A stretch of DNA of 64,000 nucleotides from an uncultured Bacteroidales bacterium (GTDB lineage Bacteria > Bacteroidota > Bacteroidia > Bacteroidales > Bacteroidaceae): NCBI GenBank assembly GCA_902776455.1, contig CACYQI010000037.1, positions 1 to 64,000 on the forward strand, given 5' to 3'. A model generated the notes under the pieces. That model worked only from the letters and a program-made list of their open reading frames with translations. It had not been told where the DNA came from and did no database searches. Position 1 is the first letter of the stretch, and every line of letters starts with the position of its first letter. Shown piece by piece: positions 1-64,000 of this stretch. Both the position numbers and the translations under genes were made by a program.

Positions 1-11
1 GAGCGTCCTAA

Positions 12-82
12 TAGGAGCCGACGCTTCCAAGCGTCGGTATCTGGCAAAGAAACGTACCGACGCTCGGAAGCGTCGGCTCCTA
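12..82. repeat. Inverted repeat with self-palindromic arms
   Basis: Two 28-bp arms (12-39 and 55-82) are inverted copies with one mismatch. Each arm is itself nearly palindromic around ccgacgcttccaagcgtcgg, so the DNA can form either two small hairpins or one long one. It belongs to the palindromic repeats scattered between genes in this window. No gene is seen here. Confidence 0.75.
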
Positions 83-528
83 CTGCAAAGAAGACAAATA
101 ACGTGTAGTTAGATGCGAAAGACACAAAAAGCTCCGCCGCGGTCCCCCTCCCTTTTAAGGGGAGGGGTTAGGGGTGGGGTGATAATGGTCGCCTTCGGCG
201 AAGTGAAGAGTGAAGAGTGAAAAATCTAAGTTACTACTCTCCGCCGCAGGGGAGGCTGGAAGAAGTCCTTGACTTTCCCTTTGGCCGTCGACCTATCGGT
301 TCCCTTTAGGGGAAGATTTAGGAGAGGCTGTGGAGGGGTTAGGGGTGGGGTCTCTGTCTTGTCGTTCGAGCGGATTTGCAATCCGCTCGTATAGAGTATA
401 GGGCGAAGCAGGTCTTTAGAGTAATGACTGAATGTCATTACGGCCTGCTGAGGGGAGTCGTAACTCTTACGACGACGGAGGGAAAGTAATCCCAACATTC
501 GCCTACAGCATTACAAATGTTACACTCA
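83..528. other. Intergenic stretch with REP-like repeats, no gene
   Basis: Contains GC-rich repeat fragments of the cccctttaggggagg family (about 138-180 and 296-352), with the recurring phrases ggggttaggggtgggg and ggatttaggagaggctg-like variants, and a ggatttgcaatcc palindrome near 370-384. Short reading frames across it show no family resemblance and are probably chance. Confidence 0.6.
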
Positions 529-567
529 GAGGGTGTGTCATAATTAATTGTATTTTGACACACCCTC
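529..567 (-). terminator. Hairpin downstream of the Big_2 protein gene
   Basis: A perfect 12-bp stem (gagggtgtgtca at 529-540, tgacacaccctc at 556-567) with a 15-nt loop lies just beyond the stop codon of the minus-strand gene. The stem sequence matches the terminator after the Hsp20 gene at 14881, but here no clear T-run follows, so termination strength is uncertain. Confidence 0.45.
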
Positions 568-572
568 GGGCG

Positions 573-1901
573 TTACATTTTATGTGTTGGGTTTGTTCGG
601 CTGAGGGACTTAATTCTTGTTCCGCGCATTAAAAGCGCGCCCCGCACGGATTGTCCGTAGTCGCGTAAGTTGATGCCCCAGCCCCAGTTGCCGGAATGGA
701 AGTACAGGCTGTACGCGTCGCGGCCCACGTCGAGCGAACTCGACCAGTAGTAGCCGTCGCTGCCTGCGTCGTAGAGCTTGTCGTTCGAGCGGTAGCCAGC
801 GGCAGGGAGGAAAATTGAGTTGCCGTTGCTCTTACTCGTTACCTTGCAGCCGTTCACGCCGTTCAGCGTCGTCCACTCCCACGTCGTGTAGCTGCTGTTG
901 CACAGTTCTTTCATCTGGTCGTAGCTCGGCATCCGCCAAGGGCTGCCCCAGTTGGCCGTTGCGGCATCGTCCTCGGGCTGAAGTTCAGTCAAGTTGTCTG
1001 TAAAGCGATTGTAGCCGTAGTTGCTCTGTGTGCAGTACTTCGTCATTGTGTCGTACGAGCCTTTGCAGTACTTATAGGTGCTCAAACTGTAAGTGTTCTT
1101 TGGTGTCACTTCTCCCCAGGCGAAGTAGTCGCCATACTCCTCAGGGCTGCTGGCACCCACGTTGCATGTTGCCCACTTCGTGCCACTCGGCAAGCCAAGG
1201 TCAACCCATTCATGCTCAACCGTCACCTTGCACTCTGCCTTCACACCGCTGCCGTCCGTAGCAGCACAGGTAATGGTGCAGGTACCCTTGGCATTGGCTG
1301 TCACCTTGCCCGACTGGTCAACGCTGGCAATGCTTTCGTCGCTGCTTGTCCACTCAACTTCCTTGTTGTCAGCATCCGAAGGACTTACTGTGAAAGTGAG
1401 CGTCTGCATCCTGTTTATGAAAAGGGTAAGCTGCGTCTTGCTCAACGTAATGCCCTCCACAAGCTGCACAGGCTTTGTGCGTGTCAGCACATCAAAAGTG
1501 CTGCTGCCAAGGGTGCTGAGAACCAACATCTCGTCCGTCAGCTTGTGAACTTTGAGAATGTTCATTGGCACACCCGAAGCGTTGTTGACGACGATGGTTC
1601 CCTGATAGGGCATGAACTCGTAGGTTGCTTCAGCCATGTAGTCCGTCGTGCCGTCCTCGCGGAACGTAACCGTATCGTACTTTGTCTTGTACCACGTGCC
1701 TGCGATGCACTGGTTGACAGGCGTGAAGAGGCCGAACTCCACGTCCGTTCCGATGCCGTCGTAGAACACGATGCTGTCCGTGCGCAGGCTGAACTGCATG
1801 ATGGTTCCGTCACTCTTATATACGCGGAAACCTTGTGCCCACGCTGTCTGCAAGCCTGCAAAGAGAAGAAGCAGGGCTGCAAGGATGCTTTTTGCTTTCA
1901 T
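573..1901 (-). CDS. Exported protein with Big_2 and Fib_succ_major-type domains
   Basis: A 442-residue protein with a clear signal peptide (about residues 1-22, cleavage after AWA). Residues about 150-228 look like a bacterial Ig-like group 2 domain (VEGITLSKTQLTL..., WTSSDESIASVDQSGKVTA). From about 230 it has the pattern of the Fibrobacter succinogenes major paralogous domain (VDLGLPSGTKWATCNVG, EEYGDYFAWGE, WRMPSYDQMKEL, DGYYWSSS, YGQSVRG), found in many surface proteins of Bacteroidales with unknown role. This family normally ends soon after SVR; here about 22 extra residues follow, encoded by palindromic intergenic-type DNA, so the natural stop may have been lost. Function is unknown; surface location is inferred. 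Confidence 0.8.
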   Translation of the reverse strand: MKAKSILAALLLLFAGLQTAWAQGFRVYKSDGTIMQFSLRTDSIVFYDGIGTDVEFGLFTPVNQCIAGTWYKTKYDTVTFREDGTTDYMAEATYEFMPYQGTIVVNNASGVPMNILKVHKLTDEMLVLSTLGSSTFDVLTRTKPVQLVEGITLSKTQLTLFINRMQTLTFTVSPSDADNKEVEWTSSDESIASVDQSGKVTANAKGTCTITCAATDGSGVKAECKVTVEHEWVDLGLPSGTKWATCNVGASSPEEYGDYFAWGEVTPKNTYSLSTYKYCKGSYDTMTKYCTQSNYGYNRFTDNLTELQPEDDAATANWGSPWRMPSYDQMKELCNSSYTTWEWTTLNGVNGCKVTSKSNGNSIFLPAAGYRSNDKLYDAGSDGYYWSSSLDVGRDAYSLYFHSGNWGWGINLRDYGQSVRGALLMRGTRIKSLSRTNPTHKM

Positions 1902-1931
1902 CGGAAATTAATTATTGTTTACTATTTGGCG

Positions 1932-1963
1932 CAAAGTTACATGTTTTTGCTCTTTTTTTCAAA
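1932..1963 (-). promoter_or_regulatory. Bacteroidetes-type promoter for the Big_2 protein gene
   Basis: Read on the minus strand, TTTG (1963-1960) and TAACTTTG (1939-1932) are separated by 20 bp, matching the Bacteroidetes -33/-7 pattern. The expected transcript start leaves a leader of roughly 25 nt before the ATG at 1901. Confidence 0.65.
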
Positions 1964-2223
1964 GAATCCTACTTTTTTCTTGCCCTAAGGGTTAAAAAAT
2001 CGGGTAGTAGTGCGTATATATATAAGGTAAATTCTAATAATTATCCTTGAATTGCACTTAGAAGATGCCGAAAAGAGATAAGAGTAAACAAAGCTAATTC
2101 ATAGAGAATTATTGCAGTCCGCTTAATAAGCGCCGGAGGCGCGAAAGAACACAACTTTAAACTCTACGCAAGAGACAATTCTGTGCTTTTTCCTTCTTTC
2201 TGCCAAACATTCCGGCGCTTTTC

Positions 2224-2254
2224 TTTGTTTTGTCTGTGCTTCTTTGTATCTTTG
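2224..2254 (+). promoter_or_regulatory. Bacteroidetes-type promoter upstream of the GH127-type gene
   Basis: TTTG at 2224-2227 and TATCTTTG at 2247-2254 with a 19-bp spacer. This would give a long leader of about 220 nt before the gene at 2482. The 260 bp before this promoter (1964-2223) hold no gene or clear signal. Confidence 0.6.
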
Positions 2255-2293
2255 TGGCCGAAACCCTACATTATTATATATTACTGAAGTTTC

Positions 2294-2355
2294 GGAAGTT
2301 AAAATGGAAGTTAAAATGGAAGTAAACTCGCTCCGCTCGTGGAAGTTAAAATGGA
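2294..2355. repeat. Short direct repeats in the leader of the GH127-type gene
   Basis: The phrase ggaagttaaaatgga occurs three times (from 2294, about 2306 and 2341), the last separated by a ctcgctccgctcgt segment. It lies inside the predicted untranslated leader. No known regulatory element is recognised. Confidence 0.55.
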
Positions 2356-2481
2356 CAATACCATATAGACTGTCAGCATCCCTTGGTGCTAGAGCATCCA
2401 AGAACTTCCAGCCTGCAAAGCAGGCTTAACTCCCTATTTAACTTCATCTTATAACTCCCGAAACTTAAAATATATTATACT

Positions 2482-5235
2482 ATGAAGAGACTCTTTCTTT
2501 CGCTGGCAGCGCTGGCCGTTTGCCTTTGCAGCCGAGCCGAGTTCGTCTTTCAAGAGGGCCTTATTGCCCACATCAAGCCGAAGGGCTGGCTGCTGGAGTT
2601 CCTCGAGCGGCAGAAGACGGGGCTGACGGGACATCCCGACGCGCTCTCCTACCCCTACAACACATGCCTCTGGGCGGGCGAGATACCGCGCAACGGCAAC
2701 TACGGGCAGGACTGGTGGCGATACGAACAGACCGCCTACTACACCGACGGACTGCTCCGACTGGGCTACCTCCTCGACGACGAGGAACTCATCCAGAAGG
2801 GCGAGCAAGGCGTGAAGTACACGTTGAACCATCCGCAGTCGAACGGACGGCTCGGCTCGTCGGTCATCAGCAGTCTGTGGCCGCAAGCCGTCTTCTGGCG
2901 AGCCATGAAGGCCTATGCCGACGCTCACGACACTCCGGCTACCGTCAAGGCTGCCCTGCGCAGAAACTACATCTCGATGTCCAATGCCGACCTCGCTGGC
3001 GGGCGTCGGCACATCCTCAACCTCGAGGGCCTGCTCTGGCTCTACGGCGTGACGGGCACGAAATCGCTGCTGACGAAAGCCGAGACTGCCTACAAGACAG
3101 GCGGGTTCGAGTTCGATGCCGCCGAAGCTGGCAGCCCCAGCTTCACCCATCTGCACGGTGTCACCTACTGCGAGATGCTCAAAGTGCCCCTGCTCCTCTA
3201 TGCCTATACGGGCAACAAGGAGTACCTGCGCATCGCCATGAATGCGGAGCGGAAGCTGGAACGCGACCACCTTCTGCCCGACGGGGTGCCTACCAGTGCG
3301 GAATACACTTTGGGACGCGACATCGACATAGCCCACGAGACGTGCGACATAACGGACTACACCTGGTCGCTCGGCTACTTCCTTACCGCCACGGGCGAGG
3401 CAGAATGGGCCGACCGCATAGAGCGAGCCATCTTCAATGCCGCTCCGGGAGCCGTCACGGCCAACTTCGACGCCGTGCAGTACTTCTCGTCGGTCAACCA
3501 AGTCATCTGCACGGGCACGTCGGACAACAACGTCTTCAAGCGCGGCTCGACGTGGATGGCCTACCGCCCGACGCACGAGACGGAGTGCTGCGCCGGAAAC
3601 ATGCACCGCATGATGCCCAACTTCGCTTCGCGTCTCTGGATGCGCGGCACGGAGAACGATGCCATCGTAGCCGCCATGTATGCGCCCAGCGAGGTTGACT
3701 TCAAGGTGGGCGAAACCGACTGCCGCATCGCGGAGGAAACCTTCTACCCCTTCAGCGGCGTCATCACCTTCCGCTTCTCCCTGCCCTCGACGACGCACTT
3801 CCCCTTCTCCTTCCGCATACCGGGATGGTGCAAAAGAAGCAACGTCTCCATAAATGGAGAGGAGGTGCAAGGGGCGTGGAGCATGGAGCAAGAGAATACC
3901 AATGGAACCGAACAATCCTCTTCCCCCTTGCCCCCTGCCCCCTGCCCCTCTTTCTATACTTTAGAGCGCGACTGGAACGACGGCGACGTGGTGACACTCT
4001 CCCTCGACATGGAGCCGAGGGTCGTGGAGGCAGCCGACCGACAGGGAAAGTATGTGGAGTGCGGACCGCTACTCATGGCTTACCCCGTGCCAACCACCGT
4101 CACCGAGGACACAAACACCTATAGCAACATGAACGGCAAGGTGCCGGGTGACGGCTTCAAGTGCTGGAGCATGAAGCCCAGCGGCCCGTGGAACTACGCC
4201 ATCAACACCGATGCCGAGACGCTGACTCTCAACACCGACGAGCAGAAGCTGCGTACAGCCTATCCCTTCGACCTCGATGGCACACCGATTTCCGTGGATT
4301 TGCGCGTCCGCTCCATCACATGGGACTTGGAGAAGGACCGCTACAACCCCATCCTTCCGGCATCGGAATATATTGACCCCACCGGCACGGCACGAACCCT
4401 CAGGCTCGTCCCATACGGCGCGACCAAGTTGCGCGTCACCGTCTTCCCCGATGCCCTGCGGAAGCAAGAGAAGACGCTTACCGACTCGCTCCTCATCAAT
4501 CCCGACTTCGAACTTACGTCTGCCACGCAAGTCAACCGCGGCGGAACGGAGAAGAAGACGTACCTCCCCTACGGATGGAGCGTGCAGGGCAACCTTAGCG
4601 GCAACAGCTACGGCATCAACAAAGATGCCATCAACCACTACGGCGAGAACGTCTGCTGGTATCGCACCCTACCCTTCCCGCTCGACTTCCAGCTCTATCA
4701 GACCATTCCCGCCTCGAAGCTCAAGCCCGGAACCTACCGCGTCCGCTGCCTGCTCTGGTGCCAGACAGGCCAGTTCGGCACGTGCCGACTCTTTGCAGGC
4801 AACAACGTGCAGTACTACGGAAGCGAAAGCGACTACGGCGATAACATGCCGGCAGACGAGACAGCCACTTTTGCAGGACACAAAGGCACCAGCGGCGCAA
4901 GCTTCATCATGCAGGAGATGGAAGTGACAACGGACGTCGAAGCAGGCGAAAGCCTTTCCCTCGGCATCCGCACCAGCCGCCTCAAACCCGACGGCACACA
5001 AGCCGGCAGCAGCGAGCCGACAGGATGGTTCAAGGTGGACCACTTCCGCATAGAAAGGGTAGAACCCGAAGACCCCATCGGCATCAACAGCCCCAAAGAC
5101 CTTAAAGACCCTAAAGACCTTAAAGACCCTAAAGTCCTCGGCAACTCCTGGTACGACCTCAGCGGCCGCAAGTGGTCAAACGGTCAACGCCTCATGGTCA
5201 ACGGTCAAACCGGCAGGAAAGTGCTAAGGCCGTGA
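2482..5235 (+). CDS. Exported GH127-type (DUF1680) beta-L-arabinofuranosidase-like enzyme
   Basis: 917 residues, with a signal peptide (1-19). The first ~630 residues follow the DUF1680/GH127 pattern, whose characterised members release beta-L-arabinofuranose using a zinc-bound cysteine. The E286-T-C288 and E368-C369-C370 motifs fit the family's Glu-Cys and Cys-Cys zinc/nucleophile sites. Residues about 670-863 form a separate jelly-roll-like module (INPDFEL..., YGWSVQGNLSGNSYG, FKVDHFRIERV) that recurs twice in the GH115 protein at 43997. About 28 residues near 463-490 are encoded by a GC-rich repeat and interrupt the accessory beta domain. The tail has WYDLSGRK but lacks the usual GIYI, so the sorting signal may be degenerate. 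The next gene starts 47 bp on, suggesting one operon. The exact sugar is inferred. Confidence 0.82.
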   Translation: MKRLFLSLAALAVCLCSRAEFVFQEGLIAHIKPKGWLLEFLERQKTGLTGHPDALSYPYNTCLWAGEIPRNGNYGQDWWRYEQTAYYTDGLLRLGYLLDDEELIQKGEQGVKYTLNHPQSNGRLGSSVISSLWPQAVFWRAMKAYADAHDTPATVKAALRRNYISMSNADLAGGRRHILNLEGLLWLYGVTGTKSLLTKAETAYKTGGFEFDAAEAGSPSFTHLHGVTYCEMLKVPLLLYAYTGNKEYLRIAMNAERKLERDHLLPDGVPTSAEYTLGRDIDIAHETCDITDYTWSLGYFLTATGEAEWADRIERAIFNAAPGAVTANFDAVQYFSSVNQVICTGTSDNNVFKRGSTWMAYRPTHETECCAGNMHRMMPNFASRLWMRGTENDAIVAAMYAPSEVDFKVGETDCRIAEETFYPFSGVITFRFSLPSTTHFPFSFRIPGWCKRSNVSINGEEVQGAWSMEQENTNGTEQSSSPLPPAPCPSFYTLERDWNDGDVVTLSLDMEPRVVEAADRQGKYVECGPLLMAYPVPTTVTEDTNTYSNMNGKVPGDGFKCWSMKPSGPWNYAINTDAETLTLNTDEQKLRTAYPFDLDGTPISVDLRVRSITWDLEKDRYNPILPASEYIDPTGTARTLRLVPYGATKLRVTVFPDALRKQEKTLTDSLLINPDFELTSATQVNRGGTEKKTYLPYGWSVQGNLSGNSYGINKDAINHYGENVCWYRTLPFPLDFQLYQTIPASKLKPGTYRVRCLLWCQTGQFGTCRLFAGNNVQYYGSESDYGDNMPADETATFAGHKGTSGASFIMQEMEVTTDVEAGESLSLGIRTSRLKPDGTQAGSSEPTGWFKVDHFRIERVEPEDPIGINSPKDLKDPKDLKDPKVLGNSWYDLSGRKWSNGQRLMVNGQTGRKVLRP
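3866..3955. repeat. GC-rich 'LAPCP' repeat element inside the GH127-type gene
   Basis: In-frame insert with a left arm of ggagca(a)g-type words, a core gagaatacca...caatcctctt, and a right arm of repeated ccccttgcccc words. The same core occurs in the acyltransferase gene near 13617-13643. Translation gives MEQENTNGTEQSSSPLPPAPCP-type residues with no place in the enzyme fold. Confidence 0.75.
5092..5138. repeat. 9-bp-period array (KDLKDP) inside the GH127-type gene
   Basis: Five 9-bp units of the aaagacctt/aaagaccct type, in frame, encoding (K-D-L/P)n directly before the C-terminal WYDLSGRK tail. The same repeat type appears at about seven other gene ends in this window. Confidence 0.8.
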
Positions 5236-5282
5236 GAGGAAAGCACAAATAGTTAACACAGATACAATAAAGAACAAAACTA

Positions 5283-8200
5283 ATGACTAACGCTTTAAAG
5301 AACACTTTCACCACCCTGTTCCTGCTCTTCTTCCTTCCTTTCGTCGCGATGGCGGCCAACAGGAAGCAGACGGTGAGCAGGGTTGTAGAACCCGTCACAG
5401 TGGGTGAGAACACAGATTATCAGATAACAGGCTTGACGCCTTTTGCCGAAGAAGGACTGGTGAACCTGGTCGGCACAGAGCATTCGGTGGTCATTCTGAC
5501 AAGGATAAAGCCTTCCGTCTGCATCAAGAAATGGCTTTCCCGTGTGCAGATTAACGGGCAGAAAGCCGTCGATGGCAGGAACTGCCAAGTGAAGCTCTAC
5601 GACCGAGGCTGCATCATCATGCCCTATCATTCAAGCTTCAGGCCGCTTACCGTCTATTCGGAACAGAAGTACGGAGGCGAGTCGTGCAACACTTTCGGCA
5701 CGGAGAACTCGGGCGGCTTCATGAATACGCTGACCGCAGCCAAGCTGAACAACCGCATCCGCTCCTTCAAGCTGAAGCGTGGCTACATGGTGACGTTCTC
5801 CACCTTGGCCCGAGGCCGCGGCTACAGCCGTTGCTTCATTGCTGCCGACAAGGACCTCGAGGTGCCTACCCTCCCTCCAGTACTCGACCAGAAGATTACC
5901 TCCTACCGCATCTTCAAGTGGTACGATACGGGCAAGCCTCAGCTGGCAGCTGCCGGAGACAACTTCGACGCCTGCTCCGCCCTCAACGTCACCAGCACCT
6001 ACACTTGGGGCACGACCACCGACATGTCGCCCGACGTGGAGAACGTCCCCCACCACATCTACGAGAACTACCCTTCGCCCTCCGACCTGGGAGCCTGCAC
6101 CACGTCGCCGCACATGAAGACGAACAACGAACCCATGAACCCTGCTGACGACCCCAAGGGACAGACCGAAGACGTGGATGCCGTGCTGGCCAACTGGGAA
6201 AGCCTCATGGCAACGGGCATGCGACTTTGCTCCCCCTCGTCGTGGGACGGCAGCGACTACACCAACGGTACAGGCTACCTGAAGCGCTTCATCGACAGCA
6301 TCGACGCCCGCGGATGGCGTTGCGACATCATCGACCTCCATTGCTACTGGCCCGAAGGCAACTTCGGCACCATCAGCAACTGGACGAGCTCAACGGGACG
6401 GCCCGTCTGGATTTCCGAATGGGTGTGGGGCGCTTCGTGGAACAGCAACGGGGCCTTTGCCAGCGGCATCAGCGAAGCAAAGAATGCAGAAGTGCTCCAG
6501 CGCATCTGCCCCGTGCTGAACGGGAACGACTGCATCGAGCGTTATTACTATTGGAACTTCGAACGCGACCCGTCGAAGCTCTACAAGAACGGCAGTCTCA
6601 CAGAAGCCGGACGGTACTATGCCGGCATCAACGCGGGGCTGGGCTACAACGGAAAGCACGACTTCATTCCTACCACGCCTCCGCAATACGGGCCGTCGCA
6701 GTTCACGCGGAAGGTGCTCTCTACGGGCAAGACCCGGCTCACGTGGCACGATGCCAACGGCGAGTACAACCAGCTCATGGAGGTGCAGATGAAGGACAGC
6801 ATAGGCCGATGGGTAGTGCTCGACACGATTCCGCAAAAGGAGATTGCCGCAAACTACACCTATGACATAGACAATGCCGACGAGAACGTGCCTTACCGCC
6901 TTCACCTCATCGACCTCAACGGCAAGGAATACTACACGTCCAACGACCTGCTGCTGGGCGATGCCTTCGAGATAGACGGCCAACTCTTCTTTGCCGGCGG
7001 CAACATGTTTCCGGATGGCGACTTCGACCTCGGCTTCACCGGCTGGACAAGCGGAACCGGCATGCCGCTTGCCGAGCCTGAGTTCCAAGTCGTAGGCGAC
7101 GGAGGCTATAGCGAAGGGCCTTACCTGCAGTCACATCGCAGCGGCGGAGCCAATACTGCCGCTTCCGTCAAGACTGTCGTCAACCTCGACCCCGGACAGA
7201 ACTACGTCTTCCGCATCGCTTCGCGTAACGGCGGAAACTACTTGTCCTTCTTCCTCTCCTCCGACGGAGCAGCGCTCAGCAAGAGCGTAGCCAGAGCCAC
7301 CAACGATGCCGAGTGGCACGTCAACACCTTCACTTTCAATGCCGATACCTACGACAAAGGCATTCTCTCCTGCAGAACGCTCGACGCTAAGGCACAGATA
7401 GATGGACTGCAACTCCGCAAGCTCTTTTCCACCCGCGAAGAGGCCTTTGCCGACAGCATCGAGGAGGTAAGGCTCAGAGCCAAAGCACAGAAAGCCTTCA
7501 ACACCAATTATCCTTACCTCAACGACGACCTGCCGGAATGTCCCAACCAAAGCATCCTCGACGAACACCTCGCTGCTATACGCAGAAAAGCCGAAGTGCC
7601 CATCATCGCCACTACGCTGAAAGCCATTGAGCAACGGCCCTGTCCCGATTACGACGAGATGCTCGGCTGGCTCAACGCTTTGGACGAGGCACGGACTTCC
7701 AGCGACGTGATAGACGCATACGACTGCTTGCAGACGTTGATGCAAGAGAACCTGGCCTTCACCCGCTCCAGCAAGCAACCCACGAACCCATCGTTTGCAG
7801 GCGAGAAGTCCGATGGCTGGCAAGTGAAGGCAGGAACCTTCAAGGAAGGCGACCAACGCACCGCCACCAAGTTCGGCAAGACCTGCTGGAACGCTTGGTG
7901 GAGCACTACGAGGCAGGATGCAACGATGGAAATACATCAGACCCTCACCAACCTGCCCGAAGGCTACTACCTGCTGGAGTGCAAAGCCATGACGGAGCAC
8001 TTCTGCATCTCCGACCAGCACGGCTTTCTCCGTAGCGGCGGCGCAGAAGCCGTCACGCCTGTCATCAGCCGGGGATACTTCGATATGCCCGTCGCCAACC
8101 ATTGGGACACGCTGACCTCGACACCCATCTACGTCGCGCCAAAAGGCTCGCTGGTCGTGGGCTTTGTCGGCTCAAAGAAAGGAGCAGAGGCAGGCAAGTG

Positions 8201-8459
8201 GCACACCTTTGGCAACGCCAATGGCACGAGCGACAACCGCGAAGGATGGTGGTGCGCCACAGACTTCGTGCTCCTCTATCATCCCATCGACGACATCACA
8301 GGCATAGCCCCCATAGCCTCCTTTGAGGGAGATAAAACAGTAAACGGTAAATCATTAAATAGTAAATGGTACGACCTCAGCGGACGCGAATTGCAGACCG
8401 ACAGACTGTCTCCAGGTATCTACATCAGCAAGAACAGGAAGGTTTACGTCCGCCCATGA
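5283..8459 (+). CDS. Exported GH128-like glycoside hydrolase with carbohydrate-binding-like modules
   Basis: 1058 residues with an N-terminal signal (about 1-24). Residues about 200-460 match the 'glycosyl hydrolase catalytic core' (Asl1/GH128) type TIM barrel: TNNEPMNPAD with E283 as likely acid/base, DLHCYWPEGN, and PVWISEWVWG with E379 as likely nucleophile. GH128 members cut beta-1,3-glucans, which agrees with the GH16 gene nearby. Downstream are an Fn3-like stretch (about 475-560), a jelly-roll-like module (about 575-720), a helical linker, and a second jelly-roll-like module (about 830-1010). The C-terminus YDLSGRELQ...PGIYISKNRKVYVRP is the window's common tail. Probably co-transcribed with the gene before it. 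Substrate is inferred from family only. Confidence 0.8.
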   Translation: MTNALKNTFTTLFLLFFLPFVAMAANRKQTVSRVVEPVTVGENTDYQITGLTPFAEEGLVNLVGTEHSVVILTRIKPSVCIKKWLSRVQINGQKAVDGRNCQVKLYDRGCIIMPYHSSFRPLTVYSEQKYGGESCNTFGTENSGGFMNTLTAAKLNNRIRSFKLKRGYMVTFSTLARGRGYSRCFIAADKDLEVPTLPPVLDQKITSYRIFKWYDTGKPQLAAAGDNFDACSALNVTSTYTWGTTTDMSPDVENVPHHIYENYPSPSDLGACTTSPHMKTNNEPMNPADDPKGQTEDVDAVLANWESLMATGMRLCSPSSWDGSDYTNGTGYLKRFIDSIDARGWRCDIIDLHCYWPEGNFGTISNWTSSTGRPVWISEWVWGASWNSNGAFASGISEAKNAEVLQRICPVLNGNDCIERYYYWNFERDPSKLYKNGSLTEAGRYYAGINAGLGYNGKHDFIPTTPPQYGPSQFTRKVLSTGKTRLTWHDANGEYNQLMEVQMKDSIGRWVVLDTIPQKEIAANYTYDIDNADENVPYRLHLIDLNGKEYYTSNDLLLGDAFEIDGQLFFAGGNMFPDGDFDLGFTGWTSGTGMPLAEPEFQVVGDGGYSEGPYLQSHRSGGANTAASVKTVVNLDPGQNYVFRIASRNGGNYLSFFLSSDGAALSKSVARATNDAEWHVNTFTFNADTYDKGILSCRTLDAKAQIDGLQLRKLFSTREEAFADSIEEVRLRAKAQKAFNTNYPYLNDDLPECPNQSILDEHLAAIRRKAEVPIIATTLKAIEQRPCPDYDEMLGWLNALDEARTSSDVIDAYDCLQTLMQENLAFTRSSKQPTNPSFAGEKSDGWQVKAGTFKEGDQRTATKFGKTCWNAWWSTTRQDATMEIHQTLTNLPEGYYLLECKAMTEHFCISDQHGFLRSGGAEAVTPVISRGYFDMPVANHWDTLTSTPIYVAPKGSLVVGFVGSKKGAEAGKWHTFGNANGTSDNREGWWCATDFVLLYHPIDDITGIAPIASFEGDKTVNGKSLNSKWYDLSGRELQTDRLSPGIYISKNRKVYVRP

Positions 8460-8548
8460 CAGGACGAAGGGAATTCTTTGACCATTGACCATTTAGGAAC
8501 GCTTGAAAAATAACGTGGAATGATTATAAATGATCAGAACGCACCAAC

Positions 8549-9718
8549 ATGAAGAAGGTATTACTATGGATGGCAGCCTGCATGGTTGCCATCAGCACAA
8601 AGGCACAAAAGATTGAAGTAGTGGATAGCGACGGCAATGCCGTGCCGTACGCTTCGGTGTTGACGGCAGATGCCGAGTACATAGGCATCACCGACCTCGA
8701 GGGCGTACTGGCCGACGCTAAGGGGGCTAAAAGCGTCACTATCAGCCATGTGGCCTTCAAGCCCAAGGATGTGAAGCTGAACGGAAAGGACATCCGCATC
8801 ACGCTCGAAGATGCCGACTTCAACCTCGAAGAGATTGTCGTGCAGCCAAAACCGATGGTCTATGTGCAAACGTACTTCCGCATGTACGTCTATAGCGAGG
8901 AGGATGGCATCATCTACTACAGAGCCGGACTGACCGACAACGCCTACAACCCGCAGACAAACAAGGTATCTGCCAGCACCTCGCACATAGCCAAGGCCAA
9001 GAAAGCCTACATCAAGACTATCGTAGGAATGTTTGGCGGTCTCCTGGACCAGCTGAGTCAAATCAAGCCTACGAAGCTCGAGGAACGCATCCTGAAGAAA
9101 GGCAAGGACATAGGCTTAACCATCACCGACCTGGCTCCAGGCAAGAAGCGCATCGCCGACAAGTGGGGAACCCTGGGATACATCACCGACGACAAGGAGG
9201 CAGGACTGCGACGCTTCTCCTACGACTTCCACAAGATAATCTTGCACTACATGGAAGCAAAGGGAATGGAAAAAGAACTGGCTAAGATGAAAACGAAGGA
9301 CGAGAAAAAGAAGAACCGCACAGAGACGGACTACTACGTCTATCAGATTGACGAGAACGGCAACTACGGCCCCGAGGACTTCGTCATGCTGGAGGACCTG
9401 ACGAGCTACGACGAAGAGGAGGACGGCAAGAACGTCCACCACATCAACGGCATGCAGGTCTATACCATTGAGCGGGCATACGTGACAAAAGAGGAGTTGA
9501 AGCAACGCAAGAAGGCAAACAAAATGAAGATGACCATGCAGAACATCAAGCAGTTCGAGCGTCAGCACAACATTCCGCCCCTTCCGGCTTCCGTTCAGAA
9601 AGCCATCGATGGAATGAAGAATGAAGAGTCTTCAATCTACAACCTCGCCGGCCAGCGCCTGCAGAAGATGCAGAAAGGCATCAACATCGTAGGCGGCAGG
9701 AAGATTGCCATCAAGTGA
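8549..9718 (+). CDS. Exported transthyretin-like (CarboxypepD_reg) domain protein
   Basis: 389 residues, with a signal peptide ending near residue 19. Residues about 20-100 form a carboxypeptidase-regulatory/transthyretin-like beta domain (IEVVDSDGNAVPYASVLTA, GVLADAKGAKSVTISHVAF, FNLEEIVVQP), as in the N-termini of many Bacteroidetes outer-membrane proteins. The remaining ~290 residues are charged and mostly helical or mixed, with no recognised fold, ending in YNLAGQRLQ...KGINIVGGRKIAIK. A paralog without that tail lies at 11676. It sits between the GH128-like and GH16 genes and ends in a good terminator, so it is probably the last gene of the 2482-9718 operon. No function is assigned; a cell-surface helper role is a guess. 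Confidence 0.8.
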   Translation: MKKVLLWMAACMVAISTKAQKIEVVDSDGNAVPYASVLTADAEYIGITDLEGVLADAKGAKSVTISHVAFKPKDVKLNGKDIRITLEDADFNLEEIVVQPKPMVYVQTYFRMYVYSEEDGIIYYRAGLTDNAYNPQTNKVSASTSHIAKAKKAYIKTIVGMFGGLLDQLSQIKPTKLEERILKKGKDIGLTITDLAPGKKRIADKWGTLGYITDDKEAGLRRFSYDFHKIILHYMEAKGMEKELAKMKTKDEKKKNRTETDYYVYQIDENGNYGPEDFVMLEDLTSYDEEEDGKNVHHINGMQVYTIERAYVTKEELKQRKKANKMKMTMQNIKQFERQHNIPPLPASVQKAIDGMKNEESSIYNLAGQRLQKMQKGINIVGGRKIAIK

Positions 9719-9748
9719 GAATAAAGAAGTAACAACTTCTATGAAACC

Positions 9749-9780
9749 AGGCGGCGCACCCCTTTTCGGATGCGTCGCCT
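9749..9780 (+). terminator. Rho-independent-type terminator after the transthyretin-like gene
   Basis: Stem aggcggcgca (9749-9758) pairs with tgcgtcgcct (9771-9780) with one G-T pair and a 12-nt loop, followed by tttcatt. It closes the 2482-9718 gene group and agrees with a new promoter at 10121. Confidence 0.7.
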
Positions 9781-9864
9781 TTTCATTACCCCGTTGACGT
9801 ATTCCTGTCTTCCCTGTCGGACAGCAATAGTTGGAAAACAAACGATTACCTTCCCTCTCGCTGA

Positions 9865-9952
9865 GGCAGTAGTTGTAGCCCCGGAAGGCAGTAGTTGTAG
9901 CCCCGGAAGGCAGTAGTTACAGGGCTGCAAGGCAGTAGTCGTGGGGCGGCAA
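9865..9952. repeat. Tandem array, four 22-bp units
   Basis: Four 22-bp units each begin ggcagtagt (9865, 9887, 9909, 9931); the first two are identical and the last two diverge in the second half. The array sits in the 435-bp gap between the terminator and the GH16 gene, followed by a cccctttagggt REP-like fragment near 9968-10000. No coding sequence is seen there. Confidence 0.85.
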
Positions 9953-10120
9953 GGCAGAGAACCTCCATCCCCTTTAGGGTAGAGGCCGTTTTAGGGGAAA
10001 GCAATAAAAAGAAATGCACGCTGACTAAAATTCTAATGACCGATTGGGGTTAAAAGACTCACGACATGGGTTCTGCTGCACTTTTATCCTAAATTAGGAA
10101 GATGTATGAAGTTTTTTTCG

Positions 10121-10128
10121 TATCTTTG
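10121..10128 (+). promoter_or_regulatory. -7 box for the GH16 gene, deciding its start
   Basis: TATCTTTG followed by c fits the Bacteroidetes -7 box; no clear TTTG box is visible 19-21 bp upstream. Transcription would begin near 10135, downstream of the first in-frame ATG at 10106, so translation must begin at the ATG at 10154. Confidence 0.55.
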
Positions 10129-10153
10129 CAGACGGAACAAGTATTCTGAAGCC

Positions 10154-11653
10154 ATGAAAGCAATTCTTTATAAAGGTATGTGCCTGTCGTTTGGCCTGCT
10201 GCTCTCGCTGCCGCTGCTTGCGCAGGAGAGCTATCCTATAGCCTTCGACCGGGACGCCGACCGCACGCGAACGGACCGTGTGCTCAATGGTATCGTACTG
10301 AACGGCAACAGCTTCCGGGTGAGCAACCCCATGAAGATGTACCACGACCTGACTGGATCCACCTTCTACGCCCACGCCGGAGACCTCGTCTCGCCGTTGC
10401 TGTCTTTCAGCGGAAGATGGATGAATGGCTACATTTACATCGATAAAGATGGCAGCGGGACGTTCGATGTGTTGCCTCCCGAAGCGGGGGGGACCTTGAC
10501 GGACGACAACGAACTGGTGAGCTTCTCGGGCTTGACGTTGCCCGGCGGCTCGCTGAACAGCGCAGGGGAGCAGACGAACCTCTCGCAAGTGCAGCCGCCT
10601 GCCTTCGTCCTGCCAGGCAACATGAGGCCGGGAACCTACATGATGCGCGTCAAGATAGACTGGAACGACATCAATCCTGCCGGGCGGATGGACGAGGCTA
10701 ACGGCATCATTAAGAACGGCGGGGCGGTGCTCGACATCCGCCTTCAGGTGCTTCCCGAAGACGAACACTGCGAGGGTTTCTACACGATGGCCTTCCACGA
10801 CGAGTTCGACGGAGCGAACGGTTCGCAGCCAGACGCTGCGAAATGGAGACGCTCCGTGCGCTACGGCAGCACATGGAACAAGTATATCAGCAACTCGGAG
10901 GATGTCGTTTTCCTCCGCGACAGCTACCTTGTCTGCCGTGCCATCCCCAACCCCGACACGTCATCCGACCCTGTGCCGATGCTCACGGGCTCCGTGGAGA
11001 CACGCGGCCTCTTCTCTTTTACCTACGGATGGATAGAGGCGCGGCTCAAGACGACTCCGCACAAGGGGAACTTCCCCGCCTTCTGGATGATGCCGCAACC
11101 GCCTACAGACGGCTGGCCGCGCGGCGGAGAGATTGACATCTTCGAAGCCATCGATGCGCAGAACACTGCTTTCCACACCCTCCACTCCCATTGGATAACC
11201 ACTCTGGGCAACCGTAACAACCCGAAGTACAGCTTCAACGAAAGCGTGACGCAAGGCGAGTGGCACATCTTCGCAGCACTCTGGACCGAGGACCTCATTA
11301 CGTTCTATGTGGATGGCAACCCCGTGGGAAGCTATGCCAAGTCGCAGAACCCGTCGGACCTCGAGCAGGGCCAGTGGCCGTTCCTCCACGACTTCTATCT
11401 CATCCTGAACCAGAGCGTTGGCGACGGCTCATGGGCGAAGACTGCCGACACAGCCTTCACCTACGAGACGCTGTTCGACTGGGTTCGCGTCTTCCAGAAG
11501 GATGCCCCCACAGGCATTAAGGACCTTAAGGACTCTGAAGACCTTAAGGACATTAACGACTCCTGGTTTACCCTCGACGGCCGCAGACTACAGGCCGAAC
11601 CAACAATCCCAGGCATCTACATCCATGGGAAAAGGAAGGTTGCAATTAAATAA
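10154..11653 (+). CDS. Exported GH16 family beta-glucanase
   Basis: 499 residues from this start; the frame is open from 10106, but the -7 box at 10121 and the signal peptide (MKAILYKGMCLSFGLLLSL, cleavage near LLAQ) favour 10154. Residues about 30-200 form an N-terminal beta domain resembling GEVED-type regions. The catalytic GH16 domain runs from about 205 to 455, with FHDEFDG, GWIEARLKTT, FPAFWMMP and the signature GGEIDIFEA; E326 is the probable nucleophile and E331 the acid/base, with D328 between. GH16 enzymes of this type cut beta-1,3 or beta-1,3/1,4 glucans. The end is KDLKDSEDLKD (9-bp repeat coded) then WFTLDGRRLQ...PGIYIHGKRKVAIK. It heads a likely operon with the next two genes. 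Confidence 0.88.
   Translation: MKAILYKGMCLSFGLLLSLPLLAQESYPIAFDRDADRTRTDRVLNGIVLNGNSFRVSNPMKMYHDLTGSTFYAHAGDLVSPLLSFSGRWMNGYIYIDKDGSGTFDVLPPEAGGTLTDDNELVSFSGLTLPGGSLNSAGEQTNLSQVQPPAFVLPGNMRPGTYMMRVKIDWNDINPAGRMDEANGIIKNGGAVLDIRLQVLPEDEHCEGFYTMAFHDEFDGANGSQPDAAKWRRSVRYGSTWNKYISNSEDVVFLRDSYLVCRAIPNPDTSSDPVPMLTGSVETRGLFSFTYGWIEARLKTTPHKGNFPAFWMMPQPPTDGWPRGGEIDIFEAIDAQNTAFHTLHSHWITTLGNRNNPKYSFNESVTQGEWHIFAALWTEDLITFYVDGNPVGSYAKSQNPSDLEQGQWPFLHDFYLILNQSVGDGSWAKTADTAFTYETLFDWVRVFQKDAPTGIKDLKDSEDLKDINDSWFTLDGRRLQAEPTIPGIYIHGKRKVAIK
11516..11560. repeat. 9-bp-period array (KDLKDSEDLKD) in the GH16 gene
   Basis: Units of the aaggacctt type in frame with the gene, sited between the catalytic domain and the C-terminal tail, as in the GH127-type and second endonuclease genes. 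Confidence 0.75.
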
Positions 11654-11675
11654 TAATATATAAATAGGTAAAGAG

Positions 11676-12749
11676 ATGAAAAAGATTCTTTTTCTTGCAA
11701 TCATTCTTTTGATTGCAAGAAGCGCAGAAGCGCAGAAGATAACTGTCGTCGATAACGATGGCAACGGCATTCACTTGGTGACGGTGCTGACGGAGGACGG
11801 CAACATGATAGGCCTGACCAGTCTGGAAGGCGTGATAGCCGACGTGAAGGGGGCAAAGAAAGTGGTCCTCACCCACGTTGCCTACAAGCCACTGCTCGTG
11901 GAGGTGGCGAAAGTGCAGGGTGGCAAAGTCATGATGGAGGATGCCGACTACAGTCTGGCCGAAGTGGAGGTGGTGCCCAAGCCGTATGCCTATGTCGAGA
12001 CTTACTACAGGGCCTATGGCTTTATTAACGACTCGCTCCGCTACTTCAAGGCTGGCATCTTGCCCAACGCCTATGATGTGGGGAAGAAGAAACTGCTGAC
12101 AGGAAGTTATCTCAATTGCAAGGCAGAGGCCTACCTGACCGAGGGCATCTCCATCACATGGGGGGCTCGTGTGGAGGCACTCAATGCCGGGAAGGTTTAC
12201 CAGAGCGGTGCCATGAGGCTGCGCCCCGGCGGAGATGCTGCTGCCCGGTACTTCACGACGCTCACCGACGAAGGCGGAGGCAAGCAGCGCGTCAGCTATC
12301 CCGAGGGAACGGCAGGTTACATCTACACAGACGAAGAGCAGACCATGCTCACCCTTGACGCGGCAAAGCTGCAGATATACCTCGACAAAACGACCGGACA
12401 TAAGCAGATAATGAAGCTTCGCGAAAAGAAGGATCTCTACTATCAGTACGTTGAAGTCTTCAGCCACGACGACGAGGGGAACTCGGACATCACGGACCTC
12501 GTGATGTATTCGAACCATTGGGAGTGGAACGGCTCAAAGGGAAGGAACAAACTCATCATCGAGACTTATGCGGCGGAACGTGGCTACATGGATAAGAAGC
12601 AGTTCAAGGCGAAGAAGGACGAACTGAAGAAGAAGTACAAGACGCCACTCCCGCTCGACCGGCTGGAGGAATATGCCACCTCCCACGGCATTCCGACCAT
12701 CGTCCCGACGCTGAGGAAGGCCATCGACAGGATGCCTCGAAAGATGTAA
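11676..12749 (+). CDS. Exported transthyretin-like domain protein, paralog of the 8549 gene
   Basis: 357 residues with a signal peptide (about 1-19, cleavage after SAEA). Residues about 20-100 are the same transthyretin-like domain as in the 8549 protein (ITVVDNDGNG, GLTSLEGVIADVKGAKKVVLTHVAYKP, YSLAEVEVVPKPYAYVETYYRAYG); similarity continues through the body at a lower level. It lacks the C-terminal GIYI-type tail of its paralog and ends in a lysine-rich stretch. It begins 22 bp after the GH16 gene and stops 6 bp before the acyltransferase gene, so co-expression is likely. Molecular function is unknown. Confidence 0.8.
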   Translation: MKKILFLAIILLIARSAEAQKITVVDNDGNGIHLVTVLTEDGNMIGLTSLEGVIADVKGAKKVVLTHVAYKPLLVEVAKVQGGKVMMEDADYSLAEVEVVPKPYAYVETYYRAYGFINDSLRYFKAGILPNAYDVGKKKLLTGSYLNCKAEAYLTEGISITWGARVEALNAGKVYQSGAMRLRPGGDAAARYFTTLTDEGGGKQRVSYPEGTAGYIYTDEEQTMLTLDAAKLQIYLDKTTGHKQIMKLREKKDLYYQYVEVFSHDDEGNSDITDLVMYSNHWEWNGSKGRNKLIIETYAAERGYMDKKQFKAKKDELKKKYKTPLPLDRLEEYATSHGIPTIVPTLRKAIDRMPRKM

Positions 12750-12755
12750 GACGAC

Positions 12756-13931
12756 ATGCGGCGCATCCCTGAACTCGACTATCTGAAGGGCGTGCTCATA
12801 CTGCTCGTCATCACGTTCCACTTGGTCTGGTTCGAACAGTTGCACCCCGACATCAAGCAGGTGGTGTATTGTTTCCACATGCCCGGCTTCCTCTTCATCG
12901 CGGGCTACCTGATGAACGTGGGCAAAGCTCCACGCGACTTCTTGCGGACGCTCCTGTGGCTGGCGGTGCCGTACCTCTTCATGGAGAGCGGATACATCGT
13001 GATGGCTTCGCTTCTGCCCATCAACGACCACATCGACTGCCTCACCTCATCGGTCTTCTTCGACCGCCTTCTGCTCCATCCCCTCGGCCCGCCCTGGTTC
13101 CTCCACGCCTTGATGCTGTGCGAAGCCGCCTATTACATTATTATATATATAATAGGGGAAAGGAGCAAGGAGCAGGAGAAGACATTCTGCCCTGACATTT
13201 CTCTTGCCCCTTGCCCCACGCCCCATGCCCCTATCTGCCGAGTCATATTGACTGGCATCGCCTATTACATTCTGGCCGACGGCTTGGGCATCCTGTCCTT
13301 TTCCTCAGCCCTTTACTTCCTTGCGGGAGCAGCCCTTCGCCTGAGCGGCACAGACTTCGTGACGTTCTTCCGGCCGACGAAGCTCTCCGTCGTAGTCTTC
13401 TTCCTGCTTGCCTGCCTTTCGTACAAACCAACCCAAGCAAGCATGAACGGAGCCTTGATTGCCTATTTCGCCATTTCCTCCCTGCTGGCCTGGCCTCTCC
13501 TCAATCTTCCCAAGGAGCAAGGGGCAAGGAGCAAGGGGCAAGAGAAAGAGGAGCAAGGGGCAAGGAGCAAGGGGCAAGAGAAAGAGGAGCAAGGGGCAAG
13601 GAGCAAGGGGCAAGAGAATACCAACTACCAGAGCAATCCTCTTGCCTCTTGCCCCTTGCCCCTTGCCCCTAAAAAGAGAGGGCCTCTCCAGGCCCTCCTC
13701 TTCTTGGGCCGCAACAGCCTGATGCTCTACGTCTTCTCCCCTATCTTCACGGTTCTTTGCAAGCGACTTGTGCCTCTTCTCCAGTTTGACACGACGGGAC
13801 TCCTCTTCCTCGTTATCTCTCTGACAATCTGCGTCGCAGGCAGCCTCGCCATAGCTTGGGCGATGGATCGCACAGGCATCGCGCGCTTCTTCTTCGGCAG
13901 GAAAGCCATTATGGGCGTTCCGAGAGAATGA
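12756..13931 (+). CDS. Acyltransferase family 3 membrane protein
   Basis: 391 residues with about ten hydrophobic segments. The start RIPELDYLKGVLILLVITFHL, and FHMPGFLFIAGYL nearby, are typical of acyltransferase-3 proteins, which O-acylate sugars of surface polymers in the inner membrane; the His in ITFHL fits the conserved catalytic region. Two loops are enlarged by repeat-coded sequence: residues about 134-160 (GERSKEQEK...LAPCPTPHAP) and about 254-308, where three 12-residue units EQGARSKGQEKE precede a proline/cysteine-rich part. Both fall between predicted membrane segments, so the protein may tolerate them. It follows the preceding gene by 6 bp. The acyl group and acceptor are unknown. 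Confidence 0.75.
   Translation: MRRIPELDYLKGVLILLVITFHLVWFEQLHPDIKQVVYCFHMPGFLFIAGYLMNVGKAPRDFLRTLLWLAVPYLFMESGYIVMASLLPINDHIDCLTSSVFFDRLLLHPLGPPWFLHALMLCEAAYYIIIYIIGERSKEQEKTFCPDISLAPCPTPHAPICRVILTGIAYYILADGLGILSFSSALYFLAGAALRLSGTDFVTFFRPTKLSVVVFFLLACLSYKPTQASMNGALIAYFAISSLLAWPLLNLPKEQGARSKGQEKEEQGARSKGQEKEEQGARSKGQENTNYQSNPLASCPLPLAPKKRGPLQALLFLGRNSLMLYVFSPIFTVLCKRLVPLLQFDTTGLLFLVISLTICVAGSLAIAWAMDRTGIARFFFGRKAIMGVPRE
13156..13234. repeat. 'LAPCP' repeat element, first copy in the acyltransferase gene
   Basis: Left arm aggagcaaggagcagg and right arm cttgccccttgcccc flank about 25 bp of unrelated sequence. The copy is in frame and codes for a hydrophilic loop. Confidence 0.7.
13515..13672. 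repeat. 'LAPCP' repeat element, second copy with three 36-bp units
   Basis: Three exact 36-bp units (13515, 13551, 13587) encode EQGARSKGQEKE. They are followed by the core gagaatacca...caatcctctt and a right arm of ccttgcccc words. The arms are inverted complements, so the whole could form a long hairpin in DNA or mRNA. It is in frame with the gene. Confidence 0.85.
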
Positions 13932-14396
13932 TTATTGCCGCGGAAAAGATTTTTCTCCCGCTTCCCTTCCGGTAATCCTACACCTACAAAAAACCATCGG
14001 CAAAGGCTGAAACAGCCTGGCTGACGGCAAGGGCTGACTGACTCCTTGTGCCATGTTGATTGCTCCTTCATGTAAGAGCAATTGCTCCTACATGTAGAAG
14101 CGATTGCTCCTTCATGTAGGAGCAATGAAGGCAACGTGTAGATGCAGACGCGACTTCGTGATGCAGGAAGGAACATCGGCTGCTCTATCGATTGCCGCTC
14201 CCTGAGCCGAGGGGCCATTTGCCGGTTCGCGTTGACTGACAACTTGTCCTCCTTTGTCCATCTTTGTCGCTCTTTGTCCTCAAAATGGCCAGCTTCCGCG
14301 TTTGGCACGCTTGTTGTCTATCTTGTTAGTGAACAGCGGACGAAGACGAAAGAAAGCGGACGATGTTTAAAAAGAAATGTTTAACTAAAATATAAT
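13932..14396. other. Intergenic region upstream of the Hsp20 gene
   Basis: About 465 bp without a recognisable gene. It holds a 22-bp-period array (14039-14126) and a ctttgtc-rich run near 14245-14280. No convincing TAnnTTTG promoter was found near the Hsp20 start; a tatcttgt word at 14319 is only a weak candidate. Confidence 0.55.
14039..14126. repeat. 22-bp-period array of palindromic units
   Basis: The word tgctcc recurs at 14061, 14083 and 14105, exactly 22 bp apart, with a degenerate copy at 14039. Each unit has the form attgctcctncatgtaggagcaat or close, so units are themselves palindromic. Confidence 0.8.
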
Positions 14397-14403
14397 TAGG
14401 AGG
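14397..14403 (+). promoter_or_regulatory. Strong ribosome binding site for the Hsp20 gene
   Basis: TAGGAGG lies 8 nt before the ATG at 14412 and is complementary to the 16S rRNA end. It decides the start over an in-frame TTG at 14406. Such strong sites are uncommon in Bacteroidales and are not seen before most genes here. Confidence 0.8.
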
Positions 14404-14411
14404 TATTGATT

Positions 14412-14837
14412 ATGTTACCAGTAATGTTTAAGAACAGTTGGATGCCGACATTGTTTGAAGATTTCCTGAACACCGATTTCATGCCTCGTGCCAATTGCAC
14501 GGCACCTGCAGTCAACGTGAAGGAAAGCGAAAACGCCTACACGATGGAACTTGCAGCTCCTGGCATCAAGAAGGAGTACTGCCGCGTAAGCATCAACGAC
14601 GAGGGCAACCTGGCCATCGCTATCGAAAACAAAGTGGAACACAAGCATGAGGACAAGAGCCACCACTATCTGCGCCGCGAGTTCTCGTACTCCAACTACG
14701 AACAGAACTACTCGCTTCCCGACGATGTGGAGCGCGACAAGATCTCTGCTAAGGTCGAGGACGGCATCCTCACCGTTACGATGCCGAAGATGGTCAAGGA
14801 GCAGAAGAAACTCGGCAAAGCCATAGAAGTTTCATAA
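14412..14837 (+). CDS. Small heat shock protein, Hsp20/alpha-crystallin family
   Basis: 141 residues, the usual size. Residues about 30-140 form the alpha-crystallin domain: APAVNVKESENAYTMELAAPG, the middle strands with YLRREFSYSNYEQNYSLPDDV, and the closing AKVEDGILTVTMPK motif. These cytoplasmic ATP-independent chaperones hold unfolding proteins during stress. The start is set by the Shine-Dalgarno site at 14397. The gene stands alone, with repeats upstream and a strong terminator downstream. How it is induced is not visible. Confidence 0.95.
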   Translation: MLPVMFKNSWMPTLFEDFLNTDFMPRANCTAPAVNVKESENAYTMELAAPGIKKEYCRVSINDEGNLAIAIENKVEHKHEDKSHHYLRREFSYSNYEQNYSLPDDVERDKISAKVEDGILTVTMPKMVKEQKKLGKAIEVS

Positions 14838-14880
14838 AAAACGGTACAACCACTCAGCGGAACATCTCCGCAAAAGCATC

Positions 14881-14920
14881 AAAGAGGGTGTGTCATTTGC
14901 GACACACCCTCTTTTTTTTT
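14881..14920 (+). terminator. Rho-independent terminator of the Hsp20 gene
   Basis: A 14-bp perfect stem (14881-14894 with 14901-14914), loop of 6 nt, runs into a T-tract. The stem gagggtgtgtc is shared with the hairpin at 529-567. The rest of the gap to 15140 holds only a weak promoter candidate. Confidence 0.9.
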
Positions 14921-15051
14921 GAACTTTTTTGCTGACGCTTTTATCATTTCGTTATACTTTTAAGGGTAAAACATTCGGTACCGACATAAAATTTCGGTAC
15001 AAAATGACGGTTCTGCACGAAATGATAAATTTTTGACGCAAATTGATGAGG

Positions 15052-15079
15052 TTGGATTGCATCAAAAGCCGTAAATTTG
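15052..15079 (+). promoter_or_regulatory. Possible promoter of the TPR-AraC regulator
   Basis: TTG at 15052-15054 and TAAATTTG at 15072-15079 with a 17-bp spacer, slightly short for the Bacteroidetes pattern. The -7 box covers the first in-frame start at 15077, supporting the ATG at 15140 as the real start. Confidence 0.45.
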
Positions 15080-15139
15080 TGCAGCACATATAAAGAAAAA
15101 GAGTATCCATCAACCATCATTTCACCATATCAACTCAAA

Positions 15140-16855
15140 ATGAATACTTCGCGACACATACTTTCGCTCCTCTTTCTTCTCCTCGTTTTGCCCTTGCGGG
15201 CACAGCAGGACATGAGCGATCAGATGAAAAATTATGCCGAGGAATACAGCCAATGCAAAGAGGCCGGCAAGCGATTGCAACTTGCCAACAAGTTCTTTTC
15301 CTACTTGCTCGAGGCGGACTACATCGACCAGCCCATCCAGTTCCCTGCCGGGTCGCACATCGACTCGGTGGACGTGAATGTCTATTACTACGTGGCAGAG
15401 TGGCACTACAACGAGGGCAACTATCAGACTGCCGCTGACTACTGCCTGCAGGCCACCCGCTGCATGGGCGAGGTGGACGATGCCTCGAAGAGCGATGTCT
15501 ATGGTCTGCTCGGAGCCGTCTATTTCCGCATGAGTGCCTATGAAAAGGCAGTCGAGGCGCTGAACCGCTGCTACGAGCTGGACAAGAAGGCAAACGACTT
15601 CGACCGCATGAGTTCCACCCTGAACAGCATCGCCAGCGTCTTCGTCGCCTCCGGCAAGTCGCAGGAGGCCGAGAAGTACGTCCTGGAAGCCATTGCTGCC
15701 AACAGCCTCACCAACAACATCACGCGCAGAGCCGTCCTCTTCGGCACAGCGTCCGAGCTATATCGCTCCTTGGACGAGAAGGACGAAGCATTGGAGTATG
15801 CCCAGAAAGCCCTCGAAGCGGAGCGGATGGTTGGCGATAACGCCAAGATAGGCGTGCGGCTCTCGCAGCTGGCAAGTGCGCAGATGGGGCTTTCCAAGTT
15901 CAAGGAAGCCCGCCAGTCGCTCTTCGAAGCCATTCCCTTGCTCTACAACAGCGGAAACTTGCACTCATGGGGCATCTGCAAGAACCAGCTGGGCGACATC
16001 CTGGCCAACGAAGGAAAGAACGACGAGGCGGCGGCCTGCTACCTCGACGCTGCCATGCTCTTCCTCAAACAGGGAGACATGTACAACGAACTCCATGCTC
16101 GCAAGGGACTCTACAAAACGACGAAGGAATCCGCCCCCAACGAGGCCATGATGCACTTAGAACGGGCACAACAGCTGAAAGACTCCATCTACCAGAACAC
16201 CACCTCAGAGGCCATAGCCAAGTACAATGCCCTCTACGGCAACGACATACTGCAAAAAGAGAATGAGCGCATGGAGCAAAGGAACCGTACTTTTCTGACG
16301 ACTCTTGTCGCCTCCATTGCTCTGTTGCTCATCCTCTTTAGCTTGGCCTACTTCTCAAACAACCAACGTCACAAGCGCAAGGAACAGAACTACGAGGAAC
16401 ACATCAATACGATAGAGGGCAAGTACAGCAGGATACACAAAGGTTACAAGCATATGATGCGCGAAAAGCTCCTCAATGTCAACAATCTGAGCGAAAAGGA
16501 CAGGAAGTTCCTGCTGGAGCTGGCCGATTGCACGAGCAAGGAAGTAGAAAAAGGCAACACCGACATCAAGAGTATAGCAAAGGAGATGCGCGTCAGCGTC
16601 GCTACCATCCGACGCCGCGTAGGAGAGAGCCTCAAAACCACCCCCAAGGTTTTCATCCTGGACATCCGCATGGACAAAGCAAAAAACCTCTTGATTAACG
16701 CCCCAAGCCTCTCCGTTGCCGAAGTGGCAGAGAAGTGCGGATACACGCAAATCTCCAACTTCACCCGGGCTTTCAAGAACTACTTTGACTTGATGCCCTC
16801 CGACCTTCGGGCTAAATACGAGACAGAAGACGACCAACAGCAAAGCACATTATAA
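15140..16855 (+). CDS. Membrane-anchored TPR regulator with AraC-type DNA-binding domain
   Basis: 571 residues from the chosen ATG, which begins a signal-like segment (TSRHILSLLFLLLVLPLRAQ); the longer frame from 15077 would start inside the promoter. Residues about 20-380 are TPR-like helical repeats, probably periplasmic. A single membrane helix (TTLVASIALLLILFSLAYF) follows near 390-410, then a coiled linker. The last ~100 residues are an AraC-type helix-turn-helix pair (IKSIAKEMRVSVATIRRRVGE and AEVAEKCGYTQISNFTRAFKNYF). This layout, known in Bacteroidetes, would pass a periplasmic signal to DNA without a kinase. The neighbouring exported glycan enzymes and the giant genes 42 bp downstream are candidate targets; that is inference. 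Confidence 0.85.
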   Translation: MNTSRHILSLLFLLLVLPLRAQQDMSDQMKNYAEEYSQCKEAGKRLQLANKFFSYLLEADYIDQPIQFPAGSHIDSVDVNVYYYVAEWHYNEGNYQTAADYCLQATRCMGEVDDASKSDVYGLLGAVYFRMSAYEKAVEALNRCYELDKKANDFDRMSSTLNSIASVFVASGKSQEAEKYVLEAIAANSLTNNITRRAVLFGTASELYRSLDEKDEALEYAQKALEAERMVGDNAKIGVRLSQLASAQMGLSKFKEARQSLFEAIPLLYNSGNLHSWGICKNQLGDILANEGKNDEAAACYLDAAMLFLKQGDMYNELHARKGLYKTTKESAPNEAMMHLERAQQLKDSIYQNTTSEAIAKYNALYGNDILQKENERMEQRNRTFLTTLVASIALLLILFSLAYFSNNQRHKRKEQNYEEHINTIEGKYSRIHKGYKHMMREKLLNVNNLSEKDRKFLLELADCTSKEVEKGNTDIKSIAKEMRVSVATIRRRVGESLKTTPKVFILDIRMDKAKNLLINAPSLSVAEVAEKCGYTQISNFTRAFKNYFDLMPSDLRAKYETEDDQQQSTL

Positions 16856-16897
16856 TAAATAAATCCTTATATTCATAACAATTAAACAACAACTACA

Positions 16898-19800
16898 ATG
16901 AAAAGACGATTACTTCTGTTCGTGTTCGCCGCTATAGCGGGGACACTGACGGCCCTGGCCGACGACTACATCAAAGTGAGCAACCGAGATATGCCGTTCA
17001 ACGAGTCGTGGAGCAAGAAATGTAGTTACTTCAATGACTCCGAGAGTGATGGCACCATCAGCTGGGACGCTTCGACCCGCACGCTGACAATGCATAACTT
17101 CGAGATAGACAGGTTTAACGACCTAAGTTGGGGGAATAGCCAACTGACCTGCCTCGAGATTAATTCGAGACAAGATGTTACCATCGAACTGAAAGGCAGA
17201 TCCTATCTTGGCGTCGGCAGAGGGAAAGTGCTTGCTCTGCACGGCAACACGACCTTCACGGGCGACGGCAAACTGTCCTTCTGGAGCAGAGACGGCGATA
17301 AATTCAACATCGAGCTTATGGAGGAGAACTTGAATGTAACCGTGGACGGCCCTACATTAGAATTCTGGTATGGTAGCAAAGGCATCCGCGGCAAGAACAA
17401 CACAGGTTCCTTCCACTTGGAGAGAGGCTTAGTGAAAGGCAGCGTGGGCTATCTGTTCCAGGGAATGAAAAGCGTGACCTTCGACTACGGCTATGGCGTG
17501 CAGCAGCCTCATGGCGCCGAGTTCAGCCCGCAACAACATATCATGGTTGACCCTGACGGCAACGATGTCAAAGGCAGTGCTGTTGTACTCGGAGAAATCA
17601 AGTACTACGGCTTCAGCATCTGCGGCGTTGAGATTACCGAGAACAACTGCGACCTCATCGATAAAATAGTCTTCGTAAAGAGTGGCGATGTTCATTATGA
17701 CCCAAGCTCAAACACGCTTTTCTTGGACAATGCCACCATCGTCAACAACAGCAATGTTCCAACCATCGAGAACGCAAGCAACGATGGCCTTGACATTAAA
17801 CTCAAAGAAAACAATATATTCAAGTTCGAAGGAGAGAAAGAGCGTTGGGCAATGAGTCTGAAAGAAAACACCCAAATTAAGGGTAAATTCAATGACGAAG
17901 ACTTTCTGCATGTCATAGATGCAGACTATGCCGGCATCCATGTGGGTGCAAACAAGTGTCTAAGACTAGATGGTGTAACGCTCAACATTCCCTATTTGAA
18001 GGGCGGCAACATCAATTCTGAACTCCACATAGACTGGGGGGTGACTATAAACGCAACTGGCAACGACAAACTCGGCACTTTGAGTTGGCTCAGAATGACA
18101 AACAGCAACTATTACAGTTTAGATGGTTTCATCCCATACCAAGCCGCTGTAGAGTCCACAGCGAGTCAGCCACGCTTCATTTGGAATCGCGATGACAACA
18201 GAGCCTCCGGCGTTTATGAGAACCGCAATGAGTTTGCAAAGGGGCCTGTGCATATTGAAACAAACAATGATTGGGATTGCGTAACAATATGCGGCCAACG
18301 GGTGATTGCACTCAACAGGGATAATATCGTCAACCAATACATCAAGAGCGGCCGTATCTACTACGACGACGAAGGCCTTCACCTCTGCAATGTAGATTTG
18401 GACGACGAAGGTCAAGATGATCCAACCTTGGAATTTAAATGGAGCAAAACCATTTTCCTTGAAGGCACCAATAAAATTAAGTGCAATAATATCGAAGCCA
18501 TCAAGGCACTCAGAGACTTAACAATACAAAACGACGCGTCCGGTGCTTCGCTGATCATCGAAGGCAGAGACGCAAGGGTGAACACATCGGGCACGCTGAA
18601 ATTGCTCGATACCAAAGTTACCGCTCCGGAAATCTCTGCGTCGGAACTCGATGTATATGGTTCCTGGCTCAACGTCACCCGAAAGCTGGAAGCCGACAAG
18701 GTTAGCCTGGACACGGAAACGGAAATGGTTGTCTCCACGCCTGAAGCCCCTGCTTACTACGACAGCGAAGAGCAACAGATAGTGGCTCCCAAAGGCCCTG
18801 TAAGCATCGTGCCAAAGAGTAGCGTCACTGAATATCCTATCTTCTTCCTTGGAGAGCAAGTGACCTCCGCCAATGCTTCCTGCATAATGAACAAGCACAT
18901 CACGTCGGGATCATTGTCTGTCAAGAAGACGAGCGATGCGTACAACATCGTCATGGACAACTTAGTCGTCTCGTACGATGGGGAGTACCCTATGTTCAAT
19001 TTCACCTCTACTGACCGCATGAACATCGACGTCAAAGACTGGAACGTATTCAATTTAATGAAAGCCGGTCCCCAAGCACATTTCATTACAGGATACTCGG
19101 AGAGCGTCAACATATATGCCGACACCGAGAGGGAGAACTTCCTTGGAGTAATGGGAAGCACCACGACCAATGCCGGTGCCATACTGGTGGGAAACAACAG
19201 CTCGCTCAAGTTTAGCAACCGCTATGTCAACTCGGGTGGCAGCTTCAATGCCGTCTTGCCGCGCATCTATGGCATGGGCCGCACATCAACCCTCGTCATT
19301 CAGGACCCATACGTCACACTGAACGGAAACAGCCAAGGGACGGTGAACGACGTCAACGTTGAACTGCCAACGGGCAGGGCTGAACTCGACCGCTCAAACC
19401 ACCTATTCATCGACAACGGCGGCATCTACCTGGACTACGTAATCTACACCGGACAGGTGAAGTTCGTGGGCAAGGGCGAGAGCTACGTCCCTGTTGACGA
19501 TATCAGGCTTTTCCCACCTATGCTGATGTTCGAAAGGAAGGGGCAGACGGGACAGCTCAAGGCTGATGTCTATCCCGAAGATGCTACGAACAGGAACGTT
19601 GTCTGGGTAAGCAACGACGAGACTGTGGCTAAAGTTGATCAAAAAGGTAAAGTCACGGCCGTAGGAAAAGGCCAGGCAATAATCTTTGCCTATTCTGAAG
19701 ATACTGTCTTTGATATAGAGAATCCCAGCACTTACACCAACGCCTGCGTTGTCCACGTGATCATCCCCGATCCTTACGACATTACGCTCAGCGAGACGGA

Positions 19801-21742
19801 TGTCCTCATCGACCGCGAGAGCGTCGGCGGCTTCTATCTTACGGCTAACCTGACGCCAGACAATGCCGAGACGGACTACTTCGAATGGGAGAGCAGCGAC
19901 GAGACGCTCGTGACCGTGCTACGCAATAGCGGCAAGACGGCTCTCGTCCGCCGCGTGGGCGACGAAGGACAGGCTACCATCACAGTCAAGACGGCCAACG
20001 GACTCTCCGCCAGCTGCAACGTGACGGTCCACTACCCCATCACCCCGATAACCGTGCAGTTCGCACAACGCACTTATACCCTCACAGAGGTGGGCGAACA
20101 GCTTAAACTCGAACCCATTGTGACACCCGAGAACTGCGAGAAGCTGAGCTTCGTCTGGAACTGCTACGGCGAAGCTATCAGCCTGAGCAACGACGGTACG
20201 GTAACGGCTCTGCGCAACGGTTCGGCCGTCGTGGAATGCTGGGCTTGCTACGACGGACAGCAGTGGGCACCGGGCGAGGTGCGCATCAACGTCGATATTC
20301 CTCCCACGCCTGTCATCGCCACCGGCCTGACGCTCTCTCCCGCCAGCTCACCCATCTTCTACTCGCTGGGCGAGAGGCTCATTCTTACACCTGTCTTTAC
20401 GCCCGAAGACGTGACGAGCGAGGAACTGACGTGGAAGTCGAGCAACGAGAACGTCGCTACTGTCGATGAGAACGGCTTCGTCACTATCGTGGGCTGGGGC
20501 GACTGCGACATCACCGCCACAACCACCGACGGCTCGAACCTCAAGGCAAGCCACACCATCAACGCCATCGACCCGTCAACGCTGCCGGAACCTGTCTATG
20601 CCACGGGCATCAAGCTTACCGACAACGAAGTGACCCTGATGAGAGGCGAGGAGGCACGTATTGGCGTCACCATCGAACCTGCCAACTACACGGAGAGCGT
20701 CATGGTGGAACTCCTTGAGGGCGACCTCAGCATCGCTGAAGCTCGCGAGGAGTGGGACTGGAACACCAACCAGACGAGCATCTACATCCGTAGCGACATG
20801 ATGTCGGAGCAGTTCGGCGACGTGAAGTATGTAGTACGTCCCAACGCTGTGGATTGGGAGAAGCTTAACGCCATGGGCATCTGGGAAGAACCGAAGGACA
20901 CGATTACCATCCACGTCCTCGCTCCCATCATCTTCGCCGAGGCATCGCCCGAGGACATCAATATCACCTATCACGTCACGGACATCAACGACAAGACTTG
21001 CGAGGTTTACACCCAGAGCAGACCCGGCATGCCGTTTGATCCGCTTGATCCCGACCTCGTTCCGGCCGTCAGCACTACCGCTACGGGCAAGCTCACCGTG
21101 CCTGCAAGAGCCAACGGCTACTGGGTGACGAACGTCATGCCGTGCGCCTTCAACCATTGCACCGGCCTGACCGACATCGAGTTCTCCGAGGGCATCGAGA
21201 GCATCGGCGACTATGCCTGCTACAGCGCCCTCTTCAGTCTGGAGCGCGTCACGCTGCCTTCCACCATCAAGGAACTGGGCTACAGCTGCTTCTCCGCCAA
21301 CCCGAGCGACTATGCTACAAGCGAAGACCCCTCCGGCCGCAACTTCATCCGCGAGGTGAACATCAAGAGCTTCACGCCCCCGACGGGTCAGAACGGCAAC
21401 GACATCTCGATGACCGGCGCCTTCTGGAGCGTGGCTGCCGACGCAGTCCTCTTCGTGCCGACCGGCGCTCTGGCAAACTACAACGTACAGCCCTGGACGG
21501 AGTGGTTCTCGCGCATCGAGGAGAAAGCATTCTTCGGGACGCAAGCTCGCAGGCAAGCCAGCGAAGGCCGGTCTCTACATCAATGGAGGCAAGAAGATCG
21601 TAGTGAAATAACCCCTCTCGCAAGGAGGGCCTCAGAGTGTCTCGCAGGGCATCGTTTTACGCTCCACGGAGAAAAGCCCGATGCTCCACGGAGAAAAGCC
21701 TCACACTCCACGGAGCATAAGCCCACACTCCACGGAGCGTAA
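16898..21742 (+). CDS. Giant exported Big_2/LRR_5 surface protein, first tandem copy
   Basis: 1614 residues with a signal peptide (about 1-22, cleavage ALA-DD). Residues 23-860 contain repeated beta-rich segments (NTTFTGDGKL, YYGFSICGVEITENN) of no recognised family, possibly a beta-helix. About 864-1345 hold five Ig-like segments of Big_2 type (for example WVSNDETVAKVDQKGKVTAVG and WKSSNENVATVDENGFVTIVG). About 1396-1540 resemble BspA-like LRR_5 repeats (CTGLTDIEFSEGIESIGDYAC, LERVTLPSTIKELGYSCFSA). The frame then runs past the expected end through repeat DNA; the tail GLYINGGKKIVVK is present only in the +1 frame at 21534-21611. It begins 42 bp after the regulator gene. Adhesion or substrate binding is inferred from such domains elsewhere. 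Confidence 0.82.
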   Translation: MKRRLLLFVFAAIAGTLTALADDYIKVSNRDMPFNESWSKKCSYFNDSESDGTISWDASTRTLTMHNFEIDRFNDLSWGNSQLTCLEINSRQDVTIELKGRSYLGVGRGKVLALHGNTTFTGDGKLSFWSRDGDKFNIELMEENLNVTVDGPTLEFWYGSKGIRGKNNTGSFHLERGLVKGSVGYLFQGMKSVTFDYGYGVQQPHGAEFSPQQHIMVDPDGNDVKGSAVVLGEIKYYGFSICGVEITENNCDLIDKIVFVKSGDVHYDPSSNTLFLDNATIVNNSNVPTIENASNDGLDIKLKENNIFKFEGEKERWAMSLKENTQIKGKFNDEDFLHVIDADYAGIHVGANKCLRLDGVTLNIPYLKGGNINSELHIDWGVTINATGNDKLGTLSWLRMTNSNYYSLDGFIPYQAAVESTASQPRFIWNRDDNRASGVYENRNEFAKGPVHIETNNDWDCVTICGQRVIALNRDNIVNQYIKSGRIYYDDEGLHLCNVDLDDEGQDDPTLEFKWSKTIFLEGTNKIKCNNIEAIKALRDLTIQNDASGASLIIEGRDARVNTSGTLKLLDTKVTAPEISASELDVYGSWLNVTRKLEADKVSLDTETEMVVSTPEAPAYYDSEEQQIVAPKGPVSIVPKSSVTEYPIFFLGEQVTSANASCIMNKHITSGSLSVKKTSDAYNIVMDNLVVSYDGEYPMFNFTSTDRMNIDVKDWNVFNLMKAGPQAHFITGYSESVNIYADTERENFLGVMGSTTTNAGAILVGNNSSLKFSNRYVNSGGSFNAVLPRIYGMGRTSTLVIQDPYVTLNGNSQGTVNDVNVELPTGRAELDRSNHLFIDNGGIYLDYVIYTGQVKFVGKGESYVPVDDIRLFPPMLMFERKGQTGQLKADVYPEDATNRNVVWVSNDETVAKVDQKGKVTAVGKGQAIIFAYSEDTVFDIENPSTYTNACVVHVIIPDPYDITLSETDVLIDRESVGGFYLTANLTPDNAETDYFEWESSDETLVTVLRNSGKTALVRRVGDEGQATITVKTANGLSASCNVTVHYPITPITVQFAQRTYTLTEVGEQLKLEPIVTPENCEKLSFVWNCYGEAISLSNDGTVTALRNGSAVVECWACYDGQQWAPGEVRINVDIPPTPVIATGLTLSPASSPIFYSLGERLILTPVFTPEDVTSEELTWKSSNENVATVDENGFVTIVGWGDCDITATTTDGSNLKASHTINAIDPSTLPEPVYATGIKLTDNEVTLMRGEEARIGVTIEPANYTESVMVELLEGDLSIAEAREEWDWNTNQTSIYIRSDMMSEQFGDVKYVVRPNAVDWEKLNAMGIWEEPKDTITIHVLAPIIFAEASPEDINITYHVTDINDKTCEVYTQSRPGMPFDPLDPDLVPAVSTTATGKLTVPARANGYWVTNVMPCAFNHCTGLTDIEFSEGIESIGDYACYSALFSLERVTLPSTIKELGYSCFSANPSDYATSEDPSGRNFIREVNIKSFTPPTGQNGNDISMTGAFWSVAADAVLFVPTGALANYNVQPWTEWFSRIEEKAFFGTQARRQASEGRSLHQWRQEDRSEITPLARRASECLAGHRFTLHGEKPDAPRRKASHSTEHKPTLHGA
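21534..21611 (+). other. Out-of-frame C-terminal tail of the first giant protein
   Basis: In the +1 frame relative to the gene, these bases read SGRKLAGKPAKAGLYINGG then KKIVVK and a stop, the same tail as in the other exported proteins. The annotated frame instead reads GTQARRQASEGRSLHQWRQ. A net one-base change near 21520-21534 would restore it. Confidence 0.8.
21661..21741. repeat. 22-bp-period array, four 'ctccacggag' units
   Basis: The word ctccacggag recurs at 21662, 21684, 21706 and 21728. It is part of the readthrough coding sequence of the first giant gene (HGEKPDAPRRKASHSTEHKP). The same family occurs at 30358, 36709 and, inverted, 48190. The rest of the gap to 21960 holds a ggatttgcaatcc palindrome (near 21858-21875) and no clear promoter. 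Confidence 0.85.
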
Positions 21743-21959
21743 AACCCCACCCCCAGCGGCACCCTGAGACCCCGCCTTCAGAAGACAAGTTCTATACATT
21801 ATATATATAGTTCCACCGGTAATGAAACCTCTGAACGGCCTGCAAGGCCGCTCCCTCGGTAGGATTTGCAATCCGACCGCAAGGAGTAAAGGGATTTGCA
21901 AATCCGCCTGAACCGGAACCCTACCTTCTACATTATTAATAACTTTAATTATTAACATT

Positions 21960-24900
21960 ATGAAAAAACGTTTATTGTTTTTCGTGTTCGCCGCTATAGC
22001 GGGGACACTGACGGCCCTGGCCGACGATTACATTTGGGTAAGCGGCAAAGAGATGCCGTTCAACAGTTCGTGGTCCCATGACTACACCTACTTCAAAGAC
22101 AGCAGCAGAGGCACGGTCAGCTGGAACGCTTCGACCCACACGCTGACGCTCGACAACTTCAAGACTTGGAGAGGCTGGGAACTTAACCTCCACACCTCAA
22201 GAGACTGCATCAACATCGAATCCAAGCAAGACATCACCATCGAGGTGAAGGGCAATTGCGAATTATCAACACTGGAAGGACAGACATTGGCGCTGCACGG
22301 CAACACGACCTTCACGGGCGACGGCAAGCTGCTACTCTCGGACTATGATGACGCAAAACCCTGCATCAACTTGAAGGAGAAGAACCTGACCGTCACCCTG
22401 AACGGACCGTCCCTAAAGCTCGACAGCAAAAACGACGGTATCCGAGGAGTGAGCAACACCGGCACATTCCACATGAAGGCCGGCTATGTGGAAGGACAGG
22501 TCAAAGGGAAAATAGTGAAAGACCTCAGCTCGGTCATATTTAACTACGGCATGGGCGTGAAGAAAAACCACGGCGCTATGTTCAATCTATCAAGGCATTG
22601 CATGGTGGACAAGGACGGCAACGAGATTACCGGAAAGGGAAGTATCGACTTCGGCCCAATCGAGTACTACGGCTTCGCCATCAACGGCACCGATATTACC
22701 GAGAACAACTACGACCTCATCAGTACATTCAACAGCGTCCAGAGCGGCCAAGTCAAGTATGATCCCATTGATAATGAACTTTCTCTGTATGAAGTTACCT
22801 TGTGCAACCCCAGCATCTATCCCACCATCGACAACCACAGCAATAAGGGGCTGACAATAGGATTCAGGGGGACATGCCGTTTCACGTTTGAAGGCGACAG
22901 GGAGCGCGAAGCGATGCGCCTGCGGGAGAATACAACTCTACTCTGCAACGCCTGGTCGAATACCCACACGTCGCTCAACATCGACGAAAGCTTCGCAGGC
23001 ATCTATGTGAGACCGAACAAAAAGCTGACCGTCAAGAGTCATACCGATGACGGTTTCTTCCTTAACGTGCCCTGGATAGAAGGCGGCAACCGAAACTCCG
23101 AATTGATCCTTTCTGATTACATCAGGATAAATGCTTCCGGCAGCAGCGAGGGCACAGTGCGCTCTATCAACGTCGTCAACCAGTCCCATTACCCCGAAGT
23201 AGCCGTGGGGTCCAAGGGGGCCATTTATGACGAACCCCGCTTCATCTGGAACGCTGCCCGTGTGCCCGGCGTGTACGAAAGCCAGGAGCAGTTGGCTACA
23301 GGCAGCGTGACGCTCAGCACGGAGTACGGCTTGGAATGGTACGACATCTATATATGCGACCATCAGGTAAACGAGCTCAACATGAATCGTATCGTCAACG
23401 AGTACTTCGTGAGTGGTTATTGCTATTACAGACCCGGCAACAACACCTTGACAATGGTTGGTGCCAAAATTGAATACAATGGCATAAGCAGCAACCCATT
23501 GATACGATGGACCTCGAATTCATTCAGCGAATACAAAATCCGTGTTACTGATGACACCAGTATCTATAATAAGAATGGAAACAAGACCATCTATAGCCCG
23601 AAGAATCTAGAAATTCTTGGTGTTGGCTCTTTTGACATATCTGGCGACCTCGATGTGAAAGGGGAACTGGCTGTACGACGCTTCATAAGCTTATATGCAG
23701 CAGATAACGTCACCGTTTCATCAATCTACATAGATAACAGCCAATTTTATGCTGACCAGATGAAGAACTATCAGGACGGCAGCTCCTCTGTTCCGGCAAC
23801 ACTCAATGAAGTTATCGTACAAAATGATATTGATGATCTCTCCTCTACCTCTTTTTCCTATTATGACAGCGAGACCAAGAAATTAGTATGTAATGGTCAT
23901 GTTCGTGCCATACCATCGTTTGGCCTAACTCAAATTGAGGGCGTGAAGTTCTGCGGTCAGGAATTGTATGATGGTTACACTACAGCAAACAAATCCATCA
24001 AGCGCGGGTACTTATTGCCAGGTATCTACGAAGAGGATGGCAACTTAGCAGTTGACATTTATATGGATTATGGCTTCCAGTGCGACAATGACTCAAGATA
24101 CCCCGTGTTTGAAATCAATAACCCAAAGATTAAGAAGGTTAGGCTATACACAGGAATTGGTGATATTGAATTCTGGTGTAGGCAGGGATCTCCATTTATA
24201 ACAAGCAACGTGGAGGAAACAGTTATTCTAACCAATTTTGGTGTTGAGTCAAGCCTCACCGTCCATGGCGAAGGCGGTCCCAGTGCCGACGGCAGACCCG
24301 GTGGTGGTGAAATCATAGTGCCCGCTAACGGCAAACTCATCATCGGAGACAAAGATGATGAGAATACACAAGAGGTTTACCTGCCTCGCATCGTAGGCCA
24401 AGGCACTTCGTCGAAGCTCATCATCAACGACCCCTATCTCACCGTGGGCGCCAATGAATCAGGCTCTGTGGCAAACATCAGCGTTGAACTGCCAACGGGC
24501 AGGGCTGAACTCGACTGTAGGGACGACCTCGTCCGCATCGGCAACGACGGCATCTACCTCGAAGACCAGTTCTACACCGGACAGGTTAAGTTCGTGAAGA
24601 AAGGCGAAGGCTACATCCCTGTTGACGAAGTCCACGTTGACATACACGAACTGAAATTCGACGCGAAGGGGCAGACGGCACAGCTCAGGGCTACAGTCCT
24701 GCCCGATAACGCTACGAACAAGAAAGTTTTCTGGAGAAGCGCTGACGAGAAAGTGGCGAAGGTCGATCAGAATGGCAAAGTAACGGTCGTAGGAAAAGGC
24801 TTGACAATGGTTGCTGCCATATCTGAGGAAATGGAAAACCCCAACTCTTTCTTAAGCGCTTGCCTCGTCACCGTGGAATTCCCCAAACCTACTGCTGTTA

Positions 24901-26810
24901 CGCTCAGCGAGACGGATGTCCTCATCGACCGCGAGAGCGTCGGCGGCTTCTATCTTACGGCTAACCTGACGCCCAGCAATGCCGAGACGGAATATACTTG
25001 GGAGAGCAGCGACGAGACGCTCGTTCAAGTCATCCCAGGCAGCGGAAAGTCGGCTCTCGTCCGCCGCGTAGGCGACGAAGGACAGGCTACCATCACGGTC
25101 AAGACAGCCAACGGACTCTCCGCCAGCTGCAACGTGACGGTTCACTACCCCATCACGCCTCAGACCGTAGAGTTCGCAAAGCGCACCTACACCCTTACAG
25201 AAGTAGGCGAACAGCTTAAACTTGAACCCATTGTGACACCCGAGAACTGCGAGAAGCTGAGCTTCACCTGGAGCCTCCATGGCGGAGCCATCAGCCTGAC
25301 CAGCGACGGCACCGTCACGGCTCTGCGCAACGGTTCGGCTGTCGTGGAATGCTGGGCTTGCTACGACGGACAGCAGTGGGCACCGGGCGAAGTACGCATC
25401 AACGTCGAGATACCGGCAACGCCTGTCATCGCAACCGGTCTGAAGCTTTCTCCCTCCAGCTCATCGCCCTTCTACTCGCTGGGCGAGAGGCTCATTATGA
25501 CACCTGACTTTACGCCCGAGGACGTGACGAACCAGCAACTGGTATGGTATTCAACCAACGAGAGCGTCGCTACTGTCGATGAGAACGGCTTCGTCACTAT
25601 CGTGGGCTGGGGCGACTGTGAGATTACCGCCACAACCACCGACGGCTCGCGCATCACAGCAAGGCAATCCATCACAGCCATCGACCCGTCAACACTGCCA
25701 GAACCTGTCTATGCCACGGGCATAAGCATTACAGAAAAAGAAGTGACCCTGATGAGAGGCGAAGAGGCACGCATTGGCGTCACCATCGAACCTGCCAACT
25801 ACACGGAGAACGTTATGATGGAACCCCTGGAGGGCGACATCAGCATTGCCGAAGTACGCGAAGAGTGGGACTGGAGCACCAACCAGACCAGCATCTACAT
25901 CCGTAGCCAAGAATGGTCTGAGCAGTTCGGCGACATGAAGTGGGTGATAAGGCCCAGCGCCGTGGATTGGGAGAAACTCAACGCGATGGGCATCTGGGAA
26001 GAGCCGAGGGACACGATTACCATCCACGTCCTCGCTCCCATCATCTTCGCCGAGGCATCGCCCGAAGACATCAACATCACCTATCACGTCACGGACATCA
26101 ACGACAAGACCTGCGAGGTATATCCCATCTACAACGAGTGGGCCTCCGAACCTGACCCGGACCTCGCCGGCGCACCCCTCGTCACTCCTGCTGTCGATGT
26201 CACCGCAACGGGCAAGCTCACCGTGCCTGCAAGGGCCAACGGCTACTGGGTGACGGCGGTCAAGGACCGTGCCTTCCAGAAGTGTAGCGGCCTGACTGAC
26301 ATCGAGTTCTCCGAGGGCATCGAGACCATCGGCGACGAAGCCTGCTACCGCCGCCTCTTCAGCCTGGAGCGCGTCACGCTGCCTTCCACCATCAAGGAAC
26401 TGGGCTACTACTGCTTCTCGGCACACACGAGCGACTACGTGACAAGCGGTCACCCCTCCGGCCGCAACTTCATCCGCGAGGTCAACATCAAGAGCTTCAC
26501 GCCCCCGACGGGTCAGAACGGCAACGACATCTCGATGACGGGCGCCTTCCAGAGCGTGGCTTCCGACGCAGTCCTCTTCGTGCCGACCGGCGCTCTGGCA
26601 AACTACAACGTACAGCCCTGGACGGAGTGGTTCTCGCGCATCGAGGAGAAAGCATTCTTCGGCAGGCAAGCCCACGAAGGCCGGTCTCTACATCAATGGA
26701 GGCAAGAAGATTGTTATTTCGAAACCTTAGGGACTTTAGGGACCTTAAGGACCTTAAGGACTTTAGGGACTCTAAGGACTTTAAGGACCTTAAAGACCTT
26801 TAAGGATTAG
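21960..26810 (+). CDS. Giant exported Big_2/LRR_5 surface protein, second tandem copy
   Basis: 1616 residues, a paralog of the 16898 gene along its whole length. The signal peptide DNA is nearly identical; the 23-860 region is diverged; the Ig-like and LRR_5 regions are again nearly identical (YATGISITEKEVTLMRGEE, CSGLTDIEFSEGIETIGDEAC). The pattern suggests a tandem duplication with later divergence of the middle, or conversion of the ends. As in the first copy, the C-terminal tail AGLYINGGKKIV lies in the +1 frame (26659-26730), and the annotated frame continues into a 9-bp repeat that codes for (R/G-T-L)n. A terminator follows. Exposed surface role is inferred. Confidence 0.82.
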   Translation: MKKRLLFFVFAAIAGTLTALADDYIWVSGKEMPFNSSWSHDYTYFKDSSRGTVSWNASTHTLTLDNFKTWRGWELNLHTSRDCINIESKQDITIEVKGNCELSTLEGQTLALHGNTTFTGDGKLLLSDYDDAKPCINLKEKNLTVTLNGPSLKLDSKNDGIRGVSNTGTFHMKAGYVEGQVKGKIVKDLSSVIFNYGMGVKKNHGAMFNLSRHCMVDKDGNEITGKGSIDFGPIEYYGFAINGTDITENNYDLISTFNSVQSGQVKYDPIDNELSLYEVTLCNPSIYPTIDNHSNKGLTIGFRGTCRFTFEGDREREAMRLRENTTLLCNAWSNTHTSLNIDESFAGIYVRPNKKLTVKSHTDDGFFLNVPWIEGGNRNSELILSDYIRINASGSSEGTVRSINVVNQSHYPEVAVGSKGAIYDEPRFIWNAARVPGVYESQEQLATGSVTLSTEYGLEWYDIYICDHQVNELNMNRIVNEYFVSGYCYYRPGNNTLTMVGAKIEYNGISSNPLIRWTSNSFSEYKIRVTDDTSIYNKNGNKTIYSPKNLEILGVGSFDISGDLDVKGELAVRRFISLYAADNVTVSSIYIDNSQFYADQMKNYQDGSSSVPATLNEVIVQNDIDDLSSTSFSYYDSETKKLVCNGHVRAIPSFGLTQIEGVKFCGQELYDGYTTANKSIKRGYLLPGIYEEDGNLAVDIYMDYGFQCDNDSRYPVFEINNPKIKKVRLYTGIGDIEFWCRQGSPFITSNVEETVILTNFGVESSLTVHGEGGPSADGRPGGGEIIVPANGKLIIGDKDDENTQEVYLPRIVGQGTSSKLIINDPYLTVGANESGSVANISVELPTGRAELDCRDDLVRIGNDGIYLEDQFYTGQVKFVKKGEGYIPVDEVHVDIHELKFDAKGQTAQLRATVLPDNATNKKVFWRSADEKVAKVDQNGKVTVVGKGLTMVAAISEEMENPNSFLSACLVTVEFPKPTAVTLSETDVLIDRESVGGFYLTANLTPSNAETEYTWESSDETLVQVIPGSGKSALVRRVGDEGQATITVKTANGLSASCNVTVHYPITPQTVEFAKRTYTLTEVGEQLKLEPIVTPENCEKLSFTWSLHGGAISLTSDGTVTALRNGSAVVECWACYDGQQWAPGEVRINVEIPATPVIATGLKLSPSSSSPFYSLGERLIMTPDFTPEDVTNQQLVWYSTNESVATVDENGFVTIVGWGDCEITATTTDGSRITARQSITAIDPSTLPEPVYATGISITEKEVTLMRGEEARIGVTIEPANYTENVMMEPLEGDISIAEVREEWDWSTNQTSIYIRSQEWSEQFGDMKWVIRPSAVDWEKLNAMGIWEEPRDTITIHVLAPIIFAEASPEDINITYHVTDINDKTCEVYPIYNEWASEPDPDLAGAPLVTPAVDVTATGKLTVPARANGYWVTAVKDRAFQKCSGLTDIEFSEGIETIGDEACYRRLFSLERVTLPSTIKELGYYCFSAHTSDYVTSGHPSGRNFIREVNIKSFTPPTGQNGNDISMTGAFQSVASDAVLFVPTGALANYNVQPWTEWFSRIEEKAFFGRQAHEGRSLHQWRQEDCYFETLGTLGTLRTLRTLGTLRTLRTLKTFKD
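26659..26730 (+). other. Out-of-frame C-terminal tail of the second giant protein
   Basis: The +1 frame reads SAGKPTKAGLYINGGKKIVI then SKP and a stop. The phase offset is the same as in the first copy even though the two differ by a 12-base indel just upstream. Confidence 0.8.
26725..26808. repeat. 9-bp-period array at the end of the second giant gene
   Basis: About nine units of aaggacctt/agggacttt type cover the last codons of the long frame, here read in a different phase as Thr-Leu-(Gly/Arg/Lys). Confidence 0.85.
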
Positions 26811-26812
26811 AA

Positions 26813-26852
26813 AGCCCCAAGGAGCAGGAAACTGTTTCCTTGGGGCTAATTT
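26813..26852 (+). terminator. Rho-independent terminator after the tandem giant genes
   Basis: Stem agccccaagga (26813-26823) pairs perfectly with tccttggggct (26837-26847); loop 13 nt; followed by aattttt. Confidence 0.85.
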
Positions 26853-26903
26853 TTACTCTTGTTGTCCGCTAAATAAGCGCCGAACCAAAGGTCGACGAAG
26901 TCA

Positions 26904-27057
26904 AGGTGCGAGAGCCTATAGACACGGGTGTTGACGCCTGTTCTGGCGGATTTGCAATCCGCCAGATGCGGGTATAGGCATTTGTAATGCCTGCATTATG
27001 AGCGTTAGGGGATTGCAAATCCCTTTTCTCCTTACGGTCGGATTGCAAATCCGACCG
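26904..27057. repeat. Left arm of a 154-bp inverted repeat pair
   Basis: Inverted copy of 30782-30935 with one mismatch. The arm contains four palindromes about 30 bp apart, centred near 26954, 26984, 27016 and 27046, each based on ggatttgcaatcc or a variant. The pair brackets the O-methyltransferase, aroQ and xerD-like genes. Confidence 0.9.
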
Positions 27058-27089
27058 AACAGGAGCTTACTCTATAGTCTCGAAGAGAC

Positions 27090-27325
27090 GACAGACCACA
27101 GACGGGGGTGATGTCCGCCTGCGCCTGAGCGAAGCGAAGAACCCCCGGTAATTGCGCAACAACACAAATAGTCCCGAAGGGACGACAGAGATATATGCAA
27201 TGTTGTATTAAATAAATTATGTGTTCTGTCGCCCATTCTGGGCTTAGTTTTGTTAATCCACTTGTCCCGGGGGTTCTTCGCTTCGCTCAGGCGCAGGCGG
27301 ACATCACCCCCGTCTGTGGTCTGTC
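27090..27325. repeat. 59-bp perfect inverted repeat
   Basis: Arms 27090-27148 and 27267-27325 are exact inverted copies, 118 bp apart. They include the widespread phrases cagaccacagacgggggtg and gcgaagaacccccgg. The enclosed segment has no gene. Confidence 0.9.
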
Positions 27326-28132
27326 GCGCCTTCGGCGCTTTTCCCCGGACAGCAATAATTTTGAAATGAGCCTGCTCGCCAGGCGGACATCGTTTTCGTG
27401 AAAGGATTAACCATTTTCGGAACTACAATATTTTTCCTTGAAGAAAAAGTTCGAAAACACTATACATCTATACATTAATGCCTGCAAACCCTTTACTGGA
27501 AGGGGTTTCGAGGATGTATAGAGCATACAAATCTTCATTCAGCTATACAGCCGTCCCCACTTTTTATGGAGACAAAACGCCTTTAATTGAGTTTATTCTG
27601 CTGAATGTCAATTTGTTTCACTATAACACAAAATACTGAAACACTTTGTTTCAGCGGTTGAAACGGATTGTTTCAGCTTGTGAAACAGTTTGTTTCGCCA
27701 GCGAAACAAATTGCCAATACGTACAGGCCTTTGTCAAACCACAGTTTACAAGCCGCTGAACGACGTGAAAAAGTGGAGATTTTGGTCAGCTTTCAATGGG
27801 TGTATAGCTGGTGTGGGCTGTGAAGTCTCCATACACCTAAGTATTTCTCTGTATATCAGCGTGTAGGGACTGATGGCGTAGAGGCGTATGGGCAAAACGG
27901 AAAATACGAATGAGAAAAAGTAACGAAACTCAAGTTTCGCATGTAAGGAAGATATAAGAAGATAAAGGAAGATGTGCCGCTCTTTAGCGGCGAGGCGGAG
28001 TACCCCCGTTGTGGTCTGTCGCGCATCGGGCGCTTACTTTACTGACAGCAATCGCTTTGTATATTGTTATCCGCTAAATAAGCAGCTGACAGCAATCGCT
28101 CTTGGGGTTCTTGTGGTTTGCGGGGCGAAGAC
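27326..28132. other. Gene-free region between terminator and O-methyltransferase gene
   Basis: Contains several tatacat/tgtatag words (27460-27560, 27800-27870), the palindromic array at 27637 and another accccc-gttgtggtctgtcgcgc fragment near 28001-28030. No reading frame with family resemblance was found. Confidence 0.6.
27637..27715. repeat. 22-bp-period array of gaaac...gtttc palindromes
   Basis: Three full units start with tgaaac at 27637, 27659 and 27681; a partial fourth begins at 27703. Each holds an inverted gaaac/gtttc pair with a 6-bp centre. The sequence is unrelated to the other 22-bp arrays but has the same period. Confidence 0.85.
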
Positions 28133-28771
28133 CTACGGGGTGTCGGGTTTCACGCGGAGGATGGTGAGGCCGTCGCGAAGGGGGAGGATGACTTTCTCTA
28201 CCCGCTGGTCGGCTGCGACGAGGTCGTTGAAGGCTTGTACGCCGCGCGTCTGCAAGTCGCTCTCTCGCGGCTGGTCGAGGACGCGGCCGTACCACAGGGT
28301 ATTGTCGGCCACGATGAATCCTCCGGGCCGCATCAAGGGCAGAAGCATCTGATAATAAGCCACATACTCGCGCTTGTCGGCATCGATGTAGGCAAAGTCC
28401 CACGGCCCGTCCATCTGCGGCACGAGCTGGAGAGCGTCGCCCAAGTGCAGGTGAATCCTGTCGCGATACGGGCTTCCGCCAATCCATTGGCGCAGGAAGT
28501 CTTCGTTTTCGTCGAATATCTCGAAGGTGTGCAGCTCGGCATTCGGGGCGAGGCCTTCAGCCATGCACAACGTGGAATAGCCGCTGAAGGTGCCCAGTTC
28601 GAGCACTTTCAGCGGCTTAGCCATTTCGATGAGCATCTTGAGCACACGTCCTTGCAGGTGGCCGCTTGCCATCTGTCCGTAGGAGAGCCTCAATTGTGTG
28701 TCGCGCCAGAGAGCGTGGAGATAGTCACCCTCGGCATCGATATGACGGAGGATGTACTCGTCGATGGTCAT
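28133..28771 (-). CDS. SAM-dependent O-methyltransferase (Methyltransf_3 family)
   Basis: 212 residues, usual for the family. Motif I KVLELGTFSGYSTLCMAEG (about 55-73) binds S-adenosylmethionine; FEIFDENEDF and GDALQLVPQ follow, then FAYIDADKREY with the metal-site aspartates and GGFIVADNTLWYGRV. Related proteins include caffeoyl-CoA-type methyltransferases and the tRNA hydroxyuridine methyltransferase TrmR, so a tRNA role is possible but not shown. The ATG overlaps the aroQ stop by four bases, so the two are translationally coupled. Confidence 0.9.
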   Translation of the reverse strand: MTIDEYILRHIDAEGDYLHALWRDTQLRLSYGQMASGHLQGRVLKMLIEMAKPLKVLELGTFSGYSTLCMAEGLAPNAELHTFEIFDENEDFLRQWIGGSPYRDRIHLHLGDALQLVPQMDGPWDFAYIDADKREYVAYYQMLLPLMRPGGFIVADNTLWYGRVLDQPRESDLQTRGVQAFNDLVAADQRVEKVILPLRDGLTILRVKPDTP

Positions 28772-29208
28772 TCTGCCTTGCTACGGGCGGCGTTGTCTAT
28801 GAGGGCCTCGATGGCGAGGCGGTAGCTGTCGAGTCCGAACCCGCCCACGAAGCCCATGCAACCCGGGCTGATGATGGAGCGGCGACGGAACTCTTCGCGC
28901 TGATAGACGTTGCTGATGTGCACCTCGACGGTGGGGGTGCTGACGCTGCGGAGGGCGTCGAGGATGGCGATGCTGGTGTGCGTGTAGGCACCGGCATTGA
29001 GGACGATGCCGTCGCGGTCGAAACCTACCTCGTGAATTTTGTTGATGATTTCGCCCTCCAGGTTGCTCTGGAAGTAGTCGATGCGTACCTTCGGAAAGCG
29101 TGCGCGCAGTTCCTTCAGGTAGTCTTCCCATGCCCGCTTGCCGTAGATTTCAGGCTCGCGAACGCCCAAAAGGTTAAGATTTGGGCCGTTGATAATTTGG
29201 ATTCTCAT
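28768..29208 (-). CDS. aroQ: 3-dehydroquinate dehydratase, type II
   Basis: 146 residues, the standard size. It converts 3-dehydroquinate to 3-dehydroshikimate in the shikimate pathway. Conserved features are IINGPNLNLLGVREPEIYG with R17 and catalytic Y22, NAGAYTHTS (N71, H77), EVHISN (H97) and the REEFRRRSIISP segment. These soluble enzymes form dodecamers. The aroQ and methyltransferase genes on one strand with a divergent xerD-like gene is an arrangement I recall from other Bacteroidales; a pyruvate kinase gene sometimes found there is absent. Confidence 0.96.
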   Translation of the reverse strand: MRIQIINGPNLNLLGVREPEIYGKRAWEDYLKELRARFPKVRIDYFQSNLEGEIINKIHEVGFDRDGIVLNAGAYTHTSIAILDALRSVSTPTVEVHISNVYQREEFRRRSIISPGCMGFVGGFGLDSYRLAIEALIDNAARSKAE

Positions 29209-29226
29209 AATAAAACTGTATCTTTG
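29196..29226 (+). promoter_or_regulatory. Promoter of the xerD-like gene
   Basis: TTTG at 29196-29199 and TATCTTTG at 29219-29226, spacer 19 bp. The leader would be about 105 nt and the promoter overlaps the 5' end of aroQ. Confidence 0.65.
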
Positions 29227-29252
29227 TGCTCGAAAAGCGTTGGTTTCTGCTA

Positions 29253-29260
29253 CAAAGGTA
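29253..29260 (-). promoter_or_regulatory. Possible -7 box for aroQ
   Basis: TACCTTTG on the minus strand, 45 bp before the aroQ ATG. The upstream side is a ttaaagatt direct repeat (about 29265-29297) without a clear TTTG box. Confidence 0.45.
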
Positions 29261-29338
29261 GTAAAAAGATTAAAGATTAAAGATTAAAGATTAAAGTTTT
29301 TTTCCTTAACTGGCGATTTTTCCAGTTCAAGGCTCGGA

Positions 29339-30283
29339 ATGGGAACTATGAAATACGAACTGACCAATACGGGCGTTGTAGGCAACGCCATCTTGCGACG
29401 CTACTTCCAATACTTGCGCATGGAGCGCTCGTACACACCCAACACGCTGGATGCCTACCTCAAGGACTTGCAGAAGCTGCTGAACTACTATGCCGACGAG
29501 GGCATCGACTTCCGCAGCGTGACGCTGGAGCAGCTGGACCGCTTTGCAAAGACCTTGCAGGAGGTGGGCATCGGGCCGCGCTCGGTGGCACGCATCCTGA
29601 GCGGCGTCCGCTCCTTCTATCGCTTCCTGACCCTCGAGAAGGAGGTGGAGACCGACCCTACCGAGCTGCTCGAGAGTCCGAAGATAGGCAAGCACTTGCC
29701 CGAGGTGCTGAGCCTGCCGGAGATTGATGCCATCGAGGCTGCCATCGACCTGAGCAAGCCCGAAGGCGTGCGCGACCTCGCCATCATCGAGGTGCTGTTC
29801 AGCTGCGGACTGCGCATCAGCGAGCTGACGGGCCTGAAGCTGAGCGAGTTGTACCTGGAGGAAGGCTACATCCGTGTTCACGGCAAGGGGCGAAAGGAGC
29901 GGCTGGTGCCCATCGGCGAGAACGCCATCGAGCGGCTGCGCCAATGGTTCGTGGTGCGCCAAGGCATTACGGTCAAGCCGGGCGAGGAGGACTTCGTCTT
30001 CGTCTCGCTGAGGCGCGGCAAGCGTCTGAGCCGCATCTCGCTCTTCGTCTATATCAAGGACTACGCCGAGAAGGCAGGCATCAGGAAAAACATCAGCCCG
30101 CACACCTTCCGCCACAGCTTCGCCACGCAGCTCCTGGAGGGCGGTGCCAACCTGCGAGCCATACAGGCGATGCTCGGCCACGAGGACATCGGCACCACCG
30201 AAATCTACATGCACATCGACAAGAGCCACCTGCGGCAGGAAATTCTGGAGCATCATCCGCGAAACATCAAAAGCCAGGAGTAA
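29339..30283 (+). CDS. xerD: Tyrosine recombinase, XerD type
   Basis: 314 residues. The N-terminal SAM-like domain (about 12-105, YFQYLRMERSYTPNTLDAY) precedes a phage integrase-type catalytic domain with all key residues: R159 (CGLRISELTGL), K183 (GKGRKERLVPI), H255 and R258 (SPHTFRHSFATQLLEGGA), H281 (LGHEDIGTTEIY) and nucleophile Y290. Size and motifs fit the chromosomal XerC/XerD group that resolves dimers at dif, rather than an element-borne integrase. Start could be 29339 or the ATG at 29348. It lies within the segment flanked by 154-bp inverted repeats. No dif site was recognised. Confidence 0.9.
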   Translation: MGTMKYELTNTGVVGNAILRRYFQYLRMERSYTPNTLDAYLKDLQKLLNYYADEGIDFRSVTLEQLDRFAKTLQEVGIGPRSVARILSGVRSFYRFLTLEKEVETDPTELLESPKIGKHLPEVLSLPEIDAIEAAIDLSKPEGVRDLAIIEVLFSCGLRISELTGLKLSELYLEEGYIRVHGKGRKERLVPIGENAIERLRQWFVVRQGITVKPGEEDFVFVSLRRGKRLSRISLFVYIKDYAEKAGIRKNISPHTFRHSFATQLLEGGANLRAIQAMLGHEDIGTTEIYMHIDKSHLRQEILEHHPRNIKSQE

Positions 30284-30357
30284 GGTTCGCGAGGCATGGT
30301 CTAAGCCCGAAAAATCCTGACATGATTTTGAACCTCAGCAGGGAGAGAAACCCGATG

Positions 30358-30427
30358 CTGCACGCCTTGATTTCCGACACTCCACGTTGAGTAAGCCAAC
30401 TCTCCACGTTGTATCGTCTCACACTCC
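30358..30427. repeat. 22-bp-period array, four 'ctccacg' units
   Basis: ctgcacg, ctccacg, ctccacg and ctccctg occur at 30358, 30380, 30402 and 30424, exactly 22 bp apart. Same family as 21661 and 36709. Confidence 0.8.
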
Positions 30428-30781
30428 CTGCTGTCTTCACCGCCTCGGCATGCAGTTTTTTCGCCAAAACTATGTACCGTTTGACGGCACTGAGTGCCGT
30501 CCTACCACTTTCTTAACTCCCCTTGGCAAAACGTCCCTTTCCAACCCGTTGATTATCAGCAGCGATTAAAAATACGGCCATTTTCCGCATCAAGTGGACC
30601 AAAGTGCCACAGACGCGAAAAAAGGCCGTCAGAGCGCGTCGGAATGCGAAAAGTTTTTACAGATACTGCTGGGATGAAGGTAATTTCCAACCCGGCAAGC
30701 TATGAAATGATTTATTGCTGTCGGGGGAAAAGCGCCGAAGGCGCGACAGACCACAGACGGGGGTGTTCTATCGTCCCAGTA

Positions 30782-30935
30782 CGGTCGGATTTGCAATCCG
30801 ACCGTAAGGAGAAAAGGGATTTGCAATCCCCTAACGCTCATAATGCAGGCATTACAAATGCCTAAACCCGCATCTGGCGGATTGCAAATCCGCCAGAACA
30901 GGCGTCAACACCCGTGTCTATAGGCTCTCGCACCT
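30782..30935. repeat. Right arm of the 154-bp inverted repeat pair
   Basis: Inverted copy of 26904-27057; the only mismatch is in the ggtataggca/ggtttaggca word. It carries the same set of ggatttgcaatcc-type palindromes. Confidence 0.9.
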
Positions 30936-31091
30936 CTGATTTTTGTCACCCTCTTTGCCCGCCGCGGACTGCACCCCGCTTTTGCGTCGCAGAAGACATG
31001 CTTTTCCACTTTCTTACGCCTCAGATACTTCCCGATTGTTGCATATTGAAAGAAAAATGTGCCCACACACACTTTTTTTCGTTACTTTTCA

Positions 31092-31121
31092 TTGCACTTT
31101 GAAAAATAATTGCTAATTTTG
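31092..31121 (+). promoter_or_regulatory. Promoter of the Lrp/AsnC-type gene
   Basis: TTG at 31092-31094 and TAATTTTG at 31114-31121, spacer 19 bp; start of transcription expected near 31128. Confidence 0.6.
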
Positions 31122-31137
31122 TTGTCAATTTAACAAC
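31121..31137. promoter_or_regulatory. Small inverted repeat at the start site, possible operator
   Basis: gttgt and acaac flank a 7-bp centre exactly where transcription should begin. Lrp-type proteins often repress their own genes, so an autoregulatory site is plausible; this is inference. Confidence 0.35.
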
Positions 31138-31154
31138 ATATAAAGAAACATACC

Positions 31155-31652
31155 ATGTTAAAAGTAGATGAATTAGACAAACAGATTCTTGAAATGATTT
31201 CCTGCAACGCCCGACTGCCCTTCAAGGATGTGGCCAACGAATGTGGCGTGAGCCGTGCCGCCGTACACCAGCGCGTGCAACACCTCATCGATGCAGGCGT
31301 CATCGTCGGCTCCGGCTTCCACGTCAACCCTGCCAGCCTCGGCTACAGCACCTGCACCTACGTCGGCATCACGCTCGAGAAAGGCTCCATGTACAAACGC
31401 GTCGTGGAGGAATTCGAGAAGATACCCGAGATTGTGGAATGCCACTTCACGACCGGCCCCTACACCATGCTCGTCAAGCTCTATGCACGCGACAACGCCC
31501 ACCTCATGACGTTGCTCAACGACTACCTGCAGGAGATCGACGGCGTAGTCTCTACCGAAACACTCATCTCCCTCAAGCAGAGCATCAAGAAGGAAGTGCC
31601 CATCGGCGCCCAACACCCCGAAACCAAGCCCATTTCCCTCGAAGAAGCATAA
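31155..31652 (+). CDS. Lrp/AsnC family transcriptional regulator
   Basis: 165 residues. The N-terminal winged helix-turn-helix (about 5-60) has KVDELDKQILEMISCNARL and VANECGVSRAAVHQRVQHL as recognition region. A RAM/AsnC ligand domain follows (about 70-150, CTYVGITLEKGS, VECHFTTGPYTMLVKLYARDN, VSTETLISLKQSIKKEVPI). Such proteins are oligomeric feast/famine regulators that sense amino acids or similar effectors. A 9-bp repeat array begins at its stop codon, and an endonuclease gene follows. Its own promoter and a possible operator are visible. The effector is unknown. Confidence 0.93.
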   Translation: MLKVDELDKQILEMISCNARLPFKDVANECGVSRAAVHQRVQHLIDAGVIVGSGFHVNPASLGYSTCTYVGITLEKGSMYKRVVEEFEKIPEIVECHFTTGPYTMLVKLYARDNAHLMTLLNDYLQEIDGVVSTETLISLKQSIKKEVPIGAQHPETKPISLEEA

Positions 31653-31706
31653 GGACTCTAAAGACCCTAAGGACCCTAAGGACCTTAAAGACCTTAAGGA
31701 CTTTAT
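31650..31706. repeat. 9-bp-period array after the Lrp-type gene
   Basis: About six units of the aaggaccct/aaggacctt type run from the stop codon to just before the next gene. Confidence 0.8.
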
Positions 31707-31729
31707 AGCCAAGTTTTAAGGAGAAGACT

Positions 31730-33724
31730 ATGAGAAGAACCTATTTGCTCATCCTGTCTGCTATGGCGGTGCTTTGCATGAGCGCTGCCGCACCAGCCGG
31801 GACGGGGACGTACTACAAGGCTGCCGACGGAAAGAAAGGAGCTGCCCTGAAGTCCGCCCTGCGCGACATCGTCCAGACCACAACGGAGCTGAACTACGGC
31901 GAACTGTGGGAGTGCTTCAGGACAACAGACAAGCGCAGCGACGGCAAGGTGTGGGACATGTACTCGAACAAGACCAACTATGTGTTCGGAAGCTCGGCCC
32001 AAGGCGCCAACTACTCGGGCGAAGGCGACAGCTACAACCGCGAGCACTCGTTCCCGCAGAGCTGGTTCGGCGGAAGCATCAAGCCGATGTACACCGACCT
32101 GCACCACATGTACCCGACCGACGGCTTCGTGAACAACCAGCGAGGCAACCTGCCCTTCGGCGAAGTGGCAAGCCCGACGTACTCCTCAGCAGGCGGATTC
32201 AGCAAAGTAGGCTACTGCTCCTACAGCGGCTACACGGGCAAAGTGTTCGAGCCTAACGACGAATACAAGGGCGACTTCGCGCGTACATACTTCTATATGG
32301 TGACGCGCTACGAGGAGAAGCTCTCCGACTGGTATCAGAAGAACAGCGAGTCGAGAGCCACAATCGACGGCAGCGCCTATCCTGCCTTTACCTCCTGGCA
32401 GCTGAAGATGCTGCTGGAATGGGCCGCAGCCGACCCTGTAAGCCAGAAAGAAGTAGCCCGCAACAACGCAGTCAAGACGCTTCAAGGCAATCGCAACCCC
32501 TTCATCGACTATCCCGGACTGGAGCAGTACATCTGGGGCAGCAAGAAGGCCGACGCCTTCAGCTACGACAACTACGTGCAGCCCGACGGCAGCAGTAGCG
32601 GCAGCGGCGAAGACAATGGCGACGACCCAGACCCCATTGGCGACCAGACAACAGCCGGAACCTACCGACTGACGATAACGGCAGACGACTTCAACACGAC
32701 GAGCTATGCCGCCAACAACAACGAGAAGACCTCCACGGCCTTCTGTACGACCGACGAGACAAAGACCTTCGAAGTGAAATGGACCTCATATCAGGTATTT
32801 AAGAGTGGTGGCATGCAGTGGCAGAAGAACGCCGGCTGCATCTACAACACCACAGACTTGGGCACGATAGGAAACGTGACGATAACCTCTTCCGCAGGCA
32901 CTTTCACCACCTACTACGGGACGTCGGCAAGGCCATCGTCTTCGATGACGGCCGGCGGCGGCTTCTTCCAAATCAAGGTTGGCAGCGCTACGGGCAAGAC
33001 ATCGAAGATAGAGATAGTCTTCACCATAGCAGGAGGCGACACGCCCGGCCCTGGTCCCGGTCCCGGCCCTGGTCCCGACCCTGGTCCCGACCCGACGCCC
33101 GACACATACGGATGGGTGGAAACTCCCATAGGCAACATCACGGCTACGGACGTCTTCGTCATCGTCGGAACACATTCTCAAGGGACATTCGCCCTTCCCA
33201 ATGAGGGGAAATCGAAGCCGGAAGCCGTGCCTGTCACGATAGAAGACAGCAAACTGACAAGCGAGGTGACGGACAACCTGCTGTGGAACATCGGTTCCAA
33301 CGATGCCGGCGGCTACATATTCTACCCGAATGGCAGCACGACAAAATGGCTGTTCTGCAACACGACAGCCAGCAGCTCAGACAACGAGAACCTGCGCGTC
33401 GGGACTGGAAGCAGAAGGGTGTTCGAGATAAGCGAAGAAGGCTACCTCGTGACCCGCGACTCCTATACCCCCCGCTATGCTTGTGTATATTGCGGATTGG
33501 AATGGCGCGGATACATCAAGAGCGTCCTTAAAGAGACGACCATCAAGTTCTACAAGCGCATCGCTCAAGACGAAGACGGCCTCACACTCATTCGCTCTCA
33601 GAGGAAGGGAACTGTTTTCAACCTTGCCGGACAACAAATGGTTAACGGCCAATCAGTAAAGGGTACATTACCCAAGGGCATCTACATCGTCGATGGCAAG
33701 AAGAGAGTCATTGGCAAAAGGTAA
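31730..33724 (+). CDS. Exported endonuclease I family nuclease with C-terminal modules
   Basis: 664 residues with a signal peptide (about 1-20). Residues about 25-285 match the EndA/NucM endonuclease I family, nonspecific periplasmic or secreted nucleases with a His-Me finger: YNREHSFPQSWFGG, DLHHMYPTDGFVNNQRGNLPFGE and FARTYFYMVTRYEEKLSDW. A beta module follows (about 305-435, YRLTITADDFNTTSYAANN), then a Gly-Pro-Asp-rich linker near 440-460, then a further domain, ending QQMVNGQSVKGTLPKGIYIV plus DGKKRVIGKR. A close paralog is at 57454. tsaE starts 3 bp after its stop. Likely role: degrading extracellular DNA or RNA for nutrients; inferred. Confidence 0.9.
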   Translation: MRRTYLLILSAMAVLCMSAAAPAGTGTYYKAADGKKGAALKSALRDIVQTTTELNYGELWECFRTTDKRSDGKVWDMYSNKTNYVFGSSAQGANYSGEGDSYNREHSFPQSWFGGSIKPMYTDLHHMYPTDGFVNNQRGNLPFGEVASPTYSSAGGFSKVGYCSYSGYTGKVFEPNDEYKGDFARTYFYMVTRYEEKLSDWYQKNSESRATIDGSAYPAFTSWQLKMLLEWAAADPVSQKEVARNNAVKTLQGNRNPFIDYPGLEQYIWGSKKADAFSYDNYVQPDGSSSGSGEDNGDDPDPIGDQTTAGTYRLTITADDFNTTSYAANNNEKTSTAFCTTDETKTFEVKWTSYQVFKSGGMQWQKNAGCIYNTTDLGTIGNVTITSSAGTFTTYYGTSARPSSSMTAGGGFFQIKVGSATGKTSKIEIVFTIAGGDTPGPGPGPGPGPDPGPDPTPDTYGWVETPIGNITATDVFVIVGTHSQGTFALPNEGKSKPEAVPVTIEDSKLTSEVTDNLLWNIGSNDAGGYIFYPNGSTTKWLFCNTTASSSDNENLRVGTGSRRVFEISEEGYLVTRDSYTPRYACVYCGLEWRGYIKSVLKETTIKFYKRIAQDEDGLTLIRSQRKGTVFNLAGQQMVNGQSVKGTLPKGIYIVDGKKRVIGKR

Positions 33725-33727
33725 GCT

Positions 33728-34144
33728 ATGGAGATAACAATTGAGAATACCGAAGGCCTTGCAGCAGCCGCGCGGCAGTTTGTCGAGGCAATGGGCGAGC
33801 GACGCATCTTTGCTTTCTATGGCAAAATGGGTGCCGGCAAGACCACCTTCATCAAGGCCATTTGCGAAGCGCTGGGTGTGGAGGATGTCGTAACATCCCC
33901 CACCTTTGCCATTGTCAACGAGTATGGAGCGGACGGAGCATTCGATAGGGTTTATCACTTCGACTTCTACCGCATCAAGAACTTGCGGGAGGCTTACGAC
34001 ATCGGCTGCGAAGAATACTTCTACAGCGGCTGCCCTTGCTTCATCGAGTGGCCAGAGCTCGTAGAGGAACTCCTGCCCGAGAACACAGTCAACGTTAGCA
34101 TCGAAGTGCGCGACGACGAGTCACGCCTTGTCAAAATAGCTTAA
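33728..34144 (+). CDS. tsaE: tRNA threonylcarbamoyladenosine biosynthesis ATPase TsaE
   Basis: 138 residues, the usual size. The Walker A motif FYGKMGAGKTTFIKAI (about 30-45) and the segments VTSPTFAIVNEY, VYHFDFYRI and CFIEWPELVEELLPE are diagnostic. TsaE acts with TsaB and TsaD to place t6A on ANN-decoding tRNAs in the cytoplasm. It begins 3 bp after the endonuclease gene, an odd partner for a housekeeping gene, so translation may be coupled. A 9-bp repeat array begins at its stop codon. Confidence 0.95.
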   Translation: MEITIENTEGLAAAARQFVEAMGERRIFAFYGKMGAGKTTFIKAICEALGVEDVVTSPTFAIVNEYGADGAFDRVYHFDFYRIKNLREAYDIGCEEYFYSGCPCFIEWPELVEELLPENTVNVSIEVRDDESRLVKIA

Positions 34145-34266
34145 GGACTTTAGGGACCTTAAGGACCTTAGGGACTTTAAAGACTTTAGGGACCTTAAGG
34201 ACTTTAGGGACCCTAAGGACCTTAAGGACTTTAAAGACCTTAGAGACCTTAAGGTCATTTAGGGTC
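34142..34266. repeat. Longest 9-bp-period array, between convergent genes
   Basis: About thirteen units of aaggacctt/agggacttt/aaagacttt type fill the whole gap between the tsaE stop and the stop of the minus-strand PI-PLC-like gene. Units are partly self-complementary (ccttaagg). Confidence 0.9.
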
Positions 34267-36404
34267 TAAAACAGCACTTTCTTTCCGTTCACAATGTAGA
34301 TGCCTTTTGGCAATTTACCATTAACTGGTTTAGCATTTACCTTTTGACCGGCAAGGTTGCAGATTGAATGGTCAATGGGGAATAGGGAATGGTCAATGGC
34401 TTCGATGCCTGTGGCTTCTTCGTCAATGTCGAGGTAGATGCCGGCGGGTTTGATGTTGCTGCCGCTCAAGTCGAGATAGCCCTTGCCCTTTGCGATAGAA
34501 GTGCCTGCTTTAACAGGGAAGAAGCCCGACACGCCGTCCTGCTCGGCTATGCAGTAAATGCTGTTCTCCTGCGTTACGGACAAGGAGGCTGTGGTAGCCT
34601 TCAGCATGTTGCCTTCGAGGGATGCAGCGGTTTGCGTGACAGGTATCTGATAGGTGCCTGCTCCTCCATCGGAGCGGACGACGACAGCCTCGTCGGCCGG
34701 CACGACGGTCACTTCCTCGGCATGTGCAAACGACGCGTTGCCTTCCACAATTCCCACTATCTTATAGGCTTTGACGTTGGTCGAGCTGAAATCGACGTTG
34801 TGCCCTGGAGCCACGAAGGTATGCCATTTGTCGCTCGTGAGCTTGCAGGGAGCGCTTGTGCCCTCGGTGCGAAGGATGCCGCAGTCGAAGTAGGCACCGC
34901 CCCAGTTCTGCTGTATCATGATGGCCAGAACGTTACGTCCCACCTTCAGCTTGCTTGAAGCAATGCTTGTGACGCCGTAGTTGTTGAAGTCTGAGCTCCA
35001 TCCATTGGCGCTCGTCAGCAGGGAGCCGTTGAGATAGACCTTGAAGTCGTCGTCGTGGTAATAGTAGAACCTGTAATTGTCGATAGTGGGGTCGTGGTCG
35101 ATGGTGAACTCGCGACGAATGAAGAGGACGTTGTACGTGCCGTCCCACTGCGAGTAGTAGGGAGCGCCGGTGCCTGCCGAAGCTGTGGGGAACTGCTTCG
35201 TCTCCCATTTCGAGTCGTTGTACTTTTCGGTGTTCCAACCTGCTGGACCCACCACACCGTCGAGCTGCGAAGCGGCATTGCTGTCTTCGCCGCCGGGCTG
35301 AGAGGGTCCTTCTCTGCGCAGGAACTTAGCCTCCCACATCATCTCCCGTCCGCGGGGAGCGACGTAGAGGTTGCCGGAAGCATCGTAGATGGGGTCGCCC
35401 TGCTTGGACATCGTATAGCGGAAGTTGTGGTTGATAATCTCTTTGGTGAGGCTCAGACCGTAGTAGCCGCTGCCGTCGCCATCGCAGCAGAAGTCCATGA
35501 AGACCAGTCCGGCGGGGCCGTTGTAGTTGCCCGAGGCGAGAAGCTGCTGCAGGTAGGGGTTGGTAGTCTTAGCGTTGTTCTGACAGGCAGAGTTGGTGGC
35601 AGTGCCACTATAGCCGGAGGTTTCGTTGACGACCCACGTATAGCTGTACCCGCCAGCGAGTTGGCTACTGCGAGTCAGCATGTCGCGTATAGCTTGCTTC
35701 TTCGTGTTGATGTCGGAATACTCATAGTGGTCCTGCACCCACCACGGGCACTTGTACGTGCCGGGACCGAAGCAATGGCCGCCAAGCATGTCGTTGATGT
35801 TGGAGCGATTGTTGCTCAAGTCAACGGTCCGGCCGCCGTATATGGGTTCGTTGTAAGCGTCGCGGCTGATGAAGAGTATCTTGCCGCGCGCCTCGCCGAC
35901 AGTGAGGTTAGGACGGAAGTTCACGAGGTAGTCCTTGAAGGAGGCAAGGCTTGTCTGCAACATGGAACCGAAGCTCGAGTTGCTGTCGTCGGCTTCCACC
36001 TCATGCCGGATGAGCACGACGCAGAACTCGGTGGGGTGCGCCGTGACGTAGTCGCGGAGTTGTCCCATCACGGTGTTGAAGTCGAAGCTTGTGACAAGGA
36101 TGCCGTGACAGATGGTCAGCTTGCCGTTCTTCACGGCAGGACGCAGGTCGAAGAGCCTTGCTCCCAGGGGCAACATCTGCTGCACCGATTTGGTCTGGTC
36201 TTTACCCGAAACCATCGCGGCAATGGCGCTTGTGCCCGAGAACGAACTTGTGCAGGCATCGTGGGCGCCGGGGATGGAGAGCTGGCAGACGAAAGCGTTG
36301 TCGTCGAGCTGCGACATCCAGTTCTCATAGTCACTCACCTGTGCCATCAAACGGCAAAAAGGTGAAGAAACAAGAAGAGTCAAAAGTAGGAATACCTTTT
36401 TCAT
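34266..36404 (-). CDS. Exported PI-PLC X-domain-like protein with jelly-roll module
   Basis: 712 residues from the ATG at 36404, which starts a good signal peptide (KKVFLLLTLLVSSPFCRLMAQ); the longer frame to 36461 would overlap the promoter. Residues about 25-330 resemble the phosphatidylinositol-specific phospholipase C X domain, with two expected catalytic histidines: H48 in LSIPGAHDACTS and H100 in LTICHG, plus LGARLFDLRP. About 365-500 form a jelly-roll-like domain (NVLFIRREFTID, YYYHDDDFKVYLNGSLL). The tail is CNLAGQKVN...PKGIYIVNGKKVLF, preceded by a tcaatgg-type repeat coding HSLFPIDHS. Substrate could be glycosylphosphatidylinositol or host lipid; unknown. Confidence 0.85.
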   Translation of the reverse strand: MKKVFLLLTLLVSSPFCRLMAQVSDYENWMSQLDDNAFVCQLSIPGAHDACTSSFSGTSAIAAMVSGKDQTKSVQQMLPLGARLFDLRPAVKNGKLTICHGILVTSFDFNTVMGQLRDYVTAHPTEFCVVLIRHEVEADDSNSSFGSMLQTSLASFKDYLVNFRPNLTVGEARGKILFISRDAYNEPIYGGRTVDLSNNRSNINDMLGGHCFGPGTYKCPWWVQDHYEYSDINTKKQAIRDMLTRSSQLAGGYSYTWVVNETSGYSGTATNSACQNNAKTTNPYLQQLLASGNYNGPAGLVFMDFCCDGDGSGYYGLSLTKEIINHNFRYTMSKQGDPIYDASGNLYVAPRGREMMWEAKFLRREGPSQPGGEDSNAASQLDGVVGPAGWNTEKYNDSKWETKQFPTASAGTGAPYYSQWDGTYNVLFIRREFTIDHDPTIDNYRFYYYHDDDFKVYLNGSLLTSANGWSSDFNNYGVTSIASSKLKVGRNVLAIMIQQNWGGAYFDCGILRTEGTSAPCKLTSDKWHTFVAPGHNVDFSSTNVKAYKIVGIVEGNASFAHAEEVTVVPADEAVVVRSDGGAGTYQIPVTQTAASLEGNMLKATTASLSVTQENSIYCIAEQDGVSGFFPVKAGTSIAKGKGYLDLSGSNIKPAGIYLDIDEEATGIEAIDHSLFPIDHSICNLAGQKVNAKPVNGKLPKGIYIVNGKKVLF

Positions 36405-36430
36405 AAAGCAAAATGTTATGTTACCCGATG

Positions 36431-36461
36431 CAAAAATAGCGAATTTCTGCATACGATGCAA
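36431..36461 (-). promoter_or_regulatory. Promoter of the PI-PLC-like gene
   Basis: TTG (36461-36459) and TATTTTTG (36438-36431) on the minus strand with a 20-bp spacer. The short leader fixes the start at 36404. Confidence 0.65.
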
Positions 36462-36708
36462 GGAAAAAGGCCGTTATTTGTTGTAAAAGTGTCATTTCCG
36501 CAGTCGTTGGCAGTCGCAGTCGGGCAGTTTTTCCCGCTGTACCTTGCGATTTTGCATGAAGAACGCATGAACCCCGTCCCCTACGGCAATCTTTGTTCGC
36601 ACGGCTCTGAGCGGGCGAAGTTTAACCTTCTTAGAGGCAGTGAGATATGTGGAGACAAAAACAAAGCGACTGCGGGAAGAGCAAGAGGCGCCACAGGGCA
36701 CCATTTCA

Positions 36709-36812
36709 CACTCCACGGAGAATCGGCTCACACTCCACGGAGCATCGGCTTACACTCCACGGAGCATCGGGCTACACTCCACGGAGCATCGGGCTACACT
36801 CCACGGAGCGTA
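36709..36812. repeat. 22-bp-period array, five 'cactccacggag' units
   Basis: The word cactccacggag recurs at 36709, 36731, 36753, 36775 and 36797, an exact 22-bp step; spacers are near-copies of catcggctca. Confidence 0.9.
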
Positions 36813-36886
36813 AAACGACCCCTTGCAGGGAGGTGTTTCAACCACCCTTTTCCTCCCCTTCGAGGAATGGGTTTCACAATATTGGT

Positions 36887-37006
36887 GTCCATGGAAAATC
36901 CAGAGCGCCTCTGCTTATGCGCCTATTATTCAGCTTTCCTAACGAAAAGCAACTCATGGGGGCTTATCTTAAGTCTCGAAGAGACGAAAGACCACAGACG
37001 GGGGTG
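36887..37006. repeat. Dispersed ~120-bp repeat, copy 1
   Basis: Clearly similar along its length to 52711-52830 and, inverted, to 48764-48882. Shared landmarks are gaaaatc, ctatta, gacgaaaagca, cttaagtct, gaagagacgaaag and cacagacgggggtg. Confidence 0.8.
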
Positions 37007-37168
37007 ATTTCCGGACACTAATAGTTTCACAAGAACTTTCCGCTTCTTTCTTCAGGTAGCCCCAGCCGCAAGGGAGAGGACACAGTCGCTTCCGGAAGGT
37101 GCGTAAGAACACTCCGCCCCCTGCCACGAGGTGCAGCAGAGGGCGGACAATAACATAGGAAGCTGTGC

Positions 37169-40100
37169 TTATTGCTTAGCCATGATTTCCAGCACGGCTA
37201 CGAAGTCGGCGATGTCAACCTTGCCGTCGCCGTTGAGGTCTGCCTCGGCATCATTTCCGTCGCGAGCCATGACTTCGAGTACAGCCACAGCATCGGCGAT
37301 GTCAACCTTGCCGTCGCGGTTCAGGTCGCCGTCGATGCCGAAGCCGCAGAACTGGGCGTAGTCGCCGCGCTCCACTTGCCATTGGAGCAGAGGCCAACCG
37401 AGACCGATGGTACCGTCCTCGTGCCAGCCTTCCCACTTCCAGGCGATGTCGCTGATTTCGGCCTGGTTCTGTATGCCGTAGAAGAGGAAGTTCTGCGTGC
37501 TGCAACCTTGCGTGTCGGCAATGGCCATCGTAGCTGTGCTGCCGTTAGCCTTGCCTGCGGAGTAGCTGTTGATGATGGTGAGAGCCGGGTTGCCCATGCC
37601 GATGAAGTCGCCCAGCGTGCCTTCGCCGCTGACAGCTGCGTTGGCATAGACGTTGGTGACAGTAGCTTCGGCCGTGATGCCTGCAAGGGCACCGCCGTAG
37701 CCGTTAGCCACAAGCTTGCCGTTCACATAGCATCCGTCCACGATGGCTGCGCCGTCTTCCGAGCCAAGCTGACCAGCCAGGATGCCTGCACTCTGTGACT
37801 TGCTGCCATCCACCTGTGCGCCAAAGAAGCCAAGGTTCTTCACCTCGCCCACAAGCGTGCCGAAGAAGCCTGTCTCATACTCATTGGCCGCCTCTACGCT
37901 CAGGTTCTTGATGATGTGTTTGTTGCCGTCCAGCACGATGGCCTTGCCGTAGCCTTCGTCGTAGCTGTTGCAGTAGAAGGTACTGTTGAGTGGCCACCAG
38001 CCTTCGCCCTTCATGTCGATGTCGGCCATGAGCTTAGCGTAGGTGGTACTGCCGTCGGCCATGCGGTCGCGAAGGCTCTGCAGGTCCTGTTTGTTGGCTA
38101 TCTGCAAGGGGTTGCTCTCGGTGCCGTTGCCCTTCGTCTCGAGCAAGGTAGCCTTCATGGAAGCCTTGTCCATGTCGAACTCGATGAGGTACTTGCCGGC
38201 AGGCGAGATGCGCCAAGTGCGGTCCAGTCCACGCACGAGGTCGGTCACTTCCTCCCCGCTCTTGATTTCGAGATACTGTTCCTCGCTGCCGTAGCGGGCT
38301 TCCGTCCAGCTGCCACGCGTCGTTTGGCTGAAGTTCACCATCTCGTCGGTACTGCGGCAAGCCATGATGCCGAAGGAGGAGAAGGAATTGGAGTTGTCGT
38401 TCACGAGGTCAACCACGCCGACATACTTGCCGCCTCCTACGTGCTGCAAGGGCACTTGCTCGTCGTTCTTCCAGCGCATCAGGCTGCCTTGACGGTTGTT
38501 GAGCGTACCCGTCACGAAGACGGCATTGTCCCACATGTATTCGTCCTGAAGGTCGAAGTCAACAGTCATCGCGTCGAGGTCGAGCACGATGTTGTAGGTG
38601 CCGTTCAGTGCCTGGAAGTCGCTGCCACCCTCCTGCACGTCGAAGTGCTGACGGCCGGGAGTGATGAAGTTGCGGTTCGGGTTGGCACTCTTATAGATAG
38701 TGTTGATGCGACGGAAGTAGAGGCCGGCACGCTGGTCGGCATTGGTGCGACGGCTACGGTCCTGCAAGGTGACGGTGCCCACGAACTTGCCGTCGGCATT
38801 CTTCACGAGCGGATAGAGCGAACACATCTGGTTGTACTGCCATTCGCCGTTCATGCTGTTCTCGTCGTAAAGGTCGCCCTGGACATAGACAACGCCGCCG
38901 ATGATGGGATTCTCCATCAAGTCGGCAATCTTCTGCTCTGCCTGTTCGTCGGTCAGGGTGCCATCGACAATGGCGGGTTCCAGTTCGTCGTAGATGGCAT
39001 ACATATCGTCCTGAAGCTGACCGCCTTCGAGGCCTTCGGCCATGTCGGCAGCAAACTGTGCCAACTCGAGCAGACGCTTATAGACGTCGGCACTGGCAGG
39101 AATGGCGGCAAACTCGGCGTTGATTTCCTCGATGAGCTGCATCTGCTTGTCCTTGTCTGCAGTCTTTGCTTCGGCTATCTTACCCCGAATGGCATCGAGA
39201 TGCGACTGGCTGATGTAGTATTCCTGTTCTACGCGCTGCAGGTCGATAAGCTCTATGCGCTCGCTGTACTGGTTGAGGATTTCTTCGATGGCTTTGCTGC
39301 TCTGTCCGAGGAAAGTAAGGCGGAAGTTGCTCCAAATGGTCAGGTTCTTGTTGTGCCAAGGCGTACCGGTGCTTCGGATGCCGATGCTGAGCTTGCCGCC
39401 CTTGACGATGCCATAGACAGTCTGCTCGTAGCGCCCGCCATTGAAGGCGAAGCTGGCGGTATAGACGTTGTCGGGCACGAAACCTTCCTCGGTGTCTATA
39501 TCGACGCTGCCTGTCTGCTCGCCGTTATGCGGAGCCGTCTCGTCCTCGGTAGCATCGTAGCGGCAGTTCACGCCGTTCTGAGCTGTGGCGTAGCTTACCT
39601 GGTCGGCATAGACGCTCAGCACGGGAGCCGCGAACTCGCCCACAAAGAGCTGTGCCGGAATGATGTCGGTGCCGTCGAAGAGACCTTCGTGGCCTGCACC
39701 GGGACGATAGAAGGCCTGAGCCGTAAGGGCATAGATGCCGTCGGAGAGGCCTGTAAGCTCTTGGCTGACGTCGAACGCCATGTTGTAGGCAGCAGCCACG
39801 GGAACAATGTCGGTGAAGCCGCCGTTGTGAACCATATTGTAGCCGTCCCCGGTGCGTCCTTCAGTGACGGTCCAGCCGTTCCAGGGCGTTGCGTCGTTGA
39901 ACTTGGGATTGACTATGAGGGAAGTCAGGTCGGAACCTTCTGCAGCACTGTTCAGTATGGCCTGCTGCAGCAACTGGCGTGCAAAGACGGCCTCGGCAGC
40001 AAGCTGGTCGGCATCGAGCAGGCGGTTCTCCTTGATATAAAGATACGTACCGTTGGGGAAGTCGTCGGACGGCTCTTCATCTTGCGTCAAGTAAGTCTCC

Positions 40101-41899
40101 AGCTTGTCGGCATCCTCGCCTTGAAGGTCGTCGCGGCTTGCCCACTCCTCATTGATGGCATCGATGGCAGCAAAGAAGGTTTCGTAGGCAGCTACGCTGA
40201 GCTTAATCTGGTCGGGCAGGCGGCTGGCCTGGTCGGCAGCATCGAGAATGGCCTCAACCTCAGTGAGCTTCGCTGCATCCTCCACTACTTTGCGGTAAGC
40301 TTCCTTCAGTGTTTCCAGACCAAGCACTTCGCTCAAGTCCTGTGCATCGTCCTCTATCTGCTTTGCAATAAGGGCGTAGGCAGCGGCATCGTTGCCCACG
40401 TACTCGATGCGGACGCGGTCGATGACGCTCCAGGCTTTGGCGGTGTTGATCTGATTGGTAAGACCTATGCGCAATGTGCCGTCGGTAACGGCCAGATAGA
40501 GCGGGCTGTTCCAGTAGTGACCCTTGCCCATATAGACAGCAGCGCCGGCAGTCGTAGCGGGAACATATTCGTCGGAGGGAAGCTGCACTTCGCCCACGCC
40601 GCCGTTCATCGGCACGTCCTTGCCGTCGGCCGTAATGTCCACGAGTCGGCGGGCCTGTCGCTTACCAGCACTCTCGGCATAATAGTAGGTGTTGCGCATC
40701 ATGTCCTCTTCGTAGTTCTCATAGTCTTCGCTGTCGAGAGCGGCTGCACGACTGAATCCTTGCAAACGGAGCTTATAGACGCCGTTCTCAAGGTCGGTGA
40801 TGTCCTGATGCGTGTCGAAGGTCTTGCCTGCCTGCTCTGCTACGCCATTGCTTACAGCAAACTCGTTGCCTGTCCAGAAGTTGCTGTCGTTGGTGAAGTT
40901 GGCGTTCTTGATGATGGCAAGGAAGCCAGTGTAGCTTGGATCCTCCTGCCCGCAGACGGAGCAGAAGCCGTCAACGAACTTATGGTCAGGAATGACGACC
41001 TCGTTGTTATTGGAATAGGTCATGCCCGACGGGTCAACTGTGCCGTCGCAAAGCATCTTGCCCTTGGGGAAGACCTGTGCATGTCCGTTGGAGAAAGGCA
41101 AGGGTTGGTCGTCCACCTCAGAACCATTGTCGAGGTTCTGATACCACGCGATGCTCGTCTGGTCGCCGTTGAGCTTGTAGCAGAGCGTGCCGTCCATAAT
41201 CTCATCGTAAGAGATGAGAGCCACCTGCTGCTCAACCTCGCTGGTGCAATAGTTGTTAGAGAGATGTCCGTCGGTGACGCGTGCGAAGTAAAGGCCTTTG
41301 CTTTCGCTGTAGCCGCTTACTTCGCTGCAGCTCCAGCAGTTGTTGATGGTAGCCTTGCCACCGCCGCCACCCCATCCGACGAGAGCTGCTGCATCGCTGC
41401 TGCCTTCGATGGCACCTGTCGAGAAGCAGTTCTCGATGAGGAGCGTCGTCTGGCTGCCAGTGTTACCGCCGAAGATGCCTGCTGCTTGAACACCAGTGGC
41501 ATAGACATTGCCCATGTTGCCAAGGTTGCGAAGCGTGACGTTGCCTGCCATCTGGTAGGCGCCGCCCACGAAGGCTACACATTCACCCTGCGCGCTGATG
41601 GAGCAGGTCTCGTCGAGCAAGAGATTCTCGATGAGTGCGCCATTGCCGCAACGTCCGATGAAGCCTACATAGTTGCCGTAGTAATTGACGTGCAGTTCGC
41701 TGATGCGATGCTGCTGGCCGTCGAAGTGTCCGCGATAGGGATTGGTGCCGTTGCCGATAGGCTCGAACATGTCGCTGTAGTCGGTCATGTCAATATCGTT
41801 GGCAAGGCGTGCATTCCAGTCAGCCTTACCGAACTCGTTGACCATGCGAGAGAACCAGTACCCTCGAGGGGAGCATAGTCGAGCTGCGGGTTGCCACAA
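37169..41899 (-). pseudogene. 3' part of a frameshifted GLUG/dockerin-like exported protein
   Basis: This frame continues the protein begun at 43893. Usable sequence starts at about 41863 (GYWFSRMVNEFGKADWNARL), which matches the repeat unit seen earlier in the 5' part (VEWFAAMVNDAH). It contains GLUG-like repeats (YVGFIGRCGNGALIENL, AGIFGGNTG), two jelly-roll-like modules (near NFTNDSNFWTGNEFAVSNG and NPKFNDATPWNGWTVTEG), helical linkers, more GLUG-like repeats (ETGFFGTLVGEVKNLG), and a C-terminal dockerin-type pair of calcium loops (DLNRDGKVDIADAVAVLEVM and DLNGDGKVDIADFVAVLEIM). It has no GIYI tail. Whether the product is made depends on whether the frameshift is real. Confidence 0.75.
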
Positions 41900-43893
41900 T
41901 TGATGCAGAAGCCGTCCTCGAACTCATGAGGAGGAATTGTGCCGCTCGGAGAGTTGCTGTAGCCACTGACTTCAAGAGGTGTACCGTCGCAGTTGAGTTC
42001 TCCACCTGCATAAACCTGACCTCCCTCTATATAATAAGGTACAGGATAAGCATCGGTGTCAAGGCGTTGATACCATGTGATGTTTGTCTGGTCGCCATTG
42101 AGCAAGAAGCAAAGCTCACCGCCTTCGAGAGGCTCGTCGGTCAGCCAGTCACCATCTGTGCCTTGGTGGCCTGCGCCCTGATCGTCGAACTCACTGAAGT
42201 CGTAGCAGTTCGTCATCGTCAATGTATTAGGTTCGAAGCGGATGAGCTGGCAGTACCAACTGAACTTGTTGCCAGCCATATCAGCGCCATTAATGGTGCC
42301 GAGGTTGATACAATTCGTCATAGAACTGCCTCCCTTGTTAATCCACGAGCAGAAAGCTGTGGCGGGTGCGCCTGTAATCTCGCCTGTGTTAAGGCAGTTC
42401 TTCAGTTGAATCGTAGGATAGCCACTCTGGCCCACGCCGAGGATGCCGGCAGCAGAACCTGTGGTGGCTGTAACAGTTGCTTCGTTCACACAGTTTTCGA
42501 TAATGAGAGGTGAGCCTGCATCAACCTGTGCTGCACCAACAAGGCCGCCGATGCCGGACGGACCGGTCACAGAACAACTGCTGTCGATGATGAGGTTGCG
42601 GATGACTGTTGCGCCGCGAATGACACCGAAGAAGCCTTGGAAGTTACTGGTGCCGTCAATAATCATGCCTTTGATGCGGTGGCCTTGTCCGTCGAAGGTG
42701 CCGTTGTATTTGTAAGTAGTGTTGAGGCCGATGGGTGTATGAGCATTTACTGTGCCTTGATAGTCAATGTCGGCTGTCAACATTCCTTTGATAGTGACCA
42801 TATGCGCATCGTTGACCATTGCAGCGAACCACTCGACGTCAGCCACGCTGCCCAGCTCGTAGAAGCCGTCGGCATTGGGCGTGAGGTGGTCCGTCATGAG
42901 GTTGCCGCAGACGGAGCACCAGCCATCGACGTCGTTGTGCTTGGGAGCCGGTGTCGTGTTGCTGTTGCTGTAGGAAACGTCGCCTATGGCAACGCCTGCG
43001 CAGTTCACTTCGCCCACGGCATAGACCTGCCCGTGTGTACTGAAGGGCAAGGGGATGTTGTCTGTGCCCAGCGTCTGATACCAGTTGATGGTGCTCTGGT
43101 CTCCGTTTGCCTTGAAGCAGAGTTCGCCGCTTGCCACCTGGTCATAAGTGATATAGGTGCAGCCGCTTGGTGCAGAAGCCGCATCAGCATCCTGTTGCAG
43201 GCAGTAGCAATTGGTGAATGAGGCACGGTCTGCGGGGTTGCCCCACGAGAAGGTGTTCATCGTTTCTGCTTCCTCAATGGAGATGCAGTTAGTGTAAGAG
43301 ACGGACTTTCCGCCTGTCACCCATCCCACGAAGCCGTGGTTGTAGCCTTGATTGCCCTTCACCTTGATGGCGGAGATGCAGTTAAGGAAGGTGGCGTTGC
43401 GTGAAGCGTAGCCGATGAAGCCTGCGTTGGAGGCATTGGCGTCGTAGTCCACATCGATGTTGACAATGCTTACCACGTTCTCAAACTTCGCGTTGTCGCT
43501 CCAGTTCCATGCGGCAAGTGCGGCGCAGTTCTTGAATGAGGCGCGGATGCTGCCGCCCACGATGAGGTTCTTCACGGTGCCGGCGAAGTTGTAGAACATG
43601 CCGGTCTGCTTCCCTTGGAAGTCGTAGTTGAGCGTGATGGCGTGCCCTGCGCCATCGAAGGTGCCGCTGTACGACGTGGTGTTCGTACAGAGCATGAAGT
43701 CGAGGCCCTCGATGTCGTTGGTCAGCACGACGTCCGTACTCTCGTAGCCTGCCATTTCTGTCCAGGCTTGGAGGTCGGACTTGCTGCCGATGAGGTACGC
43801 ACCGTTCTCGTTCTGCTGCAGGTCTGCCCATGCAGTCTGCCCTGCGAGCAACAACGTGCAGGCAAGGGCCAAAGAGTAAAGTTTACGTTTCAT
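41785..43893 (-). pseudogene. 5' part of a frameshifted GLUG/dockerin-like exported protein
   Basis: The N-terminal 702 codons begin with a signal peptide (about 1-23, cleavage TAWA-D). Repeated beta-type units each combine a GTFDGAGH/GTFDGQGHRI motif with GLUG-like segments (GFIGYASRNATFLNC, GFVGWVTGGKSVSYTNC, GIGGLVGAAQ) and a closing NGDQTNITWYQ...G.VYA block. After LDYAPLEG the frame is wrong and ends at 41785. Adding one G to the GGG run at 41863-41861 (minus strand) would read LEGYWFSRMVNE and join the downstream part, giving about 2235 residues. Causes could be a true mutation, phase-variable run or sequencing error. No promoter of consensus type was found; a 9-bp array lies upstream. 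Confidence 0.8.
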
Positions 43894-43917
43894 GTTGAGA
43901 TAATTTAGTTGGTTAAA

Positions 43918-43989
43918 CTGAGTGTTCTGAGTTATCGGAGGTTTCGGAGTGCTCGGAGTGTTCTGAATGTCCTGAGTATTCTGAGTTAT
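43918..43989. repeat. 9-bp-period array, eight 'ctgagtgtt' units
   Basis: Eight consecutive 9-bp units (ctgagtgtt, ctgagttat, cggaggttt and variants) fill the gap between the GH115 stop and the GLUG gene start. The sequence is unrelated to the aaggacctt arrays but has the same period. Confidence 0.85.
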
Positions 43990-43996
43990 GAGGGCT

Positions 43997-46900
43997 TTAG
44001 CGCACGACTATCTTTCGCGCGTTCCTTATATATATGCCCTTTGGCAGATGGCTGTCCGGCACTCTACGGCCGCTGAGGTCGTAGGTGTCATGGGCCTCAT
44101 AGGGCTTAAGGGTCTCATAAGATGCCAAGGGGAGACGGATGGCATCGGGGTCGTCTGCGGAGATACGTTCTATGCGGAAGTAATCGACCCTGAACTTGCC
44201 TGTGCGGTTGGCGCCAACAGGCTGAGTGCCATCGCCTTTGAGGGAGCCGGAACGGACGCCGATGGTGAGGTCTTCGCCCTGTTCGACGGTGACGCAGACG
44301 CTGAGTTCCTGCATCGATTTCCCATCGACGGCTTCGCTGATGTAGGAGGCGAAGGAGGGGCGCTCGCCTGCCGTCTGGTTCTGCTCATAGGTGTGGGACG
44401 AGCCGTAGTACTGCACTTCGTTGTTCGCGAAGAGGCGTCCCATGCCTTCCAGCCCTGCTTCGCTCCAGAAGAGGCAGCTCACGCGGTAGGTGCCTGCCTG
44501 CAGCTTCGAGGCTGGAATGGTCTGGTAGAGGCAGAAGTCGTTGGGCATGGGCTTGTAGCCGGCTGGCGTGAAGGCGCAGTAGTTCAGCCCGTGCATGCCT
44601 TCGCCCCTGCCGTAGATGCCGGAGTTGGTCATGCTGTAAGTGTCTGAATAAGACAGGCTCCAGCCGTAGGGAACGCCTTTCACGGTAGCTCCGTTGGCAA
44701 GTTCTTCGGCCGAAGCGTACTCGAAGTCGCTGTTCACGATGAGTTCGGCAGTCAGGGAGTCTGTATGTTCTTTCGGCAAGTCGGACAGGCGGCGCACGGT
44801 AAAATGGTCCACTTTGAACCATCCCGTCTCGTCGGTCTGCTTGCCGTCATTGCTGATGCAGCTGGTCTTGATGCCTACGGTAAGGTCTTCTCCCTCATGC
44901 ACTTTGAGCACGACCCGCATGGGGTGCATGACGGTGTGCGTCTCGTATCCGGCCTTATGTCCTGCGAAGGTGCTCACCTCGTCGGCTTTGAGTATCTGGT
45001 CGTAGTCGCTCTTATGGGCATAGTACTGTACATGGTTGTTGGCAAAGAGGCGGCAAGGGCCGCGCTTGCCCGACTGGTTGAAGAGCCAGCAGCCCACTTC
45101 ATAGACGCCTGGCTGGAGTTTGCTGGCGGGGATGGTCTGGTAGAGCCGGAAGTCTTCGGGCATGGGTTTTGCCTTGAACCAGCAGACGGAGCCGCCGTCG
45201 TTCCAGTTGATGGAGCCGTCGTTGTTCGAGATGCCGTAGGAGTTGCCGCTCATGGTGCCTTCGAGCTTCCAGCCGTAGGGCACGCCTCGCTGCAGGCCGC
45301 CTGCGGGGTTAGTGAGTATGGAGCCGTTGCTGCTCCTGTAGAGTTCGAAGTCGGAATTGACGAGGAGCTGGTCGGTGAGGCTGAGGTCTTCGCTGTCCGT
45401 GCGGCGATAGACGATTTGACTTATCACGAGGGCGGGGTTCATGGCATAGAAGCGGAAGCTGACATCCCTTGCCGTCGCGGCCTTATAGGAGAAGCGGGCT
45501 TCGGCAAAGCCGTGCATGACGTTGTCGCTCCAGACGTTTGTCTCGGCGTTGCACTTGATGCTCTGCGAGGTGACGTTGCCCGTGCCGATGCCCATACCGA
45601 CGCAGAGGTCGTGGGCGGTCGTGATGGGGAAGGTGGGCAGGCAGCGCACGATGATCTGGTACGTCCCCTTCTCCAGGGGCAAGGCATATTCGACGTAAGG
45701 GGCGTTGCCGCGTGCCGTGGAGGTCGTATAGGTGGTGTAGTCGATGGGCCAGACGGTAATGCTGTTGCCGCCTACGCCGAGGTTCTGGAGGGTCTGCCAC
45801 GTGCCGCGGCTATTGGTGTAGCTGTCGCTGGCGACATAGACATAACCCTCATCGGGGAGTTCTCCCTGGGCATCGACCACGTCGCTTGCTGTGGCGGCAT
45901 AGGGCATGCCGAACTGCGACCCCGTGTTGCTTGCGTTGGGCGAGCGGTTCATCATGCCGTTCCACTTCCCTCCGGCGGTCTGCGTGTTGAAGATGTTCGT
46001 GAGATAGAGGATGTCGCTAAAGGCTTGACGGGCCAGGGCTGCGTACTGCATGGCGCGATTCCGGTCGCCGATGCCGGCATACCAGTAGCTGAGTTTGGCT
46101 CCGTAGGCCTTGAGGTTCTGTCCGGCCGTCGCAAGGATGGGATAGGTCATCAGTTCGAAGTAGGCATCCTTCAGCCTGTCCGGGATGCTCGGCTCAAGGG
46201 CTTGTACGCGGGCGGCAAGTGCCTGATAGTCGCGGATGCGCTGTTCCATCTCCTGCATCGTGAAGGTGACGTGATAGACGGTCTCGGGCTTGCTGGCGGC
46301 TGCAAGGCGGTAGTGTTCGAGACGTATCTCGGCCATCTCGTCGGCAAGGTCTTCGCCGAAGGTCTTTGCTGCCCACCATCGGCTGAACTGCCACGCTTTG
46401 TCGGGCGTCCAGCTGCTGACGTTCCAGGCCAGCTCCATGCAGAACTCGAACTCGACCTCTGCGGGCTTGATGTCGCCGACGTTGACCATCCAGAAGCGCG
46501 TCATGCCGTTCTCGTAGGCTTTCGACAGTTCGTAGCTGACGAGGGAGGGCGAGATGGTGCTGAGCCAGATGTAGGAACAGGGGTTGCCCAGGTAGCTGAG
46601 ATGGTAGTAGATGCCGTGTCCGCCGCTCCGTTTCCTTTCCTGTGCCGTTGGCAACTGGCGGATGAAGGCGTAGTTGTCGTCCACCCAGCACATCGTCACG
46701 TCGTCGGGAATCCGCAGTCCCGCATTGTAGAGGGTGAGGGCTTCCTTGTAGGGGATGTAGATTTGTGGCACTTTCGTGGGGTCGCCGCCCAGGGAGTCGG
46801 TGATGATTTCGCGTTGGGCGGCGATGATGTCGGCGAGTCCTTGCAGCTGAGCCGCCTGTCCGTTGTAGCCGAGCAAGGCAACGTCCTGCAGTCCGCGCAT

Positions 46901-47935
46901 GCCGATGTCGTAGATGCCCTCGTAGCCGCGCGCCTCGCCGGCGCGTTTGGCCCAATAGTCGTAGCAACCCTGCGGATTGGTGGCAAACGTGAAGTTGCTG
47001 CTGTTGTTGCCCGACTTGAAGCGCGGCCACTCCCAGAGGTTGTCGCGCAGCATGCTGTCGCCCGAACTCATGACTATCGCCCATGCTTTCGCCAATCGCT
47101 TGTTCTCCTCCAGCGACCAAAAGGCTTTCGAGCTGCCGTGCTTAGCAGGCCAGAGGCAGTTGGCACGCAGGCGGAGCAGAAGCTCCATGACTTTCTCGTA
47201 CGTGCCCGGGCCTATATTATTATATGTAGCATCGATGGTCTTCCTCGCCCAAGGGAGCATGGCCCAGTCTTCGTCGTTGATGAAGAGTCCGCGGTACTGC
47301 ACAGAAGGTTTCTCTACGGGGGTTCGGTCGCCCTGGACATAGATGGCGGACATGGGGGCGGGTGCGACGTCGGCCCACCAAACGTAGGGCGAGACGCCGA
47401 TGCGGCGGCTTATTTCGAAGAGCCCGTAGGCTGTGCCGCGCGGGGTTCCGCCCATGACGACGAGGGCTTGGCTGATGCCTTCGGCCGGGTTCTGCACGAG
47501 CTGGAGCGCGTAGGCTTCCCAGACGCCCGTCAGACCCGTGGTATCGACCTTGCCAGCGGCAATAAGGTCGTCCAAAACAGCTGACTGTCCGATGGTTCCT
47601 GCTATAATGACATTCTCACCCCAACCCTCTCCAAGAGAGAAGGAGCCATTACCTGTCGGTTCCCCCCTCCTTTGGAGGGGACGGGGGAGACTTTTTGTAT
47701 TGCTGAGCGAGAGGTTCTGTCCCGTCACGCTCTTAATGTCCTGTATGACACAACGGGCAACGGTCCTGACCACCTCGGCATCGTTCTCGCCGACGATGAA
47801 CACGGCGTTTGCGTCGCCAGCCACGATGGGGAAACCGCCTACTGCCTGCGAGAAGGTCAGGTCGGCCACGGATGGCAAGGTTCCTGCAAAGGCAAGGAGA
47901 AAGAGGGTTATATAGCGGACGATTCGGTGTTTCAT
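43997..47935 (-). CDS. Exported GH115 xylan alpha-glucuronidase with duplicated C-terminal modules
   Basis: 1312 residues with a signal peptide (about 1-24). Residues about 25-830 follow the GH115 pattern (GGTPRGTAYGLFEISRRIGVSPYVWWADV, VQYRGLFINDEDWAMLPWA, LLRLRANCLWPAKH, VEFEFCMELAWNVSSW). GH115 enzymes remove glucuronic acid or its 4-O-methyl form from xylan or related chains. A repeat-coded insert (about residues 78-107, PRPLQRRGEPTGNGSFSLGE) interrupts the N-terminal domain. Two jelly-roll-like modules follow (about 858-1052 and 1065-1258), both related to the module in the GH127-type protein. The tail is YDLSGRRVPDSHLPKGIYI plus RNARKIVVR. A good promoter is upstream. Specific substrate is inferred. 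Confidence 0.88.
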   Translation of the reverse strand: MKHRIVRYITLFLLAFAGTLPSVADLTFSQAVGGFPIVAGDANAVFIVGENDAEVVRTVARCVIQDIKSVTGQNLSLSNTKSLPRPLQRRGEPTGNGSFSLGEGWGENVIIAGTIGQSAVLDDLIAAGKVDTTGLTGVWEAYALQLVQNPAEGISQALVVMGGTPRGTAYGLFEISRRIGVSPYVWWADVAPAPMSAIYVQGDRTPVEKPSVQYRGLFINDEDWAMLPWARKTIDATYNNIGPGTYEKVMELLLRLRANCLWPAKHGSSKAFWSLEENKRLAKAWAIVMSSGDSMLRDNLWEWPRFKSGNNSSNFTFATNPQGCYDYWAKRAGEARGYEGIYDIGMRGLQDVALLGYNGQAAQLQGLADIIAAQREIITDSLGGDPTKVPQIYIPYKEALTLYNAGLRIPDDVTMCWVDDNYAFIRQLPTAQERKRSGGHGIYYHLSYLGNPCSYIWLSTISPSLVSYELSKAYENGMTRFWMVNVGDIKPAEVEFEFCMELAWNVSSWTPDKAWQFSRWWAAKTFGEDLADEMAEIRLEHYRLAAASKPETVYHVTFTMQEMEQRIRDYQALAARVQALEPSIPDRLKDAYFELMTYPILATAGQNLKAYGAKLSYWYAGIGDRNRAMQYAALARQAFSDILYLTNIFNTQTAGGKWNGMMNRSPNASNTGSQFGMPYAATASDVVDAQGELPDEGYVYVASDSYTNSRGTWQTLQNLGVGGNSITVWPIDYTTYTTSTARGNAPYVEYALPLEKGTYQIIVRCLPTFPITTAHDLCVGMGIGTGNVTSQSIKCNAETNVWSDNVMHGFAEARFSYKAATARDVSFRFYAMNPALVISQIVYRRTDSEDLSLTDQLLVNSDFELYRSSNGSILTNPAGGLQRGVPYGWKLEGTMSGNSYGISNNDGSINWNDGGSVCWFKAKPMPEDFRLYQTIPASKLQPGVYEVGCWLFNQSGKRGPCRLFANNHVQYYAHKSDYDQILKADEVSTFAGHKAGYETHTVMHPMRVVLKVHEGEDLTVGIKTSCISNDGKQTDETGWFKVDHFTVRRLSDLPKEHTDSLTAELIVNSDFEYASAEELANGATVKGVPYGWSLSYSDTYSMTNSGIYGRGEGMHGLNYCAFTPAGYKPMPNDFCLYQTIPASKLQAGTYRVSCLFWSEAGLEGMGRLFANNEVQYYGSSHTYEQNQTAGERPSFASYISEAVDGKSMQELSVCVTVEQGEDLTIGVRSGSLKGDGTQPVGANRTGKFRVDYFRIERISADDPDAIRLPLASYETLKPYEAHDTYDLSGRRVPDSHLPKGIYIRNARKIVVR
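47613..47704. repeat. REP-like element in frame inside the GH115 gene
   Basis: GC-rich palindromic DNA (ccctcctttggagggg at its centre, caccccaaccctctcc at one end) of the family found between genes at 138, 48899, 51593 and elsewhere. It adds about 30 codons without a stop. Confidence 0.8.
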
Positions 47936-47971
47936 GGGTCAGAAAACTTAATTATTATGGTTAACGCTTGA

Positions 47972-48001
47972 CAAAATTAGCAAAAAGAATTGATATAACA
48001 A
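47972..48001 (-). promoter_or_regulatory. Promoter of the GH115 gene
   Basis: TTG (48001-47999) and TAATTTTG (47979-47972) on the minus strand with a 19-bp spacer; leader about 30 nt. Confidence 0.65.
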
Positions 48002-48189
48002 GCAAAATAGCGCAAAAATTTAGGCTAAAAATCATTTTTTTCTGTTTTCCGAGCTGAAATCCCTCGTTGTGACTCCTTCAGAGGAACTTGACAAAGTGTA
48101 AACGGATCCATGTGACGTGATGTCATAACGTCAGTTTTTGCACACTTCCCAAAGTGGCGAAAAAGGGGCCGAAACACGGGGTTTTGGGC

Positions 48190-48272
48190 GATGCTGCACG
48201 GAGCGTCGGCCAACACTACGTGGAGTGTCGGCCAACTTAACGTGGAGTGTTTGGATTTTCTCTGTGGAGTGT
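48190..48272. repeat. 22-bp-period array, inverted 'ctccacg' family
   Basis: ggag words recur at 48200, 48222, 48244 and 48266. On the complementary strand the units read cactccacg, so this is the 36709 family in the opposite orientation. Confidence 0.8.
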
Positions 48273-48763
48273 GTGTGCTTTCCGCTCGCGAAAAAGTGTG
48301 CAAAAACGGGCAAAAACGGGCTGTTTTGCTAAGTGTATGTGGCAAAAGAACACTTTGGAATGGAAAGTGGAAAATGGAAAGTGGAAAGTTATCGGCTGAG
48401 TATCAGCACGATGCAAAACTCCGCTCGCGCTACGGCCATCTTTTTGCTCAGGAGTAGAAAAGTGCCGCCGAGACGATTTCAAGCGATTCTGACGCGTTTT
48501 CCAAAATGGCGTGTGTAAGCAAAAAGCACGTTTTAGTAGCAAAATGTCAGAACGGCATGTATTTAAAGCGATCGCTTTTCGGAGACTAAGCGCCGAAGGC
48601 GCGAGAGACTACAGACGGGGGTGCCAACCCCCGGAACGAGTGCATCAACAAAACTAAGCCCTGAAAGGGCGACAGAACACTTAACTTGCTTGGTAATAAA
48701 TTACTTAGGTCTCTGTCGCCCCCTCGGGGCTTTCTCTGTCGTTGCACCGCTACCGGGGGTTCA

Positions 48764-48882
48764 CACCCCCGTCTATGTTCTTTCGTCTCTTCGAGACTTT
48801 AGCGTAAGCCCCCGTTGAGTGCTTTTCACCAGGAAAGCGAAAGATAGGCGCATTAGTAGAGATGCTTTTTGATTTCCACGGG
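48764..48882. repeat. Dispersed ~120-bp repeat, copy 3 (inverted)
   Basis: The reverse complement aligns with 36887-37006 and 52711-52830 with moderate divergence; landmarks ctttcgtctcttcgagac and tttcgctttcc are shared. Confidence 0.7.
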
Positions 48883-49045
48883 GCAGCAGTAATTAAAAGT
48901 CCTTCCCTTTAGGGGAGGATTTAGGAGAGGCTGTTGGGTCGATTTAGGAGAGGCTGTCGGCTCGATTTAGCAGGGCTTGGCTACATTATGCAGTTATAAC
49001 GGAAAATTCTTCATTCTTCATTCTTCATTCTTCATTTTTTTGTCG

Positions 49046-49053
49046 TACCTTTG
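49046..49053 (+). promoter_or_regulatory. -7 box of the HAD phosphatase gene
   Basis: TACCTTTG preceded by catttttttgtcg, 17 bp before the ATG. No TTTG box is visible; upstream lies a ttcattc direct repeat. The same block precedes the gene at 49901. Confidence 0.55.
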
Positions 49054-49070
49054 CACCGCAAAAACGAAAA

Positions 49071-49715
49071 ATGAAATACAAGGCTATCATATTTGACCTC
49101 GACGGGACTCTGACCGACACACTCGAAGACCTCTATCTCAGCACGAACTATGCTCTGCGCAGCTGCGGCCTTCCGGAACGCCAACTCGACGAGGTGCGCC
49201 GCTTCGTGGGCAACGGCGTCAGGACGCTCATCGAGCGGGCCGTACCCGAAGACACGGAAACAATGGTTCTCGAACAATGCTTCGATGCCTTCCGCTCACA
49301 CTATGTCATTCACTGTCACGACCATACACGCCTCTATCCCGGCGTGGCTACCCTGCTCACAACCCTGCATGCCAAAGGCTACCGCATGGCCGTGGTGAGC
49401 AACAAGATGCAGCTGGGCGTGACGAAACTGGCGCGAACCTTCTTCCTCGGCGTGATAGACGTGGCCATCGGCGAACAGCCGGGCATACCCCGCAAACCAG
49501 CACCCGACATGGTGCAGGCAGCACTCAACGAACTCGGCGTCACGGCTGAAGAGGCTGTCTATGTGGGCGATTCGGACGTTGACCTGCAGACTGCAGCCAA
49601 TGCCGGACTGCCGTGCATCTCTGTCCTCTGGGGATTCCGAACCCGCGAATTTCTCATCGCACACGGAGCTACCGTAATGGCCGAAAAACCGCAGAACGTG
49701 CTTGCACTCGTTTAG
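49071..49715 (+). CDS. HAD-superfamily phosphatase, phosphoglycolate phosphatase-like
   Basis: 214 residues. HAD motif I is FDLDGTLTDT with nucleophile D9 and D11; motif II VVSNK (about 108-112); motif III lysine in RKPAPDMVQAAL; motif IV VYVGDSDVDLQTAANAG. The helical cap between residues about 15 and 85 fits the Gph/PGPase subfamily, which hydrolyses phosphoglycolate or similar small phosphates in the cytoplasm. Exact substrate cannot be told. It has its own -7 box and a short leader. Confidence 0.9.
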   Translation: MKYKAIIFDLDGTLTDTLEDLYLSTNYALRSCGLPERQLDEVRRFVGNGVRTLIERAVPEDTETMVLEQCFDAFRSHYVIHCHDHTRLYPGVATLLTTLHAKGYRMAVVSNKMQLGVTKLARTFFLGVIDVAIGEQPGIPRKPAPDMVQAALNELGVTAEEAVYVGDSDVDLQTAANAGLPCISVLWGFRTREFLIAHGATVMAEKPQNVLALV

Positions 49716-49842
49716 CTACGGCACAACGCTTCATGCACCTTTCTCCGACCAAAGACTCACCCGCCGCTAAGACACGCAAGAAAATTTACAGAAAAACCGA
49801 AAATTATTCTTTATTCATTCATCATACTTCATTTTTTTGTCG

Positions 49843-49850
49843 TACCTTTG
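49843..49850 (+). promoter_or_regulatory. -7 box of the OmpA/TPR lipoprotein gene
   Basis: TACCTTTG followed by gc, preceded by cttcatttttttgtcg, nearly the same as the block at 49031-49053. The leader is about 45 nt. Confidence 0.55.
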
Positions 49851-49900
49851 CGCCCGAAAAACTTAAGGAATACATAAGAACACATAAATAACAACACACA

Positions 49901-51592
49901 ATGAAAACAACAAAACTCCTCTTCGTGGCAGCTTCTGCTGCCATCGTGCTGTCTTCGTGCAGCAAGCTGGGCAAACTCTCCAGCGACAACTTCAACGTAA
50001 CACCCACACCCCTCGAGGCCGTCGGCAGCGAAGTGCCCCTCACTATCAACGGCACGTTCCCCGTCAAGTACATGAAGAAGAAGGCCGTCGTAACGGTTAC
50101 TCCCGTGCTGAAGTACCAGGGCGGCGAGGCTGTAGGACAGAGCGCAACCTTCCAGGGCGAGAAGGTGGAAGGCAATGGCACTACCATCCAGTACAAGGCT
50201 GGCGGCGTCTATACCATGAAGAGCAACTTCACCTACGAGGAACCCATGCTCAAGAGCGACCTCTATGCACGCTTCGATGCCAAACTCGGCAAGAAGACCG
50301 TTAGCATACCCGAAGTGAAGATTGGCTACGGCGTTATCGCCACCAGCCAACTCCTCAGCCGCTGCGGCATGACGGGCGCTACAGCTCCCGACGCCTATCA
50401 GCGCATCATCGCTCAGAAGCAAGAGGCTAACATCAAGTTCCTCATCAACCAGGCTACTCTCCGTGCCAGCGAACTCAACACGGTCAGCATCAAGGACCTG
50501 GGCAAAATCCTTCGCGAGATTAACGACAACGAAGAGACACGCGCCCTGCAGAACATCGAGGTGAGCGCCTACGCAAGCCCCGACGGAAGCTACAACATCA
50601 ACGAGAAACTCGCCGAGAAGCGTCAGGACGTCAGCGCCGACTACCTCAAGGGAGAGCTGAAGAAAATACAGATGAAGGCCGATGTCGATACGAAGTTCAC
50701 CGCCGAGGACTGGGACGGCTTCCAGGAACTCATTAGCAAGAGCAACCTCCAGGACAAGGAAATCATCCTCCGCGTGCTCTCTATGTACAAGGACCCCGAG
50801 GAGCGCGAACAGCAGATCCGCAACATGAGCGAGGTCTTCACCGACATCAAGGAAAGCATCCTGCCTGAACTGCGCCGCGCACGTCTCATCGTCAACTACG
50901 AAATCATCGGCCGCAGCGACGACCAAATACTCGACCAGTACAAGCAAGACCCCAGCAAGCTCAGCGTAGAAGAACTGGTGTATGGTGCCAACAAACTCGT
51001 AACGGACGAAGAGACACGCCGCCAATGGAACGAGACCATCGCTCGCCAGTACCCCAGCGACTACCGCGCACTCAACAACATGGCACAGATTGCCATCACA
51101 AACGGTCAGGCAGAACTCGCACAGAGCTACCTCAAGCAGGCTGCCAGCATCAACAGGAACGCTGCAGAAGTCAATACGAACATGGCTCTGCTCGCCCTCA
51201 AGGACGGCGACGTGGCTGCCGCCGAGAGCTATCTCGCCAAGGGTAGCGGCTCCGACACCTTCAAGGAGGTGATGGGCAACCTCAACATCGCTAAGGGCAA
51301 CTACACACAGGCTGCCAGCGACCTCGCAGGCGTCAAGAGCAACAGCGCCGCCCTCGCACAGATTCTCGCCAAGGACTACACAAGCGCAAAGGCTACGCTG
51401 GCAAGCATCAAGAATGCCGACGCCATCACCAGCTACCTGCAGGCCATCCTCGCTGCCCGTACAGGCGATGCCAACACGCTGACCACCGCTCTGGCTAACG
51501 CCATCAAGCAGGATGCTTCTCTCGCCGCACGTGCTGCCAACGACCTTGAGTTTGAAAAGTACGCCAACGCGGTAAAGAGCCTGCTGAAGTAA
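49901..51592 (+). CDS. Lipoprotein with OmpA-like and TPR-like regions
   Basis: 563 residues. The signal peptide ends in a lipobox (AAIVLSSC, C20), so it is membrane anchored by lipid. Residues about 20-150 are beta-rich; about 160-310 resemble an OmpA-type domain (VEVSAYASPDGSYNINEKLAEKRQDVSADYL, with EDWDGFQELI and RRARLIVNYEI after it). Residues about 360-560 are TPR-like helices (ALNNMAQIAITNGQAELAQSYLKQAA, AAEVNTNMALLALKDGDVAAAESYLAKG). It looks like a conserved Bacteroidales cell-envelope protein, perhaps bridging outer membrane and peptidoglycan; that is inference. Codon use is strongly biased, suggesting high expression. The next lipoprotein gene is 45 bp downstream. Confidence 0.82.
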   Translation: MKTTKLLFVAASAAIVLSSCSKLGKLSSDNFNVTPTPLEAVGSEVPLTINGTFPVKYMKKKAVVTVTPVLKYQGGEAVGQSATFQGEKVEGNGTTIQYKAGGVYTMKSNFTYEEPMLKSDLYARFDAKLGKKTVSIPEVKIGYGVIATSQLLSRCGMTGATAPDAYQRIIAQKQEANIKFLINQATLRASELNTVSIKDLGKILREINDNEETRALQNIEVSAYASPDGSYNINEKLAEKRQDVSADYLKGELKKIQMKADVDTKFTAEDWDGFQELISKSNLQDKEIILRVLSMYKDPEEREQQIRNMSEVFTDIKESILPELRRARLIVNYEIIGRSDDQILDQYKQDPSKLSVEELVYGANKLVTDEETRRQWNETIARQYPSDYRALNNMAQIAITNGQAELAQSYLKQAASINRNAAEVNTNMALLALKDGDVAAAESYLAKGSGSDTFKEVMGNLNIAKGNYTQAASDLAGVKSNSAALAQILAKDYTSAKATLASIKNADAITSYLQAILAARTGDANTLTTALANAIKQDASLAARAANDLEFEKYANAVKSLLK

Positions 51593-51702
51593 GCACCCCC
51601 TAATCCCCTTTAGGGGGAATAATCAATAGGTGAAACAATGGGAATGAGCATAAAGAACAGACTCCTCCTCCCCCTAAAGGGGGTCGGGGGGTCTCTTCTT
51701 TT
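51593..51702. repeat. REP-like repeats around the start of the thioredoxin-like gene
   Basis: cccctttaggggg (near 51604-51617) lies between the genes, and ccccctaaagggggtcgggggg (near 51671-51692) lies inside the next gene, coding part of its signal peptide (LPLKGVGGS). Confidence 0.75.
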
Positions 51703-52699
51703 CCTTCTTCTCTCCTGCACTGGTCATCCCGGTGAGGTGCGCCTCAAAGGGGAATTCGAACACCTGGAGCAAGGAGTGTTCCTCATCTACAGCACCGACG
51801 AGGAACTCGACCGCCTCGACACGCTGCGACTGCAGGACGGACGCTTCTCCTACACGTTGCCTGCCCTCCAGACCGCCACGTTGCACATCCTCTACCCGAA
51901 CCTCTCGGAGCTTGTCGTCTTTGCCAATCCCGGCACAGACCTCCTTATCAAAGGCGACGCGCTGAACCTCAGCGAGGTGGAGGTATCAGGCTCGGAGGAC
52001 AACGAGTGCTATACGCTCTTCCGAAAAGAAATCATAGGGAAGTCGGCCAAAGAGCAGAAAAGCATCGCACACGACTATATCCTCCAGAACCCGACGCTCG
52101 CCATGAGCCGCTACTTGCTCACCACCTATTTCATCTGCGACGAGACGTCTTCCGCCGGAGAGGTAACGGAACTCTACGACAGTCTGTGCCGCGCTTGCCC
52201 CGACGACCTTGCACTCTCGAAACTCTCCACGCATGTCCGTGCCATCGGAAAACTGCAGGCGGGCAATCCCCTACCCGATTTCTCCCTCGACCTCAAGCCC
52301 GGTCATGGCGGCAACGGCACGGAGAAACGCACCATCCGACGCGACGACTACAAGGGAAAACCGCTGCTTATCGCCTTCTGGGCCGACTGGAAGAGCGGCA
52401 GCAAGAGCGCTATCTATCGCTCCCGACGCTTGCGACGCGAAATGAAAGGAAGGGGGAAGGAAATAGAACTCCTCAGCTATTCGCTCAATGCCGACGAAAG
52501 GCAACTCTACAGAACCGAGGAGCGCGACAGCATCGACTTCCCCAGCTACTGCGACTACCTCAGCTTCTCCAGCCCCCTCGTACAGAAGTGGGGCATCACG
52601 GAACTGCCTTATTTCATCCTCGTCGCACCCGACGGACGCATCCTCGCCTCTGGTTCCGACTGGATGTTAAACATCGAAACGGCCGCAAAGAAACTGTAG
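51638..52699 (+). CDS. Thioredoxin-fold (TlpA-like) lipoprotein lacking the CxxC site
   Basis: 353 residues. The signal region SIKNRLLLPLKGVGGSLLFLLLSC gives a lipobox cysteine at C27; part is encoded by a REP-like palindrome. About 30-130 resemble the DUF4369 domain that precedes thioredoxin folds in Bacteroidetes (VRLKGEFEHLEQGVFLIYS). About 210-350 have the TlpA/AhpC layout (AGNPLPDFSLDL, KGKPLLIAFWADWKSGSKSA, WGITELPYFILVAPDGRILA). Where active relatives have WCxxC, this protein has W251-K-S-G-S, so it cannot do dithiol exchange. It keeps the cis-proline region (ELPYF). Probably a binding or structural role. Likely co-transcribed with the gene before it. Confidence 0.83.
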   Translation: MGMSIKNRLLLPLKGVGGSLLFLLLSCTGHPGEVRLKGEFEHLEQGVFLIYSTDEELDRLDTLRLQDGRFSYTLPALQTATLHILYPNLSELVVFANPGTDLLIKGDALNLSEVEVSGSEDNECYTLFRKEIIGKSAKEQKSIAHDYILQNPTLAMSRYLLTTYFICDETSSAGEVTELYDSLCRACPDDLALSKLSTHVRAIGKLQAGNPLPDFSLDLKPGHGGNGTEKRTIRRDDYKGKPLLIAFWADWKSGSKSAIYRSRRLRREMKGRGKEIELLSYSLNADERQLYRTEERDSIDFPSYCDYLSFSSPLVQKWGITELPYFILVAPDGRILASGSDWMLNIETAAKKL

Positions 52700-52710
52700 A
52701 AGGCCTTGAT

Positions 52711-52830
52711 GTCCGATGAAAATCAAGAGCACCTCTACTTATTCGCGTATTATTCGGCTTTGCTGACGAAAAGCAGCTCATGGGAGCTTGTCTTAAGTCT
52801 TGAAGAGACGAAAGATCACAGACGAGAGTG
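52711..52830. repeat. Dispersed ~120-bp repeat, copy 2
   Basis: Aligns with 36887-37006 along its whole length with scattered substitutions. It fills the gap between convergent genes. Confidence 0.8.
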
Positions 52831-52885
52831 CAAGCCCATGGTAGTAGTGCGACAACAAAAGAAGCCCCGAGGAGCGACGAAGTCC

Positions 52886-53926
52886 TTAACAAGACTTTAG
52901 CATCTCCCTCGTCTTCTCTATAAGTTCAAACACTTCGGCCTTGGTCTCTGCACGAAGCATCGCGATGCGGGTTTCTCTGTAGTTCGGAATGCCTTTGAAC
53001 AAGGGCGTGGCGGCAAGATGACGGCGGACGTGACGGATGCCACACAGCTCCGTATTCTTGCCAAACTTGAGGTTGATGGGGTTCTGGGCAGCATGGTCGA
53101 TGCTTATCTCCACCTGACGTTTCAGAATATCTACTTTGTCGTCGAGCGAAAGGGGTTGCTCCGGATGGGTTATCTCGTGGAAGATCCAGGGACGGCCAAA
53201 CGTGGCGCGACCTATCATCACAGCATCCACATGGTAACGGTCGAAGGCTTGCTGGCCTTCTTCGGCAGAGGTGATGTCTCCGTTGCCGATGATGGGGATG
53301 TGAATGCGCGGGTTGGCCTTGACTTGACCGATATAGGTCCAGTCGGCCGAACCTGTGTACATCTGCGAACGCGTCCTGCCGTGAATGGTCAGAGCCTGTA
53401 TGCCGCAGTCCTGCAGACGCTCTGCCAAATCGACGATAAACGGTGTGCCGTCGGGCAGAAGCAAGTGCTTTTCGTCCCAAGCCAAACGGGTCTTGACGGT
53501 GACGGGCGTATCGGGAACGGCCTCTACAACTGCCTTTGCGATGTCGAGCATGCCCGGCACGTTCTGCAGCATGCCGGCTCCGGCACCTTTGCCCGCTACT
53601 TTCTTGACAGGACAGCCGAAGTTGATGTCGAGCACATCCGGGTGGGCCTGGTCCACAACGATGCGTGCTGCCTCGCGCATAGCATCCACATCTTTTCCAT
53701 ATATCTGTATGGCAACGGGGCGTTCCTCGGGACAGATCTGCAACTTGAGCAGGCTCTTGTTCACCAGCCGAATGAGGGCGTCGCTCGAAACGAACTCCGA
53801 ATAGACCATCGCGGCTCCCATCTGCCGACAAAGCAGACGGAAGCCTATGTCCGTGACGTCCTCCATCGGTGCCAGAAGGACAGGACGCTCGCCGAGACAA
53901 TTCATAATTCTTAATTCATAATTCAT
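52886..53926 (-). CDS. dusB: tRNA-dihydrouridine synthase
   Basis: 346 residues. The FMN-dependent TIM barrel reduces uridine to dihydrouridine in tRNA. Seen: VLLAPMEDVTDIGFR (about 16-30), the catalytic cysteine C105 in DINFGCPVKKVAGKGAGAGM, VKTRLAWD, LTIHGRTRSQMYTGSADW, IGNGDITSAEEG and VMIGRATFGRPW. The first residues NYELRIMN are encoded by an aattcat repeat, so the true start may be the internal ATG at 53905, which gives a normal family N-terminus. The dusB symbol is by similarity to the DusB/NifR3 group. It is downstream of sufE on the same strand. Confidence 0.92.
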   Translation of the reverse strand: MNYELRIMNCLGERPVLLAPMEDVTDIGFRLLCRQMGAAMVYSEFVSSDALIRLVNKSLLKLQICPEERPVAIQIYGKDVDAMREAARIVVDQAHPDVLDINFGCPVKKVAGKGAGAGMLQNVPGMLDIAKAVVEAVPDTPVTVKTRLAWDEKHLLLPDGTPFIVDLAERLQDCGIQALTIHGRTRSQMYTGSADWTYIGQVKANPRIHIPIIGNGDITSAEEGQQAFDRYHVDAVMIGRATFGRPWIFHEITHPEQPLSLDDKVDILKRQVEISIDHAAQNPINLKFGKNTELCGIRHVRRHLAATPLFKGIPNYRETRIAMLRAETKAEVFELIEKTREMLKSC

Positions 53927-53998
53927 AATGGTTTCTTTCGCTTTGTTGCAGGGTGTAGCCTAATTATGAATTGAGAATTATGAATTATGAATTGACTT
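53903..53998. repeat. aattcataatt repeats spanning the dus and sufE ends
   Basis: Runs of aattcataatt / aattatgaatt occur at about 53903-53928 and 53960-53995 in mostly inverted orientation. They encode the first residues of the dus frame and the last of sufE (SIHNS). Confidence 0.75.
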
Positions 53999-54403
53999 AA
54001 ATGCCAAGGCGTACATCTTCATCTGCTTGAGCATCGCGCCCAGTCCATTGCTGCGGGTCGGCGAGAGGTGTTCGCGCAAGCCTATTCGGTCGATGAAGTA
54101 AAGGTCGGCATCAAGTATCTCCTGCGGCGTATGATCGGAGAGGACGCGGACAAGCAAGGCAACTATTCCCTTGACTATCAGGGCGTCGCTCTCCGCGCTG
54201 AAATGCACTTTTCCCTCAATCAAGTCGGCTTGCAGCCAGACACGGCTCTGGCAACCGTCGATGAGGTTCTGCTCCGTCTTGTACTTCTCGTCAAGCGGAG
54301 CCTGCTCGCTACCCATGTCAATCAGCATCTGGTAGCGATCCATCCAGTCGTCGAAGTCGCTGAACTCGGCGATGATTTCTTCTTGTATCTCGTTAATGGT
54401 CAT
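53978..54403 (-). CDS. sufE: Cysteine desulfuration protein SufE
   Basis: 141 residues, the family size. SufE accepts the persulfide from the SufS desulfurase for iron-sulfur cluster assembly. The acceptor cysteine C51 lies in NLIDGCQSRVWLQAD; DFDDWMDRYQMLIDMG and LREHLSPTRSNGLGAMLKQMK are conserved. Its last residues (FKSIHNS) are coded by repeat DNA and replace the usual end. No suf operon partners are in the window. A 9-bp array precedes it, between it and the M28 peptidase gene. Confidence 0.95.
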   Translation of the reverse strand: MTINEIQEEIIAEFSDFDDWMDRYQMLIDMGSEQAPLDEKYKTEQNLIDGCQSRVWLQADLIEGKVHFSAESDALIVKGIVALLVRVLSDHTPQEILDADLYFIDRIGLREHLSPTRSNGLGAMLKQMKMYALAFKSIHNS

Positions 54404-54408
54404 AATAG

Positions 54409-54474
54409 GGACTTTAAGAACTTTAAGGACCTTAAGGACTTTAGGGACCTTAAGGACTTTAGGGACCTTAAGGC
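54409..54474. repeat. 9-bp-period array between sufE and the M28 peptidase gene
   Basis: About seven units of aaggacctt/aaggacttt/agggacctt type. The array begins next to the sufE start and reaches the stop of the peptidase gene. Confidence 0.85.
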
Positions 54475-55463
54475 TTCTCGTTGTAGATGAGTTGGGTTAT
54501 TGTCTGTCCGACGGCTTCGAGGACGTTGGGGTCGATGTTCTCCGGCGTGTCATTCACGGTGTGCCACGTCGGGCCGAAGCTGCTTGGTCCGTCTTTGTAA
54601 TAAGGTATAATGTCGATGCACGGCACACCGATGTCGTTCACGTTGACGTGGTCGTCGGTGATGTAGCCACCGTCTTCGAGCGGGAAGAACTGGCGATAGC
54701 CGAGCTGACCAGCAAGCTGCCAGACGAGATTGACAATGGGTGCAGCCATCTGCATGCTGATACCTTCTCGCGAGAAGGTTGCACCGCGGCCGCCTACCAT
54801 GTCGAGCAGGATGCCGTAGCGGGCTTTGTATCCGTCGGCACTGGCGCGTTGTGCCCAGAACTTCGAACCGAGGCACCAGGTGTTGCCCGATCCAAGACGG
54901 TCCTCTGCCCACTGCGGAGTGCCCAGATCCTCGGCATCGAAGCAAATCATGTCGATGCCTGTCTGTACAGGGTTCTCTTGCAGCAGACGACATATCTCCA
55001 GCATGACGGCCACGCCGCTGGCAGCATCGTTGGCCGCAAGGATGGGCGTGTGGTGGTTGGCCTCGTCGGGGTCATTGTCGGCCCAGGGACGAGAGTCCCA
55101 ATGTGCACACAGCAGGATGCGGTCAGGGTTGCTGGGATTGATGCGGGCAATGATGTTGCGGGCAGACAGCTTAGTGCCGTCCCAGGTGGTCACGGTGGAC
55201 GTCTGCTCCTCCACCTCTGCACCCAGCAGGCGGAATTGCTCCGCGATGTAGTCTCCGCAAAGGCGTGCCGCAGCGCTTCCCGTCACACGCGGCCCAAACT
55301 CGCATTGCTCGTTGATGTACTTCATGGCATTGCCTGCAACGAAGCTCGGACAGGGAGCCAAAGCTATCGTGTCGGCTTTGGTTGACCTTCCCTTTGACTG
55401 TCCGCCGCAGGATGCAAGCAGAAGGATGACGATGGCTGGAAACCAGAAGACGATTCTATTCAT
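54468..55463 (-). CDS. M28 family zinc peptidase / glutaminyl cyclase-like lipoprotein
   Basis: 331 residues with a lipobox (IVILLLASC, C19). The M28 fold shows metal ligands at H121 (LLCAHWDSRPWAD), D146 (LAANDAASGVAVMLE), the acidic FDAEDLG pair near 177-180, and a late histidine in GPTWHTVNDTPENI. Members close to this type include Bacteroidetes glutaminyl-peptide cyclotransferases as well as aminopeptidases; the WDSRPWAD and TPENID patterns lean to the cyclase-like group, but activity is not certain. It would act in the periplasm or at the outer membrane. The C26-M19 gene lies 38 bp upstream on the same strand. Confidence 0.88.
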   Translation of the reverse strand: MNRIVFWFPAIVILLLASCGGQSKGRSTKADTIALAPCPSFVAGNAMKYINEQCEFGPRVTGSAAARLCGDYIAEQFRLLGAEVEEQTSTVTTWDGTKLSARNIIARINPSNPDRILLCAHWDSRPWADNDPDEANHHTPILAANDAASGVAVMLEICRLLQENPVQTGIDMICFDAEDLGTPQWAEDRLGSGNTWCLGSKFWAQRASADGYKARYGILLDMVGGRGATFSREGISMQMAAPIVNLVWQLAGQLGYRQFFPLEDGGYITDDHVNVNDIGVPCIDIIPYYKDGPSSFGPTWHTVNDTPENIDPNVLEAVGQTITQLIYNEKP

Positions 55464-55501
55464 TTCCTTTTTATCCTTTATTTCGTTATCACGTTATTTC
55501 G

Positions 55502-57400
55502 TTATAACGCTGTTCTTGCTGCTGCCATTACTCTGAGGAAGTTGCCGCCCATGATGAGGCGGATGTCCTCCTCCGAGAACTGGCGACGCAGGAGGTGGCG
55601 CGTGAAGTTGATTATCTCTGAGGCATCGGCGAGGCCGGGCACACCGCCGTCGCCATCGAAGTCGGTGCCGAGGCCGACATGCTCTACGCCCATCACCTTT
55701 GCCGCATGGCAGAGGTGCTCCACGGCATCGAGGACGGTGGCTTGGCCGTCAGTGCGAAGGAAGCCGCCATAGACGGTTGTCTGCGCCACACCGCCAGCCT
55801 TGGCGAGAGCACGCATCTGGTCGTCGGTCAGGTTGCGGGGATGGTCGCACAAAGCCCTTGCTGAGCTGTGGCTGCACACGATGGGAACTTTGCTCAGCTC
55901 CAGAGCATCAAAAAAGCTCTTCTCTGAGGCATGGCTCATATCCACCAGGATGCCCAGGCGGTTCATCTCTGCTACTACTTCCTGTCCGAAGGCACTCAGG
56001 CCACCGTGCTCTGCGTTGCCACGGGCCGAGTCGCAGATGTCGTTGTCGCCATTGTGACAGAGTGTCATGTAGATGATGCCGCGTTGCTTGAAGTATTCGA
56101 GCAGGCTGAGGTCCTTGCCGATGGCATAGCCGTTCTCGATGCCTCGCAGGATTGCCTTCTTGCCTTGTGCCTTGAGTTGCAGGATGTCGTCCTTCGTCTC
56201 GGCAAAGCCTACACGGTCGTTGTTCGCCCGCACCATCACTTCCATCTGCGTAAGCAGACGGTCGGCCATTTCCTTAGCAGCCTTGTAGCCTTCGGGCGAG
56301 CGTTCTCCTTGCGGCAGATAGGCCACCATGACGGACGCATCGAGGCGTCCCTCGGTCATCTTCGGCAGGTTGACGAGCACGCGGTCGGAGCGTGTGCCGA
56401 ACATGGCGATGTTCTCCTTGCTGTCGTCCGTGAAGAACATCGGCGTGTCGCAATGGCTGTCTAATATAATAGATGTATCGTGGATGTGCTTAGCCTGAGC
56501 GAAGGTGCGTGCCTCGCTGATGAGCCAGCGGAACACGGCCATCATGCTCTCGTCGCCATTCAGGATGAAGCATTCGGGATGCCACTGCACACCGAGCAAT
56601 GCCTTGTGCTCTGTGCTCTCCACAGCCTCGATGATGCCGTCGGGACTCTTTGCCGATACCTTCAGATGCGGCCCTGGCTCGCTTACTGCTTGGTGGTGGA
56701 AGGAGTTGACAGGAAGCGTCTGCCTGCCTCCGAAGATGCTGTGCAGCAGGCTTTCCTCCTCGATGCAGACGGTATGGGAAGCAAAATGCCGGGGCATATC
56801 CTGCGAATGCTTAATGAGAGGGCAAAGGGCAGCACATTTCTCTTGCTCCTTGCCCCTTACATCTTGCCCCTCTATAGCAGCACATTTTTCTTGCTCCTTG
56901 CCCCTTGCCCCTTGCCCCTCTATAGCAGCACATTTCTCTTGCTCCTTGCTCCTTGCACCTTGCCCCTCTATAGCAGCACATTTCTCTTGCTCCTTGCCCC
57001 TTGCCCCTTGCCCCTCATATTGAGCATAGATGTCCTGAAAGACTTTGCCTCCCAGGGCAGCTGCCATCACCTGTATGCCGCGACAGATGCCCAGCATGGG
57101 AATCTGTCTGTGGAAGGCTTCGCGGGCAAGGAAAAGCTCCTGTTCGTCGCGCTCCGGACAAACGCTATGCAGCTGAGGCAGAGGCTCCTCGCCGAGAAGC
57201 AGCGGATTGATGTCGCCGCCTCCGGAGAAGATGATGCCATCGAGCTTATCGAGCAATGAAATGAGAGCCTCCTTGTCGTGATGAGGAGGGATGACAACAG
57301 GCGTGCCACCAGCCTTGAGCACGGAGAGGTAATAGCCCTGAGCCAGCTCGCAGCCCTTGTCGCCGAAGTTGCCAGTAATGCCGATAATACTATTTGTCAT
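55502..57400 (-). CDS. Fusion of class I glutamine amidotransferase-like (C26) and M19 dipeptidase
   Basis: 632 residues, apparently cytoplasmic as no signal is seen. The N-terminal half (1-310) is a gamma-glutamyl hydrolase-type (PF07722/C26) domain: IIFSGGGDINP, nucleophile C106 in LGICRGIQVMAAALGG and H/E in GVQWHPECF. The C-terminal half (about 315-632) is a membrane-dipeptidase-type M19 domain: DSHCDTPMFF, GIENGYAIG, LVDMSHASEKSF, CSHSSARALCDHPRN and GLGTDFDGDGG. Together they could take apart gamma-glutamyl peptides such as glutathione-like compounds; inferred. Four 16-residue repeats (EGQGARGKEQEKCAAI) are inserted at about 129-192 inside the C26 domain, coded by a 48-bp tandem repeat. 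Confidence 0.88.
   Translation of the reverse strand: MTNSIIGITGNFGDKGCELAQGYYLSVLKAGGTPVVIPPHHDKEALISLLDKLDGIIFSGGGDINPLLLGEEPLPQLHSVCPERDEQELFLAREAFHRQIPMLGICRGIQVMAAALGGKVFQDIYAQYEGQGARGKEQEKCAAIEGQGARSKEQEKCAAIEGQGARGKEQEKCAAIEGQDVRGKEQEKCAALCPLIKHSQDMPRHFASHTVCIEEESLLHSIFGGRQTLPVNSFHHQAVSEPGPHLKVSAKSPDGIIEAVESTEHKALLGVQWHPECFILNGDESMMAVFRWLISEARTFAQAKHIHDTSIILDSHCDTPMFFTDDSKENIAMFGTRSDRVLVNLPKMTEGRLDASVMVAYLPQGERSPEGYKAAKEMADRLLTQMEVMVRANNDRVGFAETKDDILQLKAQGKKAILRGIENGYAIGKDLSLLEYFKQRGIIYMTLCHNGDNDICDSARGNAEHGGLSAFGQEVVAEMNRLGILVDMSHASEKSFFDALELSKVPIVCSHSSARALCDHPRNLTDDQMRALAKAGGVAQTTVYGGFLRTDGQATVLDAVEHLCHAAKVMGVEHVGLGTDFDGDGGVPGLADASEIINFTRHLLRRQFSEEDIRLIMGGNFLRVMAAARTAL
56824..57015. 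repeat. 48-bp tandem array in the C26-M19 gene
   Basis: Four 48-bp units (boundaries at 56872, 56920 and 56968 on the plus strand) each combine ctatagcagcacattt with a cttgctccttgcccc arm. The arm is the 'LAPCP' element of the acyltransferase and GH127-type genes. All units are in frame. Confidence 0.9.
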
Positions 57401-57421
57401 TATACTGAAGTTTTTTTAATT

Positions 57422-57592
57422 TTCTTAGAGTCCCTAAAGTCCTTAAGGTCATTCTATTTTAATACTTTCTTTCCGTTCACGATGTAAATGCCCTTCGGCA
57501 ATTTACCATTTACCATTTGCCCAGCAAGGTTGTAAATGACCTTAGAGTCCCTAAAGTCCTTAAAGTCCTTAAGGTCCTTAAGGTCCTTAATG
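57422..57592. repeat. 9-bp-period arrays after and inside the second endonuclease gene
   Basis: One short array (57422-57451) lies after the stop; a second (57539-57592) lies in frame and codes for KDLKDLKDFKDFRDSK just before the YNLAGQ tail. Only the 20 or so codons of the tail separate them. Confidence 0.8.
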
Positions 57593-59838
57593 CCAGTCTC
57601 CTCGTCCTCGAAGCCTATGAAGGGCTTGACCAGCCCGCTACTGGAAGGAACCACAAGATAAGCTTTGCCTGCAGGAATGGTTACGCCCGCTTCTACCTGA
57701 TAGAAACCTACCGCATCATTCCTGTGAGCGAGGCAATACTGCAAGCCGTCGGCAACTTTATCCGTCTTTGCCGGTACGAGGTCGTTACCCTCGATTGCAT
57801 TCACTTGTCCGGAAGCAGTTGCAAAGTTGTACGTACCTTCTGCTGCCCTGATGAGAACCGCCTCACCCGCTGGAATAGCATTCGTGATAGATTCAAGGTG
57901 AGCATAGGTGTTTTCATTGCTAATCTGAACAGCAAAAGCCTCCACACCTGCGGGTATCTCCACATCCACAGCTGCAACCATTGTGGCGTAACCTGCACTT
58001 GACACCACTACTGTTTGTGGTGCCACAGCTGGAGCAATGTACTTATATAGCTGGATTGCTTTTTGTTGGGTGTAGGAAGAAGACTTAAAGTAGCGGAAAC
58101 GATTTTCCGAAGCCCCACTGTTATAACGAAGATATGAGGAACTGCTTTGAATATATACATTGCCGTCTGCTTTACCGAAATACAGGTCATTCGTATATTT
58201 ATCCTCAGCACTACGCCTAAGGCCATTAGCATCCAATGTATTGCCAATGTACCTCTCCGAAGCACTCTTTATGCTATACCCTCCTGTCTTTGATGCAATG
58301 GTGAAGGTTGCAGACATAACGTCAGGAGTGGCTGCAATTTTAGAGTCTTCGATTGTCACAGAAATGCAGTTATTGGCGACATCCAGAGTGTCCAAAGCTC
58401 CATTGAAGGCCTTGCTTCCTGTCTCATACACAATCAAGTAAGTACCTCCATCCTTAAAATCATCCATGGAGGTAATCTTAGTGAAATAGCCTCCTTCTTC
58501 TGGATCATCAACCGGGGTGCTTCCTCCTGCAATAGTAAAGACAACCTCCACTTTTGTAGTTAAGCCCAAGACATCACTTCCGACTACAGTCTTGAAATAT
58601 CCGCCTCCCACTTCTGTTGATTCCGACGGAGCCTCTTCTATTCCATAGTAGGTAGTAAAGGTGCCGCTCGTAGAAGAGATGGTCACACTTTCTATCGTAC
58701 CTAAATCGGTACTGTTGTAGATGTAGCCATAGCTCTTTTGCCATTGCATCTTACTTGAATACTGATATATTTGATTGGATGTCCACTTCACTTCGAAGGT
58801 CTTCGAAGCATCTGTGGTGCAGACAGCCTGCGAAGTCTTCTCGTTGTTGTTGGCATTATAGCTTGTTGTGTTGAAATCATCCTTAGTGATTGTCAACTTG
58901 TATGTTCCTGCCAAGTCACTTCCGCTGCCTTCACCGCCACCTTCACCGCCACTGCCTGAGGAGCTGCCGTCGTAGTCATCATAATCAAAGGCATCGTTCT
59001 TCTTGCTGCCCCAGATGTATTGCTCCAGGCCGGGATAGTCGATGAAAGGATTGCGGTTGTTCTGAATCCCATAGACGGCATTGTTGCGGTTTATCTCTTT
59101 CTCGCTTACAGGGTCATTAGTTGCCCACTCCATCAGCATGTTCAGCTGCCAAGTCTGGAAGGCGGGATAGGTGCTGCCGTCCAGCACTTCGTCCACATCG
59201 GTTTCGCCGCCATAGTTCATCACCCAGTCGTGAAGCTTCTCCTCGTAACAAGTCACCATATAGAAATAGGTACGCGCGAAGTCACCCTTGTACTCGTCAG
59301 CCGGCTCGAACACCGTGCCTGAGTAGCCACTGACAGTGCAAGTGCCGAGCTTGCTGAAATCGTTAGCAGACTTGTATGTATTGCCATTGGTCTCGCCGAA
59401 AGGATAGTTAGCACGCTTGCCATTCACGAACTTGTCTGTGGGGTAGATATGGTGCAAATCCGTGTACATAGGCGCTTTTTTCTCTCCACCGAACCAACTC
59501 TGCGGGAACGAGTGCTCACGGTTATAATACTGCGCTTCTGCATTGCCAGAGCCTGTATCCTGATTCGTGCCGAGAGTGAGGTATGGAGTTTTGTTCGAGT
59601 ACATATCCCACAACTTGTTCTCGCCCCCCGCGCGAACATCAGTCGAATAGAATGCCGTCCAAAGGCTGCCATAAGTCTGTTCCGTGCGGTTGTATATGAT
59701 GCCGCAGAGCGCCGTCTTCAGTTCTGCGCCCTTCTTCCCATTCGCAGGACTGTAGTATATTCCCGACTCGTTCGGTGCAGCAGCAAAAGTGCACACCGTC
59801 ATCGCTGCAACCAATACAAATAATGATATTCGTTTCAT
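57454..59838 (-). CDS. Exported endonuclease I family nuclease, second paralog
   Basis: 794 residues with a signal peptide (about 1-20). The nuclease domain (about 25-290) parallels the 31730 protein: YNREHSFPQSWFGG, DLHHIYPTDKFVNGKRANYPFGE, DFARTYFYMVTCYEEKLHDW and NRNPFIDYPGLEQYIWGSKK. Then comes a Ser-Gly-Glu-rich linker, the shared beta module (about 310-440, YKLTITKDDFNTTSYNANNNEK), a second beta domain unlike the first paralog (about 445-600), and a further module with VVSSAGYATMVAA. The KDLKDLKDFKDF stretch and the YNLAGQMVNGKLPKGIYIV tail end it. Bases look more AT-rich in the C-terminal half. Role: secreted nuclease, inferred. Confidence 0.9.
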   Translation of the reverse strand: MKRISLFVLVAAMTVCTFAAAPNESGIYYSPANGKKGAELKTALCGIIYNRTEQTYGSLWTAFYSTDVRAGGENKLWDMYSNKTPYLTLGTNQDTGSGNAEAQYYNREHSFPQSWFGGEKKAPMYTDLHHIYPTDKFVNGKRANYPFGETNGNTYKSANDFSKLGTCTVSGYSGTVFEPADEYKGDFARTYFYMVTCYEEKLHDWVMNYGGETDVDEVLDGSTYPAFQTWQLNMLMEWATNDPVSEKEINRNNAVYGIQNNRNPFIDYPGLEQYIWGSKKNDAFDYDDYDGSSSGSGGEGGGEGSGSDLAGTYKLTITKDDFNTTSYNANNNEKTSQAVCTTDASKTFEVKWTSNQIYQYSSKMQWQKSYGYIYNSTDLGTIESVTISSTSGTFTTYYGIEEAPSESTEVGGGYFKTVVGSDVLGLTTKVEVVFTIAGGSTPVDDPEEGGYFTKITSMDDFKDGGTYLIVYETGSKAFNGALDTLDVANNCISVTIEDSKIAATPDVMSATFTIASKTGGYSIKSASERYIGNTLDANGLRRSAEDKYTNDLYFGKADGNVYIQSSSSYLRYNSGASENRFRYFKSSSYTQQKAIQLYKYIAPAVAPQTVVVSSAGYATMVAAVDVEIPAGVEAFAVQISNENTYAHLESITNAIPAGEAVLIRAAEGTYNFATASGQVNAIEGNDLVPAKTDKVADGLQYCLAHRNDAVGFYQVEAGVTIPAGKAYLVVPSSSGLVKPFIGFEDEETGIKDLKDLKDFKDFRDSKVIYNLAGQMVNGKLPKGIYIVNGKKVLK

Positions 59839-59864
59839 GCTAATTATTTCCTTTATATTATATG

Positions 59865-60173
59865 CTATAGCACCGTCAAGCTTAGCCGACGGCCAAGTCC
59901 ATTGAAAATCTTGAACAACGTAGAAACCTGAATGTCAGCACGTCCGTTTTCCACTCGCGAAATATAACTCTTCCGTGTTCCGATGCGCTCCGCCAACTGT
60001 TCCTGGGTAAAACCTGCCTTGAGCCGCTCTGCCTTGAGCCGCTCACCTAAGATGAAAGCATCTACCTTCGAATCGAACTCCACCCTTGATGGTGTACCTT
60101 CTTCACCATAATCCTCAGCTATATAATCCGTAATAGGTGTAAGCTGCAGCTTTTTCATTTCTTCGTTTGACAT
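59865..60173 (-). CDS. HTH-type antitoxin (HigA-like, XRE family)
   Basis: 102 residues. A Cro/C1-type helix-turn-helix occupies about 43-98 (LKAERLKAGFTQEQLAERIGTRKSYISRVENGRADIQVSTLFKIF). It lies 2 bp downstream of a RelE/HigB-type gene, the HigBA order in which the antitoxin is second. It probably neutralises the toxin and represses the shared promoter at 60551. Confidence 0.88.
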   Translation of the reverse strand: MSNEEMKKLQLTPITDYIAEDYGEEGTPSRVEFDSKVDAFILGERLKAERLKAGFTQEQLAERIGTRKSYISRVENGRADIQVSTLFKIFNGLGRRLSLTVL

Positions 60174-60175
60174 AC

Positions 60176-60532
60176 TTATAATCCTTTCTTTTCTTGAAAA
60201 TATGCTTTCATTATCCGTTTAGCTTTATCTATCTCGCTTTGTGGCGTCTTTTGGGATTTCTTTTGGAAAGCATTAAATAAGATTACCAGATTTCCCTCGT
60301 CCAGACAACAGAATACCCTATAGATATTTCCGCCTTCCTCAACACGAATCTCAAACAATCCCTTAACGCCTTCTACAGAACGGAAGTAGATACTTGGAAT
60401 AACCTCCATGGTCATGATATAGAGGAAAATCTCATAGAACTTGTCAATCACCTGCTGCGACACCGTCCTTTTGAAATCCTTAAAGTATTCCTTGTATGCA
60501 ACAATTGTTCGTATATATTCCCTCCTCGCCAT
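60176..60532 (-). CDS. RelE/HigB-type toxin (Gp49-like)
   Basis: 118 residues from the ATG at 60532; the frame is open to 60553 but that start lies in the -7 box. The family pattern of phage-derived Gp49-like/HigB proteins is visible (YFRSVEGVKGLFEIRVEEGGNIYRVFCCLDEGNLVILFNAFQKKSQKTPQSEIDKA). Such toxins cut mRNA at the ribosome when the antitoxin is degraded. It is the first gene of a two-gene operon with the HTH antitoxin. Confidence 0.88.
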   Translation of the reverse strand: MARREYIRTIVAYKEYFKDFKRTVSQQVIDKFYEIFLYIMTMEVIPSIYFRSVEGVKGLFEIRVEEGGNIYRVFCCLDEGNLVILFNAFQKKSQKTPQSEIDKAKRIMKAYFQEKKGL

Positions 60533-60550
60533 TTTGCTTGATTTCAGTTG

Positions 60551-60582
60551 CAAAGGTAACTAATTAGTAAACATTCTCCAAA
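60551..60582 (-). promoter_or_regulatory. Promoter of the higBA-like operon
   Basis: TTTG (60582-60579) and TACCTTTG (60558-60551) on the minus strand with a 20-bp spacer, a good Bacteroidetes match; leader about 12-15 nt. Confidence 0.7.
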
Positions 60583-60689
60583 TATCAGGCACAAAAATAC
60601 TGCGATTCTGCAGAAAGGAGGAAGAAAGGACAAGTTTCTTTTTTATAATCTTCTTAGCAAATCATTTGCTTTCACTGGACTGTCGCATC

Positions 60690-61019
60690 TTATGCGATAG
60701 TCTCCATACGACTCAACACATCGCGAAGATAGGCTTCACTTACATTTTCATAGTCTGCCTTATCATAGATGTATAGGAGTTGCAGTTCGTCTGCCACAAG
60801 CCGTACTCGGATGATGACCCTTGCACCGCCACTCTTGCCACGACCTTTCGAAGATATGGCAAGGCGTACTTTGCGGACACCGTCTTCCAGTTCCACACCC
60901 TGAAACGGATTGGCAAGCAACGACGCCAATAGCCGCTCGAAGTCAGTTTCAAGCGAACGGTGCCGCTTCTTCAGGCGTTTGAATGCAATACGGAAGTCTT
61001 CCGATATCCTGACATTCAT
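60690..61019 (-). CDS. RelE/ParE-type toxin of a second TA pair
   Basis: 109 residues, small and basic. The layout (ISEDFRIAFKRLKKRHRSLETDFERLLASL, VRKVRLAISSKGRGKSGGARVIIRVRL, LQLLYIYDKADYENVSEAYLRDVL) is that of RelE/ParE-superfamily toxins of the mRNA-interferase type. The start overlaps the stop of the 62-residue gene upstream (ATGA), so the pair is coupled. Target not determinable. Confidence 0.82.
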   Translation of the reverse strand: MNVRISEDFRIAFKRLKKRHRSLETDFERLLASLLANPFQGVELEDGVRKVRLAISSKGRGKSGGARVIIRVRLVADELQLLYIYDKADYENVSEAYLRDVLSRMETIA

Positions 61020-61204
61020 AGAGCCCTAAGTGCTGAGATTGCTTCCTCCGGAGTCATGCTTGGCTCGTTCTCCACCTGCTTCATGCTGCGCTTGATAATG
61101 CGAGCCAGTTTGTATGTCTCCTCCAGCTGAAGCATCCTGTTCCACCGCCGCATGCTCATGCTGACGGTTACTCTTCTTGGCGTTCTCTCAACAATTGTTG
61201 TCAT
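61016..61204 (-). CDS. Small antitoxin-like protein of the second TA pair
   Basis: 62 residues. The N-terminus (VERTPRRVTVSMSMRRWNRML) looks like a ribbon-helix-helix-type DNA-binding strand and the C-terminus is an acidic helix (ENEPSMTPEEAISALRAL). Position before and overlapping a RelE-type toxin supports antitoxin function. No conserved family was recognised. Confidence 0.7.
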   Translation of the reverse strand: MTTIVERTPRRVTVSMSMRRWNRMLQLEETYKLARIIKRSMKQVENEPSMTPEEAISALRAL

Positions 61205-61226
61205 ATTCCTTTCTAAGTTATTTTCC

Positions 61227-61251
61227 CTCCCCTCATGGCGAGGGGAGGGAA
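61227..61251. repeat. GC-rich hairpin (REP-like)
   Basis: ccctccccTC and gaggggaggg arms with a short centre; flanked by tttt and aaaa so it is symmetric. It could terminate transcription in either direction and belongs to the cccctttaggggagg family. Confidence 0.6.
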
Positions 61252-61368
61252 AAGCGTGGATTCAAAATCTTCGTTTCATTTCCGCATTGCCCAAACACAA
61301 ATGTTCTTCGCTTTGCTCAGGCGCAGGCGGAACAATGGTCAATGATCAATGGTCAATGGTCAATGATC

Positions 61369-61551
61369 TTACCATTCCTCGTCCCAGACGTTGGTGCCTT
61401 TCACCATGGCGTCTGCGCCACTAGTGGCAGAATTGTCGCTCAGGGGTGCTGTATCACCTGTTGACTTGATATTCAGGGGTGATGCAGCAATAATGTTGTT
61501 CATCGAGAGCGCTACTGTGAGCGTCTCGGGTGTGATATATGTCTTTTTCAT
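61369..61551 (-). CDS. Conserved-looking 60-residue peptide of unknown function
   Basis: 60 residues beginning KKTYITPETLTVALSMNNII and ending GTNVWDEEW. Short genes with a KKxYxxPxxxxxxL start and an acidic end are common next to surface-protein genes in Prevotella and Bacteroides, from general knowledge; no function is established to my knowledge. It has no clear signal peptide or membrane helix. A possible cleavage point after AAS (residues 22-24) is speculative. It follows the large surface-protein gene on the same strand by about 110 bp. The 160 bp after it hold caatggtcaatg repeats. Confidence 0.6.
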   Translation of the reverse strand: MKKTYITPETLTVALSMNNIIAASPLNIKSTGDTAPLSDNSATSGADAMVKGTNVWDEEW

Positions 61552-61660
61552 AATTTGAAATTTAGATATTAAGAGAATTAGAAAATAAGAAAAGGATGCG
61601 TACCGCTATTTCACAAGCTGCATACGCAGCCCTTTCTTATTATCTTATTTTCTACATTTC

Positions 61661-64000
61661 TTATTTTACCATTACTTTCTTTCCGTTCACAATGTAAATG
61701 CCCTTGGGCAATTTACCATTTACAGATTTACCATTTACCATTTGACCGGCAAGGTTGTAAATATTCTCGCCCTTTAAGGGAGAGTTAGAGAGGGTCTCTT
61801 CTATTCCAGTAGCATCATCCTCGAGGTCGATGGCGAAGCTCTTCACAGGGTTACTACTGGTCACGTGGATGTAAGCGCGGTTCTTAGCAACGTTGTTGTT
61901 ATTGGCCTTGTAGAAGCCAATGCCATCTGCTCCGTTGAAGAGGATGTAGTTCTGGTTATCGTCTTCATAGGTTACTGCAGCATCTGCACCACGCTTAAAT
62001 ACATTGCCTGTCACAGCATCAGCTGCACCAGTGAGTGCGGGCACACTTTCTGTTGCACCACCATCCTTATAGAGCAGCACACCTGTACCAGCAGGCACCT
62101 TAGTAACCTGAGTGAACGACAGAGTACCTGCACTTTCTGTTGCATAGAAAGCCTTGATGCTGGAGCCTGTAAAGTCAAGAGCATTGTCACTTGCAAAGGT
62201 TGCATAGCCAGCAGAGCTAACAGTAACAGATTCTGTGGGCGTAGCCTCGCCAGCCTTCTCGTAGAACTTGACAGCAGTCTGACCACTAGCATAGCAACTG
62301 AAACGAGGGCTGCCACTATTGTATCGCATTTCGTTGCGAGTATACGTTCCTTGTGCTATTACAGTCTCGTTTTCAAAGTCAATCTTCCACTTACCATTAG
62401 CATCATTGGTTGTTTGTACAGACATGTCATTCGAGCTGGAAGAAGAAGCACAAAGATAACCCTCTTCAACAGGATCATAGATAGAATAGTTGCCATCTGC
62501 ATCTGGACCATAGATGATAAACTCACGTGCACCAGAAGAAATAGTAACATAGAGTGTATTTCCACTTAATGTAGCATCAACAGCGTCATAGTAGCTCTTA
62601 TCTACATGCTTTCCAGCCATTGCATGTGTTCCCGCATCAGTAGTAGCAGCTATTACATAATGTTTGCCAGAAGTGATAGTTGTAGCCAATGTATATGGTG
62701 TTCCCTCTGGACTCTCAGCTGTGACAGTAAGCGTAGCGTTTGCAGAACCTTCTGCATTTGTAGCCGTGAAAGAGAATGTATAAGTACCAGCTGCTGTGGG
62801 CTGGAAAATCAAGACACCATTTTCATATTCATATAAGCTATTGGAAACGCTTGTGGAAAGAGTTATACTTGGGTCAGGATTACCTGTCACATAAGCGGTC
62901 AGGTCAAGTTCATATTCTGCACCAGTAAAAATAATTGGCGTCGGGAGAGTTGACCAAACAGGTGCAGTAGCGGGTGCCACATATGTTTCATAGTAAACCT
63001 TAACTTCTGTGAAACCACAAGTACCACCAATGGCAGCAGAGATAGCTGTTGAACCATCTGTTGGAGTTACTGTAACCGCCGATCCTGAAGCTGTTGCCGT
63101 AGCATTTGTCCATGTACTAGTCGCTAAAGCACTAGCATAGCCTGCTGTTGTTGCAGTAAATACTACGGATGTAATGGCGTAACCAGAAGCAGGGGTGATT
63201 GTCAAAACGCTATTCTTATAAAAGCGTGTGCTTGTGTAATTTTGTCCACTGGTACCAGGATAGTAGTTGTTGGTATTAGTACTTGCAGAACCCTTAGCAA
63301 CAGCCATTGTTGCATAAGTACTTGTCCACGTCATTTCTGATGTAGTTGCAGTTGCGGTCTCGTTTATACTTAAGTTCCAAGTTACATTGGGGGCTTCAGG
63401 GGCTGTCACGCTACCAGAAAGACTTACTGTTTGAGATGTTGCACCTGTTGAAGAGATTGTAATGTTGTCATTGTAGCTATTTGCAGTCAAACCTGCTTTC
63501 AGACGCACATAAACAGTTGTTGAAGAAACTTCGCCAGAGGACTGATTCAGAGTAAGAGAACTTGTGTAGGTACCATTCTCAGTAAGTGACATTTCATAAT
63601 CGCTTCCGCCCAAGCTCAAAGAAATATTAGCTGTGAGGTTTTCACCAGAGACGGTGAAAGTTTGTGCTGCACTTGAACCATTGCCTTCTTCATAAGTAAA
63701 GCCAGAAAGAGATGCTGAACTTACTGTAATAGTTGGTGTAGTGCTTACAACTTCTTCAACACTCTCAAGCATAACATTGAAGTGCCCGCTCGACATACCT
63801 GCAAAGTAACCCTTTACAATGACACTCTTGTTTAACAAATCATCCATAGCATTTGTCTGTGCAGTTGTGGGATATGAAATGCTTGCATCGGTTGCAAGGT
63901 TTGCAACTTGGAGGTTATAATAATTACCGCTCTTTATCAGCGTTCCTTCGAGTTGGACATAGTCGCTCAAATGAAGGCCACTGCTGTAAGCAGCAATTGC
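61661..64000 (-). CDS. Partial exported multi-domain protein, N-terminus beyond the window
   Basis: The frame is open to the window edge; the visible TTG at 63970 is unlikely to be the start. About 780 residues are seen. First is an OB-fold-like segment (VQLEGTLIKSGNYYNLQVANL...VIVKGYFAGMSSG), then Ig/Fn3-like domains (TITVSSASLSGFTYEEG, VYVRLKAGLTANSYNDNITISS), a module like the one shared by the two endonuclease I proteins (WNLSINETATATTSEMTWTS), a cadherin-like part (YELDLTAYVTGNPDPSITLST) and another with VTVSSAGYATFASD. It ends SNSPLKGENIYNLAGQMVNG then LPKGIYIVNGKKVMVK. The SNSPLKGE part is coded by a ccctttaaggg repeat. It is more AT-rich than most genes here. The missing N-terminus may hold an enzyme domain. 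Confidence 0.8.
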   Translation of the reverse strand, partial: AIAAYSSGLHLSDYVQLEGTLIKSGNYYNLQVANLATDASISYPTTAQTNAMDDLLNKSVIVKGYFAGMSSGHFNVMLESVEEVVSTTPTITVSSASLSGFTYEEGNGSSAAQTFTVSGENLTANISLSLGGSDYEMSLTENGTYTSSLTLNQSSGEVSSTTVYVRLKAGLTANSYNDNITISSTGATSQTVSLSGSVTAPEAPNVTWNLSINETATATTSEMTWTSTYATMAVAKGSASTNTNNYYPGTSGQNYTSTRFYKNSVLTITPASGYAITSVVFTATTAGYASALATSTWTNATATASGSAVTVTPTDGSTAISAAIGGTCGFTEVKVYYETYVAPATAPVWSTLPTPIIFTGAEYELDLTAYVTGNPDPSITLSTSVSNSLYEYENGVLIFQPTAAGTYTFSFTATNAEGSANATLTVTAESPEGTPYTLATTITSGKHYVIAATTDAGTHAMAGKHVDKSYYDAVDATLSGNTLYVTISSGAREFIIYGPDADGNYSIYDPVEEGYLCASSSSSNDMSVQTTNDANGKWKIDFENETVIAQGTYTRNEMRYNSGSPRFSCYASGQTAVKFYEKAGEATPTESVTVSSAGYATFASDNALDFTGSSIKAFYATESAGTLSFTQVTKVPAGTGVLLYKDGGATESVPALTGAADAVTGNVFKRGADAAVTYEDDNQNYILFNGADGIGFYKANNNNVAKNRAYIHVTSSNPVKSFAIDLEDDATGIEETLSNSPLKGENIYNLAGQMVNGKSVNGKLPKGIYIVNGKKVMVK

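Follow-up and report, generated by a model that had tools for sequence, protein, structure and literature searches.

The window, meaning the whole 64,000-nucleotide stretch analysed here, carries copies of a small palindromic repeat that is dispersed through the genome and lies in frame inside conserved genes. Judged from sequence, this repeat is likely a translated, non-autonomous palindromic element that works like the Rickettsia palindromic elements (RPE), outside the Rickettsiales and with an arm peptide that does not depend on the reading frame. The earlier note had described a GC-rich inverted repeat carried in frame by unrelated genes and had read it as a small mobile or amplifying element tolerated, or selected, as a protein loop; its observation is confirmed and its interpretation is supported.

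Architecture and genomic abundance of the element

The usual element is 84 nt long and consists of three 28-nt thirds, namely four GGRGCAA heptamers, a core, and four TTGCYCC heptamers. The consensus core is close to GAGAATACCAAC.GCCAGAGCAATCCTC, and some copies carry A/T-rich ends such as TTTTA...TAAAA. Terminal inverted repeats, a MITE feature, are present, and, as in RPE, the palindromes are dispersed both inside and between genes. The three window elements and the copy in the FprA gene of L022 each fold better as RNA than all 200 of 200 dinucleotide shuffles. The cores vary widely from locus to locus, while a similar asymmetric 28-nt core is found again at unrelated loci. Core similarity places 41 copies in orientation A and five in orientation B (n = 46); assignment by a GAGAA or GAGGA start was abandoned, as it overcounts B, GAGGA also arising through an N-to-D change in A copies. 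At L014, L020, L023, and L132, the element is nested within the arms of another palindrome of the CTCCCC...GGGGAG type, and some of these composites also lie in frame inside genes.

Throughout the 3.39-Mb assembly (94 contigs; G000 below, with other G numbers for related genomes and L numbers for collected loci or stretches), the 16-nt arm GGAGCAAGGGGCAAGG gives 189 + 195 = 384 matches at up to two mismatches, against 0 + 1 for the reversed-pattern control. An 854-kb sample of G000, comprising 790 kb of stretches and the window, contains 40 clusters, where the earlier note had named four places; 16 of these fall within the 572 kb of C1–C4, which were included nearly whole, the stretches outside C1–C4 having been picked for having hits. 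The element is therefore dispersed and not confined to the window.

Copies and host genes in the window

Elements are found at all four places first proposed, one in the GH127-type gene, two in the acyltransferase gene, and one in the C26-M19 gene, with the hosts assigned by Pfam, and every insert is open in frame (Table 1). The GH127 host is confirmed through its middle and catalytic domains, and the Peptidase_C26 match of the fusion gene is split into two stretches. The copies are not identical, where the earlier note had spoken of the same composite element: compared with the consensus core, the closest 28 nt agree at 14/28 positions in the GH127 gene, 17/28 at 13155, and 26/28 at 13514. 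The 3′ part of the second acyltransferase copy (13580–13672) folds with a z-score of −8.70, and its 36-bp unit is recovered by TRF at 13513–13618 (2.9 copies, 100% match). The 36- and 48-bp units described in the earlier note are thus real according to TRF, but they represent local tandem amplifications of an element that elsewhere is usually 84 nt long. These tandem units, together with the copy number, support the term amplifying.

Table 1. Element copies and their host genes in the window
Feature	Position	Strand	Basis
Palindromic heptamer element in the GH127-type gene, insert region VQGAWSMEQENTNGTEQSSSPLPPAPCPS	3862..3952	+	Sequence reading, orthologue alignment, RNA fold z −3.95
Host gene, GH127-type beta-L-arabinofuranosidase family, 917 aa	2482..5235	+	ORF; Pfam PF20736 + PF07944
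Acyltransferase-gene element copy 1, diverged core	13154..13228	+	Sequence reading; RNA fold z −4.80
Acyltransferase-gene element copy 2, F arm amplified (36-bp unit x2.9), then core and R arm	13511..13672	+	
28-nt core of copy 2, GAGAATACC...CAATCCTC	13614..13641	+	
Host gene, Acyl_transf_3 membrane acyltransferase, 391 aa	12756..13931	+	ORF, Pfam
Arm-only array, 48-bp unit x3.9, in frame in the C26-M19 gene	56829..57016	−	TRF
Host gene, Peptidase_C26 fused to Peptidase_M19, 632 aa	55502..57400	−	ORF, Pfam

Several further repeats accompany these copies. An Rfam search over the window returns one family match, away from the elements: Acido-Lenti-1 at 48753–48798 (37.9 bits, threshold 37). The match may represent a repeat rather than an sRNA gene, as the repeat that it overlies recurs near 27058, 30712, 36967, and 52791. 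Arrays of 9 bp (TTAAGGACC type) lie at 5091–5138, 26724–26806, 34140–34264, 54406–54473, and 57540–57590, and one of them encodes the tail region of the GH127 protein, KDLKDPKDLKD. Tandem arrays of 22 bp, several with internal dyad symmetry, occupy 9864–9957, 14059–14126, 21662–21737, 36708–36809, and 48200–48250, and in the 854-kb sample 22 ranks second among TRF periods by frequency. Additionally, two neighbouring ORFs, at 16898–21742 (1614 codons) and 21960–26810 (1616 codons), are paralogues that share stretches of 72–88% identity.

Empty sites in orthologous genes

Among 12 aligned GH127 loci, the insert is present in G000 and G020 only, the other ten, all of the same genus, being without it; the earlier note had named two findings that would speak against it, these residues in orthologues of distant genera and absence of the element elsewhere in the genome, and neither was observed. 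Acyltransferase site 1 is likewise filled in G000 and G020 only, and site 2 in G000 only, being absent from G020 and the other orthologues (11 usable aligned loci in each case; the rows L172 and L175 were left out, being an antisense ORF). At site 2, G013 (L169) carries a different in-frame repeat-derived insert, and acyltransferase orthologues without these inserts have open frames of 310–337 aa (n = 7). Empty or differently filled orthologues also occur for the MiaB-type, carbamoyltransferase, RNase R-type, MutL, and PriA hosts. In EngB, a 58-residue insert exactly separates residues 68 and 69 of B. subtilis YsxC with no residue missing, and that of a carboxyspermidine dehydrogenase lies between residues 275 and 278 of 8deb.

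Hosts named from Pfam domains include ArgS, EngB, RecG, PriA, MutL, RNase R, BipA, and MnmA/TrmU types, and many are conserved housekeeping enzymes. Insertion in frame into unrelated conserved genes whose orthologues are empty, a hallmark of RPE, is thus observed here, and the element is missing from orthologues at many sites. Mobility, as first suggested, is inferred from these empty sites and from patchy sharing between genomes. The proposed protein loop is consistent with frame, hydropathy, and alignment position; an AlphaFold model of a carboxynorspermidine dehydrogenase type protein (three sequences) reached a mean pLDDT of 42.6 and was discarded as uninformative on the loop.

Reading frame, stop codons, and hydropathy

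The clusters come from three sources: G000, as the sample and a further 33 loci selected by hits; G020, as 43 loci; and the 71 named stretches. Once identical contexts were dropped, 204 were left, of which nine lie at sequence ends and 195 are classifiable. Flanks were judged coding or noncoding with a hexamer score for which 342 long ORFs of the sample served as training set. By this measure, 96 clusters are open in frame with coding flanks, four have coding flanks on the same strand but are not open, 48 are noncoding, and 47 are one-sided or have flanks on opposite strands. Where both flanks code on one strand, the ratio of open to not open is 35:1 in G000, 27:0 in G020, and 34:3 in the named stretches, in each set far from 1/3 by a binomial test. 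As a control, random 84-bp windows are in frame in 60% of cases, and an artificial 85-bp deletion, which shifts the frame, leaves 1.1% open. In-frame clusters number 16 of 40 in the 854-kb sample and 6 of 16 in C1–C4. Random insertion with survival of the in-frame third alone would, as estimated from the 60% figure, leave about 1/3 in frame, and by this comparison in-frame copies seem well tolerated. The in-gene copies are in frame and strongly frame-biased.

Two of the four cases that are not open, L096 and L121, appear by eye to lie where one gene ends and another begins; the elements at L121:201–284 and L096:7328–7404 seem to supply the C-terminal tail of the first gene shortly before the start of the second. 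Among the 24 arm-only in-frame clusters, at least two (the second site of L168, and L096) were rejected as element copies, being chance matches to LPPAPRPL-type sequence of empty acyltransferase loops. Searching for good arms yielded most of the in-gene copies, so decayed copies are under-sampled in these counts.

The arm–core junction falls in phase 0, 1, or 2 in 55, 13, and 1 copies, respectively (69 scorable of 72 two-arm in-gene copies; chi-square p 7e-16), and in 40, 12, and 1 after grouping of orthologous sites (53 scorable of 56). In the frames that are used, the core peptide has GRAVY values of −2.01, −1.63, and −1.06, as against +0.57 (one copy), +1.42, and +2.17 (no copies) in the nearly unused frames. 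The 84-nt consensus is stop-free in all six frames, which is equalled by 5 of 2000 shuffles. As 7 and 3 have no common factor, three heptamers visit all frames, and each arm encodes one cyclic heptapeptide in any frame, GARGKEQ type on entering the element and LAPCPLP type on leaving it. A conserved encoded peptide, as in RPE, is present. Together, the frame, stop, and hydropathy results point to translation and to filtering at the protein level.

The FprA loop and its several kinds of insert

The flavodiiron protein FprA, matched in 52 of 61 genomes, provides a loop at which several inserts can be compared. In 24 displayed loci, this element occupies the loop in two (G000 and G013), other in-frame inserts occupy it in three (G020, G027, and G077), and the loop is shorter in the remaining 19. 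The FprA loop (L278–L281) thus holds the element in one species and other in-frame, repeat-derived inserts in related ones. The G020 and G077 inserts fold as strong hairpins (z −5.91 and −8.62), while the short loops of G031 and G001, used as folding controls, give z −0.10 and 1.11. The G027 insert shows no significant hairpin (z 0.34) and was dropped as a palindrome, although it resembles a two-armed heptamer-like array by eye. Comparison by eye of filled and empty FprA loops, whose flanks have diverged, reveals no clear target-site duplication.

These inserts raise the possibility, which we put forward tentatively and as somewhat doubtful, that loops of housekeeping enzymes in this clade are shared slots filled repeatedly and independently, in frame, by unrelated and mostly palindromic repeat families, and that filled slots then cross species by very short tracts. 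This reading is rated lower because one of the four FprA insert kinds, that of G027, is not a significant hairpin. If it held, the source of new loops would be an ongoing process at the DNA level, with a hydropathy filter, rather than point mutation.

Near-identity of copies shared between species

Copies shared between species are nearly unchanged. At fourfold sites of 14 pairs, 5 of 193 differ within elements as against 412 of 1270 in flanks; in the core alone (11 pairs), 7 of 323 nt differ (2.2%) as against about 12% in flanks within 120 nt, and since the pairs were partly found through their arms, the core figure is the fairer one. For two pairs, the second member came from a protein search: the GH127 pair shows one change in 75 nt versus 16% in flanks, and the acyltransferase site 1 pair shows 8 in 72 (11%) versus 19%. 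In three of 19 pairs (L263/L114, the C37 C26-M19 gene/L154, and tandem C3), the element is no better or less conserved than its flanks, or the unit number varies, the tandem C3 pairs having an element only slightly better conserved. Differences within elements show no third-position excess (10 of 417 third positions; 2.6% over all positions).

The longest run with at most one mismatch overlies the element in 10 of the 14 shared pairs, the exceptions being acyltransferase site 1, ArgS in G000/G020, C6/L138, and L125/L128. Identity extends into flanks to a variable degree, in one pair for up to 53 nt exactly on one side, and some genes contain long identical runs elsewhere, up to 174 nt. Recombination between species therefore exists. 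Simple vertical inheritance of a neutral loop does not predict the near-unchanged state of shared copies, which may reflect short-tract transfer or constraint at the nucleotide level.

A selected nucleotide-level function, such as an RNA hairpin or a DNA site, would keep shared copies near-unchanged, and the fourfold-site and core comparisons above are in its favour. We nevertheless consider it unlikely, given the wide variation of cores between loci, the variable run of identity past the element, the ability of the same loop to hold unrelated inserts, and the partial ascertainment of pairs through the arms themselves.

Distribution among related genomes

At up to one mismatch, the arm matches in 10 of 61 related genomes, all within the same genus (10 of 37), and in none of the 24 genomes of other families. 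Matches number 186 in G000, 108 in G020, 102 in G013, 56 in G027, 39 in G035, and 23 in G005, with one to three in each of four others. A 19-nt arm at up to two mismatches is found in nine of 294 other genomes of the order, with one to six matches each. Across contigs of 84,980 species, the exact hairpin pattern retrieves 71 stretches, nearly all from Prevotellaceae, Prevotella, Bacteroidaceae, or Bacteroidales MAGs, and several have samples named for the rumen or forestomach; from such relatives, the window would belong to a bacterium close to rumen Prevotella-like species. Two sources fall outside these groups, a Saprospiraceae MAG (L101) and 'Bacteroidetes bacterium SAP1' (L115, L123), and this core is missing from the arrays of both. 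Viral carriage was ruled against, since viral contigs yield no stretch with the exact hairpin pattern and blastn no phage match to the element; among plasmids, a single record (Agrobacterium) has a 32-nt match.

Origin and movement

The preferred reading is that a family of small non-autonomous palindromic repeats has spread, both between and into genes, in this genome and in some relatives of the same genus, the in-gene copies being translated as hydrophilic, probably flexible surface loops. Selection would filter insertion length and core frame, as the arm peptide is the same in any frame, and frame-shifting or hydrophobic-core insertions would be lost. The copying step may most plausibly be hairpin copying coupled to replication, or the work of a trans-acting enzyme, and short-tract recombination would occasionally spread copies between species.

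Plain heptanucleotide slippage, in which the polymerase grows the arms and the palindrome is incidental, fits the local tandem amplification in the window and the dominance of period 7 among the sample's arrays (272 TRF rows, or 270 without overlaps, versus 43 of period 8). It is quite improbable, however, as the asymmetric core recurs at unrelated loci and core dispersal needs copying, and as the same core ends also lie between other heptamers of the GAGGTTA type. Specifically, the ends GAGAATAC...CAATCCTC are flanked by GAGGTTA/TAACCCC-type arms at C1:72864, on the minus strand of C2, and at L032:1575–1670, as if arms were exchangeable. The period-7 rows comprise at least 40 different units, at about 318 per Mb in the 854-kb sample and 0–149 per Mb in six same-genus genomes (samples of 39–100 kb). 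Given these shared core ends and many units, the process is probably wider than one element family. Among the 270 non-overlapping arrays, those in frame in genes number 17 of 59 for stop-free heptamers, 10 of 129 for heptamers open on one strand, and 2 of 82 for closed ones. Window examples include 29265–29296, 48359–48389, 49006–49036, 53899–53993 (a heptamer-armed hairpin by eye), and 61333–61365.

Mobilisation in trans of a REP/MITE by a RAYT (Y1) transposase is very improbable. Palindromy, dispersal, and high copy number accord with it, as do the full-length or nearly full-length Y1_Tnp genes of the element-rich G013, G027, and G035, the transposase search having covered the Y1 type. Against it, Y1_Tnp matches are absent from the element-rich G005 and G020 and are weak and partial in G000, while G022 and G032 have long Y1_Tnp matches and no arm match. 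Moreover, nine of ten Y1 loci (up to 1.5 kb on each side) lack an arm match, the tenth, L089, having a single loose match of 14 nt at a distance of about 0.7 kb, and the inspected Y1 genes (L088, L089, L090) are flanked by other short palindromes, of the GCCCTGAAAGGGC type in G013 and G027 and the GGGGCGATGCCCC type in G035. The link was rejected, the repeat neither flanking RAYT genes nor tracking their presence.

Translational bypass or splicing out of the insert, after the manner of the palindromic bypassed elements described for Magnusiomyces mitochondria in PMC6649704, would suit stable hairpins inside genes but is hardly credible, as it predicts no frame, stop, or hydropathy constraint and all three are seen.

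Significance and comparison with known systems

As a high-copy Bacteroidales counterpart of RPE, with 56 grouped two-arm in-gene sites and empty orthologues, the translated repeat favoured here offers a natural test of loop insertion tolerance and bears on the origin of new protein segments. The design of the heptamer arm is neat, since its peptide stays the same in any frame, and one FprA loop with several insert kinds makes the insertion mechanism testable across related strains. Among the papers listed in literature searches on Bacteroidetes, Prevotella, or rumen bacteria, mostly from outside the subscription journals, none describes such elements, which is weak evidence of novelty.

Rickettsia palindromic elements were reportedly the subject of Ogata 2000 and 2002. 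Elements similar to RPE also occur in Wolbachia. RPE are palindromes lying in frame in unrelated genes, with a conserved encoded peptide and several families (PMC10969869), and the present element is alike in both placement and peptide conservation. It differs in length (84 nt, versus about 150 bp for RPE; PMC10969869), in its arms of tandem heptamers, and in its host, whose named relatives are Prevotellaceae/Bacteroidales MAGs rather than Rickettsia, so that it works like RPE without being one; the title of the 2002 paper, in the reference list of PMC10969869, names protein-coding palindromes as a unique Rickettsia feature. RPE also lose repeat identity over time (PMC6649704), whereas the shared copies here are nearly unchanged.

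Other systems share single features. The heptameric repeats of Xanthomonas and Nostoc likewise consist of tandem 7-nt units, sometimes inverted, but they are described as intergenic (PMC4692102), whereas 96 of 195 clusters here are in frame in genes, and copies with two arms around a core distinguish the present element. In Nematomorpha mitochondria, inverted repeats also lie in coding genes with both arms translated, but those arms encode conserved residues of the gene (PMC6649704), whereas here residues are added at sites empty in orthologues. PARCEL similarly combines palindromic DNA with a repeated peptide, but as a 25-residue tandem amphipathic motif in ORFs of unassigned function (PMC2996958), in contrast to insertions into conserved enzymes. 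Finally, the BrickBuilt MITE of Porphyromonas gingivalis, also from the Bacteroidales, places a tandem repeat within an inverted-repeat element, but with a 23-nt unit and always between genes (PMC4596501), unlike the element described here.
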